Of a stretch of 64,000 bases of DNA, positions 1 through 64,000 are shown one piece after another. The position numbers were made by a program, and so were the translations under genes. The stretch comes from Solwaraspora sp. WMMA2065 (GTDB lineage Bacteria; Actinomycetota; Actinomycetes; Mycobacteriales; Micromonosporaceae), in assembly GCF_030345075.1 (NCBI RefSeq), contig NZ_CP128361.1, forward strand, positions 1,798,001 through 1,862,000, given 5' to 3'. How positions within the stretch are numbered: position 1 is the stretch's first letter; the number at the start of each line of letters is the position of its first letter. A model generated the notes under the pieces. It saw only the letters and a program-made list of their open reading frames with translations. It did no database searches and had not been told where the DNA came from.

Positions 1-607
1 GTGCGGCGGCGGCGAGCGCCGCGACCGCCAGCGCCGCGACCGGAAGCACCAGGATTCGGGGCTCGTCCCACGGCCGACCGCCGAGCGGCACCAGGGAAAC
101 CTCGGGTAGCAGACCGAGGCCGGCGGCGAACACCGCCACCAGCAACGCCGCGACGAGGAACTCGGGGACACCGACCGCGACCAGGGTCGCGGTGCTGAGC
201 AGCCGGTCCGTACGCCGGCCGGCCCGCATACCGGCGACCAGGCCGACCGCGACGGCCAGCGGCACCGCGAGCGCCATCGCCAGGGTGGTCAGCAACAGGC
301 TGTTCGGCAGCCGGTCAACCAGCACCTCGGTCACCTCGCGGCGGCCGACGTACCCGGTGCCCAGGTCGCCGCGCAGGGCGGCAGTCGCCCAATCGACGTA
401 CCGCTGCACCGGATCCACGTCGAGGCCGAGCTCCCGGCGGAGCTCTTCCCGATCGGTCGTGGTCGCGTCGGCACCGGCGACGACGCCGACCGCGTCGCCC
501 GGCAGCACCTCGGTCACGGTGAAGATCAGCACCGACAGTACGGCGAGGACCAGCACCGCGGCGGCGGTACGCCGGGCGACCAGCGCGGCGACCCGGAGCA
601 GACTCAC
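1..607 (-). CDS. ABC transporter permease, DppB/OppB type (partial, runs off the left edge)
   Basis: Inner-membrane permease of a family-5 (peptide/nickel/metallophore) ABC importer. Reading the minus strand from a GTG at 607 gives an N-terminal membrane segment (RTAAAVLVLAVLSVLIF), then the DppB-type periplasmic start with EVLPGDAVG and RRELGLDVDPVQRYVDW, then GDLGTGYVGRREV and several hydrophobic helices. About 200 residues are visible; the family is usually 310-340, so the C-terminal part with the EAA loop is outside the window. The GTG overlaps the TGA of the upstream binding-protein gene (GTGA), which shows translational coupling and a shared operon. The family assignment is firm; the substrate is not known. 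Confidence 0.85.
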   Translation of the reverse strand, partial: MSLLRVAALVARRTAAAVLVLAVLSVLIFTVTEVLPGDAVGVVAGADATTTDREELRRELGLDVDPVQRYVDWATAALRGDLGTGYVGRREVTEVLVDRLPNSLLLTTLAMALAVPLAVAVGLVAGMRAGRRTDRLLSTATLVAVGVPEFLVAALLVAVFAAGLGLLPEVSLVPLGGRPWDEPRILVLPVAALAVAALAAAA

Positions 608-2187
608 GCCAGGTATGCCTGCTCGAAGCTGCTGAACGGTTCGTCGCGCACGCCGTACACGGCGGTGGTGTGCCCGTTGATCGACGGCGCGAAGACCGGG
701 ATCACCTGGTTGCCTTCCTCCCAGATCACCCGCTGCGCCTGTACCGCCGCTTCCCGCCGCTGGTCGGCGTCGACCGCCCCACGGGCCTGCGCGACGAGCT
801 CGTCGATGTCCGGCCGATTGAAACCGAAAGTGGACGGCGAGCCGGCGGTTCGGGTCGCCGCGTAGCTGGACAGCGGCGGCACCGGCGGGGTGTAGCTGGC
901 CGCGAACGGCAACTGGGTGTACGCGGCGAAGTCGGAGAACAGTTGTCCCGGCGGGCGCTGGTCGAGGGTGGCGTCGATGCCGACCGCCTTGAGGTTCTCG
1001 ACCACCACCGTCGCGGTCTCGGCCATCCCGGCCACCTCGGGCGCGGTGGTGACGGCGACCTTGACCGTACCGACCCCGGCCTCGGAGAGCAGCGCCTTCG
1101 CCCGGTCGGGGTCGTACGGCCGCTGTTCGATCTCTTCGGCGTAGTCGGTGAAGCCGAGGGAGGGCAGGTCGTTGCCGACGAAAGCACGACCGAAGAAGAC
1201 GTTACGCACGATCGCTTCGCGGTCGATCGCGTACTTGACCGCCTGCCGGACCCGGACGTCGGCGAACGGGGTGAAGGACAGATTGAGCCCGAAGGACAGC
1301 GACGTCGCGTACGGCAGGTCGGAGACGGCCACCGCGAACCGTTCGTCCTCCCCCACCGTCCGGGCGGCAACCGGCCCGATGTCGCTGACGAAGTCGACCT
1401 GTCCGCCGGTCAGCGCGTTGACCCGGGCGGCGGCGTCCGGGATGGTCCGCAGTTCGAGCCCGTCCAGGTACGGCCCGCCGTCGAGGGCGAGGCCGTAGTA
1501 GTCGTCGTGCCGGGCGAAGGCGGCGCCCTGACCAGGCTCGAACTCGACCAGCTTGAACGGCCCGCAGGTCGGCATGTCCGGGGTGAACTCGGTGGTGCCG
1601 TCCTTGAAGACCAGGCTGCTCTGACAGAGCACGAGCCGGCCGTCGGCGATCGGACGCAGCGTCGGCAGCACGAGGGTCAGGTCGTCGTCAACGCTCGCGG
1701 CGGCCAGGTCGAAGTTCTGCGACGGCGGCTTGAGGAACGGCAGCGAACCGAGGGTGACCGGGGCGTTGAGCGAATAGAGCACGTCGCGGGCGGTCAGAGT
1801 GGTTCCGTCGGTGAAGGTGACTCCGGGGCGGACCTTCACGGTGTACGTGCTCAGATCGTCGCTGATGTCGATGCGCTCCAGCACGCCGTAGCGGACGCCG
1901 TGCTCCGCTGTCGGATCGAGCACCCCGAGTGCGCCGTGCATACTGCGGGCCCGGACGTAGTCCAGACCCGTCGGCCCGAAGAGGTAGTTGAGCGTTTCAG
2001 CCGCGCCGCCGCCAACGAACGCGGCCCGCAGGGTCCCACCGGACCTGGGTGCGGGTGTGCCGGACGCCGTTGCGGCGGGGGCAGTGTCGTCGTTGGAGCA
2101 GGCCGCGAGGATGGGCGCGCCTGCGACGGCGGCCAGGGACATCGCACCGGCCCGCAACAGCGTACGTCGTTCGAATCTATGCGCCAA
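604..2187 (-). CDS. ABC transporter substrate-binding lipoprotein, family 5 (peptide/nickel/metallophore)
   Basis: Extracellular solute-binding lipoprotein of about 527 residues that would deliver a ligand to the downstream permease. The N-terminus has twin arginines (ERRTLLRAG), a hydrophobic stretch and a lipobox (ILAAC), so it is probably Tat-exported and lipidated at the cysteine. The body has the SBP_bac_5 layout, including DLSTYTVKVRPGVTFTDGT, VRQAVKYAIDREAIV and FGFNRPDIDELV. I chose the TTG at 2187 because CGAGGAG lies seven bases upstream; the frame is open further upstream but without a ribosome site. A TTGACA/GATGCT promoter overlapping a Zur/Fur-like box sits about 60 bp upstream. 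Family-5 proteins include the metallophore binder CntA, so a metal-chelate ligand is a reasonable inference. Confidence 0.85.
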   Translation of the reverse strand: MAHRFERRTLLRAGAMSLAAVAGAPILAACSNDDTAPAATASGTPAPRSGGTLRAAFVGGGAAETLNYLFGPTGLDYVRARSMHGALGVLDPTAEHGVRYGVLERIDISDDLSTYTVKVRPGVTFTDGTTLTARDVLYSLNAPVTLGSLPFLKPPSQNFDLAAASVDDDLTLVLPTLRPIADGRLVLCQSSLVFKDGTTEFTPDMPTCGPFKLVEFEPGQGAAFARHDDYYGLALDGGPYLDGLELRTIPDAAARVNALTGGQVDFVSDIGPVAARTVGEDERFAVAVSDLPYATSLSFGLNLSFTPFADVRVRQAVKYAIDREAIVRNVFFGRAFVGNDLPSLGFTDYAEEIEQRPYDPDRAKALLSEAGVGTVKVAVTTAPEVAGMAETATVVVENLKAVGIDATLDQRPPGQLFSDFAAYTQLPFAASYTPPVPPLSSYAATRTAGSPSTFGFNRPDIDELVAQARGAVDADQRREAAVQAQRVIWEEGNQVIPVFAPSINGHTTAVYGVRDEPFSSFEQAYLA

Positions 2188-2245
2188 GGGATGCTCCTCG
2201 GTATGGGGTCGAGCACAGTAGTCGCGGGGGACCCCCGCAGACGAC

Positions 2246-2274
2246 AGCATCACCGAGATGAAAACCATTGTCAA
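2246..2274 (-). promoter_or_regulatory. Promoter overlapped by a Zur/Fur-like box (box 1)
   Basis: On the minus strand TTGACA (2274-2269) and GATGCT (2251-2246) are separated by 17 bp. The spacer region carries ACAATGGTTTTCATC (2271-2257), which fits the AATGRTTNTCATT pattern of Zur/Fur operators. The binding-protein TTG at 2187 is 58 bp downstream. Repressor binding here would block RNA polymerase directly. Whether the regulator is Zur, Fur or another paralogue cannot be told from the DNA alone. Confidence 0.55.
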
Positions 2275-2480
2275 CTTGGGGCGGCAGCCTCCCACCGCAG
2301 GGCACCCGACGGACAGAGCGCGACCACCTCCCGCAGTCCGTCGCGACCCGGGACGTCACCCCCGCCGCCCAACCACACCACGACCCCGGTACGCGGATCC
2401 TGATCGAAGAGGTCGGGCACGAGGCGGGCACAGTGACCCGCCCCCACACACAGCCGTTGATCGACGACGATGCCCGTCAC
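2271..2480 (-). CDS. Small ferredoxin, 3Fe-4S/4Fe-4S single-cluster type
   Basis: A 69-residue electron carrier of the kind that feeds cytochromes P450 and related oxidoreductases in actinomycetes. It shows VDQRLCVGAGHC near the N-terminus, PDLFDQDPRTGVVVWL in the middle and VVALCPSGAL near the C-terminus. The cysteine pattern C-x5-C ... C-P is that of a 3Fe-4S ferredoxin in which the second ligand of a CxxCxxC set is replaced. The GTG at 2480 is preceded by GGAGG at eight bases. It lies on the same strand as the transport genes, with box 1 at its stop codon and box 2 about 130 bp upstream. No P450 or reductase gene is nearby, so its partner is unknown. Confidence 0.8.
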   Translation of the reverse strand: MTGIVVDQRLCVGAGHCARLVPDLFDQDPRTGVVVWLGGGGDVPGRDGLREVVALCPSGALRWEAAAPS

Positions 2481-2606
2481 GCCCGTGCCTCCATCCGCCA
2501 CCGGCTCCTGCCGAGTGCCGCGCCCACCGGCCGGCGCTCCGAGCCCCACCCGGCCGGCCTCCAACCACACTGGAGCCGACCCCGGCGAGAGCGCGACCCC
2601 CAGCAG

Positions 2607-2623
2607 AAAATGATTCTCATTCT
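2607..2623. promoter_or_regulatory. Zur/Fur-like box 2
   Basis: AAAATGATTCTCATTCT contains the near-perfect inverted repeat AATGA-TTC-TCATT. It stands out from GC-rich surroundings and lies between the ferredoxin (start 2480, minus) and the secreted anchor-M protein (start 2804, plus). It is the best match of the three boxes to the zinc-uptake regulator consensus. Confidence 0.6.
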
Positions 2624-2754
2624 AACAACGCCGGGCGGTCGCCGGAACCGGCGGACACGACCCCGATCCGCAGGCACCCAGCACGCCGGTCGTCGCCCGG
2701 CTGAACCACCGACCCGCCAGACCCGCACAGTGACCTGCCCCTCCAGCTCCTATC

Positions 2755-2773
2755 GAGAACGGTTTTCATTTGC
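2755..2773. promoter_or_regulatory. Zur/Fur-like box 3 upstream of the anchor-M protein gene
   Basis: GAGAACGGTTTTCATTTGC resembles boxes 1 and 2, although its left half (AACGG) is weaker. It lies 30-50 bp before the ATG at 2804, immediately before a possible -10 element TACGGT (2774-2779), which is a good place for a repressor. The 2481-2803 stretch holds only boxes 2 and 3 and no convincing gene. Confidence 0.5.
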
Positions 2774-2803
2774 TACGGTCTGCGGCTGGAGGAGGAACTG
2801 ATC

Positions 2804-5800
2804 ATGACCGCGACACACTTACCCTTCCGTCCACGCCGCCTACCCAACCGGCTGACAGCCGGCGCCGTCGCCACGGCGGTAGCCGCCACTGCAGCCGCGT
2901 TCCTACTACCTACGAACCAGGCATCGGCGACCGCCGGCCCGGCACCCGAGCCGCACGAGTACCGCGTGCTCCAGGACATCCACACCGACGCCGTCTCGAC
3001 GTTCCTCGACGACGACGCCCTGGTCCTGGGCACCAGGGCAGACGTGCCGGAGGGCAACGGGACCCGCTTCGCCCCCGACGAGGTCTGGTTCCACATCGAC
3101 GACGACTCGGCGCAGACGTTGCCCACCGGCTTCGAGTTCATCGCCGCTGCAGGCACCGACGTGTGGATCGCCCCCGAGTCCAACCCCGGCGGCGGCCAGC
3201 TGTGGCCCGGTTTCTCGACCGAGTCGGTGCCGTCGGGCGCGATCGACGGCGACCAGACGAAGTTCACGCTGAGCGGCTTCACCGGCCCCGGCGATCTCGA
3301 ACTGTTCAGGACGGGATCGTTCGGTACCCCGACCCGGCTGTGGTCCTCCGACGAGGATCACAAGGAGTTCACCGTAGGCCGTACCCACATGCACGCCAAC
3401 TGGGCGTTCACGGCTCCGGGGACCTACCGGCTCACCGTCACCGCCACCGTCACCGTCGACGACGCACCGATGACCGACACCGCCACCTACACCTTTGTGG
3501 TCGGCGGCCTGCCCAGCGCCGTCGCCACCACCACCACGGTCGAGGCGTCGGCCACCGAACTCGCGATCGGCGACCCCGTCACCCTGACCGGCACAGTGAC
3601 GCCTGCGGACCTCGACGGCTACCTGGAGTTCCGCAGCGACGGCACGGTGCTCGGGCACACCGCCGTCGAGGCCGGACAGGCCACCCTGGCGGTGACGGAT
3701 CTGGCGCTCGGCACACACTCCCTCACCGCCTCGTTCGTGCCGGCGGTCGGCAACGTCGCCGGCACGTCGACGTCCACGCCGATCACCGTGACGGTCACCG
3801 ACGAGTCCGGCGGCGAGTTTGGCATCGAGGGTATCGCCGAGTCGTACCAACCCGGCGACACGCTCCGGGCGCACGTGGTCGGGGCCACTCTCGCCGAGGG
3901 CGAGCAGTTCCGATGGAGCATCCGCCCGATCGGTTCGACCAGCAGCGCCTGGTCCTTCAACGGCACCGGCGGCGAAGCCGCACAGGGGGTCGTCGAGCAG
4001 CAGGTCGACGCGGGGTACGACGGGTACGAACTACGGGTACGCATCCGCGCTGACGGCATCTACACCGCCAGCTCCGACTGGGTGCCGATCACGGTCGACG
4101 TCACCGGCGAACCGCTGGCCGCAGGCTTCGTCCCGAGCGGCCCGGCGTACCTCGGCGACGAGGTCGTCATCGAGACGACCGGCCAGGCGCTCGCCGATGG
4201 CGAGAGCCTACGCCTCGTGCAGCGGTGGGGCTCCCCATGGTTCCCGGTGCCCAACGCCACCCAGGTTGACGCCACCACCCTGCGGGTGCTGCCGGCGTAC
4301 TACGACGACAGCGGCGAATGGGCGGTACAGGTCGTCCGTGACGGCGTGGCCGTCACCCAGTCCACACCGTTTCCGGTCGACATCCGCAGGCGGGAGGTAC
4401 TGGTCGAAGGTATCCAGGGCGTCTACCGGGTCGGCCAGACCCTGCGGGCGACCGCCACGGTGTACCCCGAGAAGGACGGTCTGATCTACCGCTGGATCCT
4501 GCTCGACCTCGAGACCCATGAGAGCACTGTCGTCCAGGAAGGAACGGACGCCGCAGCGAAGTCGCTGGAACTGCCGATCACCCTCGACCACGACAACCAC
4601 CGCTTGACGCTGGCTGCGGTCTGGGATTTCGGGACGTTTGAGACGTACACCGGTCAGCAGGCCAGCAAGCTCAACGTGTCGGACGCCGACCCGTCCACCC
4701 AGCTGTTCTTCTTCAACGGCCTCAGCGGTCACTACCACCAGGGCGGCCCGATCAACCTCCAGCTGATCGCCGACCCGCCGCTGGCCGAGGACGACACAGT
4801 CAACTGGCAGTGGGCGTGGCCCGGCAGCGACCAGTGGCTTGCCGTACCCGCAACCTCCGGGTTGACCCACTCCATCGTCGCCGAGCAGGCGCTCGACGGG
4901 GTACAGGTCCGGGCGACCCTGACCTTCGGCGGCGGAGCGGAGCCGATGACCGCTGAGCCCGTGACGATCCACGTCGACGACCACGGTGCCCCACCTAGCC
5001 AGCAGGTCAACGTCGCCGGCGACACGGCGTACCGCGTCGGCGAGGTCGCCAGCCTGACCGCCGAGGTGTCACCCGAGACGGTTCTCACCGGCTACCAGTG
5101 GTTCGACAAGCCGGCGGGTGCCGCAGAAGCGACGCCCATCCCCGGCGCGACCGGCAAGGAGTACACCTTCACCACCGCCGCAGCCGACAACGGGCGCGAG
5201 CTCAGCGTCGCGGTCGTCCTGCCCACCGGGCAGCTCGCGTACGGCCCGTCAGAACCGGCGACATTGGAGGTACGGGACACCGGCCCGCCGTTGACCGAGC
5301 TTCGCGTCGCAGGGCTTGCGGACCGCTACCGCCCCGGCGATATGGTGACGTTGACCGCGGTGCAGGAGCCGGCGACCGAGTTCGACCACTACCAGTGGTT
5401 CACCCGGACCTCCACCGACACGCAGTGGACGGCTGTGCCGGACACCGCCACGGCGGCGTACCGCTTCACCGCGACCACCGAACACGACGGGATCGAGATC
5501 ATCGCCCGGTTGTACGATGAGGCCCACCTTGTCGTCGCGGAGTCGGTACCGGTCGTCCTTGCCGTCCCCGACCCAGGCGGCGAACCCGGTGCAGCCAGCC
5601 AGGAGATCATCGCAGCGGTGCCCGAGGGCACTCTGGTGATCGGCGTCGGCCCGGACGACCAGGTGGTCATGAGCGAGTTCGCGCTCAGCGCTACGGCCGA
5701 CCGTTGGGTCTCGACCGGCCAGCTACGGCCGGTCCGGGTCACCGACACCCGCGCCGCCGCGCCCGGATGGACCGCCTCCGGCCAGGTGAGTGACTTCACC

Positions 5801-6064
5801 TCCGGAACGGAGACCCTGTCCGGTGCGTTCCTCGGTTGGACCCCGCGGATCGTGTCGCGACCCGGCACCGCTACGGTGACCGCCGGTGCGTCTGTAGCAC
5901 CCGGCTTCCCGTCCGGCCAAGGGCTGCTCGACAGCAGCCCGCTCGCGGTCGGTGCCGCCGGCGCGCGTGGGACGAGCGAACTCGGCGCCGGTCTGCGTAT
6001 CGAGGCACCTACCACGCAGGCACCCGGCACCTACTCCGCCACCATCACCTTCACCGCGATCTGA
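2804..6064 (+). CDS. Large secreted surface protein: choice-of-anchor M domain, Ig-like repeats, WxL-like C-terminus
   Basis: 1086 residues. The signal peptide has RRLPNRLTAGAV and a hydrophobic run, with cleavage near ASA-TAG (about residue 44). Residues ~50-230 form an actinobacterial surface-anchored ('choice-of-anchor M', TIGR03769-like) domain with the hallmark THMHANWAFTAPGTYRLTV. An Ig-like segment follows (about 240-335), then roughly six related ~100-residue modules each opening with patterns like YRVGQTLRA or YRPGDMVTL. The last ~150 residues (RVTDTRAAAPGWTASG, YSATITFTAI) resemble a WxL domain. No LPXTG motif is seen. The ATG follows GGAGGAGGA. Codon 6 is TTA. Such proteins are often encoded beside metal ABC transporters, and the Zur-like boxes here agree. 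A role in metal capture at the cell surface is inference. Confidence 0.8.
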   Translation: MTATHLPFRPRRLPNRLTAGAVATAVAATAAAFLLPTNQASATAGPAPEPHEYRVLQDIHTDAVSTFLDDDALVLGTRADVPEGNGTRFAPDEVWFHIDDDSAQTLPTGFEFIAAAGTDVWIAPESNPGGGQLWPGFSTESVPSGAIDGDQTKFTLSGFTGPGDLELFRTGSFGTPTRLWSSDEDHKEFTVGRTHMHANWAFTAPGTYRLTVTATVTVDDAPMTDTATYTFVVGGLPSAVATTTTVEASATELAIGDPVTLTGTVTPADLDGYLEFRSDGTVLGHTAVEAGQATLAVTDLALGTHSLTASFVPAVGNVAGTSTSTPITVTVTDESGGEFGIEGIAESYQPGDTLRAHVVGATLAEGEQFRWSIRPIGSTSSAWSFNGTGGEAAQGVVEQQVDAGYDGYELRVRIRADGIYTASSDWVPITVDVTGEPLAAGFVPSGPAYLGDEVVIETTGQALADGESLRLVQRWGSPWFPVPNATQVDATTLRVLPAYYDDSGEWAVQVVRDGVAVTQSTPFPVDIRRREVLVEGIQGVYRVGQTLRATATVYPEKDGLIYRWILLDLETHESTVVQEGTDAAAKSLELPITLDHDNHRLTLAAVWDFGTFETYTGQQASKLNVSDADPSTQLFFFNGLSGHYHQGGPINLQLIADPPLAEDDTVNWQWAWPGSDQWLAVPATSGLTHSIVAEQALDGVQVRATLTFGGGAEPMTAEPVTIHVDDHGAPPSQQVNVAGDTAYRVGEVASLTAEVSPETVLTGYQWFDKPAGAAEATPIPGATGKEYTFTTAAADNGRELSVAVVLPTGQLAYGPSEPATLEVRDTGPPLTELRVAGLADRYRPGDMVTLTAVQEPATEFDHYQWFTRTSTDTQWTAVPDTATAAYRFTATTEHDGIEIIARLYDEAHLVVAESVPVVLAVPDPGGEPGAASQEIIAAVPEGTLVIGVGPDDQVVMSEFALSATADRWVSTGQLRPVRVTDTRAAAPGWTASGQVSDFTSGTETLSGAFLGWTPRIVSRPGTATVTAGASVAPGFPSGQGLLDSSPLAVGAAGARGTSELGAGLRIEAPTTQAPGTYSATITFTAI

Positions 6065-6070
6065 CGCCGC

Positions 6071-6114
6071 GCGCGGCGGCCAAGTCACCGACGTCGGTGA
6101 CTTGGCCGCCGCGC
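6071..6114. terminator. Strong terminator hairpin between convergent genes
   Basis: A perfect 22-bp inverted repeat with no loop bases (arm GCGCGGCGGCCAAGTCACC followed by GAC, then its exact complement). It starts seven bases after the TGA of the anchor-M gene and faces the minus-strand methyltransferase, so it could serve both strands. There is no T-tract, which is common in high-GC actinomycetes. Confidence 0.8.
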
Positions 6115-6189
6115 ATCGACCGGCCGATTCCAGTGCCCACCAGGTGGACGGGACGGGATCCGGGTCGCCCGAGCGTAGTCAGGCATTAC

Positions 6190-6920
6190 TCAGGACCGCG
6201 TGGCTCGAACCACCCCGAGCTGTCCGATCTCGGTGGCAAACCCGGCCGCCGACAGATCGTCGATCAGTTGCTCCTGTGACAGGACCTGCCAGGCGTACTC
6301 GGCGGCAACGTCGCGGACCGGCTGATCCTGATCGTCCAGCACCCGATAGCGCATTCGCCAGATGACCTGGTCAGGTCCAGCTGGACGGGCGGATCCACTG
6401 CCCTGATATCGGAACCGGCCAACGCGCACGGTGGTGAACTCGAACTCGGGGACAGGCACTGCCGCATCCGGCGGCTGCAGGTTGACCACCAGCGGGGCAC
6501 CGGCACGCAGTCGGGCAGCCAGGCGCTGCCAGAGCGCGCGGCGGTCGACCGGCTGCGGGTGGCCGATCATGTTGAGCACCAGTGCCGCGCTGATCGTTCT
6601 CGGCAGGGTGGCCCGCTCGGCGGTCGCGGCAACGACAGTCGTCCGGGCGGCGAGATCCGGGCGTCGACGATGCGGGAGTACAGAGCCGCGCGCTGCACCG
6701 GCGACGGCTCGATCGCGATGATCTCGCATGACGGTACGGTCTCGGCCGGAACCTGGACGCCGCGGCCGCTTCCCGCGCCCAGGTCGACAGCAGGTGCGTC
6801 GGACCGGACACCGGCGAGCGCCTGCCGGACCGGTGTCCGCAGCGTCTGCCAGGCATCAACGCTCAGCAGGTCGAGGAATTCGCCAGGTTCCTGGTACTGA
6901 TCGAGCAACGAACTCTCCAT
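6190..6920 (-). pseudogene. Class I SAM-dependent methyltransferase, frameshifted
   Basis: The first part (from ATG 6920) has the SAM-binding motif I AVDLGAGSGRG and motif II IIAIEPSPVQR, then leaves frame after SRIVDAR. The rest continues in another frame from about 6660 as PDLAARTTVVAATAE, with AALVLNMIGHPQPVDR and the tail GQLGVVRATRS, ending at 6190. The two halves join sensibly with a shift at GCCCGGATCTC near 6655-6665 (one or four bases missing). Together they would make about 240 residues. It lies 42 bp downstream of, and on the same strand as, the large anchor-M gene. A second copy of only its tail is found at 17777-17872. A sequencing error cannot be excluded. Confidence 0.65.
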
Positions 6921-6962
6921 TCCGCGACTGCCGACCAGAGCGGTCGGAACGCAACGGTGCCA

Positions 6963-8332
6963 TCACGAACCGGCGCAGTCGCCGGGGTCGACGCCGGTCG
7001 GGTCGGCCTCACCGACGACGACCGCCAGAGTGAATGCGTCCGACAGCGGGACGCCGTCGGCCCGACTGCCGGCGCGTTCGAACGCGAGGCAGTAGCTGCC
7101 CTGCGCCGTGAACATCCAGTTGCCGTGCGCGTAGGTGCCCGCGCCGATCCGGGTCGAATCCGGCAGCCCGGTGGCGGAACCGAAAACGCGTACCGGCGCT
7201 CCGAACGGCCCGGTCTGGTAGACGAACACGTCACCGGGTCCGTCGACGGCCGTCAACGACCAGGACAGTCCGCCCCCGGCCAGGTCGGCCGGACGAATGG
7301 CCTGCGCAGACCAGCTCAGCCACAGCAGGCCGGGTCGTTCGGCCTGCGACAGGCCCCAGACGGGACTGCTCACCGGGCCGATGAAGCCGTAATCCGCACT
7401 TGGCGCTGCCGTCTGCGACTCCGGAAGGAGTTGGAGTACCACGTCGGAAGGCTCATGCCAGAAAGCCCCGTCGCTGTCCGGAGAATGGAAAATCCCCTTG
7501 ATCGTCAGGTCCCGCTCCATGGTGCGCGGCCCGCCATCGTCGAGCATCGAGGCGATGTCCACGTATCCCCGGTTGAGGATGACCGCGCCGGATGCCGTGC
7601 GGGACCAGTTCGGGACGTCCCAGGGATCGTCGACCGGGTCCGGGTCGTCCCCGGGTAGCAGGTCCACGCATCCCTGCGGGTCGACGCCGCTAGGGTCGGC
7701 CTCGCCGACGACGACCGCCAGGGTGAAGGCGTCCGACAGCCGTGCGCCGTCGGCCCGGCTGCCGGTGCGTTCGAACGCGAGGCAGTAGCTGCCCGGCGCC
7801 GTGAACGTCCAGTTGGCGTGCACGTGCGAGCCGGCGTCGGTCCTGGTGGTGTCCGGCAGCCCGGTGGCGGACTCGAAGATGTGCACCGGTGCGCCGGACG
7901 GGCCGATCTGGTGGACGAAGACGTCACCCGGCCCACGGGCGGCGGTGAGTGTCCAGTTCAGCCCGCCGCCGGCCAGCTCGGTCGGCTGGATGGTCTGCGC
8001 AGACCACCCTGGCCAGAGCAGACCTGGTTGTTCGGTCTGCGACAGGCTCCAGATCCGGCTCCCGACCGGTCCAATGAAGGAGTACGCCTCACTCGGCACG
8101 GTCGTCGCAGACCCCGGAAGGAGTTGGAAGACGACGTCCGACATCTCATGCCAGTACGCCCCGCCGCCGACGGGTGCGTGGGACAGGCCTTCGGTCGTAG
8201 TGTCCATCACCCGGGTACGCAGTCCGCCGTCGTCCAACGTCGAAGCGATGTCGACGTGTCCGCTGTTGAGGATGACCGCGCCGGATACCGTGCGGGACCA
8301 GTTCGGAACGTTCCAAGGATCGTCAACCGGGT
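6963..8332 (-). repeat. Tandem duplication of a ~670-bp coding module
   Basis: Two adjacent units (about 6963-7635 and 7636-8332) encode closely similar modules. Both start with VDDPW(D/N)VPNWSRT, share SGAVILN, FIGPV, GPGDVFV and GSYCLAFER, and end with FTLAVVVGEADP. The DNA is similar enough that local misassembly or recombination is likely here. Confidence 0.75.
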
Positions 8333-10580
8333 CGGGCTCGCCACCGGGGACGGGCACCTCCTCCGGCCGCGTCGGTCGTCCACCGTCCACGCAGGTCCTC
8401 GTCAACGTCTCGGCGTCGTGGGTGAAGAAGGCACCCGGATAGGTTCCGTCAGGGTTGGCCCGGACCGTGGGGTCGAGCGGGCCGTCAACGACGAACGTGA
8501 GCGTCCTGCGGTCCACCGCCTCATGACCTTCGGGCAGGTCGGCCGCCCATTCCAGGGTCAGGCAGTACTTCCCCGGTCGGCTGAAGGACCACCGGACGGC
8601 GCTGATCGTGTCGCCACCGCCCGCACCCGTCCACAGCCGGTGGGGCTCGGTCGGGCCGATCGCGGTGTTGAACACGAACGGCCCGCTCTGGGTAAGGCAA
8701 TAGAACAACGCCACGTCACCCGGTCCGGCCACCGAGTGCAGCGACCATCGCAGGTCGCCGTGGAGTTGCTCGGGCCGGATCCCGGTGGCGTCCCAGTGGA
8801 TCACCTGCATGGAGTTGCCGTACACGCCGGTGTCGAAGCCGGGCACGTTGCCGGTGCCGGCCCGGAACAACGCCGCCAGGCGGTGGAAGATCACGCTTTC
8901 CGGGTCGTGGGGTGCGCCAGGCGCGGCCAGCGTCGGGTCGAGGACCGAGAGCTGGGTATCCAGATCTCCGTCGGAGATCGTGCTCACCAGGGAGGACGCG
9001 GCCGCGCCGAGCACGAACGGCGCCGACACCGGGTCCGGTGCTGGTGCAGCGGCGGCGCGCTCGGGGTAGTCCTGTGTCCGTCCGCACGGTGTGACAGTGG
9101 ACGCGTCGGTGCCGTCCCCGACCGCGAGGGTGAGCTGCTCCGCGTCGGAGACGCGCCGCCCGTCCCCGGTTTGCGCTTCGATGGTCATCGCGACGCAGTA
9201 GACGCCGGGCCGGGTGATCGACCAGTTGAAGTGGGCGTGGGTGTGCAGCGGGACCCACCGCGCCGCTGGTAGGCCGAGTTTCGTGCTGAACATCGGCAGA
9301 TCGATGCGTTCCATACCGAAACCGCCCCGCTGGGGGTACCCCTCCCATAGAACGACGTCGCCGGGGGCGGGCTGGTCGCCCGGCCCGGTGACGGCGTCGA
9401 CCCGCCACAACACCCTGTCCTGTCCCAACCCGGCCAGCGTCGGTGACTCGGTACTCAGTCCGGCCCACGGCGCCCCGGCCAACCGGCCCAGCGGCAGGTT
9501 CCAGTACGACGTGGCAGGCGGGACGATGAAGGACCAGTCGTCACCGGCTGCGTACCCCATGGGGGTTATCAGTTTGACGGAATTCGGCACGGCGATGACC
9601 AGATCGTCGTACTCGATCCACTCGGTCCGGGATTCACCGGGCACGTCGTACCTGGCCCGCAATGACAGCGCGTCCACTCCGTCGACCGAGTCGATCCGCG
9701 CCGCGACCGCGTCGATGTGACCGCCCGGACGAGCCAGTCGGCGACTGACGGGTCTCCCGGGTCCGTCGGGTCCGTCGGATCGGTCGGATCGGTCGGGTCA
9801 CCGGGGTCGGTGTGGCCGGGGGTGTCACCGCAGTGGGCATCGGACGCGATGTCGTCGCCGACCGCCACCCGCAGCCGCACCGAGGCGTTCGCGGTCGCGC
9901 CATCCGACAGTGGTGCGCTCGTCGTCACCGTCAGGCAGTACATCCCGACCGCTGAGAAGCGGAAGCGGTCGTTGATCGTCGTACGGGGTGCCAGCTCGAT
10001 TGGGGTCGACCCCTGCGGCGTGCCGTCGCGCTGGACCCCGGTGCCGAATCGGACGCCGGCCGGCGCGTTCGGTTCCGGGGACAGGAACGGTAGATCGGGA
10101 AGCTGATAGAAGGCGACGTCGCCCGGCCCGCTCACCTGCGAAAAGGCAAAGGAGATACGACCGCCGTCGGCGAGTAGATCGTCGTGATAGTCGTAGCCCG
10201 CGACTCCCCGGGTGGACAGTGACAGCTTGACCGCCGACGACCCGGTCAGCCAGCCCTCGGTCGCGTAGCCCGGCGATCCCGCCGCGCCCAGCCAGGCGTA
10301 CGCCTCGGCGTCGGGCACCGGGTAGGCCGCGTGCGCCGGCAGCCGGAACCCAAGTACCACCCGTGACCTCGGTGATCTCGCCATGGTCAACGAGACCGAT
10401 GACCATCCCACCGCCCTCGACCGGATACGAGGTGAACTCGTACTCGCCTGAGGAACTCTCTTCCGGCACCGTCGCGGCGGCCGACGCCGGAGTGGACAAC
10501 AGTGTGGTTATGACAGCGACCACCGTCATGACCACGTACGTCGGCCTCGGCTTGCGCCGATACCGTTCAGCAGGCTTCAC
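6963..10580 (-). pseudogene. Large secreted protein with five choice-of-anchor M repeats, two frameshifts
   Basis: About 1200 residues if the frames are joined. The GTG at 10580 follows AAGGGA and opens a signal peptide (TYVVMTVVAVITTLLSTPASA). The frame then shifts near 10360 (from HGEITEVTGG to LGFRLPAHAAYPVPD) and again near 9720 (from VADWLVRA to HIDAVAARIDSVDG); the last frame is open to 6963. Five copies of the surface-anchored repeat are visible by their signatures, for example HTHAHFNWSITRPGVYC, VRWSFSRPGKYCLTL and HVHANWTFTAPGSYCLAF. A DPTDPTDPTDP linker sits near 9760. There is no LPXTG or C-terminal membrane helix. Same family as the proteins at 2804 and 10661. Whether the breaks are real decay or assembly errors is open. 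Confidence 0.65.
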
Positions 10581-10620
10581 GGGTTTCCCTTCGAGGCAGG
10601 CGATCCTGTTCCACTCAGGG

Positions 10621-10653
10621 GGCCGGGGCGGCCGCGTCACGGCCGCCCCGGCC
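10621..10653. terminator. Rho-independent-type hairpin
   Basis: GGCCGGGGCGGCCG and its exact complement flank a five-base loop (CGTCA). It lies 8 bp after the stop of the small anchor-M gene (10661, minus) and before the GTG at 10580, so it probably ends the upstream transcript. Confidence 0.7.
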
Positions 10654-10660
10654 AGGATGA

Positions 10661-11340
10661 TCAGGGAACGATCACGAACTTCGCAGCCAGCCAGTTCTGG
10701 GTGGACAGCGGTGCCGAGGCGGAGAATCCGAAGTACAGGTTGTAGGTCTGCGGCGTGGTCGCCTTCGACGGCGCGTAGAAACGCCACTCGAAGTGGGCGT
10801 GCGTCCCCGAGGCGAGGGGGTACGTCCCCGACCCGGTGCCCAGCACCTGCGAACCCGTCGAGTTGAACAGACGGACGTCACCCGGGTTCGCGCCAGCGGC
10901 ACTCATCCACGCCGCGCCACTTCCAGGGCAGGAGCCTTCGAAGTTGAACCCGACCCAGGGGGCTGACGACTGTGTGGCCGAGCCGATGTCGACCGTCCAG
11001 CAGCCGGCGGTCCCGGTCGTCGGCACCCAGGTCACGGCGGTGCTCACGTCGTCATAGACGAACGCGTAGTTGTGCATGTCCACCGGGTTGATCGGCGTAC
11101 CCGAACCGATCTTCGTCGTCAGGGCGAGTGTCGGGCTGGATGGGCACTCGATGTTGACGATGTCGATGTGGCCGGCGGCGACGTCGTTCGTCGCGTAGAC
11201 ACCCGCGTACGCGGGCGAACCACCGACCAGGGCCAGCAGGAATCCGCAGACGCTGGTAGCGATGGCGGCGATGGGTGTCGCCTCGTACCGCGCTGGACGC
11301 CTGCCCTTCTTGTTGTCCGGACAGCAGTCACGTCAGTCAC
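10661..11340 (-). pseudogene. Small secreted anchor-M-like protein with N-terminal frameshift
   Basis: The mature part is intact: a signal peptide (IAAIATSVCGFLLALVG, then SPAYA), then VAAGHIDIVNIECPS and the anchor-M signature GTHAHFEWRFYAPS, ending FVIVP at 10661. It is a single-domain version of about 200 residues. No ATG, GTG or TTG exists in this frame between the upstream stop and the signal peptide. The best ribosome site (GAAGGG) precedes a GTG at 11340 in a different frame, which reads VTDVTAVRTTRRAG. A one-base shift near 11300 would join them. If the sequence is right, export of this protein is lost. Confidence 0.6.
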
Positions 11341-11468
11341 GTCTCAGTCGCCCTTCACTCGCTCGGCTGGAGATCCCCGCTCGGCCCACGGTGGGCACCG
11401 GAATCCCCGCCAGGTGGATTCATGAGACTGACTCCCATCTTCACCTAACCCATCGACTACCGGCCTGT

Positions 11469-11481
11469 CTAGACGATCTAG
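11469..11481. promoter_or_regulatory. Short palindrome CTAGA-CGA-TCTAG, possible operator
   Basis: A perfect 5-3-5 inverted repeat in the space between the divergent small anchor-M gene and the TetR regulator. It could be an autoregulatory site, but short palindromes arise by chance. The rest of 11341-11639 shows no gene. Confidence 0.3.
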
Positions 11482-11639
11482 TCAGAACCCGAAGCGGGAC
11501 CAGCGTCCCACCGCAACGCTGCCCGGACGGCCACCACGACCCCTCGCAGCCCAGATGGCCGTCCGGCCCGGTGCACATGGAACGCAGGCTCAGGCGGAAC
11601 CAGCGATGCGGATCCTCGCGGCGGCGCACGGGTCAGGGC

Positions 11640-12290
11640 ATGGCATCGTCGGCGGCTATGGGCGACAGGGAACTGAATCGGTCGACAATCGTCGGCGCAG
11701 GAAGACGGCTCGCGCAGAGCGAGGGCGTCGGTGCGGTGTCGATGCGCAGAGTGGCGGCAGAACTGGGGTGCTCGGCGATGGCGTTGTACCGGCACGTGTC
11801 GGACAAGCGCGAGCTGTTGATCCTGGTTCTCGACGATGTGGCGTCCGGATTGCCGCTGCCGGTCGTCGACGGCCCGCCAGGCCGGCGGTTGTTCACGTTG
11901 TTCGACTCCTTGCACGGGTATCTCGGTGGGTTCCCATGGGTGGTCGATGTGCTCCGGGAGGGTGAACTCTTCGCGCCGCAGGCGTTGCGATTCACCGAGG
12001 CGGTACTGGAGGCTCTGGTCGCTGCGGGGATTCATGGCCGTGACGCATTAGCTGTGTACGCGGCGTTGTGGCAGTACACGCTGGGGCATCTGGCGTCGGC
12101 CCATCCGCCGAAGGACCCGGCCACCCGGGCCCGCCGGGACGAGTTGGTCCGCCGGGCGCCACTGGACGAGCTTCCACGGATGCGGTCGATCATGCCGCTG
12201 CTCGTCGAGTTCGACGCGGAAGCGGCCTACGCGGCGGGCCTCACCGCGCTGATCCGGGGCGCACTGCCCGCTGGCCATCCGAACGGATGA
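11640..12290 (+). CDS. TetR/AcrR family transcriptional regulator
   Basis: 216 residues. The N-terminal helix-turn-helix is clear: RSTIVGAGRRLAQSEGVGAV, then MRRVAAELGCSAMALYRHVS and DKRELLILVLDDV. The remainder is a ligand/dimer domain resembling the TetR C-terminal type seen in tetracycline-repressor-like proteins (YLGGFPWVVDVLREGELF). The start is uncertain: ATG 11640 has only a weak ribosome site and ATG 11658 none. Codon 137 is TTA. It stands about 195 bp before the ABC transporter genes on the same strand, so it may control them together with the iron box between them. No ligand can be named. Confidence 0.85.
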   Translation: MASSAAMGDRELNRSTIVGAGRRLAQSEGVGAVSMRRVAAELGCSAMALYRHVSDKRELLILVLDDVASGLPLPVVDGPPGRRLFTLFDSLHGYLGGFPWVVDVLREGELFAPQALRFTEAVLEALVAAGIHGRDALAVYAALWQYTLGHLASAHPPKDPATRARRDELVRRAPLDELPRMRSIMPLLVEFDAEAAYAAGLTALIRGALPAGHPNG

Positions 12291-12356
12291 CCGACCGGTC
12301 GGTCGTCCGGTCACTGTTGGGTCAGACATGGGCGCGACCTTGACGTCGGCAGTTCT

Positions 12357-12375
12357 TTAGGTAAGCCTATCCTCT
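12357..12375. promoter_or_regulatory. IdeR/DmdR-like iron box
   Basis: TTAGGTAAGCCTATCCTCT matches most positions of the actinobacterial iron box TTAGGTTAGGCTAACCTAA, including AGG-TAAGCCTA-CCT. A possible -35 element TTGACG (12340-12345) lies just upstream. The first ABC gene starts at 12485. This points to iron repression of the transporter operon. Confidence 0.6.
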
Positions 12376-12484
12376 GTTTACACCGTACGCAGCACGTGGT
12401 GATCCGGAGTGAGACCATGGCCTTTCCGAGCTTTCCCACCGACCCGTTTCCGACGCGGGGCGTCGGCATGCCCGAGATGTCGGC

Positions 12485-14296
12485 ATGAGCACGAACGACA
12501 CGGACACCGCCGAACGGGCAAGGACGTCCGATCCGAAGGCACTCGCGGCGCTGCTGGCCCCGATCCGGGTCCAACTGGTCCTCGCGGTGCTGCTACAGGT
12601 CGTCTCGGCGGTGGCGTCGCTGGTGCCGTTCATCGCGGTCGCCGAGATCGGCCGCACTCTGCTGGCGGCCGGGCCCATCGACGAGGGTCGGGTGTGGGCG
12701 GTCGTGGTCTGGGCGGCCGGTGGGCTGATGGTGCGGTTCGTGACGCTCACCGCCGCAGGTGGGATCACCCATTTCGCCGATGTGCAGTTGCAGTTGCAGA
12801 TACGCCGGCGGATGGCCGCCCACCTCGCGACCGTGCCGCTGGGCTGGTTCACCGACCGGTCGGCCGGGCAGGTGAAGAAGGCAGTGCAGGACGACGTGGG
12901 CGCGATGCACCACCTGGTCGGGCACGCACTGACGGATCTGGCCGCGGCGGTGGTGACCCCACTGGTGGCCCTCGGCTACCTGCTGTGGGTCGACTGGCGG
13001 CTGGCGTTGCTGACACTGGTCACGGTGCCGCTGTTCGTGGCGGTGTACGCGGTGATGATGCGCGGCTATCCGGAGAAGATGGCCCAGTACACCGCCGCGC
13101 TGGCCCGGATCAACACAGCGGTGGTGGAGTTCGTACAGGGCATCGCGGTGATCAAGACGTTCGGGCAGGCCCGCCGGGCACACCGCAGGTTCCGGCAGGC
13201 CACCGACGACTTCGCGGACTTCTTCGGCGCCTGGGCCACCGGGATGGTCCGGGCGGAGGCGGTCGCCAGCGCGTTGGTCGCACCGCCGGTGATGCTGCTG
13301 GTGGTGCTCGGCTGGGGCACCTGGTTCACCGCGAACGGCTGGGTGCGGCCCGCCGAGGTGCTGCCGTTCGTACTGCTCGGTCTCGGCCTGACCGCGCCCG
13401 TGCTGACCCTGGGTTACGGTGCGAACGAGTTGCGACTGGCCCGGCAGGCCGCCGGCCGGGTGATCGCGCTGCTCGACACGCCGTCTATACCGGAGCCGAC
13501 GGCGACCCGATCGCCCGATGGCAACCGGGTCGTCTTCGACCGGGTCGTCTTCAGTTACGACGGTCGCACCGAGGTACTCGCCGATGTCGATCTGGTGCTG
13601 GAGCCCGGTACCGTGACCGCGCTGGTCGGATCCTCCGGCTCGGGCAAGTCGACGCTGGCGTCGCTGCTGCCGCGGTTCCATGATGTCGACTCCGGGGTGA
13701 TCACGCTCGGCGGCGTCGACCTGCGGCAGATCGCTGGCGCTGAGCTGTACCGGCGGGTCGGGTTCGTCTTCCAGCAGGTCCAGCTCGTCCGCGCAAGCGT
13801 GCGGGACAACATCGCGCTGGCCCGGCCGGACGCCACCGACGAGCAGATTCACGCCGCCGCGCGGGCCGCGCAGATCCACGACCGGATCCTCGCCCTGCCG
13901 GCCGGATACGACACGGTCCTCGGCGCCGACGGGCACCTCTCCGGTGGCGAGGCACAGCGCGTGTCGATCGCCCGGGCGCTCCTGGCCGACGCGCCGATCC
14001 TGGTGCTCGACGAGGCCACCGCGTTCGCCGACCCGGAATCCGAGGCCGCGATCCAGGACGCGCTGTCCACGCTGATCGCCGGGCGGACGCTGCTGGTCAT
14101 CGCGCACCGGCTGTCCACTGTCGTCGACGCCGACCAGATCGTCGTGCTCGACACCGGCCGCGTCGTCGAACGCGGCCGGCACGCCGACCTGGTGGCCATC
14201 GGCGGCCGGTACAGCCAGCTGTGGCAGGCCCACGAACGCACCGGCCGGTGGGCACCGCACACCGCCACCGTCGAATCGCTGGAGGTCACGCGATGA
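12485..14296 (+). CDS. ABC transporter, fused permease/ATPase (heterodimer subunit 1), probable siderophore transport
   Basis: 603 residues: six-helix transmembrane domain (about 20-320) followed by a nucleotide-binding domain (about 340-580). Walker A is GSSGSGKST, the signature is LSGGEAQRV and Walker B ILVLDEATAF. The layout and the tandem pair match the IrtA/IrtB-YbtP/YbtQ group of exporter-fold transporters that import ferric siderophores, although drug exporters share it. The ATG at 12485 has no strong ribosome site. It overlaps the next gene by ATGA, so the two proteins are made in step and should form a heterodimer. The upstream iron box supports an iron role; the direction of transport is inferred. 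Confidence 0.85.
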   Translation: MSTNDTDTAERARTSDPKALAALLAPIRVQLVLAVLLQVVSAVASLVPFIAVAEIGRTLLAAGPIDEGRVWAVVVWAAGGLMVRFVTLTAAGGITHFADVQLQLQIRRRMAAHLATVPLGWFTDRSAGQVKKAVQDDVGAMHHLVGHALTDLAAAVVTPLVALGYLLWVDWRLALLTLVTVPLFVAVYAVMMRGYPEKMAQYTAALARINTAVVEFVQGIAVIKTFGQARRAHRRFRQATDDFADFFGAWATGMVRAEAVASALVAPPVMLLVVLGWGTWFTANGWVRPAEVLPFVLLGLGLTAPVLTLGYGANELRLARQAAGRVIALLDTPSIPEPTATRSPDGNRVVFDRVVFSYDGRTEVLADVDLVLEPGTVTALVGSSGSGKSTLASLLPRFHDVDSGVITLGGVDLRQIAGAELYRRVGFVFQQVQLVRASVRDNIALARPDATDEQIHAAARAAQIHDRILALPAGYDTVLGADGHLSGGEAQRVSIARALLADAPILVLDEATAFADPESEAAIQDALSTLIAGRTLLVIAHRLSTVVDADQIVVLDTGRVVERGRHADLVAIGGRYSQLWQAHERTGRWAPHTATVESLEVTR

Positions 14297-16035
14297 TCGG
14301 CCTGCTCAGCCGGGTCCTCGGCCCCGACTATGCCCGTCCACTCCGCCGACACCTGGCCGCGATGATCGTCTACAGCCTGCTGCAGGCAGTGGTGTTCACG
14401 CTGCTCGTTCCGGTACTGCGGGCCCTGCTGTCCGGTGACACCACGGCTGCCTGGCGGTGGCTCGGTGTCCTGGCGGTGACGGTGGCCGCCACCGCGGCCG
14501 CCTACTACGTGCAGGCGCAACTCGGCTACCGCGTCGGCATGGCGTTGTCCCGGGCCGTGCACCACCGCACCGGCGACCACCTCGCCGCGCTGCCGCTGGG
14601 TTGGTTCACCGGGGAGAAGGTGGGCCGGGTCGCCCGGCTGGCCAGCCAGGGCGTCGTCGACATCATGGGGGTTCCGGCGCACCTGCTGCAGCCGGTCGTC
14701 TCCGCCGTGGTCACCCCGGCCGCCGTGGTCGCCGTACTCGCCGTGTTCGACTGGCGGTTGGCGGCAGCCACCCTGCTCACCGTCCCCGTTCTGGTTCTCG
14801 TCTACCGGTGGACCGGCAACCTGGTCGCCGCCAGCGACCATGCCGTCGACGCGGCCGGGGCAGAGGCCGCCGCCCGGGTCGTCGAGTACGCCCAGACCCA
14901 GGCGGTGCTGCGGGCCCACGGCCGCGCCCGCGACGGCTTCGCCCAACTCGACGCGTCCCTGGCGGAACAGGCGCGCGCTGGACGGGCGCAACTCGTCCGT
15001 GCCGTTCCGGGGCTGGCGGCGTTCGTACTCACCGTGCAGGTCGCGGTCACCGCCGTCCTCGTCGTCGGTGCCGCGCTCGCCGTCGGCGGTGATGTCGACG
15101 CGGCCGAACTGATCGCACTGCTCGTCCTGGTGATCCGGTTCGCTGAGCCACTGGTGACGGCAGCCGACCTGGGCGGAGCGTTGCGGATCGCCCGGAACTC
15201 CCTCACCCGCGTCGACGAACTGCTCCGTACCGCGACCCTGCCGGAACCGGCCGGCCCCGCCGCCGGTCATCCTGACGACGGCAGCATCGAACTGGCCGGG
15301 GTCAGCTTCGGATACACCGCCGGACGGCAGGTGCTGACGGACGTGAGCCTGCGGGTGCCGCCCCGCAGCATGACCGCGCTGGTCGGTGCGTCCGGCTCCG
15401 GCAAGACCACCATCACCCGGCTCGTCGCCCGGTTCTTCGACGTCGATGCCGGCGTCGTACGGGTCGGCGGGACCGACGTACGCGAGCAGACCACCGAGCA
15501 GCTCATGGCCCAGTTGTCGCTGGTGTTCCAGGACGTCTACCTGTTCGACGCCACGATCGCCGACAACATCCGCACCGGTCGCCCCGACGCCACCGACGAT
15601 GATGTCGAACGCGCCGGGCGGCTGGCCCGTGTCAACGAGATCGTCGAACGGCTGCCCGACGGGTACCGGACCCGGGTAGGTGAGGGCGGGGCCCGGCTGT
15701 CCGGCGGGGAACGTCAGCGCATCGCCATCGCCCGTGCCATCGTCAAGGACGCCCCGATCGTGCTGCTCGACGAGGCGACGGCCGCGCTCGACCCGGCCAA
15801 CGAGGCCGCGGTCCAGGAAGCGCTGACCGCACTGACCGCGAACAAGACGCTCCTGGTCATCGCGCACCGCCTGCAGACGGTCCGCAACGCCGACCAGATC
15901 CTCGTGCTGGACAGCGGCATCGTCGCCGAGCAGGGCAGTCACGACGAACTGCTGGCCGCCGACGGCCGGTATGCCGCGTTCTGGCGCGAGCGCGAACGCG
16001 CCGGTGGCTGGCGGCTCGCCCCCGCCGTCTCCTGA
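14293..16035 (+). CDS. ABC transporter, fused permease/ATPase (heterodimer subunit 2), probable siderophore transport
   Basis: 580 residues with the same architecture as its partner: transmembrane domain, then NBD with Walker A GASGSGKTT, signature LSGGERQRI and Walker B IVLLDEATAAL. The ATG at 14293 overlaps the previous stop (ATGA). Both subunits keep complete ATPase motifs, so no degenerate site is apparent. The next gene starts 15 bp downstream. Confidence 0.88.
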   Translation: MIGLLSRVLGPDYARPLRRHLAAMIVYSLLQAVVFTLLVPVLRALLSGDTTAAWRWLGVLAVTVAATAAAYYVQAQLGYRVGMALSRAVHHRTGDHLAALPLGWFTGEKVGRVARLASQGVVDIMGVPAHLLQPVVSAVVTPAAVVAVLAVFDWRLAAATLLTVPVLVLVYRWTGNLVAASDHAVDAAGAEAAARVVEYAQTQAVLRAHGRARDGFAQLDASLAEQARAGRAQLVRAVPGLAAFVLTVQVAVTAVLVVGAALAVGGDVDAAELIALLVLVIRFAEPLVTAADLGGALRIARNSLTRVDELLRTATLPEPAGPAAGHPDDGSIELAGVSFGYTAGRQVLTDVSLRVPPRSMTALVGASGSGKTTITRLVARFFDVDAGVVRVGGTDVREQTTEQLMAQLSLVFQDVYLFDATIADNIRTGRPDATDDDVERAGRLARVNEIVERLPDGYRTRVGEGGARLSGGERQRIAIARAIVKDAPIVLLDEATAALDPANEAAVQEALTALTANKTLLVIAHRLQTVRNADQILVLDSGIVAEQGSHDELLAADGRYAAFWRERERAGGWRLAPAVS

Positions 16036-16050
16036 GAGGACGCATCCACG

Positions 16051-16386
16051 ATGCCGACCCTGCCCGTCGCGCTCGCGGTGAAAGCCACCCGCTGGTTCGG
16101 CCGTCCAGCGACCGTCACCGCCGTCGACATGCAACCCGACGATCGTGACGCCGTCACACGCCTGGTGCCCGGCCTGGACGTCCTGGACACCGGCGACGGG
16201 GCGGGCACCGCCCTCACCGCCTGGACCGACCGCATCGAGGCGGCCGCCTCCGTACGAGTCCGCGTCCTGCCGGCCGGGCACCCGCAGACCGCCCAGCGGG
16301 CCAGCGCGCTGCTGCGCACCAAGGGCCCGCGCCGCCGTGACGTCCCGGTCGATGCCTACTGGGCCACCGGGAAGATCGGCCTGTGA
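16051..16386 (+). CDS. Small protein of unknown function in the iron-linked operon
   Basis: 111 residues, not clearly recognised. GAGAGGACG precedes the ATG and the gene sits between the ABC pair and the MFS gene with gaps of 15 and 19 bp, so it is co-transcribed. The end (VDAYWATGKIGL) faintly recalls the C-terminus of siderophore-interacting flavoreductases, which in mycobacterial IrtA are fused to the transporter. No FAD- or NAD-binding motif is present, so this would at most be a remnant or a binding fragment. Confidence 0.55.
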   Translation: MPTLPVALAVKATRWFGRPATVTAVDMQPDDRDAVTRLVPGLDVLDTGDGAGTALTAWTDRIEAAASVRVRVLPAGHPQTAQRASALLRTKGPRRRDVPVDAYWATGKIGL

Positions 16387-16405
16387 CCACCGAAGGAGTA
16401 CGGCG

Positions 16406-17635
16406 ATGACGAGTCACACCTCAACCGGCCAGCCGACCGGCACCGGCAAGGCCGGTACCGGGGTGCTGCTGCTGGCCGTCCTGGTCGCGTTCTGTGCCCA
16501 GCAGGTGCTGCTGCCGGCACTGGCACCGTTCGCCCGCGAGACCGGGCTCACCGAGACCCAGCTCGGCCTGACCATCGGCGCCGCCGCCGCGGTGCTGGTG
16601 CTGGCCGCACCCTGGTGGGCACGCCGCTGCAGCACGTTCGGGCCACGTGCCGTCCTGGTGACGGGGTTGACCGTCGCCCTGGCCGGTCTGACCGCCTTCG
16701 GTGCCGTCGCCACCCTGGCCCTGACTGGTGACCTCGACCCGAGCCTCACCTTCATGCTCATGCTGGTGACCCGCGGGCTGCTGTTCGGGGCAGGGCTGGC
16801 CGCGGTGCCGGTCGCCGCGCTCGCCATCGTCGTCGCCGGCTCCACCGCGCAGGAGCGCACCGGCGCGGTCGGCAAGCTGGGTGCCGCCCAGGGGCTGGCG
16901 ATCGTACTCGGGCCGGCGATCGGGGCTGTGGTCGCGTTCGCCGGACTGCTCGGCCCGGTGTGGGCCGCGCCTGCCGCAGTGCTGACCGCCCTGCTGCTCA
17001 TGTTCGTGTTGGTGCCGCCATCAGTCACGACCGGGCCGCCGCCCGCCAGCGGCCCGGCCCGGCTGCGGCCATGGGACCCACGGATACGCTGGGTACTGCT
17101 CGTCGGGTTCCTGCTCTACACCGGACTGGGCCTGGTCCTGCTGACCATCGGCTTCGCCGTGCAGGACCGTGGTGGCCTCGACACCGACGTGGCCGCCCGG
17201 GCAACCGGCGCTGTCATCTTCGCCTGCGGCCTCGTACTCGCCGGCACGCAGGGCGTCCTCGTACCGAGACTCCGGTGGCAGCCGCGCCGGTTGATGCTGG
17301 TCGGCGCCCCGATCGCCGCAGCGGGCCTGCTGGCCATCGCGGTCGTGCCCGGCGTCTGGGGCATCGGTGCCGCCATGCTGGTCGTCGCCGCCGGCATGGG
17401 AATCGCGACGCCGGGCTACACCGCCGCCCCGTCGATGGTGGTCGAGGAACACGAACAGGCACCCGCCGCAGGACTGCTGACCGCAACCAACGGACTCGCC
17501 TTCGTCGCCGGACCGGCACTGGGCGGCGCACTGTACGCGGCCGCGTACCCGCTGCCGTTCGTCACCGCCGCGATCATGGTGCTGTTCGGGCTCGCACTGC
17601 TGCTCGTCGACCAGTCCGGCCTGGCGAGGCGCTGA
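16406..17635 (+). CDS. MFS transporter, last gene of the iron-linked operon
   Basis: 409 residues with twelve predicted membrane helices. The first cytoplasmic loop carries WWARRCSTFGPRAV, a variant of the MFS motif A, and a central loop with charged residues separates the halves. The start ATG follows GAAGGAG. Position directly behind the siderophore-type ABC pair suggests a siderophore exporter, or a carrier like YbtX; the sequence alone cannot decide. Confidence 0.82.
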   Translation: MTSHTSTGQPTGTGKAGTGVLLLAVLVAFCAQQVLLPALAPFARETGLTETQLGLTIGAAAAVLVLAAPWWARRCSTFGPRAVLVTGLTVALAGLTAFGAVATLALTGDLDPSLTFMLMLVTRGLLFGAGLAAVPVAALAIVVAGSTAQERTGAVGKLGAAQGLAIVLGPAIGAVVAFAGLLGPVWAAPAAVLTALLLMFVLVPPSVTTGPPPASGPARLRPWDPRIRWVLLVGFLLYTGLGLVLLTIGFAVQDRGGLDTDVAARATGAVIFACGLVLAGTQGVLVPRLRWQPRRLMLVGAPIAAAGLLAIAVVPGVWGIGAAMLVVAAGMGIATPGYTAAPSMVVEEHEQAPAAGLLTATNGLAFVAGPALGGALYAAAYPLPFVTAAIMVLFGLALLLVDQSGLARR

Positions 17636-17776
17636 CTTCCAGGCTCGGGCAGCGCCCCTCAGACGGCGAAGCCGGACGGTCGGGACCACCCAGCCGAGCA
17701 GATCCACGATCAGCAGTCCCACGCCAACGCGGTCGGGCGACCAGCTGGGAACCGCGCCTGCGGCCAAGGGCTGCGC

Positions 17777-17974
17777 TCAGGCCCGGACCGCGCGTACGAC
17801 GCCGAGTTGGCCGACTTCGGCGGTGAGACCGGCAGCTGACAGTTCGTCGAGCAGCTGGCCCTGCGACATCACGGCCTCGGCCAGGATCCGAACGCCGCGC
17901 CCGATCTCCTTGATCGGAACACCCTCGGCCCGATGCAGCCGACGGATCTCAGCCCAGTCTTCCAATGCGATCAC
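17777..17974 (-). pseudogene. Chimeric remnant: IS21 istA N-terminus fused to a methyltransferase tail
   Basis: A 65-codon open frame starting at a GTG with GGAGGG upstream. Its first ~28 residues (VIALEDWAEIRRLHRAEG) are the start of an IS21-family IstA transposase. From about 17872 to 17777 it reads MSQGQLLDELSAAG and EVGQLGVVRAVRA, which parallels the C-terminal 31 residues of the methyltransferase at 6190 (about two thirds identical by eye). The join keeps the frame open, probably by accident after an insertion and deletion. A product is unlikely to be functional. Confidence 0.65.
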
Positions 17975-18026
17975 CCCTCCAGCCTCGGAGGGGGTCAGCC
18001 CCAGTCCGCCGCTAGAGGGTCAGTCT

Positions 18027-18146
18027 CAGCGCGTCGTCGACACCGCCGCGTTGGTCGACTCCCAGTCGACGCGGGGCGCGGAGACCACCGACCGCGCCAC
18101 CTGCGGTTACGACGACGGCAAGCGGGCCAAGGGTCGGATCCGATAG
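18027..18146 (+). mobile_element. IS5-family transposase fragment
   Basis: Translates as VVDTAALVDSQSTRGAE and CGYDDGKRAKGR, the region around the first catalytic aspartate (DSQS) of IS5/IS112-type DDE transposases. It ends at a TAG just where the normal sequence would continue (GRKRHIV), and both the N- and C-terminal parts are absent. Confidence 0.7.
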
Positions 18147-18159
18147 TCAGACCAAGACA

Positions 18160-18352
18160 TGCGCACGGGAGGCCCCGGATCTGTCGACGCAGGATGGCGA
18201 CCTCGTGCCGCAGTGCGAACGCCTCGGCCAGCGCGATGCTGCCGCCGCAGGACCGCTAGTCCCAGCACGGGCAGGCAGGCACCGCTGGAGACGCCGATCG
18301 GCGTCCGCTCGCGGACCCGGACACACGTGCGCAGCACCAGGCACATGCGCAT
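18160..18352 (-). mobile_element. Integrase-type (rve) transposase N-terminal fragment
   Basis: In two frames the minus strand gives MRMCLVLRTCVRVRER and then LAEAFALRHEVAILRRQ, the usual start of IS3/IS481-like integrase-core transposases (ALRHEVAVLRRQ). No catalytic core remains. It is a third, unrelated insertion-sequence relic within 600 bp. Confidence 0.55.
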
Positions 18353-18479
18353 CAACTGCCTACCATCACGACGGTGGTGGTCAGCCGGGATTGCTGCGAC
18401 CATGGCATCGCCTGCGCAGCTGTCCAGGGGCACCGCGCCTGTGGCCATCGCTCGTCTTCCAACCTATGAGGAGTTTGAC

Positions 18480-19379
18480 GTGACACCGTCCCAACTTCCT
18501 GCCGGCGCGCTACTCGACCGGTTCACCGAGCTGGCTGGTGAGCACCCGGAGCACCCCGCGTTCGTGGTGGCAGATCCGGACGGTGGCGAGGTCGTCTTCA
18601 GCTTCGCCGAGCTCGTCGCGTCGGCACACCGGTTCTCGGCCCACTTCAAGGATGCCGGTATCGGTCCGGGTGATGTGGTCGTCCTCGCTCCACAGAATCA
18701 CCCCTGCTACCTGAGCCTGGTCCTCGGCACCTGGTGGGCTGGGGCTGCGGTCCTGCCGATCAGCCCATCATTCACTAGTGACGACAGCGCCCTGTTGCTC
18801 GATGTCGTAGCCACGCGGCTCGGCAGACCGGTGCTGGTGGACGTCAAACCGCATCCGCAGTACGGCACGCTGGTGCTCGACGCCGGACCGACTGCTGCCT
18901 TCACCCTGCACGGTGAGCTGACACCGTCCCGACGCCCCACGGTAGACGAGGGCGACTCGTACCTCTTCATGACTTCTGGTGGCACTACTGGACTACCGAA
19001 GATCATGCCTTACCCGCTCCGCTGGGTCGGAAACGAACGAACGCCTTATGCTAATGCTGGACTCGGCAACCGCACTGGAGCAGCGACGGGTTTCCGGACC
19101 CGATTGATCTGCGGCAGCCTCCACCACACCGGCAACTTCACCGTCGCGATACATGTGCTTCTCACCGGCTCCAGTGTCATCATTATGACCAGGTTCGACG
19201 CAACCCTCGCCTGTGAACTGCTACGTCGACATGAAGTCTATTCACTCGGCCTCACCCCGTACTACATGATGCTGATTCTCGGTCTTCCGGACCTGGATCG
19301 CAGCGTCTTCGACGGAGTAGCCAGGATCACTCATGGCGCCGCGCCCTGTCCGCACTGGATCAAACAGGCGTGGATTGAA
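18480..19379 (+). pseudogene. Acyl-CoA ligase (AMP-forming), truncated
   Basis: GTG 18480 follows ATGAGGAG and opens an adenylate-forming enzyme of the fatty/bile-acid CoA ligase kind. The P-loop MTSGGTTGLPKI is present, as is ITHGAAPCPHWIKQAWIE, where the family normally goes on to W.GP....YGGTE. At that point (about 19362-19380) the sequence changes to the antisense of the heme oxygenase gene. The open frame runs on to 19907 but encodes only shadow sequence. The A8-A10 motifs with the catalytic lysine are missing, so it should be inactive. The remainder is not elsewhere in the window. Confidence 0.75.
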
Positions 19380-20000
19380 AGCATGTGCCGCCTCGGCTGC
19401 AATCCGGCGCTGCTCGTCGGCGTCCCACAGCGCGTCATCCAGCATCTCGAAATACCGCTTTCGGAACTCGTCGGCATCCGGAATCGCCGCGAAATCGTAC
19501 AGCTCGACGCCTGGACCGACGAGACCCTGATGCTCCGCCATCTTGTTCCGGAATACCTGGCCGCCGGCAAGGTCACCGACATACCGCACGTGGTGCTGCG
19601 CGATGTACCCCCCGGGCCATTCGGCCGCCAGCCTCCGAATCCAGGCGCAGTGCTCCTCCGTCGCCTCGTACGGCGCGATCCTGTGCATCCAATCCGGACC
19701 ATGGTAGAAGGCAAGGTCGCGTTGGATCGGCCCAAGCCGCTCGAGCTCAGGAAAGAGGAACGGTGCCGCGATCGGGTCGGCGCGGACCTGCTCGGCAGTC
19801 TCCTCGAAGGCGCGGAAGATGAAGTAGCGCTGGGTAACGAACTCCCCGAAGGCCTCCACCGGCAGGTCGCCGGCGAGCAGTGCGCTGAGGAACCGCCAGC
19901 GCCCTGACCGCCGATGCACGGCAATCAGGGCGTCATGGATCATCGCTGAGAGCGGAGGGCTCGTCGTCGTCACTGGGGCAGCCGATCCTCTCGTCGACAC
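19242..20000 (-). CDS. Biliverdin-producing heme oxygenase with altered C-terminus
   Basis: Converts heme to biliverdin, Fe2+ and CO. The likely heme-ligating histidine is in ALIAVHRRSGR (residue 29 from the GTG at 20000). The distal helix is visible as VRYVGDLAGGQVF, and QRYFIFRAFEETAEQ matches the family. Homology ends near AHAFNPRLF; the last 39 residues are read through the antisense of the truncated acyl-CoA ligase, because the native stop was lost in a rearrangement. A GTG at 19973 (AGAGGA upstream) is an alternative start. The core of about 210 residues is complete and may be active. Heme-iron release would suit the iron genes upstream. Confidence 0.75.
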   Translation of the reverse strand: MSTRGSAAPVTTTSPPLSAMIHDALIAVHRRSGRWRFLSALLAGDLPVEAFGEFVTQRYFIFRAFEETAEQVRADPIAAPFLFPELERLGPIQRDLAFYHGPDWMHRIAPYEATEEHCAWIRRLAAEWPGGYIAQHHVRYVGDLAGGQVFRNKMAEHQGLVGPGVELYDFAAIPDADEFRKRYFEMLDDALWDADEQRRIAAEAAHAFNPRLFDPVRTGRGAMSDPGYSVEDAAIQVRKTENQHHVVRGEAE

Positions 20001-20430
20001 GATACGGCCACAATCATAGGTCCGTCCACGACGGCCGGACCAGAGTCGACACCCTCACCTCGGTTGACCGAAGGTCATGTTGTCCTGAACGGTCGGCGGA
20101 GCCTACCCTGGGCCCATTCTAATCAGGTGCCGGTCCACGGCGTCGGGCCAGTCACCAGCGCCCTGGCGTGTACCACCGTCTGTATATCGTTGTCGACCAT
20201 CGACTCGCTCAGGTACGGCCAGCCGGCACTACGGGCACGGGCCGCCGATCGGCTGCTACCCAACAGCCCTGCCCCGGACACGCGTAGTAGTGACATTGCC
20301 GGACCACGATTCGGCCGAACCGGTACGACAGTACCTGATCGGTCTGGGTCAGCCTCCTCATCGCAGTTGGGGAGGCTTCTCCCTGGCCGGCACGCTGAAC
20401 GCAGCGGCTGTTGGTTGCCATCTGCTCGTG
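20001..20430. other. Intergenic stretch without a recognisable gene
   Basis: Short open frames exist on both strands but none has a recognisable family motif or a convincing ribosome site. It lies in the scar zone and may be degraded sequence. Confidence 0.5.
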
Positions 20431-20461
20431 GTGAGACGCCGGGCTGATGCCGGCGTCTCAC
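20431..20461. terminator. Hairpin downstream of the DUF981 gene
   Basis: GTGAGACGCCGG and its exact complement enclose a seven-base loop. It is 45 bp beyond the stop of the minus-strand DUF981 gene, a usual terminator position. Confidence 0.65.
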
Positions 20462-20506
20462 GGGTCGCGGCGGATTCGTTTCGTGGTCAGGCCGGATGCA
20501 GGCTGA

Positions 20507-21241
20507 TCAGATTCGGTACTCCGTACCGAGACGGAGGTTGATATCCAGGCCGGCGTGGGTGTAGTAGTTCAAAATGCTGAACAGGGCGAAGACCAGTCCG
20601 CTGCCAAACCAGAGCCACCGCGCGGCGGTGAGCAGCCAGCCCGGACGCAGGCGGCTCAGCGGCGCCAGGATGGCACCGAGGCCGGCAGCCAGGTAGAGCA
20701 GCACGAAGAAGGTGTTCTCCACAAGTGGATAGCCGTTGAGCAGCCCGGTGACGGGTTCGGCGGCCGGCGCGCCGCCCACGATCTCGAACCGTGCGATGGC
20801 GGCGGCACAGGCAATCAGGACGCCGCCGAGTCCGATGACGACCACGGCGACCGGGGTGAGGTCCACCTGTTGCAGACCGGCGAGGTCGCCACGCAGGTGC
20901 CAGAGGTAGACCGCAGCGGCGAGCAGCAAGACGCCCAGGATCAGGCACGGCTCGCCGAAGATGAAGTTGAGCGGCGGGTTGACGGTCAACGGCCAGGTGG
21001 TCGCCATCAGCGCGCCCAGCGGCGCGAGGACCAGGCCGAGCGCGCCGAGCACCACCGCCCACAGCCGCGGGTCGAAGGTGCCACCGGCCGGTGCCACCGC
21101 CACCGGCCGGTCCTGCGCTGGATCGGGATCCGGGTTGCGGAAAGCCGGCAGGGCGGCTGCGGCCGCCCGCCGAAGCAGAAGCGACACCAGGATCAATGCC
21201 AGCCCGGCGACCACTCCCATGGACGTGTTGTAGAGAATCAC
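20507..21241 (-). CDS. DUF981 family integral membrane protein
   Basis: 244 residues with about seven hydrophobic helices. Characteristic stretches are GVVAGLALILVSLLLRR near the start, PPLNFIFGEPCLILGVLLL in the middle and LFSILNYYTHAGLDINLR near the end. The function of DUF981 is unknown. GTG 21241 is preceded by GAGGGAGGGCAC. It stands alone between pseudogenes and is the only apparently intact gene between 20.0 and 23.8 kb. Confidence 0.75.
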   Translation of the reverse strand: MILYNTSMGVVAGLALILVSLLLRRAAAAALPAFRNPDPDPAQDRPVAVAPAGGTFDPRLWAVVLGALGLVLAPLGALMATTWPLTVNPPLNFIFGEPCLILGVLLLAAAVYLWHLRGDLAGLQQVDLTPVAVVVIGLGGVLIACAAAIARFEIVGGAPAAEPVTGLLNGYPLVENTFFVLLYLAAGLGAILAPLSRLRPGWLLTAARWLWFGSGLVFALFSILNYYTHAGLDINLRLGTEYRI

Positions 21242-21984
21242 GTGCCCTCCCTCATGTGGTGTCGACCCTTGCCTGGGATCGGTGCCTCGTCGGCATCCGC
21301 CCGTCACCATGACCGCGGCCGCCGCCGCCTGGGCAGCGGCACTGCACGGTCGGATCCGCCCGGTCTTGCGCAACCGCGACGGCGAGCGATTCCCTGCTGC
21401 CCGCGCGGCGGTCGCCGGCTGTCGGCGTGTCGCGGTCCGGGAGTCGCTCATCGAGTTCGGGAATCTGGCCCAGGTGGCACCGGCTGGAGCGGATCCGCGT
21501 GGCGATCCATCCGTGACCACAGTGGTCGCGGGTCCGCGTCGCATCCAACCAATGGTCAGCCGGGCTGTAACCACATAGCCACTTTACGTAGCATCACCCT
21601 GCTTACGCCAGGGCTTTGGCGAGGCCGACTTGATCATCCACAGTGACACTTGGTGGAACGCCAGGTGACCTGCCGGCGACTCGACTTCGAGACGGGCGAC
21701 GGCGACGACCTTGGACGCATCGCCGCGCCGTGGTCCACCTACCGACCGACCACCGGTCCGCCCGGGCCGGGGCCGAGGCATGCTGTCCTGTCAGCACAGC
21801 CCATACCAGACGGCAAGGAGACCGCCATGCGACATCGAGCGACGGTCACTACCGACTCCGCGCTTCTGGCCGCTACTGCGACGGCCGCGACCGCGACGGC
21901 CTGAGTCAGTCCCCGGTTTCCTGGGAACTGATCGGCCACCGTTGGTCCACCCGATGCCAGCCGCCGCTTCCGTGCCTTACCGGT
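21242..21984. other. Intergenic/eroded stretch; one tiny ORF at 21829-21904
   Basis: No gene is recognised. A 24-codon frame on the plus strand (ATG 21829, stop at 21904) has a good AAGGAGACC ribosome site and reads like the first part of a signal peptide (TDSALLAATATAATATA), so it may be the start of a lost secreted-protein gene. Confidence 0.4.
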
Positions 21985-22449
21985 CCCCTCGGAGAGCACC
22001 GGGACCGCCGTGACCGCCAGCGAGACAGCCAGCATCAGTGTCAATGCCGTGGGCGACGCCTCGCCCCGCAGGTCGGCGCCGCCCACCGTCAGCACCCACG
22101 CCGCGAGCAGTACGCCGGACAGCATGGCCGGCAGGGAGGACCCCGCCGACAACCAGGCCACGGCTCGACCAGAGAGCCGTTCGCCACCCTGCCGAATGCC
22201 ATGGGCGGCACTCACCAGGAACAGGGCGAGGCCGAAGTGCCCCGGGAACTCGAGCGCCTCCCGCCCTGCGGTATCCGGCCCGCCCCAGCCCACCTGTGAC
22301 ACCAGCACTTCGCCCAGCAGCAGGCAGCAGGTGATCTCAAGGACGATCTCCGGCTGCTTGAGCCTCCCCGCCAGTCAGCGCCCCACCGCAGCCGTAACCA
22401 GCACGCCGGCGGGCACGAGCGCCAGCGTGCCAGCTGTGAGCGCGTCCAA
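21985..22449 (-). pseudogene. Cation/proton antiporter (CPA2-like), N-terminal remnant with in-frame stop
   Basis: TTG 22449 follows GGGAGG and opens ALTAGTLALVPAGVLVTAAV, then meets a TGA (22375-22377). The same frame continues with LAGRLKQPEIVLEITCCLLL, FGLALFLVSAAHG and SLAVTAVPVLS, the first helices of Na+/H+ or K+/H+ antiporters. Normal members have about 400 residues or more; everything after the fifth helix is missing. The normally conserved gEI.aGi.LGP segment is degenerate, which supports real decay. Confidence 0.6.
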
Positions 22450-22494
22450 CCGCGCCTCCCTGTCGGAGTGTCGACTGAGGTCGACCTCTTCGGT

Positions 22495-23689
22495 TCAGCG
22501 CCCGGGTGCGAGAGCTGACAGCCACTTCTCGGCCGGGGTCAACGGGACGGGTGTGGGGCGTTCGACCACCGTCGTCAGCTCAACCCGCCGGCCCTCTGCC
22601 GTCGACCGGAGCAGAGCGGTCATGATGTCGAGTACGTGCAGCGCCATCTCACCGCTGGCCCGTGGCGGACGCATCTCGTCGGACCGGACCAGGTCGATCA
22701 GGCCGACCTCCCCCGGGAGGCGGCGACATATCCGGCCCGCGGTTCAAGGGAACGCCAGCCGGGGCCGTCGAGCGCGAAGAGGCGAACCTCGCCGTCGAAG
22801 GTGTTCGGGTCGGGTACGGCGAGGGTGCCCTTCTCCCCCTGCACCTCGATCGGCGCGGCTGTCGTCGCGACACCGTCGAAGCTGGTCGTGAGAGTCGTCA
22901 GGGCACCGCCCGCATGTTCCAGCACACCGGTCACGTGGGTCGGCACCTCGACCGGGATCCGCTGCCCGACGCGGGGGCCCGAACCGATGACCCGGACGTC
23001 ACGCAGCTGGCTGGCCGCCCCGATTACCGCACGGACCGGCCCGAGCAGGTGGACCAGCGCCGCAAGGTAGTACGGCCCCATGTCCAGCAGCGGGCCGCCA
23101 CCCGGGGCGTAGTAGAAGTCGGGGTCAGGGTGCCAGCGCTCGTGTCCTGGGGTGACCATGACGGCCGACGCAAAGAGCGGGCGCCCGATCAGTCCACCGT
23201 CGATCGCCGCTCGGGCGGTCTGCGTACCGGTGCCCAGGACGGTGTCCGGCGCGCAACCGACGCGGACGCCGGCCGACGCCGCCCGCTCGATGATCGACCG
23301 TCCCTGCGGGAACGTGACGGTGAGCGGCTTCTCGACGTAGACGTTCCGGCCGGCGTCGATCGCCGCGCCGGAGATCTCGGCGTGCGCCGCTGGGACCGTG
23401 AGGTTGAGTACGGTCGTCACGTGGGGGTGATGGAGTAGTCGCTCGACGCTCACCGCCTCGGCACCGGGAATCGCGGCGGCGGCAGCGACGGCGCGGGCCG
23501 CGTCCAGGTCGGCTGCACGATGAGGTCGGTGCCGGCCAGTTCGGCGGCGTCGGCGTAGATCTGCGTCGACTCCTCGACCCGTACCGCGTATCCGCTGCGT
23601 TCGAGGAACGGGATGAACAATTCCGTCGCCTCGACCGGCCGGTGCCCTTCCCACCCGCCTCGGACGACAAGGGCTCTCCACAGCGCCAC
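22495..23689 (-). pseudogene. thuA::gfo/idh deletion fusion, frameshifted
   Basis: GTG 23689 with GGGAGGGAG opens a ThuA-like glutamine-amidotransferase fold (RALVVRGGWEGHRPVEATEL, IYADAAELAGTDLIVQ). After about 55 residues, near 23522, it jumps to a different frame and a different protein: a Gfo/Idh/MocA oxidoreductase starting mid-Rossmann at ADLDAARAVAAAAAIPGAEA, with DAGRNVYVEKPLTV. Near 22715 a run of five G shifts the frame again; the proper end (GEVGLIDLVRSDEMRPPRAS ... WLSALAPGR) closes at 22495. ThuA and Gfo/Idh genes are often adjacent, so a single internal deletion explains the fusion. The NAD-binding GxGxxG is lost. Confidence 0.7.
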
Positions 23690-23863
23690 GCCCGCTCCCT
23701 CCCCCGGTCCGTCGCCTGCGGGCCTCCGCTGCCGCCAGCAGACGCCCACAGCTTCCGATCATCGACAACCGTACCCGGCCACCGTATGTCAGCCCTCGCC
23801 CGTGATGACCTGATCTGCTGGCGGTCGGCGAGCAGGAACCAGTGAAACCGACGATCATCACCA

Positions 23864-26470
23864 ATGATGCTGGAAGATTCACGACACCTGCCCCATGTCG
23901 CGACGCCGACCTACGCTGTTTATCCCTGCGACATCAATCTGAATGACTCGCCAGACGCAGATGACTACATCAGTCGATACCATTGGTCAATGAAGTGGCG
24001 ACTGCTGATCGTCGCAGTTCTGATCCTGGTGGTCGGTGTCGAGGGCGTCCTGGCATGGCTGTTCCTGCGCATCGGTCTCGGGCAGAGTGATCAGGTAGCG
24101 TCCGTGCTGAGCCTGCTGTTGGCGGTCATCACCGCCACGGCGACCGTGACCGGGGCACTGCGCCAACGGGACCGGGGCACGAACCTGGCCACCACCCCGG
24201 TCCCCGCGCAACTCGAGGCGGCCACGCGGTACTTCACCGGCCGGGCCGCCGAGGTCGCGCGGCTCGCCGGGCAGCTACGTCGATCCACCACGGCGCCCAC
24301 CGTGGTACTGATCTCCGGGACCGCAGGAGTGGGTAAGACCGCGCTGGCCATGCACTGGGCTCATCGGAGCCGCGTGCATTTCCCCCACGGACAACTGCAC
24401 GTGAACCTGCAGGGTTACCACCCCGATCAGGCCGTACCGCCACGCGACGCCCTGGCAGTCTTCCTCTCCGGTCTCGGTGTCGCCGGCCCGTCGATTCCGG
24501 AGGGTCTCGACGAACGCACCGCGCTGTACCGCAGTCTGGTCGCCGGCCGTCGGATACTCGTCGTGCTCGACAACGCGGCCTCGGCGGACCAGGTCCGTCC
24601 GCTGCTTCCCGGCACCGGGCCGTCCATGGTCCTGATCACCAGCCGGGACACTCTCGCCGGCCTGTCGGCCACCACCGACGTCACCCGGATCAGTCTGTCC
24701 CGGATGCCGGACACGGACTCACTGGCCCTGCTGAGCAAACTGGTCGGCACGCGAGCCGAGGCCGAGCCGGCTGCTCTTCGCGCGGTGGCCGACGGCTGCT
24801 CCGGGCTCCCGCTCGCCCTGCGCATCGCCGCGCAGCGGCTGGCGGAGAATCCAGCCGAGCCCTTGGCACAGCTTGCGCAGGAACTCGTCGAGACTACGGC
24901 GATGACCGCACTGAGCCCTACCGGGGACTCGTACGGGGCGATCCGAACGGTCTTCTCCTGGTCGTACCGCAGGCTCCCGGGCGAGGCCGAGCGACGCGCG
25001 TTGCGGATGATCGGTGTGCATCCCGGGCCCGACTTCGACGCGTACGCGGTGGCGGCGCTGACGTCCACCACGCTGGGCGAGTCGCGGCGCCTGTTGACCG
25101 AGCTCGCACGGGCGAATCTGGTCGAGCCACGGGGCGACGGGCGCTTCGCCCTGCACGACCTGCTCCGCCAGTACGCACTGGACCTCGCCGGCCAGGAGAA
25201 TTCGGTGGACGAGGCACGCCGCCGGCTGTTCGACCACTACCTCGCGAGCACCTCGGTCGCCATCGGCGTGTCATACCCGTCACTACGCACCGCGCTGCCT
25301 GCGGTTGCCTCGTCCGCCGCCGAGATCCCTGAACTGCTCGGACCCGAGACCGCCCGGGCCTGGCTTCAACGAGAGATACCGGTGCTGGTGCGCGTGGTCA
25401 CCACCGCTGAACGCCACCTACCCCGGCACGCTGTCGACCTGGCCAGGACTCTCAGCCGACACCTGGACACCATCGGCATGCTGCCAACATCGACCGCCGT
25501 TCACGAGGCCGCGGTACGGGCCGCGACACGCCTCGACGATCCGGCGGCGTTCGGTGCCGCGTTGCACGACCTGGCGGCCGTCGAGCTTCGACGAAGTCGG
25601 TACGGCCCGACGCGTGAGTACGGGCAACGGGCGTTGGCCGCCGCGCGCAGGGCGAACGACAGCCGCGGCCAGGCGAGTGTGCTGCTGCTGCTCGGCCTGG
25701 CCGCCTTCTGGCAGGGCGAGCGGGCGCGGGCCATGGCGGGCTACCGTGAGGCACTCGACCTGGCAGTGGCGGCAGGTGACGAGCCGCTGCAGGGAAGGAT
25801 CTGGTACGGCATCGGCACTGTCCTGCACGATCAGCAGAAGCGCGCTGCGGCAGCCGACGCCTACCGGAAGGCCCTCGATCTGGCCGTTCGACACCGCGAC
25901 GAGCAGGCCGAGGCGGCAGCACACTCAGGGCTGGGCAGGGTCGCCGCGGTGGAGCGACAGGCCGATGAGGCGACCGGGCACCACACGCGTGCGATCGACA
26001 TGCTGAGCCGGCTGGGAGACCGGACCATGCTTGTCGGTGCGTTCTGGGAGCATGCGGACTCCTTGCGGGACCTGGACCAGCTCGGGTCGGCTCGGGACCG
26101 GTACGAGCAGGCGCTCGATCTCGCTCAGGAGTTGGGGGATCCAGGCAGTTGCGCGTTGATTCTCAACGCCCTGGCGGAGACGCTCCTGCGACAGGGTCGG
26201 CGTCTGGCCGCGCGGCGGGCATACGAGCGGGCGGCGGTGGCGGCGGCCGGCTGCCCTGACGACATCGCGCTCGCCGAGGCCTACCACGGCCTGGCGGGAA
26301 TCTGCGTGACGTGCCACCGTCGGACGGCAGCGTGGCGCTACGCCACCGAGGCTCGGAGACTCTACGCTCTGCACAATCACCCTGCGGCATCGACGCTCGA
26401 CGACTTCATCCAGCAGCGCCTGCGACGAACTCGCGTCACGGGTCGGGCGTCCAGGGCCGAGTCGTCCTGA
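23864..26470 (+). CDS. Membrane-anchored STAND/NB-ARC ATPase with TPR repeats
   Basis: 868 residues. Two membrane helices occupy about 44-100 (LLIVAVLILVVGVEGVLAWL and a second), then an NB-ARC ATPase with P-loop ISGTAGVGKTAL, Walker B RRILVVLDNA, and GLPLALRIAAQRL. A winged-helix-like region ends near residue 450 and TPR-type repeats fill the rest (HDLAAVELRRSRYGPTREYG, GYREALDLAVAAGDE). This is the AfsR core without the DNA-binding SARP domain. It is probably a signalling switch at the membrane. The start is uncertain: ATG 23864 or ATG 23990, neither with a ribosome site. It precedes the SARP gene on the same strand and may act on it. Confidence 0.75.
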   Translation: MMLEDSRHLPHVATPTYAVYPCDINLNDSPDADDYISRYHWSMKWRLLIVAVLILVVGVEGVLAWLFLRIGLGQSDQVASVLSLLLAVITATATVTGALRQRDRGTNLATTPVPAQLEAATRYFTGRAAEVARLAGQLRRSTTAPTVVLISGTAGVGKTALAMHWAHRSRVHFPHGQLHVNLQGYHPDQAVPPRDALAVFLSGLGVAGPSIPEGLDERTALYRSLVAGRRILVVLDNAASADQVRPLLPGTGPSMVLITSRDTLAGLSATTDVTRISLSRMPDTDSLALLSKLVGTRAEAEPAALRAVADGCSGLPLALRIAAQRLAENPAEPLAQLAQELVETTAMTALSPTGDSYGAIRTVFSWSYRRLPGEAERRALRMIGVHPGPDFDAYAVAALTSTTLGESRRLLTELARANLVEPRGDGRFALHDLLRQYALDLAGQENSVDEARRRLFDHYLASTSVAIGVSYPSLRTALPAVASSAAEIPELLGPETARAWLQREIPVLVRVVTTAERHLPRHAVDLARTLSRHLDTIGMLPTSTAVHEAAVRAATRLDDPAAFGAALHDLAAVELRRSRYGPTREYGQRALAAARRANDSRGQASVLLLLGLAAFWQGERARAMAGYREALDLAVAAGDEPLQGRIWYGIGTVLHDQQKRAAAADAYRKALDLAVRHRDEQAEAAAHSGLGRVAAVERQADEATGHHTRAIDMLSRLGDRTMLVGAFWEHADSLRDLDQLGSARDRYEQALDLAQELGDPGSCALILNALAETLLRQGRRLAARRAYERAAVAAAGCPDDIALAEAYHGLAGICVTCHRRTAAWRYATEARRLYALHNHPAASTLDDFIQQRLRRTRVTGRASRAESS

Positions 26471-26994
26471 CCGACTCGCCGCGCTCGGTCGACCCTGCTG
26501 AGACTCACCAGCCGGGTGCTGCGGCGGTCACCGCCGCCCCCGGCCCACCCCCGACTACCCCCGGCCCAGGTCGAGGAACGGGCGGCACCACCGGCCGAGC
26601 GTGCTGCCGGAGATGAATCAGGATGCACCTGCGGCCCGACGCCATCGGACACACCAGGATGACCGCCGCTGGTAACCGGCACCACACCGTGACGACCGTC
26701 AGTCAGAAAAGATCATTTATCGATGATTGGCTGTGGATATCTCCAGAACTAATGCCACAGCACCATTCGGCACAGTACCCGGTGCCGCCTCTTCGAACAC
26801 AGTCGCGCTATGGAAGCATGCGGTTACTAATGATAGACTTTCGTGAATCTTCGGGATCTTGGATTATTGCTGCAATTTCCGCTCGACGACGGTTTTGACG
26901 ACCACAAGAAGAGGCGGTAACCACGATTCAGCCTCAGGGAACGACGGGTCGACGACACCGCAGACGAACCGGAGTGACTACCGGAGGTAACAGC
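26471..26994. other. Regulatory-looking intergenic region upstream of the SARP gene
   Basis: 524 bp without a recognisable gene. From about 26700 to 26890 the DNA is clearly AT-richer than the rest of the window, as is common for promoter regions of pathway-specific regulators. I could not pick a single best promoter. Confidence 0.45.
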
Positions 26995-29070
26995 GTGCGT
27001 GTAGAGATACTGGGGCCCCTTCGCGTCGGCCACCAGGGGCAGCGGTTTCGCGTACCGGGACGCCGCAGTCAGGTGATCATGGCGATACTGGCGCTGGAGG
27101 CCAACCGTGTCGTAACGGTGGAACGGCTCATCGACGCGGTGTGGGAGGAGAGCCCACCGTCGACCGCACGCGGCCAGGTGCAGATCTGTCTGTCGACCCT
27201 GCGCCGGACCTTCGCCGGCCGCGACCTGGCCAGCCCTTTCGAGACCCACCGCTGCGGATATCTTCTCCGGGTCGGCGACGGTCAACTCGACGTCGACGTG
27301 TTCAACCGGCTCATCGCCGAGGCACGCTCCATCATGGCCCTCGGCAATCTGGCCGCAGCCGCCGAACCGCTGCGCGCGGCTCTGGCGCTGTGGAGCGGTC
27401 CCGCCCTGGCCGGCCTGCCGGGACGGGTCATCGCAGCAGGCCGTAAACGGCTCGAGGAGTCGCGAACCGCCGCGATCGAGGAGCGGATCCGACTCGATCT
27501 GGCCCTGGGCCGCCACGAGGAGGTGATCGGTGAGCTGATCTGGCTCATCGAACGCGGCCGGCTACGCGAGCGGCTGTACGCACTTCTGATGCTGGCGTTG
27601 TACCGCTCAGGCCGGCAGGCAGAGGCGCTGGACACTTACCACGCCGCGCGGACCGCGTTCATCGACATGCTCGGCATCGAACCGGGCGACGAGCTACGCC
27701 GGCTCGAACAGGGAATTCTCCGCGGCGATACCCAACTGGAGCTGTCCACACACCACGCCACTGGCTGGCGGGGGTACCGGCCGGCCGCACCGCGCCCCAC
27801 GCCGTGCCAGTTGCCGTCCGACACGGCCGACTTCATCGGCCGCGAAGCCGAGATCGCCGCCGCCTGCAACGCCCTGGCCCCGGGCCGGGCCGACGGAAGG
27901 GCAGTGCCGGTGGTCTCCGTCACCGGCCGCGCCGGCATCGGCAAATCCGCCCTGGCCCTGCACGTGGCACACCGGATGCTCCCCGACTACCCGGACGGAC
28001 AGCTCTACGCGTCGCTCGACGCGACGCAGGGCAGCACGGAGCAGGTGCTGCGCCGCTTCCTTCGGGCGCTCGGCGTCGACCGGGCCGACATACCAGTGGA
28101 GATCGACGAGCAGACCCACCTGTACCGGAGCCGACTCGCGGGTCAGCGGATCCTCGTCGTGCTCGACGGCGTCACCGACGAGTCGCAGGTCCAGCCGCTG
28201 CTGCCCGGGAGCGGCACCTGTGGTGTGCTCGTCACCAGCCGGTCCGCCCTGGTTGGCCTGCCCGGCGCGCACCGTGTCCGGCCCCGGCCGCTCAGTCCCG
28301 CCGACGGGCTGCGGCTGCTCGGCAGGATCATCGGTCACCAGCGGGTGGACACCGAGGCGGACGCGGCGGACGCTCTCGTCACCTTCTGTGGCGGGCTGCC
28401 TCTCGCCCTGCGGATCGCCGGTGCCCGGCTGACCGCGCGGGAGCACTGGGGCATCGGCCAGCTCGTGGCGCGGATGCGCGACGACACGCGGTGGCTCGAC
28501 GAGCTGGAGCACGGGCCGCTCAGTGTGCGGGCGAGCCTGGCGGGTAGCTACCGGGCCCTGCCCGACGGCACCCGACGGCTGCTGCGCCGGCTCGCGCTGC
28601 TGGACTGCGCCCAGCTCCCGGCCTGGGTCGCGGCGGCTCTGCTGGACGCCGAACCGACCATCGCCGAGGACCTGCTCGAACAGTTGACCGACGCGCAGCT
28701 GGTGGACGCGGAGCGCGTGCCGGGTGGTGGCCAACCGCTGTACCGGTTGCCGGCGCTGGTCCGCGTGTTCGCCGCGGAACGCGCCGAGGTCGAGGACACC
28801 GCGGTGGTACGGGAGCAGTCGCTGCGCCGGGTCTGGGCCACCTGCCTGTACCTGACCGGTACGGCGAGCCGACCGACGGACGGCGCCGGCGTGGTGCCCT
28901 CGCCGATGGTGACCGACGCGGCGGTGGACCGGCTGCGTGCCGATCCGGTCAGCTGGCTGACCGCCGAACTGCCCACCCTGATGGCCGCGGTGCACCAGGC
29001 GGCCCGGCTCGGCTGGCAGGGTCCGGCCGGTGACGACGCCTCCGGTTCGCCGCGTACCGCCACCAGGTAG
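26995..29070 (+). CDS. SARP-family transcriptional activator with NB-ARC domain (AfsR-like)
   Basis: 691 residues. Residues 1-95 form the OmpR-like winged helix (VRVEILGPLRV, QVIMAILALEANRVVTVERL, DAVWEESPPSTARGQVQICL). The bacterial transcriptional activation domain follows (about 100-245, ending AFIDMLGIEPGDELRRLEQ). An NB-ARC domain has P-loop VTGRAGIGKSALAL, RILVVLDGVTDE and GGLPLALRIAGARL. There is no long TPR tail, so it is shorter than AfsR. GTG 26995 follows GGAGG. SARPs switch on adjacent biosynthetic genes by binding direct repeats at promoters; its position at the head of the cluster makes it the likely pathway activator. Confidence 0.88.
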   Translation: MRVEILGPLRVGHQGQRFRVPGRRSQVIMAILALEANRVVTVERLIDAVWEESPPSTARGQVQICLSTLRRTFAGRDLASPFETHRCGYLLRVGDGQLDVDVFNRLIAEARSIMALGNLAAAAEPLRAALALWSGPALAGLPGRVIAAGRKRLEESRTAAIEERIRLDLALGRHEEVIGELIWLIERGRLRERLYALLMLALYRSGRQAEALDTYHAARTAFIDMLGIEPGDELRRLEQGILRGDTQLELSTHHATGWRGYRPAAPRPTPCQLPSDTADFIGREAEIAAACNALAPGRADGRAVPVVSVTGRAGIGKSALALHVAHRMLPDYPDGQLYASLDATQGSTEQVLRRFLRALGVDRADIPVEIDEQTHLYRSRLAGQRILVVLDGVTDESQVQPLLPGSGTCGVLVTSRSALVGLPGAHRVRPRPLSPADGLRLLGRIIGHQRVDTEADAADALVTFCGGLPLALRIAGARLTAREHWGIGQLVARMRDDTRWLDELEHGPLSVRASLAGSYRALPDGTRRLLRRLALLDCAQLPAWVAAALLDAEPTIAEDLLEQLTDAQLVDAERVPGGGQPLYRLPALVRVFAAERAEVEDTAVVREQSLRRVWATCLYLTGTASRPTDGAGVVPSPMVTDAAVDRLRADPVSWLTAELPTLMAAVHQAARLGWQGPAGDDASGSPRTATR

Positions 29071-29205
29071 CCGCCGGACCCGGTATCCGGCGACTATCGA
29101 TCGGACATCGACCGCTTTCGCTGAGATATCGGCCAGCCACCGGGTCCGCCGGGCGGGACAGCGAAGCGATATTCCATCGAAGTCGGCGACTGTTTCGCTG
29201 ATCGC

Positions 29206-31053
29206 ATGGCCCTCACCGTCTCCGTAGTCATCCCCAACTACAACTACGCCAGGACCCTCGACGCCTGCCTGCGCTCGGTGTACGGGCAGACGTACCCGCC
29301 GCACGAGGTCATCGTCGTCGACGACCACAGCACGGACGGCTCGCGGGATATCGCCGCGCGGTTCCCGTGCCGGACCGTCGTCCACCCCGACAACCGGGGC
29401 GTCTCCGCCGCCCGCAACACCGGAGCCGCCCTCGCCTCCGGCGACGTGCTGTTCTTCCTCGACTCCGACGAGGCGCTGGAGCCCGACGCCATCGCCAACG
29501 CGGTGGCGATCCTGCGCGACGATCCGGACGTCGGCTGCGTGCACGGGGTGATCGCACCGGAGCCGCTCGTCGACGACGGACCGGTCGAGTGGTACCGCAC
29601 GCTGCACGCGTACTGGTGGCTACGGCGGCACGCCGGCCCGGTCCGGACCGCCTTCTTCGCCCAGGCGGCGATCCGCCGCTCGATATTCGACGAGGTCGGG
29701 CCGTTCGACGAGCAACTACGTGACTCCGAGGACCTGGAGTACAGCGACCGACTCGCCCCGCGTACCCGGATCGTGCTCAGCGAGCGCGTCGTCGCCCGGC
29801 ACGACGAGGTCGCCCGGCTCGGTCCGCTGCTGGCCGAGCAGTTCCGCCGGTCCCAACTGCTCGCCCGGACCGTACTGGCCGCCCGCCGCAAGGGCCGCGC
29901 CAGCGTGACCGCGAACCGCCCCACCGGAATCCTCGCCGTGGCGGGGGCGCTGGGCATGCTCCCGATGGCCGTGATCCATTCGGCCTTCGCCCTCGGTTCG
30001 GCGCTGCTGGTCGCCGTCTTCGCGGTCTGCGACCTCGGGCTGCTGCGGTTCGTCGCCCACCACCGTGGTCGCCGTTTCCTGCCGTTCTTCCTCGGGGTGC
30101 ACCTGCTGCTGCACGTCGCGCTGGTCGCCGGGGCGGCGCTGGGCTGCGTACGGCTGCTGCTCGGCACCCGGCCGACGCGCTGGCTCACCCCGGTGGTGCT
30201 GGTCGCCGCCGTGGTCGCGCTCGGCTTCACGGTACGCGCCGCTGGCACCGCACCACTGGTTGCGCTGAGTCGCCCGGCCGGCCTGCCGCTGCTGCTGGCG
30301 GCGACCGCCGCGAACCTGGCCGGGTTGCTGATCGGCATGGTGGCGTGGCGGGTCCTGGTCCCAGTCCGCGGCCTCCCGGCGGCCCGGATCTTCTTCCTCG
30401 GCCAACTCGGCAAGTACTTGCCCGGACGGGTCTGGGGCGTGGTCACCCACGTGGACCTGGGCCGGCAGGCCGGGGCACCTGCCGAACGCATGATCACCGC
30501 CTACCTGGTCAGTATCGGGCTCACCATCCTCGCCGGGGCCGGGGTGGGACTGCTCGCCGCGCCGGGGCCCTGGATCCTGCTGCCCCTCGTCGGATTCGTC
30601 GCCCTGCTGGTCCGCCCGGCGCTGCTCGACCGGCCCGTCGCCCTGGTCGCCCGGCTCGTCCGACGCCCGGTCACCCCGCTTCGGCCGGCGGCGGTCCGCG
30701 CCGCGCTGGCGCTGGCACTGCTGTCCTGGCTGGTCTCCGGCCTGCACCTGTGGGCGCTGGCGGTGGCGCTCGGCGCGCCGGCCGACCGTTCGGCAGCGGT
30801 CGCTGTCGGCGCGTTCGCACTGGCCACCGTGGCCGGCAGCCTGTCAATCGTCGCACCTGACGGCTGGGGGGTACGCGAGTTCGCGCTCGCCGCCGCTCTG
30901 GCCACCGTCCTGCCCTGGGGGGTGGCCGGCACGGTCGCCCTCGCCAGCCGGCTGATCTGCGTCGTCGTCGAGATCGGTACCTCCCTCGCCGTACTCGGCC
31001 TGGCCCGTTTCCTGCACCGAGGAGAGTCGCATGTCCACGCTGTTCACCCTTGA
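29206..31053 (+). CDS. Glycosyltransferase 2 fused to a flippase-like (LPG-synthase TM/AglD-type) membrane domain
   Basis: 615 residues. The N-terminal GT2 domain has VSVVIPNYNYARTLDACLRS, EVIVVDDHSTDGS and the metal-binding LFFLDSDEA; DSEDLEY is the likely acceptor/base motif. Three to four helices follow (about 240-320), resembling the tail of the second GT2 at 34332. From about 330 to 610 comes an eight-helix lysylphosphatidylglycerol-synthase-like domain (FLGQLGKYLPGRVWGVVTHV, SIVAPDGWGVREFALAAAL), as in archaeal AglD and putative lipid-linked sugar flippases. The protein probably transfers a sugar to a polyprenyl-phosphate carrier and may help move it across the membrane. No ribosome site is evident. 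It overlaps the next gene by 23 bp. Confidence 0.8.
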   Translation: MALTVSVVIPNYNYARTLDACLRSVYGQTYPPHEVIVVDDHSTDGSRDIAARFPCRTVVHPDNRGVSAARNTGAALASGDVLFFLDSDEALEPDAIANAVAILRDDPDVGCVHGVIAPEPLVDDGPVEWYRTLHAYWWLRRHAGPVRTAFFAQAAIRRSIFDEVGPFDEQLRDSEDLEYSDRLAPRTRIVLSERVVARHDEVARLGPLLAEQFRRSQLLARTVLAARRKGRASVTANRPTGILAVAGALGMLPMAVIHSAFALGSALLVAVFAVCDLGLLRFVAHHRGRRFLPFFLGVHLLLHVALVAGAALGCVRLLLGTRPTRWLTPVVLVAAVVALGFTVRAAGTAPLVALSRPAGLPLLLAATAANLAGLLIGMVAWRVLVPVRGLPAARIFFLGQLGKYLPGRVWGVVTHVDLGRQAGAPAERMITAYLVSIGLTILAGAGVGLLAAPGPWILLPLVGFVALLVRPALLDRPVALVARLVRRPVTPLRPAAVRAALALALLSWLVSGLHLWALAVALGAPADRSAAVAVGAFALATVAGSLSIVAPDGWGVREFALAAALATVLPWGVAGTVALASRLICVVVEIGTSLAVLGLARFLHRGESHVHAVHP

Positions 31054-32440
31054 CGACGCCGAACGGCTCGACGCCGGCGAGGTCCACGACCTGTACCGAC
31101 GGCACGTGAACAAGTCCCAGGTGTCGCTGATGACCTCGTTCGGGTTCGGCCGAGAACTGGTCGACCGCGCCGAGGGCGCCTACCTCTACCAACGGGACGG
31201 CCGCCGAATCCTCGACGTCACCGGCGGGGTCGGCGTGCTCAACCACGGCCACAACCACCCGCGGATCCTGGCCGCCCGACGACGGTACACCGACCGGCAC
31301 CGGATGGAGGTGCACAAGACCTACTTCTCCCCGTACCTGGCGGCGCTGTCCCACAACCTCGCCCAGGTGCTCCCCGGCGACCTGAACATGTCGTTCCTGC
31401 CGAACTCCGGCGCCGAGGCGGTGGAGGGTGCGGTCAAGCTCGCGTACAAGTACCACGACGGGCGCCGCGCGACGGTGCTGCGCGCCGACATCAGCTTCCA
31501 CGGCAAGCTGCTGGGCTCGGGTGGCCTGACCGGGCAGAGCCAGTACGCCTTCCCCACCATCCCCGGTATCGACACCTTCACCTACGGCGATCTGGAGTCG
31601 GTGCGCGCCGCCGTCACCCGCCACCGGGGCGACGTCTACGCCATCCTCATCGAACCGTTCAGCGCGTCGACGATCCGCTGGTGCTCGGCCGAGTTCCTCT
31701 ACGGCCTACGCGAACTCTGCACCGAGCAGGACATCGTCCTGGTCTTCGACGAGATCTACACCGGCTGGGGCAAGACCGGCAGCCTCTTCTACTTCATGCG
31801 CCACGAGGGGCTGATCCCCGACGTGCTGACCACGTCGAAGTCGTTCGGTGGCGGCAAGTCGTCGATCTCCGCGTTCGTGGCCCGGGAACCGCTGTACCGC
31901 AGGGCCTACGACAACCTCGGCGACGCGTTGCTGCAGAGCACCAGCACCACCTACTACGGCTTCGGCGAGGAATGCGCCACCGCGTTGGAAGCGGTCAACG
32001 TCGCGGTCGCCGACGACTACCCGGCCCTGGCCCGCGACCTGGAACGGGTCCTGCGTCCCGGCCTGGCGCGGATCGCCAAGCAGTACCCGGACATCGTCAG
32101 CCAGGTGGCCGGCGCCGGTGCGCTGTGGGGGGTCTTCATCGACGGCGGCCCACGGATCCTCGACCTCGTGGCCAAGCTGGCACCCGGCGGCATGGCCAAG
32201 GACCCACGATTCAGGACGAAGCTGGTCACCTGCGCCGTGATCAACGCGCTCTATCACGACCACGACGTGTTCGCCTACTACACCCTCAACGGGCGCAACC
32301 CGTTGATCATCGCGCCGAGTCTGGTGACCGTGCCCGCGGACGTCGAACGCGCCGTGGACAGCCTGGACCGCACTCTCGCCCATGGGCTCGGGCGGCTGGT
32401 CACCCGGTTCGTCCGGGAGAAGGTGAGCACGCTGTGGTGA
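31031..32440 (+). CDS. Class III PLP-dependent aminotransferase
   Basis: 469 residues. Fold-type I motifs are clear: FLPNSGAEAVEGAVKLAYKY, FDEIYTGWGKTGS and the Schiff-base lysine in VLTTSKSFGGGKSS. It should move an amino group to an aldehyde or ketone, probably on a small sugar-like or acyl intermediate. The ATG at 31031 has GGAGAG upstream and lies inside the previous gene. Its stop overlaps the next start (GTGA). It is distinct from the aminotransferase domain inside the megasynthase. One possibility is that it makes the free amine accepted by the orphan condensation domain. Confidence 0.85.
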   Translation: MSTLFTLDDAERLDAGEVHDLYRRHVNKSQVSLMTSFGFGRELVDRAEGAYLYQRDGRRILDVTGGVGVLNHGHNHPRILAARRRYTDRHRMEVHKTYFSPYLAALSHNLAQVLPGDLNMSFLPNSGAEAVEGAVKLAYKYHDGRRATVLRADISFHGKLLGSGGLTGQSQYAFPTIPGIDTFTYGDLESVRAAVTRHRGDVYAILIEPFSASTIRWCSAEFLYGLRELCTEQDIVLVFDEIYTGWGKTGSLFYFMRHEGLIPDVLTTSKSFGGGKSSISAFVAREPLYRRAYDNLGDALLQSTSTTYYGFGEECATALEAVNVAVADDYPALARDLERVLRPGLARIAKQYPDIVSQVAGAGALWGVFIDGGPRILDLVAKLAPGGMAKDPRFRTKLVTCAVINALYHDHDVFAYYTLNGRNPLIIAPSLVTVPADVERAVDSLDRTLAHGLGRLVTRFVREKVSTLW

Positions 32441-33468
32441 GCCGGACGGTCGTCGTCACCGGAGCCGCCGGCATGCTCGGCTCCCACCTCGCCGCCCGGC
32501 TGCGCGCCGACGGCCACCACGTCCGCGGCATCGATCTGCGCCCCGGCGTCGACGTCGCGGTGACCGGCGACGTAAGGGATCCGGCCGCGATGTCCCGGGC
32601 GGTGGCGGGCGCCGACGCCGTCGTGCACTGCGCGTCGGCGCTGCCCAGCTACCCGGTCGCCGAGATCCGGTCGATCATCGTCGACGGCGCGCGGACCGTG
32701 CTGACGGCTGCGGTCCGGGCCGGGGTGGCCCGGGTGGTGCACATCTCGTCCACCGCCGTCTACGGCCTGCCCCGGACCGTACCCACGACGGAGGAACACC
32801 CCCGGGAGCCGGTCGACCCGTACAGCGCCGCGAAGTCCGCCGCGGAGGAGTACGCCGAACGGCTGCGCGCCGACGGCGCCTGCCTGCCGATCGTGCGGCC
32901 CAAGACGTTCCTCGGCCCCGGCCGGATGGGGCTGTTCTCCATGCTGTTCGAGTGGGCCGAGGAAGGCCGCAACTTCCCGGTGATCGGCCGTGGCGACGTG
33001 CGCATCCAGATGCTCGCCCTGTCCGACCTCGTCGACGCGGTGACCACCGTGCTGGACGCGCCCGACCCGGTGGCCAACGACACGTACAACCTCGGCGCGG
33101 CCTCCTTCGGCACCCTGCGCGAGGACTTCCAGGCCGTGCTGGACGCCGCCGGGCACGGCGGACGGGTGGTGTCGGTGCCGAGCCGCCCGGCGCTCGCGCT
33201 GCTCGGCACGCTCGAACGGCTGCGGCTGTCCCCGGTGTACGGGCGCCTGCTGCACAAGCTCACCGCCGACTCGTTCGTCTGCATCGACAAGGCCCGGGAC
33301 CGGCTCGGATTCACCCCCCGTATGTCCAACCAGGACGCCATCCTCGACACCTACGCCTGGTGGCGTGACCAGCGCAAGGAGCCCCGTGATGCTGCCCAGA
33401 ACACCGGACGTACCAGCCGCGATCCCTGGAGACAGGGTGCTCTCGCCGCCGCCAAGGTCTTCTTCTGA
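32437..33468 (+). CDS. NAD-dependent epimerase/dehydratase (extended SDR)
   Basis: 343 residues. Rossmann motif VVTGAAGMLGSHLA, Ser-Tyr-Lys catalytic set (HISSTAVYG, then DPYSAAKSAAEEYAERL) and RPKTFLGPGRMGLF are those of extended SDR enzymes acting on nucleotide- or lipid-linked sugars. GTG 32437 overlaps the previous stop. The C-terminus overlaps the next gene by 80 bp in another frame, an unusually long overlap that ties the two together. The exact sugar is unknown. Confidence 0.85.
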   Translation: MSRTVVVTGAAGMLGSHLAARLRADGHHVRGIDLRPGVDVAVTGDVRDPAAMSRAVAGADAVVHCASALPSYPVAEIRSIIVDGARTVLTAAVRAGVARVVHISSTAVYGLPRTVPTTEEHPREPVDPYSAAKSAAEEYAERLRADGACLPIVRPKTFLGPGRMGLFSMLFEWAEEGRNFPVIGRGDVRIQMLALSDLVDAVTTVLDAPDPVANDTYNLGAASFGTLREDFQAVLDAAGHGGRVVSVPSRPALALLGTLERLRLSPVYGRLLHKLTADSFVCIDKARDRLGFTPRMSNQDAILDTYAWWRDQRKEPRDAAQNTGRTSRDPWRQGALAAAKVFF

Positions 33469-34339
33469 CCGAAGGTCTTCTTCCGACCGTCCGCGCCCCG
33501 GCCTCGCCCGCGACCTGATCGTCCTGCTGCGACCCGGACAGTGGCCGAAGAACCTGGTGGTGCTGCTCGCGCTGCTGGACCCCGCGTTGATGGACTGGCG
33601 GTCCGCCGGCCGGCTCGCCGTCGCGGTCGGCGCGTTCGTCCTCGCCGCCTCGACCGTCTACGTGCTCAACGACATCGCCGACCGCGAGCAGGACCGGGCC
33701 AGCCTGACCAAACGCCACCGCCCGATCGCGGCTGGACGGGTCACCCCCCGGACGGCGGCGCTGCTCGGGGTACTGCTGCTGGCCGCCCTCGCGGTGATCG
33801 TCGGCGACGCGCTGACCGCCTGGTGGCCGCTGCTGGTTTACCTGCCACTGAACCTCGCGTACAGCTTCGGCCTCAAGCACGTACCGCTGGTGGACCTGTT
33901 CGTCGTCGCCACCGGTTTCGTGCTGCGGCTGGTGCAGGGCTACACGACCGTCGGGGCGCGTCCGCCCGGCTGGCTCGTGCTGTGCGTGCTGTCGGTATGT
34001 CTGCTGCTCGTCCTCGGCAAACGCCGCCACGAACTGCTCGCCGACGAATCGGCCCACCGGCCGGCGCTGGCCGGCTACAACCAGCACCTGGTCGACGCGC
34101 TGCTGGTGCTGACCGCCGCCGCCACCCTCGTCACCTACCTGGCGTACGCCGCCACGGTCAGCGCCACCGGGCTGCTGACCGTCCCGTGCGCGCTGTTCGC
34201 CCTCTTCCGCTACCTGCAGGTCGTGTTCGTCGACTCGGGTGGCGGCAACCCCGTCTCGGTGCTGCTGCGCGACCGGGTGCTGCTGGTCAACGCCGCGCTG
34301 TGGCTGCTGCTGCTGGAAGGGAGTCAGTTGCATGGATGA
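33389..34339 (+). CDS. UbiA-family prenyltransferase, decaprenyl-phosphate phosphoribosyltransferase-like
   Basis: 316 residues with about nine membrane helices. The subgroup is shown by RPGQWPKNLVVLLALL, the Asp-rich motif LNDIADREQDRASLTKRHRP with IAAGRV after it, and LAYSFGLKHVPLVDLFVVA. In the DPPR synthases of mycobacteria this enzyme joins phosphoribose from PRPP to polyprenyl phosphate. The ATG at 33389 has AAGGAG upstream. It overlaps both neighbours. With the SDR, GT2 and phosphatase genes it suggests a polyprenyl-phosphate-linked pentose pathway. A role in prenylating the peptide product is a less likely alternative. Confidence 0.82.
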   Translation: MLPRTPDVPAAIPGDRVLSPPPRSSSDRRSSSDRPRPGLARDLIVLLRPGQWPKNLVVLLALLDPALMDWRSAGRLAVAVGAFVLAASTVYVLNDIADREQDRASLTKRHRPIAAGRVTPRTAALLGVLLLAALAVIVGDALTAWWPLLVYLPLNLAYSFGLKHVPLVDLFVVATGFVLRLVQGYTTVGARPPGWLVLCVLSVCLLLVLGKRRHELLADESAHRPALAGYNQHLVDALLVLTAAATLVTYLAYAATVSATGLLTVPCALFALFRYLQVVFVDSGGGNPVSVLLRDRVLLVNAALWLLLLEGSQLHG

Positions 34340-35333
34340 GCCGAAGGTGTCGGTCGTCGTACCGATGTACAACGACAGCCGGACCATCGACCTGTGCCTG
34401 GCGTCGGTGTCGACCCAGACCTACCCGGCGCACGAGGTCATCGTGGTCGACGACGCCAGCACCGACGACAGCGCCGTACGTGCCGCCCGGCACGCCTGCA
34501 CCCTCGTGCGGGCCGAGCGCAACGGTGGACCCGGCGCCACCCGCAACCTCGGTGTCCGGCACGCCAAGGGCGACATCGTCTTCTTCATCGACGCGGACAT
34601 GGTCATGTACCCGGACGCGATCGAGAACGCGGTCGCGCTGCTGTGCGGCCCACGAGGGTACGGCGCGGTCTTCGGCGTACCGGACAAGGTGCCGCTGTTC
34701 CCCGAGGGACCGGTCGGGCAGTACCGCATCCTCCAGTACCACTACTGGCGGGTCAGCGCGCAGGGCGAGGTCAGCGGCGGCTTCTACGCGCTCGGCGCGG
34801 TAACCCGCGCGGCGTTCGACGCCGCCGGCGGGTTCAACCCGGCGCTGCGGCAGACCGAGGAGATCGACCACGCGGAGCGGCTGTCCCAGCGGTACCCGAT
34901 GCTGCTCACCGCCCGCGTCAGCGGTCGGCTCTCCGACGAGAGCCACCTGATACCCCTGCTGCGCAAGGCGATTCGCCGCGCCCGGCTGCGGGTGCCGTTC
35001 TATCTGCATCGCGGCCGGGCGATGCAGGGGATGGAGACCGGTGGCCGGGCCGCCGCCTCGGTGCTGGCACTGCTCACCATGCTCAGCCTGCCGGCGGCGG
35101 TGGTCCACCCGCCGGTGCTGGTCGGCACCGCGCTGCTGCTGGCCGCGTTCGTCGCCGTCGACGCCGGCCAGTACGCGTTCGTCCGCCACGAGCGGGGCTG
35201 GCCCTTCCTGGTCTTCTTCACCGCGGTGCACCTGCTGGTCAACGCCACCGTCGCCGGTGGACTCGCCGTCGGCGTCCTCACCTGGCTCACCAGCCGACAG
35301 TTCCGTCACATGTACGAAAGGACCACGCCGTGA
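34332..35333 (+). CDS. Family 2 glycosyltransferase with C-terminal membrane helices
   Basis: 333 residues. The GT-A fold has VSVVVPMYNDSRTIDLCLAS, EVIVVDDASTDDS, GGPGATRNLGVRHAKGD and the DxD motif IVFFIDADM. Three to four C-terminal helices (from about 238) hold it in the membrane. It is a paralogue of the N-terminal half of the fusion at 29206; both keep the HEVIVVDD block and a similar C-terminal helix set. ATG 34332 overlaps the UbiA stop and its own stop overlaps the next start (GTGA). Confidence 0.85.
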   Translation: MDEPKVSVVVPMYNDSRTIDLCLASVSTQTYPAHEVIVVDDASTDDSAVRAARHACTLVRAERNGGPGATRNLGVRHAKGDIVFFIDADMVMYPDAIENAVALLCGPRGYGAVFGVPDKVPLFPEGPVGQYRILQYHYWRVSAQGEVSGGFYALGAVTRAAFDAAGGFNPALRQTEEIDHAERLSQRYPMLLTARVSGRLSDESHLIPLLRKAIRRARLRVPFYLHRGRAMQGMETGGRAAASVLALLTMLSLPAAVVHPPVLVGTALLLAAFVAVDAGQYAFVRHERGWPFLVFFTAVHLLVNATVAGGLAVGVLTWLTSRQFRHMYERTTP

Positions 35334-36529
35334 CGATCGATGACATCGCCGGGTCCCCCGCACCGGTGCCGCCGCTCACCGACCGGACCGCGCCTCGGTG
35401 GCAGCGCGTGGCCCGGGCCCTGCGGTGTTGGTACGGCTGGCTGCTGATCGCGGCGGCGGTGCTGTGGCTGGGCTACAACGTCGTGCGCCGGGCCGCCACC
35501 GGCAGATGGCACTGGTCGATCCTGCTCGACGCGGTGCCGCCGGTGTTCCTCATCGCCGTGCCACTGCTGCTGCTCGGACTCAGCGCCGCCGCGTGCGGTC
35601 CGCGTCGGCGGTGGGCCGCCGCCCTGGCCCTGGCCGGCCTGCTGCCCGGCATCGACCAGACCGGCGTCAACCTGCACGCGCTGCGGCCCGGCGACCGGCC
35701 CGTCCCGGCCAGCGCGGTGCACGTGGTGAGCTGGAACACCAACTACTGGGGCATGAGCAACGAGGATCCGCAGGCGCAGCTCAGATTCCTGAAACGGCTC
35801 GACGCCGACGTGTACCTGCTACAGGAGCATGTGATCTGGGTGCCGGGCACCGGCGAGGTCGGCTACCACCCGATCCGGGACGACGCCAGATTGCAGGCGG
35901 AGTTCCCCGGCTACCACATCGTGCACCGCAGCGAACTCGTCACCATCTCCCGGTTCCCGGTCGTGGCCACGCCGGTCTTCGGCCCGGCCACGCAGCTGTC
36001 TCCGGACGCACCGTTCAACCAGGTGTTCAGCCGGGACAAAGTGCTGCGCACCGACCTGCGCGTGGGGGACAGCACCGTTTCGGTCTACAACGTGCACGTC
36101 ACCGTGCCCACCGCCATCGACCTGAGCATCCTGCGGCCCCAGGTCGACCCGGACGCGTACTTCCGCCGCAAGTTCGACTGGCGGCAGGCTGAGGTGCAGG
36201 GTCTCGTCGACGATCTGCAGGCCAACCCGAACCCGTCGATCATCTCCGGCGACTTCAACGCCACCTCGTCCATGGGGACGCTCGACCCGTTGCGGGCGGT
36301 GGCCGAGGACGCGACCACGGCGAGCCGTCACCTGCTGCCGATGAGCTGGCGGTTCAACGCCCCGATGACCTTCCAGTGGGACAGTCCCCTCGCCGGCCTG
36401 CCGCTGCCGTTCTGGCGGATCGACTGGACGTTCACCGCAGGTCCGGTCAGGGTGCACCGGTACGAACTGGCGTCTGCGGAGTACCTGTCCGACCATCGGC
36501 CGCAGCATCTGTGGTTCTCGGTGGGCTGA
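35330..36529 (+). CDS. Membrane-anchored endonuclease/exonuclease/phosphatase-family hydrolase
   Basis: 399 residues. Three N-terminal helices (about 35-115) are followed by an EEP domain: VVSWNTNYWG, ADVYLLQEHV, SVYNVHVTVPTA, PSIISGDFNAT, and WRIDWTFTAG plus YLSDHRPQHLWF supply the metal- and phosphate-binding residues. Members act on phosphodiesters or phosphomonoesters. Here, dephosphorylating a polyprenyl-phosphoryl sugar phosphate (the step after DPPR synthase) is an attractive inference. GTG 35330 overlaps the GT2 stop. It closes the tightly coupled sugar/lipid block. Confidence 0.82.
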   Translation: MTIDDIAGSPAPVPPLTDRTAPRWQRVARALRCWYGWLLIAAAVLWLGYNVVRRAATGRWHWSILLDAVPPVFLIAVPLLLLGLSAAACGPRRRWAAALALAGLLPGIDQTGVNLHALRPGDRPVPASAVHVVSWNTNYWGMSNEDPQAQLRFLKRLDADVYLLQEHVIWVPGTGEVGYHPIRDDARLQAEFPGYHIVHRSELVTISRFPVVATPVFGPATQLSPDAPFNQVFSRDKVLRTDLRVGDSTVSVYNVHVTVPTAIDLSILRPQVDPDAYFRRKFDWRQAEVQGLVDDLQANPNPSIISGDFNATSSMGTLDPLRAVAEDATTASRHLLPMSWRFNAPMTFQWDSPLAGLPLPFWRIDWTFTAGPVRVHRYELASAEYLSDHRPQHLWFSVG

Positions 36530-36562
36530 CGCCTCGTGCCGGCTTTCTAGGGAAAGTAGATG

Positions 36563-36591
36563 TTGATCAGATCGATGGCGTCCCATACTCT
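36563..36591 (+). promoter_or_regulatory. Candidate promoter for the exporter/megasynthase unit
   Basis: TTGATC and TACTCT are 17 bp apart. They lie about 140 bp before the MFS GTG, in the only notable gap (201 bp) within this part of the cluster. Confidence 0.4.
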
Positions 36592-36730
36592 GACGGGCGG
36601 TAGTCATCACGTAACCGCGAGCCAATGGCGACCACCGTCCTTGGGGGCACAGCTTGCCGCACCCTTCCCGCTCTGCCGGGCACCCCCCACGACCGAGGCC
36701 GACGGCGCCTGACGTACCCGCCGGCCGATC

Positions 36731-38038
36731 GTGACCGTCACGGATCAGGACCCGGGCCGGACCGGCAGCGGGATGCGACACTTCCGCTCCCTGGTGGTCG
36801 GCAACGCGGTTTCGGCGTACGGCACCTATCTGGACATGATCGCGCTGAGCCTGTTCGCGTACTCGCTGACCGGCAGCGCCACCCACACCGGCCTGTTCAT
36901 GGCGTTACGCCTGGCCACCAGTGTCCTCACCGGATTCGGCGCCGGCAGCCTGGTGTCCCGGCTCGACCGCAAGCGGCTGATGGTGACCTCCGACGTCAGC
37001 CAGGCGTTCGCCCTGATCGTGCTGGTCATCGCGCCAGCCACGGCCCAGGCCGGCCTGTTGTACGCCGTCGCGGTCGTCACCGGCGCCGGGGCGACCGTCA
37101 CCAGTGTCGCGCTGCGCAGCAGCATCCCCGAGATCGTCGGGCAGGACCAACGGGTCCGGGCCAACGCGCTGCTGGCCACCGGCCGTTCGCTGGCGATGGT
37201 CGCCGGGTTCGCCTCGGCCGGCGTGCTCATCTCCACGGTCGGCTACACCGGTGCGTTTCTCATCGACGCCGGGGCGTTCCTCTTCTCAGCGGCGGTCCTG
37301 GCCCGGCTGCCGATCACCACCCGCAGCCGGCGGCCGGCAGGCGCGACGGACGCGGCCGAGGCGGCGGACTCCGTGCCGGGCGCCGCAGCAGACGCCGGAC
37401 CGGATGACGCGCTGCGGCGGCCCGGGATTCTCGCCGCGCAGTTGACGGCCCTGCGCTATTTGCGGCTCACCCCGGTCCTGCTCGCGCTGATCAGTCTGCG
37501 CGCCGCCGACGCCTTCGGCTCGGCCTCGCACAACGTCGGCCTGCCGGTGCTGTCCACCATGCTGGACCCGCAGCATCCGGCCGCGTTCATGTCCCAGTTC
37601 TGGGCCACCTGGGCGGTCGGCAACATCATCGCGCAACGCGGCGTCGCCCGTTGGGCCAGACGCACCGGCCGGACCATCAACGAGCGCGCGTTCGCCGCCG
37701 GCGCGGCGCTCATGTCGGTGGCGTTCATCCTCACCTTCACCGCGCCGCCGCTGCCGCTGGCCGTCCTGGTCGCCACCGTCGCCGGCATCGCCGACGGCTT
37801 CACCGAGATCGCCTATACCACCCGGCTGCAGGCCACCCCGGATGATCAACGCGGCTACGTCTTCGGGTTCTCCGCGACCGCAGAGAACCTCGGCTTCGGC
37901 GTCGGCATGGTGGCCTGCTCCTTTCTGCTGGAACAGTTCAGTCCGTTGACCGTGGTCACCCTGTTCCACGGGCTGGCGGTACTGCTGGCAGTGGCTTTCC
38001 TGGCCGCGCTGTGGGCGCGTCGGCGGACGACGACATGA
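36731..38038 (+). CDS. MFS exporter (EntS/macrolide-efflux type)
   Basis: 435 residues with about twelve helices. LVVGNAVSAYGTYLDMIALS, SLVSRLDRKRLMVTSDVSQ and QRVRANALLATGRSLAMVAG are typical of MFS_3-type self-resistance and siderophore exporters. Codon 59 is TTA. Its TGA overlaps the ATG of the megasynthase (ATGA), so exporter and assembly line are translated together, which strongly suggests that it exports the product. Confidence 0.85.
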   Translation: MTVTDQDPGRTGSGMRHFRSLVVGNAVSAYGTYLDMIALSLFAYSLTGSATHTGLFMALRLATSVLTGFGAGSLVSRLDRKRLMVTSDVSQAFALIVLVIAPATAQAGLLYAVAVVTGAGATVTSVALRSSIPEIVGQDQRVRANALLATGRSLAMVAGFASAGVLISTVGYTGAFLIDAGAFLFSAAVLARLPITTRSRRPAGATDAAEAADSVPGAAADAGPDDALRRPGILAAQLTALRYLRLTPVLLALISLRAADAFGSASHNVGLPVLSTMLDPQHPAAFMSQFWATWAVGNIIAQRGVARWARRTGRTINERAFAAGAALMSVAFILTFTAPPLPLAVLVATVAGIADGFTEIAYTTRLQATPDDQRGYVFGFSATAENLGFGVGMVACSFLLEQFSPLTVVTLFHGLAVLLAVAFLAALWARRRTTT

Positions 38039-41000
38039 GTGCCCCGACGCGCGGTGGCACCGACGACCGGCGGATCGCCATCATCGGCATGGCGTTGCGG
38101 CTACCCGGCGCGGACACCCCGCAGGCGTACTGGCACAACATCCGCGACGGCGTGACCAGCGTACGCAGGTTCAGCCCCACCGAGTTAGCCCGCGCCGGCG
38201 TGCCCGAGCAGCTGCGCGAGTCACCGGACTTCGTCGCCGTCAGCGGGGTGCTCGACGACATCGACTCGTTCGACGCCGAGTTCTTCGCGATGAGCCCGCA
38301 GGAGGCGCGCACCGTCGACCCGCAGCACCGGCTGTTCCTGCAGACCTGCTACCACGCGCTGGAGAACGGCGGGTACGCGGGCGCGCGATCTGACACCAGG
38401 GTGGGCATCTTCGCAGGTGTCGGATACCACCTTTATCCGCTCAACACCTACCTGCGCAACAACCTGGCCACCGCCCGCTGGGACGGTGACTTCGCCCCGG
38501 CGTTCCAGGTGGCCGTGGGAAACTACAACGACTTCGCCGCCACCCGGGTCGCGTACCGGCTCGGCCTGACCGGTCCGGCGGCCACCGTGCAGAGTGGTTG
38601 CTCGACCGCGCTGGTGGCGGTGCACCTGGCCGGCCAGGCGTTGCTCGCCGGCGACGCCGACCTGGCCCTGGCCGGCGCGTCGGCGTTGCACACCCCGCAG
38701 ATCCTGGGCTACCGCCACGTCAAGGGCACCATCCTGTCCCGGTCCGGCCGGTGCCGCGCGTTCGACGCGTCGTCCGACGGCACCGTCGGCGGCAACGGGG
38801 TCGCGGCGGTGCTGCTCAAGCGGTACGACCGGGCGGTCGCCGACGGGGACACCATCCACGCGGTGATCCTGGGTGGCGGTGTCAACAACGACGGTGCCGC
38901 GAAGACCAGCTACGCCGCGCCCAGCGCCGCCGGGCAGCGCGACGCCATCCTGCGGGCGCTCGACGTGGCCGGGGTCTCCCCGGAGACGATCGGCTACCTG
39001 GAGACCCACGGCACCGGCACCTACAAGGGCGACCCGATCGAGTTCGAGGCGATGACCTCGGCGTACCGCCGACGCACCGACCGGACCGGCTACTGCGCGA
39101 TCGGCTCGGCCAAGCCGGCCATCGGACACCTGGACGCCTGCGCCGGCATGGCCAGCCTGATCAAGACGGTGCTGGTGCTGCGGCACGCGACGATTCCGCC
39201 GCTGGTCGGGTTCGAGCGCCCCAATCCGGCGTTGGACCTGGCGGCCAGCCCGTTCGTCATTCCCACCGAGGCGCGCGCCTGGCCCGATCTGTCCGGGCCG
39301 CGCCGGGCGGGGGTGACCGCGCTCGCGGTCGGTGGCACCAACGCCCACCTGATCCTGGAGGCACCGCCACCGGCACGACCGGGGCTGCCGGCGACGGCAC
39401 CTCCCGGCCCCGCCCGTCACGGGGCGGAGGAGCCCGCGACGGCACCGCCCGCGACGGCGGACCCGGTGGCGGTGCCGCTGTCGGCGTACCACCCGGAGAG
39501 TCTGCGTACGCTCGCCCGCCGGCTGCGCGACCACCTGCGGGCCGACCCCGGGCTCGACCCGGCCGACCTAGCCACCACCACCGCACTCGGCCGGCCGCAC
39601 CTGCCGCACCGACTCGTCGTGTCCGGCGCGACGACGACGGCGCTCGCGGACGCCCTGGACGACTACCTCGCCGCGCCGGGGCGGCAACGCCCGGGGCGGG
39701 TGGCCACCGGCACGGTGCCGGGCGCCGGCATCGCCTCCGGCGGGCCCGGCGGGGTGGCGCCGGTGGTGGTGTACGGCGGGCAGGGCACCTCGTACCCGGG
39801 CATGGCCGGGCCGCTGTACCGGTGGTACCCGCAGGTGCGGGCGGTGCTCGACGCCTGCGAGGCGTACCAGCGCCGCTGCGGCGGACCGTCGGTGCTGACG
39901 CCGCTGCTCGACGGCCTCTCCGGTGACGACCGGATCTGGCCCGCCGACGTGGCGCAGCCGGCGCTGTTCGCGTTCCAGGTCGCACTGACCGGGCTGTGGA
40001 GTTCGCTCGGGGTGGCGCCGCGCCTCGTCGCCGGCCACAGCATCGGCGAGTACGCGGCCCTGGCTGCGGCCGGCGCGCTGACGATCGAGGACGGCCTGCG
40101 GCTGACCGGGTTGCGCGGACGGCTGATGCGGGAGCACACCGCACCCGGCGGCATGGTGGCCGTCTTCGCCACCCGGGCCGCGGTCGACGAGGTGCTCGCC
40201 ACCGACCGGCGGCTCGACCTCGCCGCGACCAACGCGGCCGAGCAACATGTCGTCGCCGGGCCGGTCGAGGCGCTCGACGCCGGCTGTGGCGTGCTCGACC
40301 GTCTCGGGGTGCGTTGGCACCGGCTCGCCGTCGACCGCGCCTTCCACTCGGCACTGCTCGACCCGATCCTCCCCCGGCTCGGCGAGGCGTTCGGGTCGGT
40401 CCCGTGGGCGCCGTTGGACACGCCGCTGGTCAGCAGCGTGGACGGCACCGTGCTACCGGCGGGGCACCGGCCGGACCCGGCGTACCTGGTGCGGCAGACC
40501 CGGATGCCGGTCCGGTTCGACCTGGTCGCGGCCGCGATCGCCGAGACGTCGGCCGCCGCCGGGTCGGCCGGTGTGCCGGTGCTGGAGCTCGGTCCACAAC
40601 CGAGTCTGGTCGGGTTGCTGCGCGCGGCACTGCCCGGGTCGTCGGCGCTCGCCGCTCAGCGCCGGGGCGCGGAACTCGATCAGCACCTCGACACCTGTGC
40701 CCGGCTGCACGTCCACGGAGTCGATCTGGACTGGAACGCCCTGCTCGACGCCGGGCAGGCGCACGCGCGCCGGGTGCCGCTGCCCGCGTACCCGTTCCAG
40801 CGACGAGTCCACTGGACCGGACCGCCGCTGGCACGAACCGAACCTGGAGGGCTCATGGTCGACGTCGAACCCGTCCGCGACGCTGGTGCCACCGTCGCCG
40901 CCGCACCGGCCGCGCCGGACCTCGCGCCGGTAATCGAGCGGGTACGCGAAATCAGCGCCCGACATCTCGGCTGCGCCCCGGACGACATCGTCATCGACCG

Positions 41001-44000
41001 CCCGTTCGTCGAGATGGGTGCCGACTCACTCGCCATGATCAACGCACTACGGGAGTTCGAGGGCGAGTTCGGCGTCCGGCTCGCCATGCGCGAACTGTTC
41101 GAGGAAGCGGACACCCCGAGCAAACTGTCGCGCCTGATCCTGTCCCGTCGGACCCCGGCACCGCCAGCACCGCCAGCGCCGCTGGCACCAGCCACACCGG
41201 CACCGGCCGAACCGCCGGTGCCAACTGCGGTACCGGCAGCACCGGGCGTTGACGTGCACGGGCCCAGGGTGGTCGTGGCACCCGACAGCGGTCAGGCCGG
41301 CGCGGTCGCTACCGGCCACGGCCGAGCCCATCTGGACGACCTGCGGCGACGGTTCGTGGCGAAGACCCGGCGGTCGAAGGAGATCGCCCAGCGCCACCGT
41401 GGCGTGCTCGCCGACAGCCGGGCGGTCGTCGGCTTCCGCAGCGCCACCAAGGAGATGCTGTACCCGATCGCCGGCCAGCGTGCCAAGGGCGCATGGCTGG
41501 AGGATGTGGACGGCAACCGGTACGTCGACATCACCATGGGCTTCGGGGTACTGCTGTTCGGCCACGAACCGGACTTCGTCGCCGACGCGGTCCGGGAACA
41601 CCTGTCCCGGGGCATCCGGCTCGGACCGCGCAGCGTCGACACGGGAGAGGCCGCAGTGCTGTTGAGCGAGCTGACCGGGATGCCCCGGGTGGCGTTCGCC
41701 AACTCGGGCACCGAGGCGAACTCGGCCGCGATCCGGCTCGCCCGGGCCGCCACCGGACGCGACAAGATCGTCATGTTCCACGGGTCGTACCACGGACACG
41801 CCGACAATGTGCTCGGCCGCTCGGTCGGGACGGGTGCCGACCGGACCACCGTCCCGGTCAGCACCGGCATCCCGGCCAGCGCCGTCGCGGACCTGGTCGT
41901 ACTCGACTACGGCGTACCGGAGAGCCTGCAGGTGATCGAGTCACTCGGGGAGCGGTTGGCCGCCGTCGTGGTCGAGCCGGTGCAGAGCCGCCACCCGTCC
42001 CTGCAGCCGGCGGAGTTCCTGCGCCGGCTCCGGGACATCACCCGGCGGTACGGCATCGTGCTGATGTTCGACGAGATGCTGACCGGGTTCCGGCCCCATC
42101 CGCGCGGCGCACAGGGCCTGTTCAACGTGACCCCGGACCTCGTCACGTACGGCAAACTGCTCGGCGGCGGCTTCCCGATCGGGGCGATCGCCGGACGCGC
42201 CGACATCATGGACGGCGTCGACGGCGGATTCTGGCGCTACGGCGACGACAGCCGCCCGCAGCGGGAGACGACCTTCTTCGGCGGCACCTACATCCAGCAT
42301 CCGGTCTCCATGGCCGCCGCGCGCGCGGTGCTGACCCGGTTGACCGAGTACAGCCCACGACTGCAGCTGGAGCTCAACGCCCGGACCGACCGGCTCGTCG
42401 GCACGCTGAACGACTTTATTGCCGAGGAGGAGTACCCGGTCCGGCTCGGCCACGTCGGCTCGCAGTTCCGCTTCGAGCACCGCGCCGACCTCGAGTTGCT
42501 CTACCACCACCTGCTGCTCAAGGGGGTGTACGTCTGGGAGTGGCGCAACTTCTTCCTCTCCACCGCACACACCGACGACGACGTCGACCTGGTGATCGAC
42601 GCGGTGCGCGCCTCGCTACGCGACATGCGTGCCGGCGGGCTGCTCCCCCGTCCGGCCGGGCCCGCCGTGCCCACGGCGAAACCGGAAGACACCGCCCCGA
42701 CCGGACCGGCGGTGCGCACCCTGCCTACGGCAGGAACCGGACCGGCGGTACGCACCGAACCGGCAGCGAGTACCGCAGCAGCAGGCAGCCTCGAACCGGC
42801 GGGCGGACCGGGACGACCGGCACCGGACTTCAGCGTGTACTTCTTCGGGGACTATCCGCCCGGCTCGGGGGCTGCCGACCCGTACGAGCTGATCGTCGAC
42901 ACGGCCCGCTTCGCCGACCAGCACGGATTCCACGCGCTGTGGATCCCCGAGCGCCACTTCCACTCCTTCGGCGGGGTGTTCCCCAACCCGGTGGTGCTGG
43001 CCGCCGCGCTGGCCCGCGAGACGAGCCGGATCCGGTTGCACGCCGGATCGGTGGTCCTGCCGCTGCACGACCCGATCCGGGTCGCCGAGGACTGGTCCAT
43101 GGTCGACCGGCTGTCCGGCGGCCGAGTCGGCATCGGTTGTGCGCCCGGCTGGCACGCGGGCGACTTCGTCCTCGCCCCGGAGCACTTCGGTGCCCACCGC
43201 GACGTGATGTACCGCCACCTCGACCAGGTACGTCGGCTGTGGCGTGGCGAGGCCGTCGAACGGCGCAGCGGCACCGGCGAACCGGTTGAGATCCGCACCC
43301 TGCCCCGCCCGGTGCAGGCGATGCCGCCGATGTTCGTCGCCGTGGTCGGTAACCCGGAGTCGTACCAGCGGGCCGCCGAGCACGACCTCGGCATCGTCAC
43401 GAACCTGATGAGCCAGTCGGTGGAACAGTTGGCCGACAACATCCGGCGTTACCGAAAGACCCGGGCCGCGCACGGGCTCGACCCGGACGGCGGCCGGGTG
43501 GTCGTGCTCGTGCACACCTACCTCGGTGCGGACTCGGCACGGGCGCGGGCCGAGGCGTTCGCGCCGCTGAAGGCGTACCTGCACTCCTCGCTGTCGCTGT
43601 TCGGGCAGATGACCAACAGTCTCGGATTCCAGGTGGACCTCGACACCGCCGACGCCGACGATCTGGACTACGTGTTCCAGCGCGCCTACCAACGGTACTG
43701 CGAGGCACGGGCGCTGATCGGGTCGCCGGACGACGGCATCCGGCTGATCGACGCGCTCACCGCCGCCGGCGTCGACGAGGTGGCCACGCTGGTCGACTTC
43801 GGCGCATCCCCCGACCAGGTGCGGGCCGGGTTGCCGCAGCTGGACCAGCTACGGGCCAGCTACCAGGCGGCGACCGAGACGTCACCGACCGACGCACCGC
43901 CCACCGACACGTCCCCGGTCAGGCTGACGGCGGCGACCGGCAACCCGGTGGCCGTCCGCGACGCCGGCCCGGACCGGTCCGGGCCGGCGTCGCGTGGGCA

Positions 44001-47000
44001 GGCGCGGATGTGGTTTCTCGAACGGCTGCACCCGGGCCAGGGCACCTACAACGAGGCGGTCAGCGTACGGCTCGACGGTCCGCTGGACGTGCCGGCGCTG
44101 CGGGCCGCACTGGAGCAGCTGGTGGCCCGGCATGGGGCGCTGCGTACCGTGTTCCGGGAACGCGACGGCGAACCGGTCCAGGTCGTCCTCGGCCGGGGCA
44201 CAGTGGACCTCACCGTCGAGGAGCACGCCGGGCGGGACGAGAACGACACCGTACGGCAGGTGCTGGCCGAGGAGAGCCGGCGCGAGTTCGACCTCGCGCA
44301 GGGTCCGCTGCTGGCGACCCGGCTGCTGCGGTGGTCGGCCGAGCGGCACGTGCTGGTGCTGTCCGTGCACCACATCGTGGTCGACGCCGAGTCCGTGCGG
44401 GTGCTGGCCGGGGATCTCTCCGCGTTGTACCGGGCCGCACTCGGCAGCCGCTCCGCCGACCTGCCGGAGCTTCCGGTGGACTGCCTGGACCTGGCCCGGC
44501 GGGAGGCGGACGCCGGCAGCGATTCGCCCGCCGCGCCGGCCGGTCTGGCCTACTGGCGGGAGCGACTCGCCGGTGAACTGCCGGTGCTGGACCTGCCGAC
44601 CGACCGACCACGCCCGACGGTGCGCGGTGGCACCGGCGCGTCGGTCCTGCGCGGGCTCGACCCGGAGCTGTCCGGGCTGCTGAGCCGGCTCAGTAGCGCG
44701 CACCGGGTCACGCTGTTCATGACGGTACTCGCCGGGTACGCGGCCACGCTGCGCCGGTTCACCCGCAGCGATCAGCTGGTCGTCGGCACACCGGTGTCGG
44801 TCCGGCCCACCGGCGCCGAGGCGGTGGTGGGGTTCTTCCTCAACACGGTCGCCCTGCGGCTGGACCTGTCCGGCGACCCGACCTTCGCCAACCTGCTCAA
44901 GCAGGTCCGCGACACCGCCCTGGACGCGTACGACCATGCCGACATGCCGTTCGACGCCGTCGTCGGCGCGGTGAGCCCGGACCGGGACACCAGCCGGACC
45001 CCGGTCTTCCAGACCATCGTGGAGTTCGACAACGGCGGCGACCAGCTCCCGCTCGACCTGCCCGGGGTGACCGCCCGCACCCTGGCGCACCGGGCCGAAC
45101 GGGCGGTGACCGACCTGGCCCTGTACGTGACCAACCACGCCGACGGGATCGACTGCCGGTTGGAGTACGGCACCGACCTGTTCGTGGCGGACAGCGCCGA
45201 GCGGTTGCTGTCGTATCTGGTCGCGACGCTGGCCGCCGCCGTCGACCAGCCCGATACGCCGATCTCGAAGCTGGTCGGCATCCTCGACACCGACCGGGAC
45301 GCGCTGGAGGGTTGGGGCGTTGGACGACAGCGCGTGCTGCCGCCCGGTGGTGTGCACGACGCGGTGCGGCAGTGGGCGCGACGCACGCCGCAGGCGGTCG
45401 CGGTGATCGGTGGCGGCACGGTGCTGACCTACCGGCAACTCGACGAGCAGGCCACCGCTCTGGCGCAGCGGCTGGTCCGGCACGGGATCGCCGCAGGCGA
45501 CATCGTGGCGCTGTGGCTGCCCCGGTCACCGGAGTTCGTCGTCGCCGCCCTGGCGGTGCTGCGCGCCGGAGCCGCGTACCTGCCGTTGGATCCGTCCCTC
45601 GGCGGCCGGCAGGTGAGTTTCATGGTCTCGGACAGCGCGGCCCGGGTGGTGCTGGCCACCGGGGGTGACACCGCACCGGACCTGCCCGACGGGGTCCGTC
45701 TGCTGCACGTCGACGGGTACGGCGACACCGATCCCGTCGGCGGGTCCGACGACCCCGGCCGCGTGGCGGACGATCCGGATGCGGCGTGCTACGTCATGTA
45801 CACCTCCGGTTCCACCGGCAGGCCGAAGGGTGTGGTCATCACCCACCGCAGCGTGCTGAACCTGTGCCGGTGGTACCGCGACGAGCTGGAGCTGACCGCC
45901 GACGACCGGAGTGCCGTGGTGTGCGGGCAGAGCTTCGACGCCTCGGTGCTGGAGATCTGGCCGCCGCTGCAGGTCGGTGCGAGCCTGACGATCGCCGACG
46001 ACGACGTACGGCTGGACTCGATGGCGCTGGCGCGCTGGATGCGTACCGCCGGGGTGAGCGTCGCGATGCTGCCCACACCGATCGGGGAAGGGTTGCTCTC
46101 GCTGCCTGTCGCGGCCCAGCCCCGGCTGCGTCACCTCACCGTCGGCGGCCAGCAACTGCGGGTACGCCCACAGTCCGGGGTGCCGTACGTCGTACGCAAC
46201 GTGTACGGACCGACCGAGACGACGGTCATCGCCACCTTTGACGTGGTGGCGCCGGCGGTGGCCGGAGCCGATGGTCCGATTCCGATCGGCCGGCCGCTGG
46301 ACAACGTCCGGGTCGAGATCCGCGACGAGTGGGGCAACCTGGCTCCGGTCGGCGCCGTCGGGGAGCTGTTCATCGGCGGCGCCGGAGTGGGTCGCGGCTA
46401 CCTGAACCGGCCCGAGCTGACCGCGCAGCGGTTCGTCGACGACCCGCCCGGCGGCCCCGGTTCGCGCCGCTACCGCACCGGGGACCTGGTGCGGTGGACC
46501 GCCGACGGGGTGCTGGTGTTCCTCGGCCGTACCGACGACCAGGTCAAGATCCGGGGGAACCGGGTCGAGCCAGGTGAGGCGTCGGCCGTCCTGCGCAGGC
46601 TGGATCTGGTCACCGACGGCATCGTGGTGGCCCGCCGGGACCGGCGCGACGAGGCGTACCTCGCCGGGTACGCCGTACCCGCGCCGGGCGTGGCACCCGA
46701 CGGGCTGGCCGACCGGCTCGTCGCCGCGATGGCCCGCGAACTGCCCGACGTGCTGATCCCCCGGGTGTGGGCGATGCTGCCGGCGCTGCCGCAGACCGGC
46801 AACAACAAGGTCGACCGTGCCGGGCTGCCGGAGCCGACCATCCGTACCGGTGAGCCCGCGCCACCGCTGGCCCCGCCGACGACACCACAGGCAGTGGCCC
46901 TACCGGCGGCCCGGCGGGAGACCCGGAACAACGACCCGACCGGTGACTCGCTGACCCGGACGGTGCGGGCGTTGTGGGCCGCCGAACTCGACCAGGATCC

Positions 47001-47217
47001 GGAGCGCATCGACCACGACGCGTCCTTCTTCGCCCTCGGCGGGCATTCGATCAACGCGATGCGCCTGCTGAACCGGGTACGCGAGGCCACCGGAGCGGAC
47101 TATCCGGCGTTGGAGTTCTTCCGCGCCCCGACCATCGCGGCGATGGTGGGCCGGCTGCGCGGACACGCCGCGTCCGCCGACGGCGGGCCCGTCAGCCGGG
47201 TGCGGGGCACGCTGTGA
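38035..47217 (+). CDS. Hybrid PKS-aminotransferase-monooxygenase-NRPS megasynthase
   Basis: 3060 residues. Order: KS (about 10-445; Cys189 in SGCSTALV, ETHGTGT, IGHLDACAG), AT (about 575-900; Ser669 in GHSIGEY, AFHS as in malonyl-specific ATs), ACP (Ser998 in GADSL), class III aminotransferase (about 1110-1540; Lys1374 in YGKLLGGG), luciferase-like monooxygenase (about 1600-1945), condensation (HHIVVDA at 2112-2118), adenylation (TSGSTG from 2590; NVYGPTETT) and PCP (Ser3005 in GGHSI). No KR, DH, ER, loading or thioesterase domain is present. It should extend an acyl starter with malonate, turn the beta-ketone into an amine, oxidise it, and couple it to an amino acid. ATG 38035 overlaps the MFS stop; GTG 38011 is an alternative. 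Codon 51 is TTA. Confidence 0.9.
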   Translation: MSAPTRGGTDDRRIAIIGMALRLPGADTPQAYWHNIRDGVTSVRRFSPTELARAGVPEQLRESPDFVAVSGVLDDIDSFDAEFFAMSPQEARTVDPQHRLFLQTCYHALENGGYAGARSDTRVGIFAGVGYHLYPLNTYLRNNLATARWDGDFAPAFQVAVGNYNDFAATRVAYRLGLTGPAATVQSGCSTALVAVHLAGQALLAGDADLALAGASALHTPQILGYRHVKGTILSRSGRCRAFDASSDGTVGGNGVAAVLLKRYDRAVADGDTIHAVILGGGVNNDGAAKTSYAAPSAAGQRDAILRALDVAGVSPETIGYLETHGTGTYKGDPIEFEAMTSAYRRRTDRTGYCAIGSAKPAIGHLDACAGMASLIKTVLVLRHATIPPLVGFERPNPALDLAASPFVIPTEARAWPDLSGPRRAGVTALAVGGTNAHLILEAPPPARPGLPATAPPGPARHGAEEPATAPPATADPVAVPLSAYHPESLRTLARRLRDHLRADPGLDPADLATTTALGRPHLPHRLVVSGATTTALADALDDYLAAPGRQRPGRVATGTVPGAGIASGGPGGVAPVVVYGGQGTSYPGMAGPLYRWYPQVRAVLDACEAYQRRCGGPSVLTPLLDGLSGDDRIWPADVAQPALFAFQVALTGLWSSLGVAPRLVAGHSIGEYAALAAAGALTIEDGLRLTGLRGRLMREHTAPGGMVAVFATRAAVDEVLATDRRLDLAATNAAEQHVVAGPVEALDAGCGVLDRLGVRWHRLAVDRAFHSALLDPILPRLGEAFGSVPWAPLDTPLVSSVDGTVLPAGHRPDPAYLVRQTRMPVRFDLVAAAIAETSAAAGSAGVPVLELGPQPSLVGLLRAALPGSSALAAQRRGAELDQHLDTCARLHVHGVDLDWNALLDAGQAHARRVPLPAYPFQRRVHWTGPPLARTEPGGLMVDVEPVRDAGATVAAAPAAPDLAPVIERVREISARHLGCAPDDIVIDRPFVEMGADSLAMINALREFEGEFGVRLAMRELFEEADTPSKLSRLILSRRTPAPPAPPAPLAPATPAPAEPPVPTAVPAAPGVDVHGPRVVVAPDSGQAGAVATGHGRAHLDDLRRRFVAKTRRSKEIAQRHRGVLADSRAVVGFRSATKEMLYPIAGQRAKGAWLEDVDGNRYVDITMGFGVLLFGHEPDFVADAVREHLSRGIRLGPRSVDTGEAAVLLSELTGMPRVAFANSGTEANSAAIRLARAATGRDKIVMFHGSYHGHADNVLGRSVGTGADRTTVPVSTGIPASAVADLVVLDYGVPESLQVIESLGERLAAVVVEPVQSRHPSLQPAEFLRRLRDITRRYGIVLMFDEMLTGFRPHPRGAQGLFNVTPDLVTYGKLLGGGFPIGAIAGRADIMDGVDGGFWRYGDDSRPQRETTFFGGTYIQHPVSMAAARAVLTRLTEYSPRLQLELNARTDRLVGTLNDFIAEEEYPVRLGHVGSQFRFEHRADLELLYHHLLLKGVYVWEWRNFFLSTAHTDDDVDLVIDAVRASLRDMRAGGLLPRPAGPAVPTAKPEDTAPTGPAVRTLPTAGTGPAVRTEPAASTAAAGSLEPAGGPGRPAPDFSVYFFGDYPPGSGAADPYELIVDTARFADQHGFHALWIPERHFHSFGGVFPNPVVLAAALARETSRIRLHAGSVVLPLHDPIRVAEDWSMVDRLSGGRVGIGCAPGWHAGDFVLAPEHFGAHRDVMYRHLDQVRRLWRGEAVERRSGTGEPVEIRTLPRPVQAMPPMFVAVVGNPESYQRAAEHDLGIVTNLMSQSVEQLADNIRRYRKTRAAHGLDPDGGRVVVLVHTYLGADSARARAEAFAPLKAYLHSSLSLFGQMTNSLGFQVDLDTADADDLDYVFQRAYQRYCEARALIGSPDDGIRLIDALTAAGVDEVATLVDFGASPDQVRAGLPQLDQLRASYQAATETSPTDAPPTDTSPVRLTAATGNPVAVRDAGPDRSGPASRGQARMWFLERLHPGQGTYNEAVSVRLDGPLDVPALRAALEQLVARHGALRTVFRERDGEPVQVVLGRGTVDLTVEEHAGRDENDTVRQVLAEESRREFDLAQGPLLATRLLRWSAERHVLVLSVHHIVVDAESVRVLAGDLSALYRAALGSRSADLPELPVDCLDLARREADAGSDSPAAPAGLAYWRERLAGELPVLDLPTDRPRPTVRGGTGASVLRGLDPELSGLLSRLSSAHRVTLFMTVLAGYAATLRRFTRSDQLVVGTPVSVRPTGAEAVVGFFLNTVALRLDLSGDPTFANLLKQVRDTALDAYDHADMPFDAVVGAVSPDRDTSRTPVFQTIVEFDNGGDQLPLDLPGVTARTLAHRAERAVTDLALYVTNHADGIDCRLEYGTDLFVADSAERLLSYLVATLAAAVDQPDTPISKLVGILDTDRDALEGWGVGRQRVLPPGGVHDAVRQWARRTPQAVAVIGGGTVLTYRQLDEQATALAQRLVRHGIAAGDIVALWLPRSPEFVVAALAVLRAGAAYLPLDPSLGGRQVSFMVSDSAARVVLATGGDTAPDLPDGVRLLHVDGYGDTDPVGGSDDPGRVADDPDAACYVMYTSGSTGRPKGVVITHRSVLNLCRWYRDELELTADDRSAVVCGQSFDASVLEIWPPLQVGASLTIADDDVRLDSMALARWMRTAGVSVAMLPTPIGEGLLSLPVAAQPRLRHLTVGGQQLRVRPQSGVPYVVRNVYGPTETTVIATFDVVAPAVAGADGPIPIGRPLDNVRVEIRDEWGNLAPVGAVGELFIGGAGVGRGYLNRPELTAQRFVDDPPGGPGSRRYRTGDLVRWTADGVLVFLGRTDDQVKIRGNRVEPGEASAVLRRLDLVTDGIVVARRDRRDEAYLAGYAVPAPGVAPDGLADRLVAAMARELPDVLIPRVWAMLPALPQTGNNKVDRAGLPEPTIRTGEPAPPLAPPTTPQAVALPAARRETRNNDPTGDSLTRTVRALWAAELDQDPERIDHDASFFALGGHSINAMRLLNRVREATGADYPALEFFRAPTIAAMVGRLRGHAASADGGPVSRVRGTL

Positions 47218-48701
47218 CCTTCGCCGAGCTGCTGGAGTACGTCGCCGTGCACGATGTGCGGCTCACCGGCACCGGCGACACCCTGCACTACGACGCCCCG
47301 GCCGCCGCGATGGGTCCGGAGCTGGTCACGGCGCTGCGATCGCACAAGGGCGAACTGCTGCGCTGGCTGGCCGCACCGGCGCACGAGCGGGAGGTGACCC
47401 GGGCGCCGCTGTCGGCCCAGCAGGAGAGGGTGGTGGAGGTCGCCGGCCGCAGCACGCACCCCGCCAGCTGGAACGTCGGGTTGCGGCTGGAACTGGTCGG
47501 CGAACTCGATGTCGCCGCGCTAGACGCCGCGCTCGATGGTCTGGTCGCCCGGCACCATGCGCTGCGTGCCCGGCTGATCCGCGACGGTGGCACCTGGACC
47601 CAGCGGATCCTCGCCCACCGGTCGGTCCCGCTGCCCGTCGTCGAGTTGACCGCGCTGGCGCCGGACGCGGCGCGGCGGCGGGCCGAGGCCTTCTGCCGGG
47701 AGGTGGTGGCGCCGGTGTTCGCGCTGGCGGACGAGGCACCGGTGCGGTACGCGCTGATCCGGCTGGCGCCCGAGGAGTCCTGGCTGGTGCTGGTGCTGCA
47801 TCACGTCGCCTGCGACGGCCGGGCGGTCACCGTACTGCTGCGCGAGCTGGCGGACGGGTACCGCACCGCCCGCGATTCAGGTACGCCGGACTTCGGCCCG
47901 CCCACCGCCCAGTGCACCGACTACGCACGCTGGCAGCAGGGCCAGTGGGATGAGCCGACCCGCCGCCGACGGCTCGCCTACTGGGCGGAGCACCTGGGCG
48001 ACGGGCCGCTGGCGCTGGATCTGCCGTTCGACCGCCCCGCACCGCAGCAGCCGAGCGGGCGGGCCGCCACCTGTCGGTTCGAGATCCCGGGGCAGATTCG
48101 GCTCGCCGTCGAGGTGCTCGCCCGGGAGCTGGGTGCCACGGTGACCGCGGTCGCCGCTGCGGCGTTGGCGCTGCTGCTCGCCCGGCTCAGCGGGCAGCCC
48201 GACGTCACCCTGTCGATGCCGTACGCCAACCGGTCACCCACGGCGTACGAGGACACCGTCACCGTGCTGGCGACGGCGTTGCCGGTACGGATCCGCACGG
48301 CCGCCGCCGCGACGTTCGCCCACCTGGTCGGCCAGGCCGCCGACAGCCTGTTCGCCGGCATCGACAATCTGCTGCCCACGGCCTGGATCTACCAGCAGCT
48401 ACCCGCGCCGGACAAGGGCGCGGCGTCGTCCGGAGTGACGGTGAGCTTCGCCTTTCAGAGTACGTTCGACACCCGGATCGAGCTGCCGGAGTTGGCTGTA
48501 CGGGTGCACGAGGTGCCGACCGGGGTCGGGCGGGCGGCGCTGCTCATCGTCCTGATGCCCGGCCCGGACGGGATCGACGGCTATCTGGAGTACCCGGTGG
48601 ACCGGCTCGACGACGACACCGTTCGCCGCTGGATGACGAGGTATGTCGACCTGCTCGCCACGGCGGCTGTCGGCCCGAACCGTCTGCTTGCCGACCTCTG
48701 A
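47214..48701 (+). CDS. Stand-alone NRPS condensation domain with N-terminal TubC docking domain
   Basis: 495 residues. The first ~50 (FAELLEYVAVHDVRLTGTGD, LRSHKGELLRWL) are a TubC-type docking domain, which receives the C-terminal tail of an upstream NRPS protein. The rest is a condensation domain with an intact catalytic motif HHVACDG, plus PLSAQQERV and WIYQQLPAPDK. There is no adenylation, carrier or thioesterase domain after it. GTG 47214 overlaps the megasynthase stop (GTGA). It probably releases the PCP-bound chain by transfer to a soluble amine or alcohol, the role known for other terminal C domains. The acceptor is not evident. Confidence 0.85.
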   Translation: MTFAELLEYVAVHDVRLTGTGDTLHYDAPAAAMGPELVTALRSHKGELLRWLAAPAHEREVTRAPLSAQQERVVEVAGRSTHPASWNVGLRLELVGELDVAALDAALDGLVARHHALRARLIRDGGTWTQRILAHRSVPLPVVELTALAPDAARRRAEAFCREVVAPVFALADEAPVRYALIRLAPEESWLVLVLHHVACDGRAVTVLLRELADGYRTARDSGTPDFGPPTAQCTDYARWQQGQWDEPTRRRRLAYWAEHLGDGPLALDLPFDRPAPQQPSGRAATCRFEIPGQIRLAVEVLARELGATVTAVAAAALALLLARLSGQPDVTLSMPYANRSPTAYEDTVTVLATALPVRIRTAAAATFAHLVGQAADSLFAGIDNLLPTAWIYQQLPAPDKGAASSGVTVSFAFQSTFDTRIELPELAVRVHEVPTGVGRAALLIVLMPGPDGIDGYLEYPVDRLDDDTVRRWMTRYVDLLATAAVGPNRLLADL

Positions 48702-48765
48702 CCGCCGGAGTCGTCCGCCGAGGGCCACGACGACAGACCCGGATTGAACGATCGTGTTCGATTCC

Positions 48766-48793
48766 TTGACACTCTAGATGCGATCGCTAACAC
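48766..48793 (+). promoter_or_regulatory. Candidate promoter upstream of the GH5 gene
   Basis: TTGACA (48766-48771) and TAACAC (48788-48793) are 16 bp apart. This is the clearest -35/-10 pair in the 336-bp gap 48702-49037, which otherwise shows no gene. It lies about 240 bp before the GH5 start, implying a long leader or a second promoter. Confidence 0.4.
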
Positions 48794-49037
48794 TTGTCCG
48801 AAACACGAACGTAATGTGTCGAAGACATGGCTCCCATACTGGCAGGACAGGCATGACCTGCCCGTGTGGTCACGTCGAGCACCCGCCAGGAACGGCGCAT
48901 ACCTGCCGGAAGCTGCGAATCCCTCGTCCCAACGCAGGTAGCTGACGTTAACGCACACATAGCCCGTGTGACCGGAGAGACAGCGGTGCCGGCGGTAGCC
49001 GTCCGGCCCGGTGTCCGTTTCCCAGGGAGGCCAGATC

Positions 49038-50528
49038 TTGTCAGAGTCATCGTCCAGAACCCGGTCGTTGCGTCGATTGTCGATCACCCTGGTGGCCGTG
49101 TTGACGGCGATGGTCGGCACCGCAGTTGTCGCGTCGTCGCCGGCCACCGCCGCCACCAGCCAGTTCCGCGGCATGAACTGGGCCGTGCTGGGTGACAACT
49201 TCAGCACCGGTCCGCTCGTCGTGCACGGACTCAACTCGTCCGACAGCAACGCGACGGTGCGGGCCAAGGCCAACGCCATCTACGACGACATGGCTGCCAC
49301 CATGGGCGTCGACACCGTCCGGCTGCCGATCAACACCCACACGGTCGGGACGGCATGGTGGGAGGCCTACCGAGGGGCCATCGACGCCGCCACTGAACGC
49401 GGGTTCAAGGTAATCCTGGCCTACTGGGAGGACGGTGCCGCCTCCGGCGGCCGGATCACGAACCTCGCCGCGTGGAACGCGATGTGGTCCACGGTCACCA
49501 ACACCTACGGATCGAACCCCAACGTCTACTTCGAGCCGATGAACGAGCCGCACGGCTACAGCTCGGCGCAGTGGCGCGACGTCGCGGCCAACTGGCTCAG
49601 CTACCACTACTCGGCGGTGCCCGGCCGGGTGCTCATCGGCGGCACCGGCTACAGCCAGGACCTGCGGGACGTCTGCAACGACAGCCGCTTCAACTCGACG
49701 CTGTTCTCCTTCCACCACTACGCATTCTTCTACGGCGAGATGAGCTACGACGCCTTCCGCAGCCACATCCAGACCCGGCTCGGCAACTGCGCCTCCCGCG
49801 CGGTCGCCACCGAGTTCGGCGCGCCCATGGACGACGGTCGCAACTACGCCAACCCGGGCAGCACCGACAACTTCGTCCGCCACATCCGCGCCATGGCCCA
49901 GGTCATGCGCGACAACCAGATGGGCGGCACCTACTGGCCGGCCATCGGCGGCAAGACCGGCAACATCGGGTACGACTGGTACTCGATGTTCGCGCTCAGC
50001 GGCAGCGGCACCAGCCTGAACCTGACCGTCCGCAACCCGTCCGGCGCCGACCGGATCCGCTACGGCTGGGGCGACGCCGTCAGCGACGACCCCTCGACGC
50101 CGCCGACGGGGACGTTCTACCGGGTCAACGCGCGGCACAGCGGCAAGGCCATGGACGTCCAGCAGCCGAACACCGACAACGGTGCGCGGGTCGGCCAGTA
50201 CGCGTACAACGGCAACGCGTGGCAGCAGTGGCAGTTCCAGGACGCCGGCAGCGGCTACTGGCGCCTGATCAGCCGGCACAGCGGAAAGTGCCTCGACGTG
50301 GTGAGCGCCTCCACCGCCGACGGGGCCGAGCTCATCCAGTACACCTGCGGCACCGGCGACAACCAGCAGTTCCAGATGGTCACCAACGGCAGCTACTTCC
50401 AGCTCCGGGCGCGGCACAGCGGAAAGTGTGTGGACGTGCCGGCCGCCTCGACCGCCGACGGCGTCGTCCTCAAACAGTGGTCGTGCCACACCGGCACCAA
50501 CCAGCAGTGGTCGCGTACGCCCGTCTGA
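49038..50528 (+). CDS. Secreted GH5 glycoside hydrolase with ricin-type (CBM13) lectin domain
   Basis: 496 residues. A signal peptide (LSITLVAVLTAMVGTAVVAS) is followed by a GH5 (beta/alpha)8 domain with the acid/base Glu170 in YFEPMNEPHG and the nucleophile Glu259 in VATEFGAP. After a short DPSTPPTG linker a beta-trefoil of three QxW repeats (QQWQF, QQFQM, QQWSR), each opening with an RHSGK box, makes up the C-terminus. It should cleave beta-1,4-linked plant polysaccharide such as cellulose or mannan outside the cell. TTG 49038 is chosen because GGGAGG lies seven bases upstream. It is not obviously part of the biosynthetic cluster. Confidence 0.88.
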   Translation: MSESSSRTRSLRRLSITLVAVLTAMVGTAVVASSPATAATSQFRGMNWAVLGDNFSTGPLVVHGLNSSDSNATVRAKANAIYDDMAATMGVDTVRLPINTHTVGTAWWEAYRGAIDAATERGFKVILAYWEDGAASGGRITNLAAWNAMWSTVTNTYGSNPNVYFEPMNEPHGYSSAQWRDVAANWLSYHYSAVPGRVLIGGTGYSQDLRDVCNDSRFNSTLFSFHHYAFFYGEMSYDAFRSHIQTRLGNCASRAVATEFGAPMDDGRNYANPGSTDNFVRHIRAMAQVMRDNQMGGTYWPAIGGKTGNIGYDWYSMFALSGSGTSLNLTVRNPSGADRIRYGWGDAVSDDPSTPPTGTFYRVNARHSGKAMDVQQPNTDNGARVGQYAYNGNAWQQWQFQDAGSGYWRLISRHSGKCLDVVSASTADGAELIQYTCGTGDNQQFQMVTNGSYFQLRARHSGKCVDVPAASTADGVVLKQWSCHTGTNQQWSRTPV

Positions 50529-50548
50529 GGATCGCTAGTCTGCTGGTC

Positions 50549-51334
50549 ATGCAGGCACCCGGCGCCCGGCTCGACCTGGCCGTCGACCCGACCAGGTCAA
50601 CCGGGCGCATACTGCTCGCCGACGGGGTCGAGCAGTCGTACGTGGATGTCGCCGATCCCGCGTACCTGCGCTTCGAATACGTCCGCCGGATGGCCGCCGT
50701 AGCCGATCTCGCCGCGCCGGCCGGTGCCCCGCTGGACGTGCTGCACCTCGGCGGCGGTGCGCTGACGCTGCCACGCTACGTCGCCGCCACCCGACCCGGC
50801 TCGGCGCAGACCGTCGTCGAGCGGGATCCCGAGGTGGTCGCGCTGGTGGCGCGGGACCTGCCGCCCCGGCCGGCCGGCGTCGGGGTCATGGTCGCCGACG
50901 CGCGGGAGGCGGTCGCCGGCGCGCCAGCCGCCGCGTACGATCTGGTGCTCGCCGACATCTACCAGGCAGCCCGGATGCCGCCGCACGTCGCCACCGTCGG
51001 GTTCGCCGCCGAGGTGGCCCGGGTACTGCGACCCGACGGCATCTACCTGGTCAACGTCACCGACCTGCCGCCACTGGTCGGCACCCGGGTACAGGCTGCC
51101 ACCCTGCGGGAAGTCTTCGCCGAGGTCTGTGCCGTCGCCGACCGGCGGATGCTGCGCGGCCGGCGGTACGGCAACGTGGTACTCGCTGCGACACGGGCGC
51201 CGGGCCGACTGCCGGTGGCGCAACTGGTGGTACGGGCGCTGCGCGACCCGGTACCCGGCGGTGTGCTGCACGGACCGGCGCTGGACAGGTTCGTCGCCGG
51301 AGCCCGGCCCCGCACCGATGAACCGCAACGGTGA
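50549..51334 (+). CDS. Spermidine synthase-like SAM-binding protein
   Basis: 261 residues. Motif I is VLHLGGGALTLPRYV, followed by VVERDPEVVALV and YDLVLADIYQAARMP, the pattern of spermidine-synthase-like methyltransferase folds of actinomycetes. The aminopropyltransferase gate residues are not clear, so the reaction is uncertain. It starts 20 bp after the GH5 stop, with GAGGA somewhat far upstream, and is followed at once by a strong terminator. Confidence 0.75.
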   Translation: MQAPGARLDLAVDPTRSTGRILLADGVEQSYVDVADPAYLRFEYVRRMAAVADLAAPAGAPLDVLHLGGGALTLPRYVAATRPGSAQTVVERDPEVVALVARDLPPRPAGVGVMVADAREAVAGAPAAAYDLVLADIYQAARMPPHVATVGFAAEVARVLRPDGIYLVNVTDLPPLVGTRVQAATLREVFAEVCAVADRRMLRGRRYGNVVLAATRAPGRLPVAQLVVRALRDPVPGGVLHGPALDRFVAGARPRTDEPQR

Positions 51335-51337
51335 ACT

Positions 51338-51382
51338 CCGGCTCGGCGGGCCGGCACCCTGAGTGCCGGCCCGCCGAGCCGG
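51338..51382. terminator. Strong bidirectional-looking terminator
   Basis: A perfect 20-bp stem (CCGGCTCGGCGGGCCGGCAC and its complement) with a five-base loop CCTGA. It begins three bases after the stop of the spermidine-synthase-like gene and faces the convergent hydrolase remnant. Confidence 0.85.
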
Positions 51383-51390
51383 TAGATCCG

Positions 51391-51972
51391 TCAATGGTGG
51401 TGAAAACAGGTTCCGGCGCAGGTGACGGTCGCGTCGAAGCCGCTGTTCCACCGGTCCTGCACGGTGCATGCGGCGGTGCAGGCCGGCGTGCCGCTTGAGG
51501 TAGAGCACCGCTACCCGACCGAACTCGCCGCCGTTGGGCTGGTCGTAGGTGCCACCGTGCCCGATGCTGAGGTTGCCCGTGAAGGCGGGCAACCCGGCCG
51601 GCAGCATGCCCCAGTCGTCGATGACGTTCGGGTACGCGATGTCGCTGGGCCCGCCGATGAAGTAGGCGACCGGCTCGGTCAGTCTCCTGAGCTGGTAGTC
51701 GTCGGCGTCGTTCAGCAGACCGCTACTGAAGATGCCGGTGGTGGTGACGCGCGGGTCGTGGGAGACGGCGTAGGCCTCCAGCCCGCCGCAGGAGAAGCCC
51801 GCGACGGCGACCTTTGTCGTGTCGAGCTTGTCGTAGTACTTGCTGCCCGGCCGGGCGTTCTCCGCCACGGCCAGTCGTTGGACCGGGTGAGCATCTGGGA
51901 GGTGGTGGAGCCGGGCCCGTTCGGGGCGCCGTTGGCGATGGCGACGGACGGGCGCCGGAGCTCAGCGAAGTG
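51391..51972 (-). pseudogene. Secreted alpha/beta hydrolase remnant
   Basis: Three frames together give a recognisable C-terminal part: VAIANGAPNGPGSTTSQML, a shift after SNDW near 51875, AVAENARPGSKYYDKLDTTK with the nucleophile elbow GFSCGG, GGTYDQPNGGEFGRVAVLYL, and a second shift near 51485 into CTAACTVQDRWNSGFDATVT, which looks like the beginning of a CBM2-type domain before a stop at 51391. The N-terminal half and signal peptide are absent. It is a decayed polysaccharide-associated esterase next to the GH5 gene. Confidence 0.65.
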
Positions 51973-52025
51973 CCGCTTCCGCGAACGGTGCGATTGCACC
52001 CACCGGGCCGGCACCGCCTCGCCGG

Positions 52026-52361
52026 TCAGGTCCGTCGTTCGTAGACGACGACTGGGACGCCGCCCGGGTCGACGACCACCGACCGCCGCTCGTGCGGGCC
52101 CGACACGGGCTCCCCGACGGACGCGCCGGCCGCGGTCAACTCGGCGACGCAGCTGTCGAGGTCGTCGACCTCGACGCTGAGCAGGGTGCGGCCGGCGACG
52201 GGCTGCTGTGACCCGGCGGCCAGGCCGATGGTCACCGTCCCGTCGGTGAGCGCGACGTACCGGTCGCCGTCGCGGAACCGCACCGTCAGCCCGAGCCGGG
52301 TGTAGAAGTCGACCTGCGCGGCCAGGTCCCCGGCCGCAACGATGACGTGGCCGATCCTCAC
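52026..52361 (-). CDS. VOC (glyoxalase/dioxygenase-fold) protein
   Basis: 111 residues in one VOC module: IGHVIVAAGDLAAQVDFYTR at the start, LLSVEVDDLDSCVAEL in the middle and VVVDPGGVPVVVYERR at the end. Members are metal-dependent lyases, isomerases, dioxygenases or binding proteins. GTG 52361 overlaps the TGA of the LLM gene (GTGA). Being the last gene of the operon, it may isomerise or bind an intermediate. Confidence 0.78.
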   Translation of the reverse strand: MRIGHVIVAAGDLAAQVDFYTRLGLTVRFRDGDRYVALTDGTVTIGLAAGSQQPVAGRTLLSVEVDDLDSCVAELTAAGASVGEPVSGPHERRSVVVDPGGVPVVVYERRT

Positions 52362-53341
52362 CGCCGGAACCTCGGCATCACCTCGCGGGCGAACCGTTCG
52401 ACGATCTCGACGGACCGCTCGATCGGCAGTCCGAGCCACTGGGCGCGGAAGACGAAGTGGTTGAAGCCGGCGGCGGCGAAGTCGGAGATCTTCGCGGCGA
52501 TGTCGTCGGGCGAGCCGAAAAAGAGCGCCTTCTCCTTGATCGCCTCCCACTGGGACTCGAAGTAGTCCATGCCGTACTGGACGTACTCGCCGTACGATCG
52601 GCGGACCGCGTCGCCCGCCATGGCGTGCGCAGCGTCGGCGGAGTCCGCGACGCACAGGTCCCGGTGGATCGGGAAGACCGCGTTGTCGTCGTCGAAACCA
52701 GCCGCGCGGCGCTGTTCCCGGTATTCGGTCAGGTTTCCGACGGCCCAGTTGCGGCGCACGTTGGACGGGGCGAGCCACGGCAGGCCCTGACGGGCGATCC
52801 GGGCGATGCCGGTCGGGCCGTTGGCACCGACCCAGACCGGCGGGTGCGGCCGCTGCCGCGGCAGTACGCTGCACCGCACCCCGTCCAGGGTGAAGTGCCG
52901 CCCCTGGTGGTGGACGGGCTCACCGGTCCACAACCGCTGCATCACCGCCAGCGCCTCGTTCATCCGCGACACCCGGGTACGCCGGTCGACGCCGAACGAG
53001 GAGAACTCGGCGTCGCGGTAGCCGGAGCCGATGCCCAGGACGAACCGGCCGCCGGACATCTGGTCGATCGTGGCGATCTCCTCGGCCCAGTGCACCGGAT
53101 GTCCAAGGGGCAGGATGAGGATGCCGGTGCCGATCTGCATGCTGCCGGAGTGCTCGACGAGCCGGCTCAGCAGCGGCATCGGCTGGGGTGTGGCCAGCGA
53201 CGACAAATAGTGGTGGATGCCGAACACCGAGTCGTAGCCGAGGTCGCGGATGTGCTGGACGTACTCGACCGTCTCACCGGTCCGCCGCTGCAGGTCGTCG
53301 CCGAGCTCGTACTGATGGTCGAGGAGAATGCCGAACTTCAC
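52358..53341 (-). CDS. LLM-class F420/FMN-dependent oxidoreductase A
   Basis: 327 residues in a TIM-barrel luciferase-like fold. MKFGILLDHQY, GYDSVFGIHHYLS, MQIGTGILILPLGHPVHWAE, SGGRFVLGIGSGYRDAEF and PPVWVGANGPTG are the family landmarks. Cofactor (F420 or FMN) cannot be fixed by eye. It is one of four LLM genes in this operon and most like the one at 54337. The gap to the crotonase gene is 8 bp. Confidence 0.85.
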   Translation of the reverse strand: MKFGILLDHQYELGDDLQRRTGETVEYVQHIRDLGYDSVFGIHHYLSSLATPQPMPLLSRLVEHSGSMQIGTGILILPLGHPVHWAEEIATIDQMSGGRFVLGIGSGYRDAEFSSFGVDRRTRVSRMNEALAVMQRLWTGEPVHHQGRHFTLDGVRCSVLPRQRPHPPVWVGANGPTGIARIARQGLPWLAPSNVRRNWAVGNLTEYREQRRAAGFDDDNAVFPIHRDLCVADSADAAHAMAGDAVRRSYGEYVQYGMDYFESQWEAIKEKALFFGSPDDIAAKISDFAAAGFNHFVFRAQWLGLPIERSVEIVERFAREVMPRFRR

Positions 53342-53349
53342 GACCGCGC

Positions 53350-54321
53350 CTACTTCTCGCGCGACCGGGTGTCGCTGAGCCGGAAGTACGGTGCGACCAG
53401 CCGGTCCCGGTCGGCCAGCGCCCGGCCGATGCCCTTTTCCCGGCGCTCCTTGAGGAAGTTCCAGTCCCCGTCGTCGAAACTGACGTTGGTCGCCCAGCCG
53501 TGCCCGACCCAGCCGGTCATCGCGCCGAGGCCCTTGCCCCGGGCCTCCATGACCAACTGCATCATCGACTTGCCCATCATCAGCGAGTCCAGCGGCATGA
53601 CCGCGATCGCGTCGGCGTAGTCGTCGACCCAGCGCTGCAGTTCGTCACGTTCGACCACCTTGGTGACCAGGCCCTTGCGCTCGCCCTCCTCGGCACCGAT
53701 GGCCCGCATGGTCAGCATGACGTCCTTCATCGTGGTCAGGCCGACCTTCTCGATCCAGTGGTACATGTCCTGTGGGGCGGGACCGAGGTAACGGAACGCC
53801 GGATGGGTGAACCGGGCGTCAGGGCTGGCGATGACGATGTCAGCCGACAGCGCGATCTGGAAATGGCCGCCGTAGCAGTACCCCTGCACCTGGCAGATGG
53901 TCGCCTTGAGCGACTCGATGATCGGGCGGGTGAATCCGGAGCTGAGCACGTTGCGGTCGGGCAGGATGCGTTGCCGCTGCGCCGGCCGCCGCCGCGATGC
54001 CTTGTCGGTGCCGGTCCGGTAGCCGATGTAGTGCCCGAGTTCGGCGGCGTCGGCGCCGGTGCCGAAGTGTTCACCTTCGCCCTTGAACACGATGACCTTG
54101 ACCCGGTCGTCGGTCTCGGCCTCGCGGACCAGGTCGCCGACGCGTTCGAAGGCGGCCACCGGAATGGCGTTGAGCCGCTCGGGACGGTCGAAGGTGATGG
54201 TGGCGACCGACCGCTGCTCGTCGACGTCGTACCGGACGTACTTCGCCAGGACCTCGGGGTCGACCTCCATGTTCTCGACGTCCCACTGTTGTTCCAGAAG
54301 TTCGGCTTCGGTCTTCTTCAC
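53350..54321 (-). CDS. Crotonase-fold (enoyl-CoA hydratase/isomerase family) protein with atypical active site
   Basis: 323 residues, longer at both ends than the usual 255-270. VATITFDRPERLNAIP, VIVFKGEGEHFGTGADAAEL and VQGYCYGGHFQIALSADIVI give the CoA-binding fold and oxyanion hole. The two catalytic glutamates of classical hydratases (rat Glu144 and Glu164) align with Gln155 in GGHFQIAL and Ala175 in THPAFRY. It is therefore unlikely to be an ordinary hydratase; a lyase, hydrolase or isomerase activity of the same superfamily is more plausible. The ATG at 54321 follows AAGGAACT. Confidence 0.82.
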   Translation of the reverse strand: MKKTEAELLEQQWDVENMEVDPEVLAKYVRYDVDEQRSVATITFDRPERLNAIPVAAFERVGDLVREAETDDRVKVIVFKGEGEHFGTGADAAELGHYIGYRTGTDKASRRRPAQRQRILPDRNVLSSGFTRPIIESLKATICQVQGYCYGGHFQIALSADIVIASPDARFTHPAFRYLGPAPQDMYHWIEKVGLTTMKDVMLTMRAIGAEEGERKGLVTKVVERDELQRWVDDYADAIAVMPLDSLMMGKSMMQLVMEARGKGLGAMTGWVGHGWATNVSFDDGDWNFLKERREKGIGRALADRDRLVAPYFRLSDTRSREK

Positions 54322-54336
54322 GGCGAGTTCCTTAGG

Positions 54337-55329
54337 TCAGCTGGCACGGAAGGCGGGCATCACCTCGGCGGCGAACAGCCGCAGCGAGGCGCGCAGTTTC
54401 CCGGTCGGCATGCCGAGCCAACCGGGGCGGAAGATGACGTGGTCGAACCCCAGCTCCCGCAGGGCGGAGATCCGCTCGATGAGGAAGTCCGGTGAGCCCA
54501 GCAGCAGCGTGTTGCGGACCAGTTCGTCGAAGCGGTCCCGCTGCCAGCGCAGCGCCGGGTACTCGGCGTAGGTGGCGTACTCCCGCCGGGCGTGCGGCAG
54601 TGCCTCGGCCACGGCCTGCTCGGTGCTGGGCGCGCAGTACAGCTCGACCCCGACCGGGCGCTGCACTGTCGTCGGGTCCCGGCCGTACTCGGCCAACGCC
54701 TCCTCGTAGACGGCCCGATGCTCGGGCAGGAACCGGCGGCTCGGTGAGTTGCCCGGCGCGTACCAGGCGTCGCCGAGCCGGGCGGCCCGGCGGACCGCTT
54801 TCCTGCCGCCGGCACCGATCCAGATCGGTGGTCCGCCCGGGGTCAGCGGCGCGACGCCGATGGTCGCCTCGGTCTGCGGGTAGAACTCGCCGTCCCGGGT
54901 GACCGGCCGCCCGGTCCACAACGCGCGGATCAGCCGGATGCTCTCGTCGAAACGCCGGAACCGGGTCTGCGGGTCGATCCCGAACGCGGCGAGCTCGTTG
55001 TCCCGGTACCCGGCGCCGACGCCGAGGACCACCCGCCCACCGGAGAGGTGGTCCAGGGTCGCGAACTCCTCCGCGACGTGCACCGGGTGGAACATCGGCA
55101 GCAGCAGGATGCCGGTGCCGAGCAGCATGTCACCGGAGCGCGGAATGAGGCTGGCCAGCATCGAGATCGGCTGCGGGGTGGCCAGGTTCGACTGGAAGTG
55201 GTTGATCGTCCACACCGAGTCGTAGCCCAGTTCAGCGGCGAGTTCGACGGTGCCGAACAGCTCGGCCAGGTGCCCACCGAGGTCGTCGCCGTGCGGATAC
55301 TGGTGCGAGGCCATGATGCCGAACCTCAT
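54337..55329 (-). CDS. LLM-class F420/FMN-dependent oxidoreductase B
   Basis: 330 residues: MRFGIMASHQYPHGDDL, YDSVWTINHFQSNLATPQP, MLLGTGILLLPMFHPVHVAE, SGGRVVLGVGAGYRDNELAA and PPIWIGAGGRKAVRRAARL. A paralogue of the gene at 52358. ATG 55329 overlaps the stop of the upstream ligase (ATGA). Confidence 0.86.
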   Translation of the reverse strand: MRFGIMASHQYPHGDDLGGHLAELFGTVELAAELGYDSVWTINHFQSNLATPQPISMLASLIPRSGDMLLGTGILLLPMFHPVHVAEEFATLDHLSGGRVVLGVGAGYRDNELAAFGIDPQTRFRRFDESIRLIRALWTGRPVTRDGEFYPQTEATIGVAPLTPGGPPIWIGAGGRKAVRRAARLGDAWYAPGNSPSRRFLPEHRAVYEEALAEYGRDPTTVQRPVGVELYCAPSTEQAVAEALPHARREYATYAEYPALRWQRDRFDELVRNTLLLGSPDFLIERISALRELGFDHVIFRPGWLGMPTGKLRASLRLFAAEVMPAFRAS

Positions 55330-56930
55330 CCGGACGCACCCGCCCGCGTCGTGGCCGGCGTCGCTCGGCTGATCTTGCCGGTGGCGCTGCGTTCCAGTGC
55401 GGCGACGAACTCGATCCGGCGGGGCGTCTTGAAGTGGGCGAGCCGGTCCCGGGCGTACGCAACGAGGCGATGGGAGAGTTCGGTGTCGGTCACCGCGTCG
55501 TCGGTCCTGCGCACCACGAGGGCGACCGGTATCTCGCCGAGCCGGTCGTCCGGTCGCCCGAGCACCCGCACGTCGCTGACCAGCGGATGCCTGCGCAGCT
55601 CGTCCTCGATCTCCTCGGGCCAGACCTGGAAGCCACCGCATTTGATCATGTCCCGTTTCCGGCCGACCAGGAACAGCACCCCGTCGTCGTCGACGTAGCC
55701 GATGTCACCGGTGTGCACCCAGCCGTCCCGGACCAGTTCGCGGGACGCGGCGTCGTCGTCGACATAGCCCTTGGTCAACGCGGAGCGGACCACCACCTCG
55801 CCTTGTCGGCCGGCTGGCAGGGCGGCACCGGTCTCGTCCCGGATCTCCAGCTCCACCCCCGGGTAGACCCGCCCGGCGGAGCCGGGTTTCCAGCGGCCGG
55901 CCTTCATGTCCCGTCCGGTCCAGCCGGCGATGTGCCCGGCTTCGGTCGATCCGTAGTTGACCAGGATCGGCACCTGGTACCGCTCCTCGAAAGCTCGGCG
56001 CAGCGACCACGAGATGGCCTGACCGGCCACCAGGACGGACTTGACCCCGTCGAAGGGCAGGTCCCGTTCGGCGTACACGATGTCGTAGACCATCGTGGGC
56101 AGGAAGAAGAAGTTGTCGAACCGGAACCGGTCCATCAGGTCGGCGAGCCGGTCGACGCCGAACCTCTCCCAGACCACCGCCGGACGACCGACGAAGAAGG
56201 CGAACAGCAGCGAGTGCTGACCGCCGCTGTGGAACAGCGGCAGGGCGATGAGGTTCGGCCTGGCCGCCGCCGGGGCGGTGCCTTCGGCGTCGGTGCCGGT
56301 GGCGACGCAGGCCAGCCGCATCAGCGAGTCGCGGGTCCCGCCGTGGGTGACGCTGACCGCCTTCGGCCGGCCGGTCGTCCCGCCGGTGAACAGCACGCAG
56401 GCCTCGGCCTGCGGGTCGACGTCGACTGCCGGCACCCGGACCTGCCGACGCCAGGGCAGCGGCTCGACGTCCGCTTCCCCGACGCCACCGGTCGCAGGGC
56501 GCAGCTGCGCGACGCGGCGGATCGCGACGCCGGCTCTGGCGCTGGCGAGTTCGGCGACCACGTCCGGGCTGCGCCCGTCGACGAGCAGCAGCCGAGGGCT
56601 GGTCTTGGCCAGCGACTCGGCGAGTTCGGCCGCGTTGTACAAACTGCTGACGGTGACCGGGACCGCGCCGAGCTTCCAGCAGCCGAAGAGGAAGAAGACG
56701 ATGTCCGGGCCGTTGGTCAGGTAGCAGGCCACCCGGTCGCCGGCGCTCACGCCCTCGGCCCGCAGTGCCACGGCCACCCCACCGGCGAGCAGGTCGATCT
56801 CGTCGAACGTCCACGACCGACCGTCCTCGCCGTACAGGCCGACGACGTCGGTGCGGTCGGCGCGACGCCGTTCCAACACGCGGGCCAGATTGTCGGCGTC
56901 CGGTGGGGCCATCACTGGGTCGGTGCTCAT
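55326..56930 (-). CDS. AMP-forming acyl-CoA ligase 1
   Basis: 534 residues, complete. The P-loop is LFTGGTTGRPKAVSVTHGG, then LVNYGSTEAGH (A5), GWVHTGDIGYVDDDGVLF (A7), GRKRDMIKCGGFQVWPEEIE (A8) and the catalytic lysine in ERSATGKISR (A10). It activates a carboxylic acid as the CoA thioester, probably the pathway substrate or a breakdown product. The chain-length or ring preference is not evident. ATG 56930 overlaps the previous LLM stop (ATGA). Confidence 0.88.
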   Translation of the reverse strand: MSTDPVMAPPDADNLARVLERRRADRTDVVGLYGEDGRSWTFDEIDLLAGGVAVALRAEGVSAGDRVACYLTNGPDIVFFLFGCWKLGAVPVTVSSLYNAAELAESLAKTSPRLLLVDGRSPDVVAELASARAGVAIRRVAQLRPATGGVGEADVEPLPWRRQVRVPAVDVDPQAEACVLFTGGTTGRPKAVSVTHGGTRDSLMRLACVATGTDAEGTAPAAARPNLIALPLFHSGGQHSLLFAFFVGRPAVVWERFGVDRLADLMDRFRFDNFFFLPTMVYDIVYAERDLPFDGVKSVLVAGQAISWSLRRAFEERYQVPILVNYGSTEAGHIAGWTGRDMKAGRWKPGSAGRVYPGVELEIRDETGAALPAGRQGEVVVRSALTKGYVDDDAASRELVRDGWVHTGDIGYVDDDGVLFLVGRKRDMIKCGGFQVWPEEIEDELRRHPLVSDVRVLGRPDDRLGEIPVALVVRRTDDAVTDTELSHRLVAYARDRLAHFKTPRRIEFVAALERSATGKISRATPATTRAGASG

Positions 56931-57946
56931 CGGGCGACCTCCGGCGCGGCTGGCGACGCGGGTCGTGGCCCGGCGAGTCGGGGGACGACCTCCGCACCGA
57001 AGCGGGCGAGCTGCTCCATCGCCTCGGCCTGGCTGGCGCCGACGAACTGGTGCCGCAGCGAGACCTCGGTGATGCCGAGTTCGGCCTCCCAACGCCGCAG
57101 CTTGTCGACGATCTCGTCCGCAGAACCGACCAGGCAGTCCTGCGCCAGATACCGGTCGATGTCCAGGGACTGGGCGCCGTCCCAGGACCGGTATCCGGCG
57201 TACTGGCGCTGCAGATGCGGTCGGACGGCCTTGACCGCGGCGGGGTAACTGTCGCCGATGAACGCCTCCCGGCTCATCGGGTACTCACGGTCGAGGGTGA
57301 AGCCGCGGTCGACGAGTTCGCCCCGGTAGACGCCGAGCAGTCGGGCGAGCTCCGCGTCAGTGCCCTTGGGGCCGATGAGCCACGGCGCGTCCAGTCGGGC
57401 GGCGCGGCGGACCGCCGGCTCGGCGAACGCACCGATCCACAGCGGCGGGCCGCCGGGCTGCACCGGGCGCAGCGCCAGCGACGCGCCGGGGACTTCGCCC
57501 CAGCTGCCGGCGATGTCGATCGTCTCGCCGTTCCACAGCGCCCGCAGGATCGGAACGTACTCGCGTAGTCGGCGCAGCCGGTCGGTCCATTCCACGCCGA
57601 ACGCGGCGGTCTCCCGTTTGCGGTAGCCGGCACCGACGCCGACGGTCAACCGTCCCCGGCAGAGCACGTCGAGGGAGGCGAGGTCCTCGGCGAGCGCGAC
57701 CGGGTTCAGCAGCGGTGCGAGCAGCACCCCGAAGCCGATGCGTACCCGGGTGGTCGCCCGCGCGAGGTAGCCGGCCAGCGGCACCGGCTGGACGAACGCG
57801 GACCTGGCGAGGAAGTGGTGGCCGAGGTAGACGGCGTGGAAGCCGGCCGCCTCGGCGGCGGTGGCCTGGTCCAGTACCTGGTCGATACCGTCGGAGGCGC
57901 TGGTCGACGGATCGAACTGGGCACTGAGGAAACAGCTGACCTTCAT
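56927..57946 (-). CDS. LLM-class F420/FMN-dependent oxidoreductase C
   Basis: 339 residues: MKVSCFLSAQFDPST, FHAVYLGHHFLARSAFVQP, VRIGFGVLLAPLLNPVALAE, RGRLTVGVGAGYRKRETAAF and PPLWIGAFAEPAVRRAARL. It is more divergent than the pair at 52358 and 54337. Start and stop both overlap neighbours by ATGA. Confidence 0.86.
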   Translation of the reverse strand: MKVSCFLSAQFDPSTSASDGIDQVLDQATAAEAAGFHAVYLGHHFLARSAFVQPVPLAGYLARATTRVRIGFGVLLAPLLNPVALAEDLASLDVLCRGRLTVGVGAGYRKRETAAFGVEWTDRLRRLREYVPILRALWNGETIDIAGSWGEVPGASLALRPVQPGGPPLWIGAFAEPAVRRAARLDAPWLIGPKGTDAELARLLGVYRGELVDRGFTLDREYPMSREAFIGDSYPAAVKAVRPHLQRQYAGYRSWDGAQSLDIDRYLAQDCLVGSADEIVDKLRRWEAELGITEVSLRHQFVGASQAEAMEQLARFGAEVVPRLAGPRPASPAAPEVAR

Positions 57947-59070
57947 CCGATGACCGCCTGGGCGGCGGAGGTCGTCAAGACGTCATCGGCCGGGTCGTGG
58001 CCGTCGGTCCGGCGGCCCGTCTGGTCCGCCGCGCGAAAGTGCGGGATCACCTTGGTGGCGAACTCCTCCATGGACTTCAGCGCGCTCCGCCGGTCGAGCG
58101 ACGGGATGCGCAGCCAGCCGATGTAGTGGTTGATGCCGAGCTGCTCGCGCAGCATCTCGATGGTCTCGATGACGCGCTGCGCCGAGCCGAAGTTGCCGCC
58201 GTGGGTCAGGGTCTGCTCCAGAGTCAGCAGTTCGATGTTCTTGGCGACCGCCGCGTAGTAGGACCGCTCCTGCTCGATCGCCTCCTCCGAACCCGGGATC
58301 ACCTTGCCGACGGACTTGTAGTAGTTCATCGCCGCCGAGGCGGCTTCACGCAGGCCGTCCTCGCCGTCACCGCACCACACCTGTTGCATGAAGGGCAGTT
58401 CGTAGGTGGTGACATCGAAACCGTTGGCCTGCATGCTCTGCCGGTAGAGGCTGAAGTTCTTCTGCATGATGCCCAACGGCGTGAAGTTCGGTGAGGTGAT
58501 GATCGGCTCGCCGACCGCGCCGCGCTCCCGGAAGCTGTCCGGGGATACCGTGCCCTGCAGGATCGGCGGACCGCCGGGGGTGAACGGCCGGGGGTAGGTC
58601 GTGACGTCGTCGAAGTGGTAGATCTCGCCGTGGTAGGAGAACTTCTCCTGGGTCAGCGCCAACCGCAGCACCTCCAGGGTCTCCTGGTAGCGCTGCTTCG
58701 ACTCGGCCAGGGCGATCCCGAAGCCGGCGAACTCGGCCGGCTGGTAGCCACGGCCGACCCCGATGGTGACCCGACCACCACTGAGCACGTCGAGCGCCGC
58801 GATGTCCTCGGCCAGCCGCAGCGGGTGGTGCAGTGGAAGCACCAGCACGGCGGTGCCGATCGTGATCCGGCTGGTCCGCTCGGCGACGGCCATGCCGAAG
58901 TTGACCGGGCTGCCGAGGATGCCGTACTTCGAGAAGTGGTGCTCGGCCAACCAGATCGAGTCGAAGCCGAGCTCGTCGGCCAGCTGGATCTCGTCGAGAG
59001 TCTCCCGTAGCACCTGATGGTCCGATGCCCCGTCGGCCACCGGGAACAGGTTCATGATTCCGAACTTCAC
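57943..59070 (-). CDS. LLM-class F420/FMN-dependent oxidoreductase D, first gene of its transcription unit
   Basis: 375 residues, the longest of the four. VKFGIMNLFPVADGASDHQ, GFDSIWLAEHHFSKYG, ITIGTAVLVLPLHHPLRLAE and SGGRVTIGVGRGYQPAEFAG place it nearer the bacterial luciferase alpha-like FMN/F420 monooxygenases (EHHF). GTG 59070 has AGGAG five bases upstream; GTG 59076 overlaps that site and is less likely. The operator-like 21-mer lies only 16 bp upstream. Confidence 0.86.
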   Translation of the reverse strand: MKFGIMNLFPVADGASDHQVLRETLDEIQLADELGFDSIWLAEHHFSKYGILGSPVNFGMAVAERTSRITIGTAVLVLPLHHPLRLAEDIAALDVLSGGRVTIGVGRGYQPAEFAGFGIALAESKQRYQETLEVLRLALTQEKFSYHGEIYHFDDVTTYPRPFTPGGPPILQGTVSPDSFRERGAVGEPIITSPNFTPLGIMQKNFSLYRQSMQANGFDVTTYELPFMQQVWCGDGEDGLREAASAAMNYYKSVGKVIPGSEEAIEQERSYYAAVAKNIELLTLEQTLTHGGNFGSAQRVIETIEMLREQLGINHYIGWLRIPSLDRRSALKSMEEFATKVIPHFRAADQTGRRTDGHDPADDVLTTSAAQAVIG

Positions 59071-59085
59071 GACCACTCCTCGTTT

Positions 59086-59106
59086 ATTCCGACCAGCCGG
59101 TATGTT
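59086..59106. promoter_or_regulatory. Operator-like element, copy 1
   Basis: Reads ATTCCGACCA, then G, then CCGGTATGTT on the plus strand. It is an imperfect inverted repeat with CCG/CGG half-sites, as in many TetR-family operators, and differs from copy 2 (62985-63005) at one base. It lies just upstream of the minus-strand unit starting at 59070. Confidence 0.65.
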
Positions 59107-59150
59107 ACCGCTGCGCTTCTGTCACTGCAAGGTCTGCGCAGGTCAGCGCA

Positions 59151-60212
59151 CTAGTCCGTACGGTGCCCCGAACCCACCCGGCGCGCCTCGACCCGCAGCG
59201 CGCCGGCCCGGTGCCGGTGCCATCGGCCACGGCCGGCCCGGGCGTCGAGCACCAACGCCCGACGCAGGAACAGATGCGGATCCGCTTCCATGGTGATACC
59301 CATCCCGCCGTGCACCTGGATTCCCCGCTCGGCGGCGAAGACCGCGGCCTTCCCCGCCGCCGCCTTGGCGGCGTGCACCTGGATCCCGGCGTCCGGACGA
59401 TGGTTGTCGACCGCCCAGGCGGCGTAGAGCGTCAGGTCCCACGCTGCCTTGCGCGCGGTGGCGGCCTCAGCCAGCTGGAACGCCACCCCCTGGAACGACC
59501 CGATCACCCGGCCGAACTGCATCCGGGTGCGGGCCTGCTCGGCGGCCAGTTCGATCGCGCCCTGCGCGACGCCGCACAACTCGGCGGCGACCACCAGGGT
59601 CGCCCGCCACAACCCGGTGCCGACCGGATCGAGCCGTTGCGGCATGGACAGCGACACGTCCGACAGCGGTACCGACGGGTCGAACGACCGCCGTTCGGTG
59701 ACCTCGGCCCGCTCGGCGACCGTGGCGGCGCCGGCGACCCAGACCCCGTCGGGACCGGCGACGACGAACCCGTCCGCCTGAGCGGCGTACGGCACCAGGG
59801 TCCGCACCAGCGGATCCGGCACCGACCGGTCCGGCCAACCAGGCGTGGACGGCACGTCGACCGCCGGAGTGAGCACCCGGCGGCCGTCGAGGATCTCGTC
59901 GGGCAGCGGCACCGACCGTCGGTCGTCGCCGCAGAGCAGCTGTACGGCACCCGCGTGGGCCGCGAACCGACTCGGGACCAGGTGCTCACCGAGCACCTCT
60001 ACGGCGACCAGCAGGTCGATCAGCGCCGATCCGACACCACCGGCCGACTCCGGCACGCCGAGCAGCCCGAAGTCGCGCAGCAGCGGTCCGTCCGCGGCGC
60101 AGGGCTGCCAACCGGCCGACAGCGCGGCTCGCGCCGCGCCGGTCTGCGCCTTGGCGAGGGCCGCGACGGTCTCGCCGATCTCCTGCTGTTCCTGGGTGAA
60201 TGTCGCGTGCAC
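59151..60212 (-). CDS. Acyl-CoA dehydrogenase-like subunit without catalytic Glu (probable heteromer partner)
   Basis: 353 residues. The fold is shown by FGLLGVPESAGGVGSALIDL, AAELCGVAQGAIELAAEQ, RTRMQFGRVIGSFQGVAFQL and IQVHGGMGITMEADPHLFLR. The C-terminal segment that carries the catalytic glutamate (EGT motif) in single-subunit enzymes is absent, and the middle beta-domain is short. In actinobacterial steroid-type enzymes such subunits pair with a full-length partner to form alpha2beta2 dehydrogenases. GTG 60212; 13 bp behind the partner gene. Confidence 0.82.
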   Translation of the reverse strand: MHATFTQEQQEIGETVAALAKAQTGAARAALSAGWQPCAADGPLLRDFGLLGVPESAGGVGSALIDLLVAVEVLGEHLVPSRFAAHAGAVQLLCGDDRRSVPLPDEILDGRRVLTPAVDVPSTPGWPDRSVPDPLVRTLVPYAAQADGFVVAGPDGVWVAGAATVAERAEVTERRSFDPSVPLSDVSLSMPQRLDPVGTGLWRATLVVAAELCGVAQGAIELAAEQARTRMQFGRVIGSFQGVAFQLAEAATARKAAWDLTLYAAWAVDNHRPDAGIQVHAAKAAAGKAAVFAAERGIQVHGGMGITMEADPHLFLRRALVLDARAGRGRWHRHRAGALRVEARRVGSGHRTD

Positions 60213-60225
60213 GCGGCCACTCCGC

Positions 60226-61377
60226 TCAACGTGAACGGGGCAGGTTCAGCACCCGCTCCGCGAGAATCGACTTCTGGACTTCCTCCGTGCCGCCCTCGAT
60301 CGTGTGGGCGCGGGCACGCAGGTAGCGGTGCATCCGGGCGGCGGCACCGGCACCGTCGAGCAGCACACCGCCAGCCTCGTCGAGCTGCACCGCGAGCCGG
60401 TTCGCGTTCTGCACCACGCCGGCCCACAGACTCTTCAGCGCCGACGTCTCCGGGCCGGGGACGCCACCGGCACGGCTCTCCGCCAGCATCCGCATCGACC
60501 CGATCCGGACCGCCTCGGCGTCGCACTGCAGCGCGCCGATCGTGTCGACGACGGTGCTGTCGTCGGCCAGTCCCCGCGCGATCGCCAGATCGACGACCCG
60601 GTCCACCGCCTGGCGGGCCCACACCCACAGGTTCAGCGCCATGCTGCCGCGTTCGAAGGCGAGCGTGGTGAGCGCGACCTTCCAGCCGTTGCCGACCCCG
60701 CCGAGCACGTCGGAGTCGGGGACGAACACGTCGTCGAGGAACATCTCGTTGAACTCGGTGTCCCCGTTGATCATCACCAGTGGTCGGACGGTGAACCGGT
60801 CCATCGGGGCCAGGAAGTAGGTGATGCCCCGGTGCCGGGTCTCCTCGGGGTCGGTCCGCGCCAGCAGCAGACACCGGGAGGCGTTGTGCGCGTTGGAGGT
60901 CCAGATCTTGGTGCCGTTGATCAGCCAGCCGCCGTCGACCCGGGTCGCGGCGGTACGCAGACTCGCCAGGTCGGAGCCGGAGCCTGGCTCGCTGAAGCCC
61001 TGGCACCAGTACTCCTCGCCGCGCAGGATTCCCGGCAGGTACCGGGCCTGCTGCTCGTCGCTGCCGTGCGCGATGATCGTCGGACCGGCCAGCATCATGC
61101 CAACGCCGTTGAGCGGGTACGGCGCGCCCCGGACCGCCGCCTCCTCGTTGAAGACCGCCTGCGCCAGCGAGTCCATCCCCCGGCCGCCGTGCCCGACCGG
61201 CCAGGACAACCCGGCCCAGTTGCCGGCGCAGAGCCGCTCCTGCCACACCCGTGACCAGTGCTCACGCTCGGTCTGGGACAGCTCCTCCTGATCGGGCACG
61301 TCGCGCAGCGCGTCGTCGAGCCAACTGCCGGCCTCGCGCCGGAACGCGAGGTCGCTGTCACTGTCATCGAAGTCCAC
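60226..61377 (-). CDS. Acyl-CoA dehydrogenase, catalytic subunit
   Basis: 383 residues. WCQGFSEPGSGSDLASLRTA and WLINGTKIWTSNAHNASRCL form the FAD/substrate region, and HTIEGGTEEVQKSILAERVL holds the glutamate expected to act as base. It introduces a 2,3-double bond into an acyl-CoA using FAD. GTG 61377 follows GGGGAG at six bases; a GTG at 61407 is possible but without a site. It lies 39 bp behind ligase 2. Confidence 0.87.
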   Translation of the reverse strand: MDFDDSDSDLAFRREAGSWLDDALRDVPDQEELSQTEREHWSRVWQERLCAGNWAGLSWPVGHGGRGMDSLAQAVFNEEAAVRGAPYPLNGVGMMLAGPTIIAHGSDEQQARYLPGILRGEEYWCQGFSEPGSGSDLASLRTAATRVDGGWLINGTKIWTSNAHNASRCLLLARTDPEETRHRGITYFLAPMDRFTVRPLVMINGDTEFNEMFLDDVFVPDSDVLGGVGNGWKVALTTLAFERGSMALNLWVWARQAVDRVVDLAIARGLADDSTVVDTIGALQCDAEAVRIGSMRMLAESRAGGVPGPETSALKSLWAGVVQNANRLAVQLDEAGGVLLDGAGAAARMHRYLRARAHTIEGGTEEVQKSILAERVLNLPRSR

Positions 61378-61416
61378 GGCAGGCTCCCCTGTCGTCGGAC
61401 ACCTCACACGTCGTGG

Positions 61417-62967
61417 TCACGCCGACACCTCCGGGGTACGGTTGAGCCGCGCCTTGTAGAGCTTGCCGTTGGGATCGCGAGGCAACGCCGCGCAGACGAC
61501 GTACGAATGCGGACGTTTCGGCTTGGCCAACCGTTCGGCTAGGTAGGTGCGGATCCGCGCGAGCGCCGTTTCGGCGTCGGGTGCGCTCTCGGTCAGCACG
61601 ACGTGGGCCTGCGGCACCTCGCCGAACTCCGGATCGGGTACGCCGACGACTCCGGCGTCGGCGATCCAGTCGTGACCGAGCAACGCGGCCTCGATCTCGG
61701 CCGGGTAGACGTTGACCCCGCCGACCAGGATCAGTTCGGCGGCCCGGCCGGTGATGTACAGGAAACCGTCGGCGTCGACGTGGCCCACGTCCCAGACGGT
61801 CATCAGCCCGTCGCGGCGGGCGCCGTCGGTCTTGCCGGGGTCGTTGTGGTACTCGACCCGGTCGGAGCCCTGACGCATGTACACGATGCCGGTCTGGCCG
61901 GCCGGCACCTCGTTGCCGGCCTCGTCGAGGATCCGCAGCGTCGAGATGGACGCCGGGCGACCGACCGTGCCCGGGTGGGCGAGCCACTCGTGCGGGCGGG
62001 CGATGGTGGTGCCGACCTCGGTCGAGCCGTAGTACTCGTAGACCACCGGGCCGAACCAGTCGAGGATGCGCTGCTTGACCTCGCGCGGGCACGGCGCGGC
62101 GCCGTGCAGGACATAGCGCAGCGAGGAGATGTCGTAGCTGTCGCGCACCGGTTGGGGCAGTTGCAGCAGCCGGTAGAAGTGGGTCGGCACCATGCTCGTC
62201 CCGGTGACCCGCTGGTCGTGGACCCGACGTAGGAAACCCTCCGGCGTCCAGCCGTCCATCAGGACCATCGTGCCGCCGGCGTGCAGTGCGCCCATCGCGG
62301 GGGTGATGTTCGCCGAGTGGTACAGCGGAGCCGAGACGAGCCAGGATCCGAACGCTGGGCGTTCCATCCCGAACTCCTGGAACAACCACCGGTAGGTCGA
62401 CGCACCCGTGTCGGCGTCGACTCCGGCCAGTGGTCGTTTCACCCCCTTCGGGCGGCCGGTGGTGCCCGAGGTGTACATCATCAGCGACCCGGCCGGGGTC
62501 TGCTCCGGGCTCACGGTCGGCATGCCGTCGGTGAGCTGCGACAGCGGGCGGACGCGACCGGTGGTGGGGGATCCGTCGACGTACACCTGCACCCCGGGCA
62601 CACCGGCGAGGGCCGCAGCGGCGACGACCGGCTCCACCCGCGCGGAGCAGACGACCACCTTGGCGCCGCTGTCGGCGAGGATGTAGGCGATCTCGGGCTC
62701 GGTCAGGTGGTAGTTGAGCGTCACCAGGTAGAGCCCTGACTGCATCGCGGCCAGGTAGAGCGCGACCATGCCGGCGCTGTTGGTCATCACCGCCGCGACC
62801 GTGTCACCGGCACGCAGGCCCGCACGGGTGCGCAGGCCGTGCGAGATCCGGTTCACCTCGGCGTACATCTCGCCGTAGGAGATCTGCCGATCATCGGCAG
62901 TCACGATCGCGCACAGCTCCGGCTCGGCGGCTGCCCAGAGCCGGAAGCCGGTCCGCTCGTCGCTCAT
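61417..62967 (-). CDS. AMP-forming acyl-CoA ligase 2
   Basis: 516 residues, complete: MMYTSGTTGRPKGVKRP (P-loop), YVLHGAAPCPREVKQRILDW, VYEYYGSTEVGTT (A5), VWDVGHVDADGFLYITGRAA (A7), LILVGGVNVYPAEIEAALL (A8) and LPRDPNGKLYKARL with the catalytic lysine (A10). The sequence resembles FadD-type ligases acting on bulky or cyclic acids. ATG 62967 follows AAGGAG. It is the first gene of its unit, 17 bp after operator copy 2. Confidence 0.88.
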   Translation of the reverse strand: MSDERTGFRLWAAAEPELCAIVTADDRQISYGEMYAEVNRISHGLRTRAGLRAGDTVAAVMTNSAGMVALYLAAMQSGLYLVTLNYHLTEPEIAYILADSGAKVVVCSARVEPVVAAAALAGVPGVQVYVDGSPTTGRVRPLSQLTDGMPTVSPEQTPAGSLMMYTSGTTGRPKGVKRPLAGVDADTGASTYRWLFQEFGMERPAFGSWLVSAPLYHSANITPAMGALHAGGTMVLMDGWTPEGFLRRVHDQRVTGTSMVPTHFYRLLQLPQPVRDSYDISSLRYVLHGAAPCPREVKQRILDWFGPVVYEYYGSTEVGTTIARPHEWLAHPGTVGRPASISTLRILDEAGNEVPAGQTGIVYMRQGSDRVEYHNDPGKTDGARRDGLMTVWDVGHVDADGFLYITGRAAELILVGGVNVYPAEIEAALLGHDWIADAGVVGVPDPEFGEVPQAHVVLTESAPDAETALARIRTYLAERLAKPKRPHSYVVCAALPRDPNGKLYKARLNRTPEVSA

Positions 62968-62984
62968 CGGACTCCTTGAGTTAG

Positions 62985-63005
62985 ATTCCGACCATCCGGT
63001 ATGTT
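62985..63005. promoter_or_regulatory. Operator-like element, copy 2, in a divergent promoter region
   Basis: Reads ATTCCGACCA, then T, then CCGGTATGTT on the plus strand. It sits between ligase 2 (minus) and the MBL hydrolase (plus), so one regulator could control both directions. The whole intergenic region is only 69 bp. Confidence 0.65.
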
Positions 63006-63036
63006 GTTGTTTCCACAGTAAGGGAGGCATCTGGCG

Positions 63037-64000
63037 ATGTCCAGACCCGTGAACGACGCGCACGCCGCCAGCTATCACGCCCGGCGGATGCCGACTCCGA
63101 CCGAGGTCACCGACGGGGTCTGGGCGATCCCGGTCCCGCTGCGCGGCAGCGCGCTGCGCTACGTCACCGTCTTCCTGATCGACACCGGTGACGGCAGTGT
63201 CCTGATCGACGCCGGCTACGACCACCCGAGCTGCTGGGAGTCGTTCACCGGGTCGGTCACCGCGATCGGCCACCGGGTCGAGACGATCTCCACCGTCCTG
63301 CTCACCCACAACCACCCGGACCACATCGGCTTCGCCGCCCGGATCCGGGCGCTGTCCGGCGCCTCGGTGGTCATGGGGCAGGCCGACGACTTCGCCACCA
63401 TGCGCCGGAGCAGGGGCGGTTTCCTCACCCAACTGCGCACCGCCCTCACGACGACCGGCGCCCCACCCGACGTCGTCGAGGCGATGTACGCCGACGCGGT
63501 GGCGGTCACCGCGCACCACGAGGACCTGCGGATCGACCTTGCCGTGGCCGACGAGACCGAGTTCCGGTTCGGCGACGTGACCATCCGCGCCGTGCCGGCC
63601 CCGGGGCACACCTACGGGCACACCGTCTACGTCGACACCCGCGGCCTGGTCTTCACCGGCGACACGATGATGTCCGAGGGGCCCACCCAGCTCGCGATCG
63701 TCAGCCGCGCCGACGACGACCCGACGGCGGACCTGTTCCGGACGCTGCAGCGCATCCGCGACCTCGGCGCGACGATCGCCTGCCCGGCCCACCAGTTCCC
63801 GTACCGCGACGTCGCGGCCCGCGCCGACGAGCTGGCCGCGCTGCACCGCGCCGAGGTCGCCGCCGTCAGCGCTCTGGCCGGGGCCGACGGGCAGGCCACC
63901 GCCTGGGACGTCGCCCGGCGGATGCGGTGGCGTAAGCCCTGGGACGAACTCGGCCGGGGCACCCAACGGTTCTCCCTCGTCCATGCCCAGGCCCTGCTGC
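63037..64000 (+). CDS. Metallo-beta-lactamase-fold hydrolase (partial, runs off the right edge)
   Basis: At least 321 residues. The metal-binding motif VLLTHNHPDHIGF, then VPAPGHTYGHTVYVDTRGLV and FTGDTMMSEGPTQ are those of glyoxalase-II-like MBL hydrolases. A winged-helix-like C-terminal region (TAWDVARRMRWRKPWDELGR) is beginning, as in thioesterase-type MBL proteins. ATG 63037 follows AGGGAGG. Divergent from and probably co-regulated with the acyl-CoA operon; a CoA-thioester hydrolase is a fair inference. Confidence 0.85.
   Translation, partial: MSRPVNDAHAASYHARRMPTPTEVTDGVWAIPVPLRGSALRYVTVFLIDTGDGSVLIDAGYDHPSCWESFTGSVTAIGHRVETISTVLLTHNHPDHIGFAARIRALSGASVVMGQADDFATMRRSRGGFLTQLRTALTTTGAPPDVVEAMYADAVAVTAHHEDLRIDLAVADETEFRFGDVTIRAVPAPGHTYGHTVYVDTRGLVFTGDTMMSEGPTQLAIVSRADDDPTADLFRTLQRIRDLGATIACPAHQFPYRDVAARADELAALHRAEVAAVSALAGADGQATAWDVARRMRWRKPWDELGRGTQRFSLVHAQALL

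Follow-up and report, generated by a model that had tools for sequence, protein, structure and literature searches.

A three-gene hybrid PKS-NRPS cluster of Solwaraspora predicted to release a 3-amino-2-hydroxyacyl peptide through a terminal condensation domain

We analysed a window of 64,000 nucleotides from Solwaraspora sp. WMMA2065 (contig NZ_CP128361.1, positions 1,798,001 to 1,862,000), in which a compact hybrid PKS-NRPS gene lies between the genes of an MFS exporter and of a separate condensation (C) protein. These three genes probably form a self-contained cluster for a short peptide with a 3-amino-2-hydroxyacyl N-terminus, released by the terminal C domain. The MFS gene and the synthase, including its last C domain, are a conserved unit across 80 related actinobacterial loci. 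The domain set is already known from the protein PuwE, and the loaderless actinobacterial version ending in a terminal C domain is a variant of the PuwE kind.

Gene and domain organisation

All synthase domains were placed by Pfam in one forward open frame (38011/38035-47217). Together with sequence motifs, the matches confirmed the order KS-AT-ACP-aminotransferase-LLM-C-A-PCP given for 38035-47217 in the preliminary description, and TubC_N and Condensation matches likewise recovered its separate TubC-docked C protein at 47214-48701. The boundaries 38035 and 48701 proved correct on the basis of gene overlaps. The MFS stop overlaps the synthase ATG at 38035 and the synthase stop overlaps the GTG at 47214 of the terminal C gene; the start codons at 38035 and 47214 are supported by these overlapping gene joins. 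The features are as follows.

36731-38038 (+): MFS exporter, first gene of the conserved unit (Pfam MFS_1, 6.6e-30)
38035-47217 (+): hybrid PKS-NRPS of 3060 aa, KS-AT-ACP-AMT-LLM-C-A-PCP (Pfam, own domain boundaries)
38068-39213 (+): KS, beginning about 12 residues past the N-terminus without a loading module (Pfam)
39769-40560 (+): AT, probably malonyl-specific (Pfam, motifs)
40903-41145 (+): ACP (Pfam PP-binding, boundaries set by this analysis)
41461-42537 (+): class III aminotransferase (AMT), MycA-like, predicted C3 amination (Pfam; 6KFM, E 5.6e-129)
42832-43779 (+): luciferase-like flavin monooxygenase (LLM), PuwE-like, predicted C2 hydroxylase (TIGR04020; 6KET, E 2e-113)
43984-45306 (+): internal C domain, HHIVVDA (Pfam, motif, C-domain tree)
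45367-46809 (+): adenylation (A) domain, specificity residues read as DALMTGVVI (Pfam)
46960-47157 (+): PCP (Pfam)
47197-47214 (+): C-terminal tail RVRGTL, likely a docking peptide (tail conservation in relatives)
47214-48701 (+): terminal condensation protein, 495 aa (translation, Pfam)
47226-47369 (+): TubC-type N-terminal docking domain (Pfam TubC_N, 1.4e-7)
47400-48692 (+): terminal C domain, HHVACDG, predicted chain release (motif; Pfam, 2.9e-56; C-domain tree)

The Pfam matches cover synthase residues 20-274 (ketoacyl-synt, with its C-terminal part reaching 401), 587-850 (Acyl_transf_1), 1151-1509 (Aminotran_3, E 9.8e-50), 1608-1923 (Bac_luciferase, 9.2e-51), 1992-2432 (Condensation, 1.8e-90) and 2453-2798 (AMP-binding, C-terminal part to 2933). 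Two PP-binding stretches were detected, the best at 2984-3049 and the other, corresponding to the ACP, between AT and AMT. The translation contains the motifs SGCS, HGTGT and IGH in the KS, GHSIGE in the AT, DSL in the ACP, GKLLGGG in the AMT and GGHSI in the PCP. The AT also carries RAFHS and, by the specificity rule for AT domains, this motif and GHSIGE would indicate malonyl specificity. No KR, DH, ER, TE or R domain was matched by Pfam in the protein pair; together with the N-terminal position of the KS, this bears out the earlier statement that it has no loader, reductive domain or thioesterase (TE).

Conservation of the unit in related loci

Two aminotransferase peptides, drawn from a seven-sequence alignment, served to scan for related loci; of 99 loci, the best 80 were kept. 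The set is non-random and several loci end at contig edges. The recurring families were the synthase (76 loci), the MFS protein (59), KS-AT-ACP (54) and the separate C protein (17), any other neighbour family being found in at most 9 of the 80 loci. In 58 of the 61 loci with a complete KS gene start, the MFS gene immediately precedes the KS-bearing gene; the exceptions are L057 (in which it precedes a loader gene), L062 and L087. Of the 78 loci with an LLM match, 70 encode at least two C domains after it. Among the 8 loci lacking a second C domain, 6 are contigs shorter than 6 kb, L106 is truncated at the end and L087 is a real exception. AMT and LLM are in different frames in L099, L102 and L103, and no AT was matched in L080 and L083 at the threshold used. 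The Pfam scan of neighbours excluded L061 11157-14750 (1198 aa).

The window-type unit of MFS, synthase and C genes is kept in all five orthologous genomes (G001, G003, G005, G006 and G016). Two neighbouring blocks were considered as further parts of the system and rejected. The block at 29206-36529 (GT2, class III aminotransferase, SDR, UbiA, GT2 and EEP phosphatase) seemed able to supply an amine acceptor and is present in the window genome and in G005. It is absent from the fetched 12-13 kb upstream flanks of G001, G003, G006 and G016, and was rejected as a required part since these four genomes keep the MFS, synthase and C genes. The reverse-strand block at 52026-61407 suggests catabolism by its content (four luciferase-like monooxygenases, a CoA ligase, an ECH and two acyl-CoA dehydrogenases), and no counterpart to it was seen in the fetched G016 stretch.

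Building of the acyl chain

The KS would take an acyl starter in trans, probably from acyl-CoA or an acyl carrier protein, and add one malonyl unit to give a beta-ketoacyl-ACP. In the 55 relatives that do not belong to the loader group, it likewise stands near the N-terminus without a loader. Where the loader is missing, the KS could also decarboxylate malonyl instead of being acylated in trans.

The closest solved structures to the AMT are those of the mycosubtilin synthase subunit MycA (6KFM, 6KFR and 6KFU), a MycA-type beta-aminotransferase being the best match. Among the solved aminotransferases compared, MycA scored 433.9 bits versus 207.8 bits for GSA aminomutases, and the PLP lysine is present in GK..GGG. 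The proposed conversion of a beta-ketone to a beta-amine is thus supported at the level of homology, and the AMT would turn the ketone into an amine as its closeness to MycA suggests. MycA itself is not known to contain an LLM, and it bears a fatty acyl loading part.

For the LLM, the best solved match was PuwE 6KET (382.7 bits; runner-up 91.7 bits), and the domain belongs to TIGR04020 (450.1 bits for a cut-off of 244.45). This similarity argues for the oxidation step that had been postulated, probably a hydroxylation at C2 yielding a 3-amino-2-hydroxyacyl chain. The internal C domain would then couple this chain to the amino acid loaded by A-PCP; coupling to one amino acid, as previously proposed, agrees with the single C-A-PCP module. 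The specificity residues DALMTGVVI are found in 5 of the 6 window-type proteins, G016 having DALMAGVVV, and the commonest code is DALILGVVL, seen in 35 of the 79 A domains. Codes of the form DAL.TG.V are found for aromatic residues, but this indication is too weak to assign the amino acid.

Comparison with known systems

Described systems were compared through passages of the literature (PMC4219810, PMC12250027, PMC6195595, PMC13252402 and PMC10587159). The preliminary description did not recall this exact compact set, but it is already known: cyanobacterial PuwE is described there as a PKS module followed by AmT, Ox and a single NRPS module. Its order KS-AT-ACP-AmT-Ox-C-A-PCP equals that of the window synthase and its Ox is clearly homologous to the window LLM (6KET, E 2e-113). 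In these passages PuwE is linked to a 3-amino-2-hydroxyacyl unit, with the hydroxylation deduced from the product, and a similar logic is stated for other cyanobacterial peptides. Puwainaphycin comes from a longer lipopeptide line with priming by a fatty acyl-AMP ligase and a TE finish, whereas the window synthase has no loader, incorporates one amino acid and is predicted to release its chain through the terminal C domain. Since neither the fatty acyl-AMP ligase loading nor a nearby TE of the puwainaphycin type was found, we regard the window synthase as a relative of PuwE and not as a puwainaphycin pathway.

The microginin synthetase (micA-F) is described as a PKS and AMT route to the N-terminal 3-amino-2-hydroxydecanoic acid of aminopeptidase/ACE inhibitors; it differs by its priming with a fatty acid AMP-ligase and by having between two and six NRPS modules. 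The main text of the microginin paper does not contain the word "monooxygenase". A characterised cluster with the window pair would have refuted the preliminary description; neither such a cluster nor any actinobacterial cluster of this kind was found among the matches listed in the open-licence literature (titles and abstract openings), though such a search weighs little. Bestatin and amastatin biosynthesis were not found among the matches listed in that literature.

Internal and terminal condensation domains

The terminal C domain has an intact HHxxxDG, as first noted, reading HHVACDG in the translation, and this motif is kept in 66 of the 70 terminal C domains of the related loci. The internal motif reads HHIVVDA and so does not end in DG, and a D(A/T/S) ending is the rule for internal C domains across the family (67 of 70). 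A C-domain tree separated a terminal clade (70/70) from an internal clade (73/73), and both clades held when 21 other C domains were added. Four domains of at most 330 residues were left out of the tree (the internal one of L037 and the terminal ones of L080, L082 and L083). The last C domain is fused to the PCP in 53 of the 70 readable loci and split off in 17. The terminal C domain had been called an orphan; its recurrence in relatives, its own clade and its frequent fusion to the PCP led us to reject this idea and to consider it as a fixed part of a widespread actinobacterial synthase.

Where the C protein is separate, it would dock through its TubC-type domain on the RVRGxL tail of the synthase. 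All 6 window-type synthases end in RVRG(T/A)L, and all 16 other split synthases with a complete 3' end terminate in Gx(L/V), 11 of them with RVxG. This conserved Gx(L/V) tail, often RVRGxL, is likely the docking peptide for the terminal C protein. By its sequence features alone, the latter is a stand-alone C domain with a TubC-type domain whose partner synthase bears a conserved tail. Such an architecture is described for the rhabdopeptide (RXP) protein Kj12C, a stand-alone C protein whose N-terminal docking domain has TubC topology and recognises a peptide at the C-terminus of its upstream partner; Kj12C hands the chain over to a free amine, mostly phenylethylamine. The likeness is one of described architecture, and the docking mode here is a guess because the tail-binding site of Kj12 is reported to differ from that of TubC itself.

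Chain release

We propose that the terminal C domain takes the chain off the PCP and passes it to a free acceptor, an amine being the likeliest, in which case no TE would be needed. Such release is plausible in the light of Kj12C, of the comparison of relatives and of glidonin, in whose termination module a terminal C domain is described as adding a free amine (the C-terminal putrescine) to the chain. The glidonin domain is part of a fused C-A*-T-TE module closing a 13-module line, whereas the window terminal C domain is a separate protein.

A regional search, using a model derived from three TE sequences, found no TE in the window, its fetched flanks, the two Streptomyces plasmid loci or the stretches fetched from the five orthologous genomes. 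The nearest PF00975 matches in the genome are about 64 kb to the left and 135 kb to the right. In the Streptacidiphilus loci L038, L039 and L043, the terminal C motif is QHTVSD(A/G) and a TE with GHSMG is fused in front (Pfam run on L038 and L039 only). This combination suggests that the terminal C domain normally performs release; the three loci count as one event, belonging to a single genus. The QH variant retains the second His. TEs also adjoin L036, L057 and L080, whose terminal C domains retain HH, so the association of TE presence with C decay is not exclusive, and others occur in NRPS genes near L087 and L106. L087, lacking a second C domain, counts against the terminal-C release reading.

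Another outcome is intramolecular: the beta-amine or alpha-hydroxyl would attack the PCP thioester, giving a small cyclic product with no external acceptor. The predicted chain bears both groups, no acceptor-making gene recurs beside the unit in the 80 loci, and in other systems terminal C domains are able to catalyse cyclisation. We nevertheless hold it unlikely, as Kj12C, the described stand-alone C protein with TubC-like docking, uses a free amine and closure of a two-residue chain into a seven-membered ring would be unusual.

Less likely again is that the chain continues on additional NRPS modules encoded at other places in the genome, the terminal C domain being an ordinary one awaiting a partner in trans. 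McyE-like proteins end in a C domain serving the next module; an A-PCP-C gene lies downstream in Kutzneria L080 and a C-A-PCP-TE gene upstream in Streptantibioticus L106; and the window genome has C domains besides these, as well as an NRPS gene that lies about 46 kb upstream of the synthase gene. Against this, A or PCP matches outside the unit were found only in L080, L087 and L106 of the 80 loci (flanks of at most about 5 kb beyond the unit), and no further NRPS gene was detected by Pfam among 31 other ORFs, a part of those in the window. The 46-kb NRPS was rejected as a partner, being unlinked to the synthase in the five genomes keeping the unit. Its first 1094 residues had no match at E <= 1e-150 in G001, G003 and G006. 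The best G005 match (86%) is separated from the synthase by 1.2 Mb and the five other G005 matches (44-54%) by at least about 0.3 Mb, and the single G016 match (39%) is at 4.2 Mb.

Least probable is a hydrolase-like or vestigial terminal C domain, with a free acid leaving by slow hydrolysis or a distant TE: bestatin-type peptides have a free carboxylate and Streptacidiphilus pairs an altered C domain with a TE, but HHxxxDG is largely kept, the fused or docked arrangement is maintained across genera, and the nearest TE match is 64 kb away.

Predicted product and significance

With release onto a free acceptor, the product would be H2N-CHR-CH(OH)-CO-aa-X, exported by the MFS protein. In general form, its predicted N-terminus resembles that of the bestatin/amastatin/microginin group of aminopeptidase inhibitors and, from the domain order only, the product may be a bestatin/microginin-like inhibitor.

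More tentatively, these clusters could represent a large actinobacterial family of two to four genes making capped, dipeptide-size aminopeptidase inhibitors, in which the KS, having no loader, receives its starter in trans, a free 3-amino-2-hydroxy acid is assembled at the N-terminus by AMT and LLM, and terminal C domains of a clade devoted to this step, with its own docking pair, cap the C-terminus with a free amine, one lineage having apparently swapped this release for a TE. If the predicted chemistry is right, about 80 natural synthases (fused, split, with and without a loader, and one lineage with a TE) would serve as a study set for loaderless KS priming and thioesterase-free release. 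A frequent and compact actinobacterial cluster type would be tied to a specific predicted chemistry, testable with three genes, and new metallo-aminopeptidase inhibitors would be predicted from sequenced strains.

Organisation of the synthase genes

The preliminary description announced a megasynthase containing aminotransferase (AMT) and luciferase-like monooxygenase (LLM) domains, followed by a docked condensation (C) protein. This domain order was borne out by Pfam and the translations:

36731-38038, forward strand: MFS gene, overlapping the ATG at 38035
38035-47217, forward strand: synthase, KS-AT-ACP-AMT-LLM-C-A-PCP (Pfam, translation)
47214-48701, forward strand: TubC-type docking domain and C domain protein (Pfam, translation)

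The stop codon of the synthase gene overlaps the GTG of the C gene. Together with the MFS/synthase overlap, this suggests that all three genes are translationally coupled. The absence of a reductive domain and of a thioesterase (TE) also held: no KR, DH, ER, TE or reductase domain was detected by Pfam in the synthase/C protein pair, and among the 10 PF00975 thioesterase matches in the 6.7 Mb genome the closest lie about 64 kb to the left and 135 kb to the right.

Upstream of the MFS gene, six closely packed genes (29206-36529, forward strand) encode a GT2 with an LPG-synthase-like membrane part, a class III aminotransferase, an SDR, a UbiA, a GT2 and an EEP phosphatase. This block, which resembles a pathway for prenyl-linked (amino)sugars, is found in the window genome and in one orthologous genome (G005), and is missing from the fetched flanks of the four other orthologous loci. 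On the reverse strand, a probably catabolic block (52026-61407, running on into the fetched stretch L008) comprises four stand-alone luciferase-like monooxygenases together with CoA ligases, ECH, acyl-CoA dehydrogenases, glyoxalases, a thiolase and an oligopeptide-type ABC transporter. The same genome has an NRPS gene some 46 kb upstream of the synthase gene (218-6595 of stretch L010); it encodes two each of C, A and PCP domains and showed no linkage to the synthase in relatives.

Aminotransferase and monooxygenase domains

The closest solved structure to AMT is the aminotransferase domain of MycA from mycosubtilin synthase (6KFM, 433.9 bits), followed by glutamate-1-semialdehyde aminomutases (207.8 bits). 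For LLM it is PuwE (6KET, 382.7 bits; runner-up 91.7 bits), to which it can be aligned over 337 residues, and the domain scores above the curated TIGR04020 threshold (MupA/Atu3671 family of FMN-dependent luciferase-like monooxygenases). According to excerpts of a preprint, such an aminotransferase-monooxygenase pair is common to cyanobacterial pathways for 3-amino-2-hydroxy residues (PMC13252402). From these matches and this pair, the first part of the chemistry proposed earlier, namely beta-amination and oxidation by the synthase, is well supported as a prediction. The compact domain set, described as unfamiliar, is already known.

Distribution of the conserved unit

In the same genus, genomes G001, G003, G005 and G006 carry relatives 91-95% identical over AMT-LLM; G002 and G004 yielded none of such similarity. 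Among the 12 further genera of the family that were searched, one has a relative (G016, 83% over AMT-LLM). The MFS, synthase and C genes lie together in all five genomes. Near the orthologous loci, two luciferase-like monooxygenase matches with internal stop codons (G003:C1:715926-716828 and G001:C9:2690606-2691454) may represent decayed copies or joined frames.

When 84,980 species genomes were scanned, 99 relatives emerged, the best 80 of which were kept as loci. Streptomyces forms the majority of these 80, which also include Streptacidiphilus, Kitasatospora, Streptantibioticus, Streptosporangium, Marinactinospora, Actinosynnema, Kutzneria, Rhodococcus, Actinoplanes, Symbioplanes and one Pseudonocardiales MAG. 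Over AMT and LLM, 63-97% identity to the window was measured for 79 relatives, made up of 73 of the 80 loci, the five orthologous genomes and one S. chartreusis plasmid. Among the best 80 of 99, only the synthase (76 loci), MFS (59) and KS-AT-ACP (54) families recur in most loci; a separate C gene occurs in 17 and any other neighbour family in at most 9. Where the start of the KS gene is complete (61 loci), an MFS gene lies directly upstream in 58.

Priming of the synthase

An AMT+LLM tree (midpoint root, no support shown) split the loci into two groups. Outside the second group, the KS gene could be read in 55 loci; there, KS starts no more than 20 residues into the predicted protein, whose start even falls inside KS in L036, L080 and L101. 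These positions leave no room for a loader in cis, whose absence had been noted for the window protein; the window type would therefore have to be primed in trans or via malonate decarboxylation. An A-KR-ACP loading part was present in all 8 second-group loci with a complete start; in seven it is fused, and in L057 it has a gene of its own. This part is similar to starter modules for alpha-keto acids that contain a reductase, as described in the preprint excerpts (PMC13252402).

The terminal condensation domain

At least two C domains follow LLM in 70 of the 78 loci with an LLM match (best 80 of 99 relatives; L109 and L110 end before LLM). The others are on contigs shorter than 6 kb (L051, L053, L073, L074, L098, L102), have cut ends (L106) or, in the one true exception (L087), have a reading frame that stops after the first C. 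Of these 70 loci, 53 have the last C fused and 17 have it separate, including L103 (domains spread over frames) and L080 (last C in a further gene).

The phylogeny of both C domains suggested in the preliminary description was calculated with FastTree, taking in the window and plasmid domains and leaving out four short ones. The 70 terminal and 73 internal domains formed two distinct clades, from which fused and docked terminal C are taken, on phylogenetic grounds, to be the same domain. When 21 further C domains were added, one other Kutzneria C joined the terminal clade (support 0.978) and four joined the internal clade (support 1.0): the internal C of L087 and L106 and C domains of the G010 and G013 proteins (L017, L018). 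The latter two proteins match the synthase only in the LLM part, and the position of their C domains in this clade suggests that LLM and the C belonging to it may evolve together. The HHxxxDG motif is present in 66 of 70 terminal C domains (deviants: one HHMITDA, three QHTVSDA), and 67 of 70 internal ones have HHxxxD(A/T/S) instead.

In split synthases, the 6 window-type upstream proteins all terminate in RVRG(T/A)L. All 16 other split synthases with a complete 3' end (thus without L106, which is cut) end in Gx(L/V), 11 of them with RVxG. This conserved tail follows a variable linker, as expected of a candidate docking peptide.

Chain release

In the excerpts of PMC6195595, Kj12C is a stand-alone C whose N-terminal docking domain has the TubC topology; it moves the chain from the T domain upstream of it onto a free amine, and the tail-binding site of Kj12 must differ from that of TubC. 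A condensation domain attaching putrescine is also reported (PMC10587159). A comparable release is probable for the terminal C of the window unit.

Overall, 8 of the best 80 of 99 loci gave a TE match. In Streptacidiphilus, a TE with GHSMG is fused N-terminally to the terminal C (L038 15779-18061 and L039 15836-18037, from Pfam; L043 15040-18060, from our own model). The C motif of the TE-bearing protein is changed to QHTVSDA, or to QHTVSDG in L039, where a second C protein without TE has QHTVSDA. The fusion and the altered motif fit a switch of release mechanism in one lineage, the three loci being one event. A TE also lies beside L036, L057 and L080, whose C motifs lack the Streptacidiphilus-type change; NRPS genes close to L087 and L106 likewise contain TE.

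Related loci with other arrangements

On Streptomyces aurantiacus plasmid NZ_CP114282 (L022 7628-28730), a phosphonate cluster (PEP mutase, phosphonopyruvate decarboxylase, transketolase pair) contains an MFS gene and a 3589-aa synthase relative, KS-AT-ACP-LLM-C-A-PCP-C, with the terminal C fused and no detectable AMT. This protein may additionally carry A-PCP at its N-terminus (25% identity, 52 bits), and a phosphonate hybrid pathway is possible. Downstream of the Kutzneria buriramensis synthase, which gave no AT match, L080 16874-22413 carries a thioesterase, an A-PCP-C gene, and PALP and OCD genes resembling the SbnA/SbnB diaminopropionate pair.

Among the open-licence literature matches listed, the pairing of loaderless priming and terminal-C release seems to be unassigned in actinobacteria. 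The synthase unit is a real, conserved and compact pathway, and its predicted biosynthetic steps are individually precedented.
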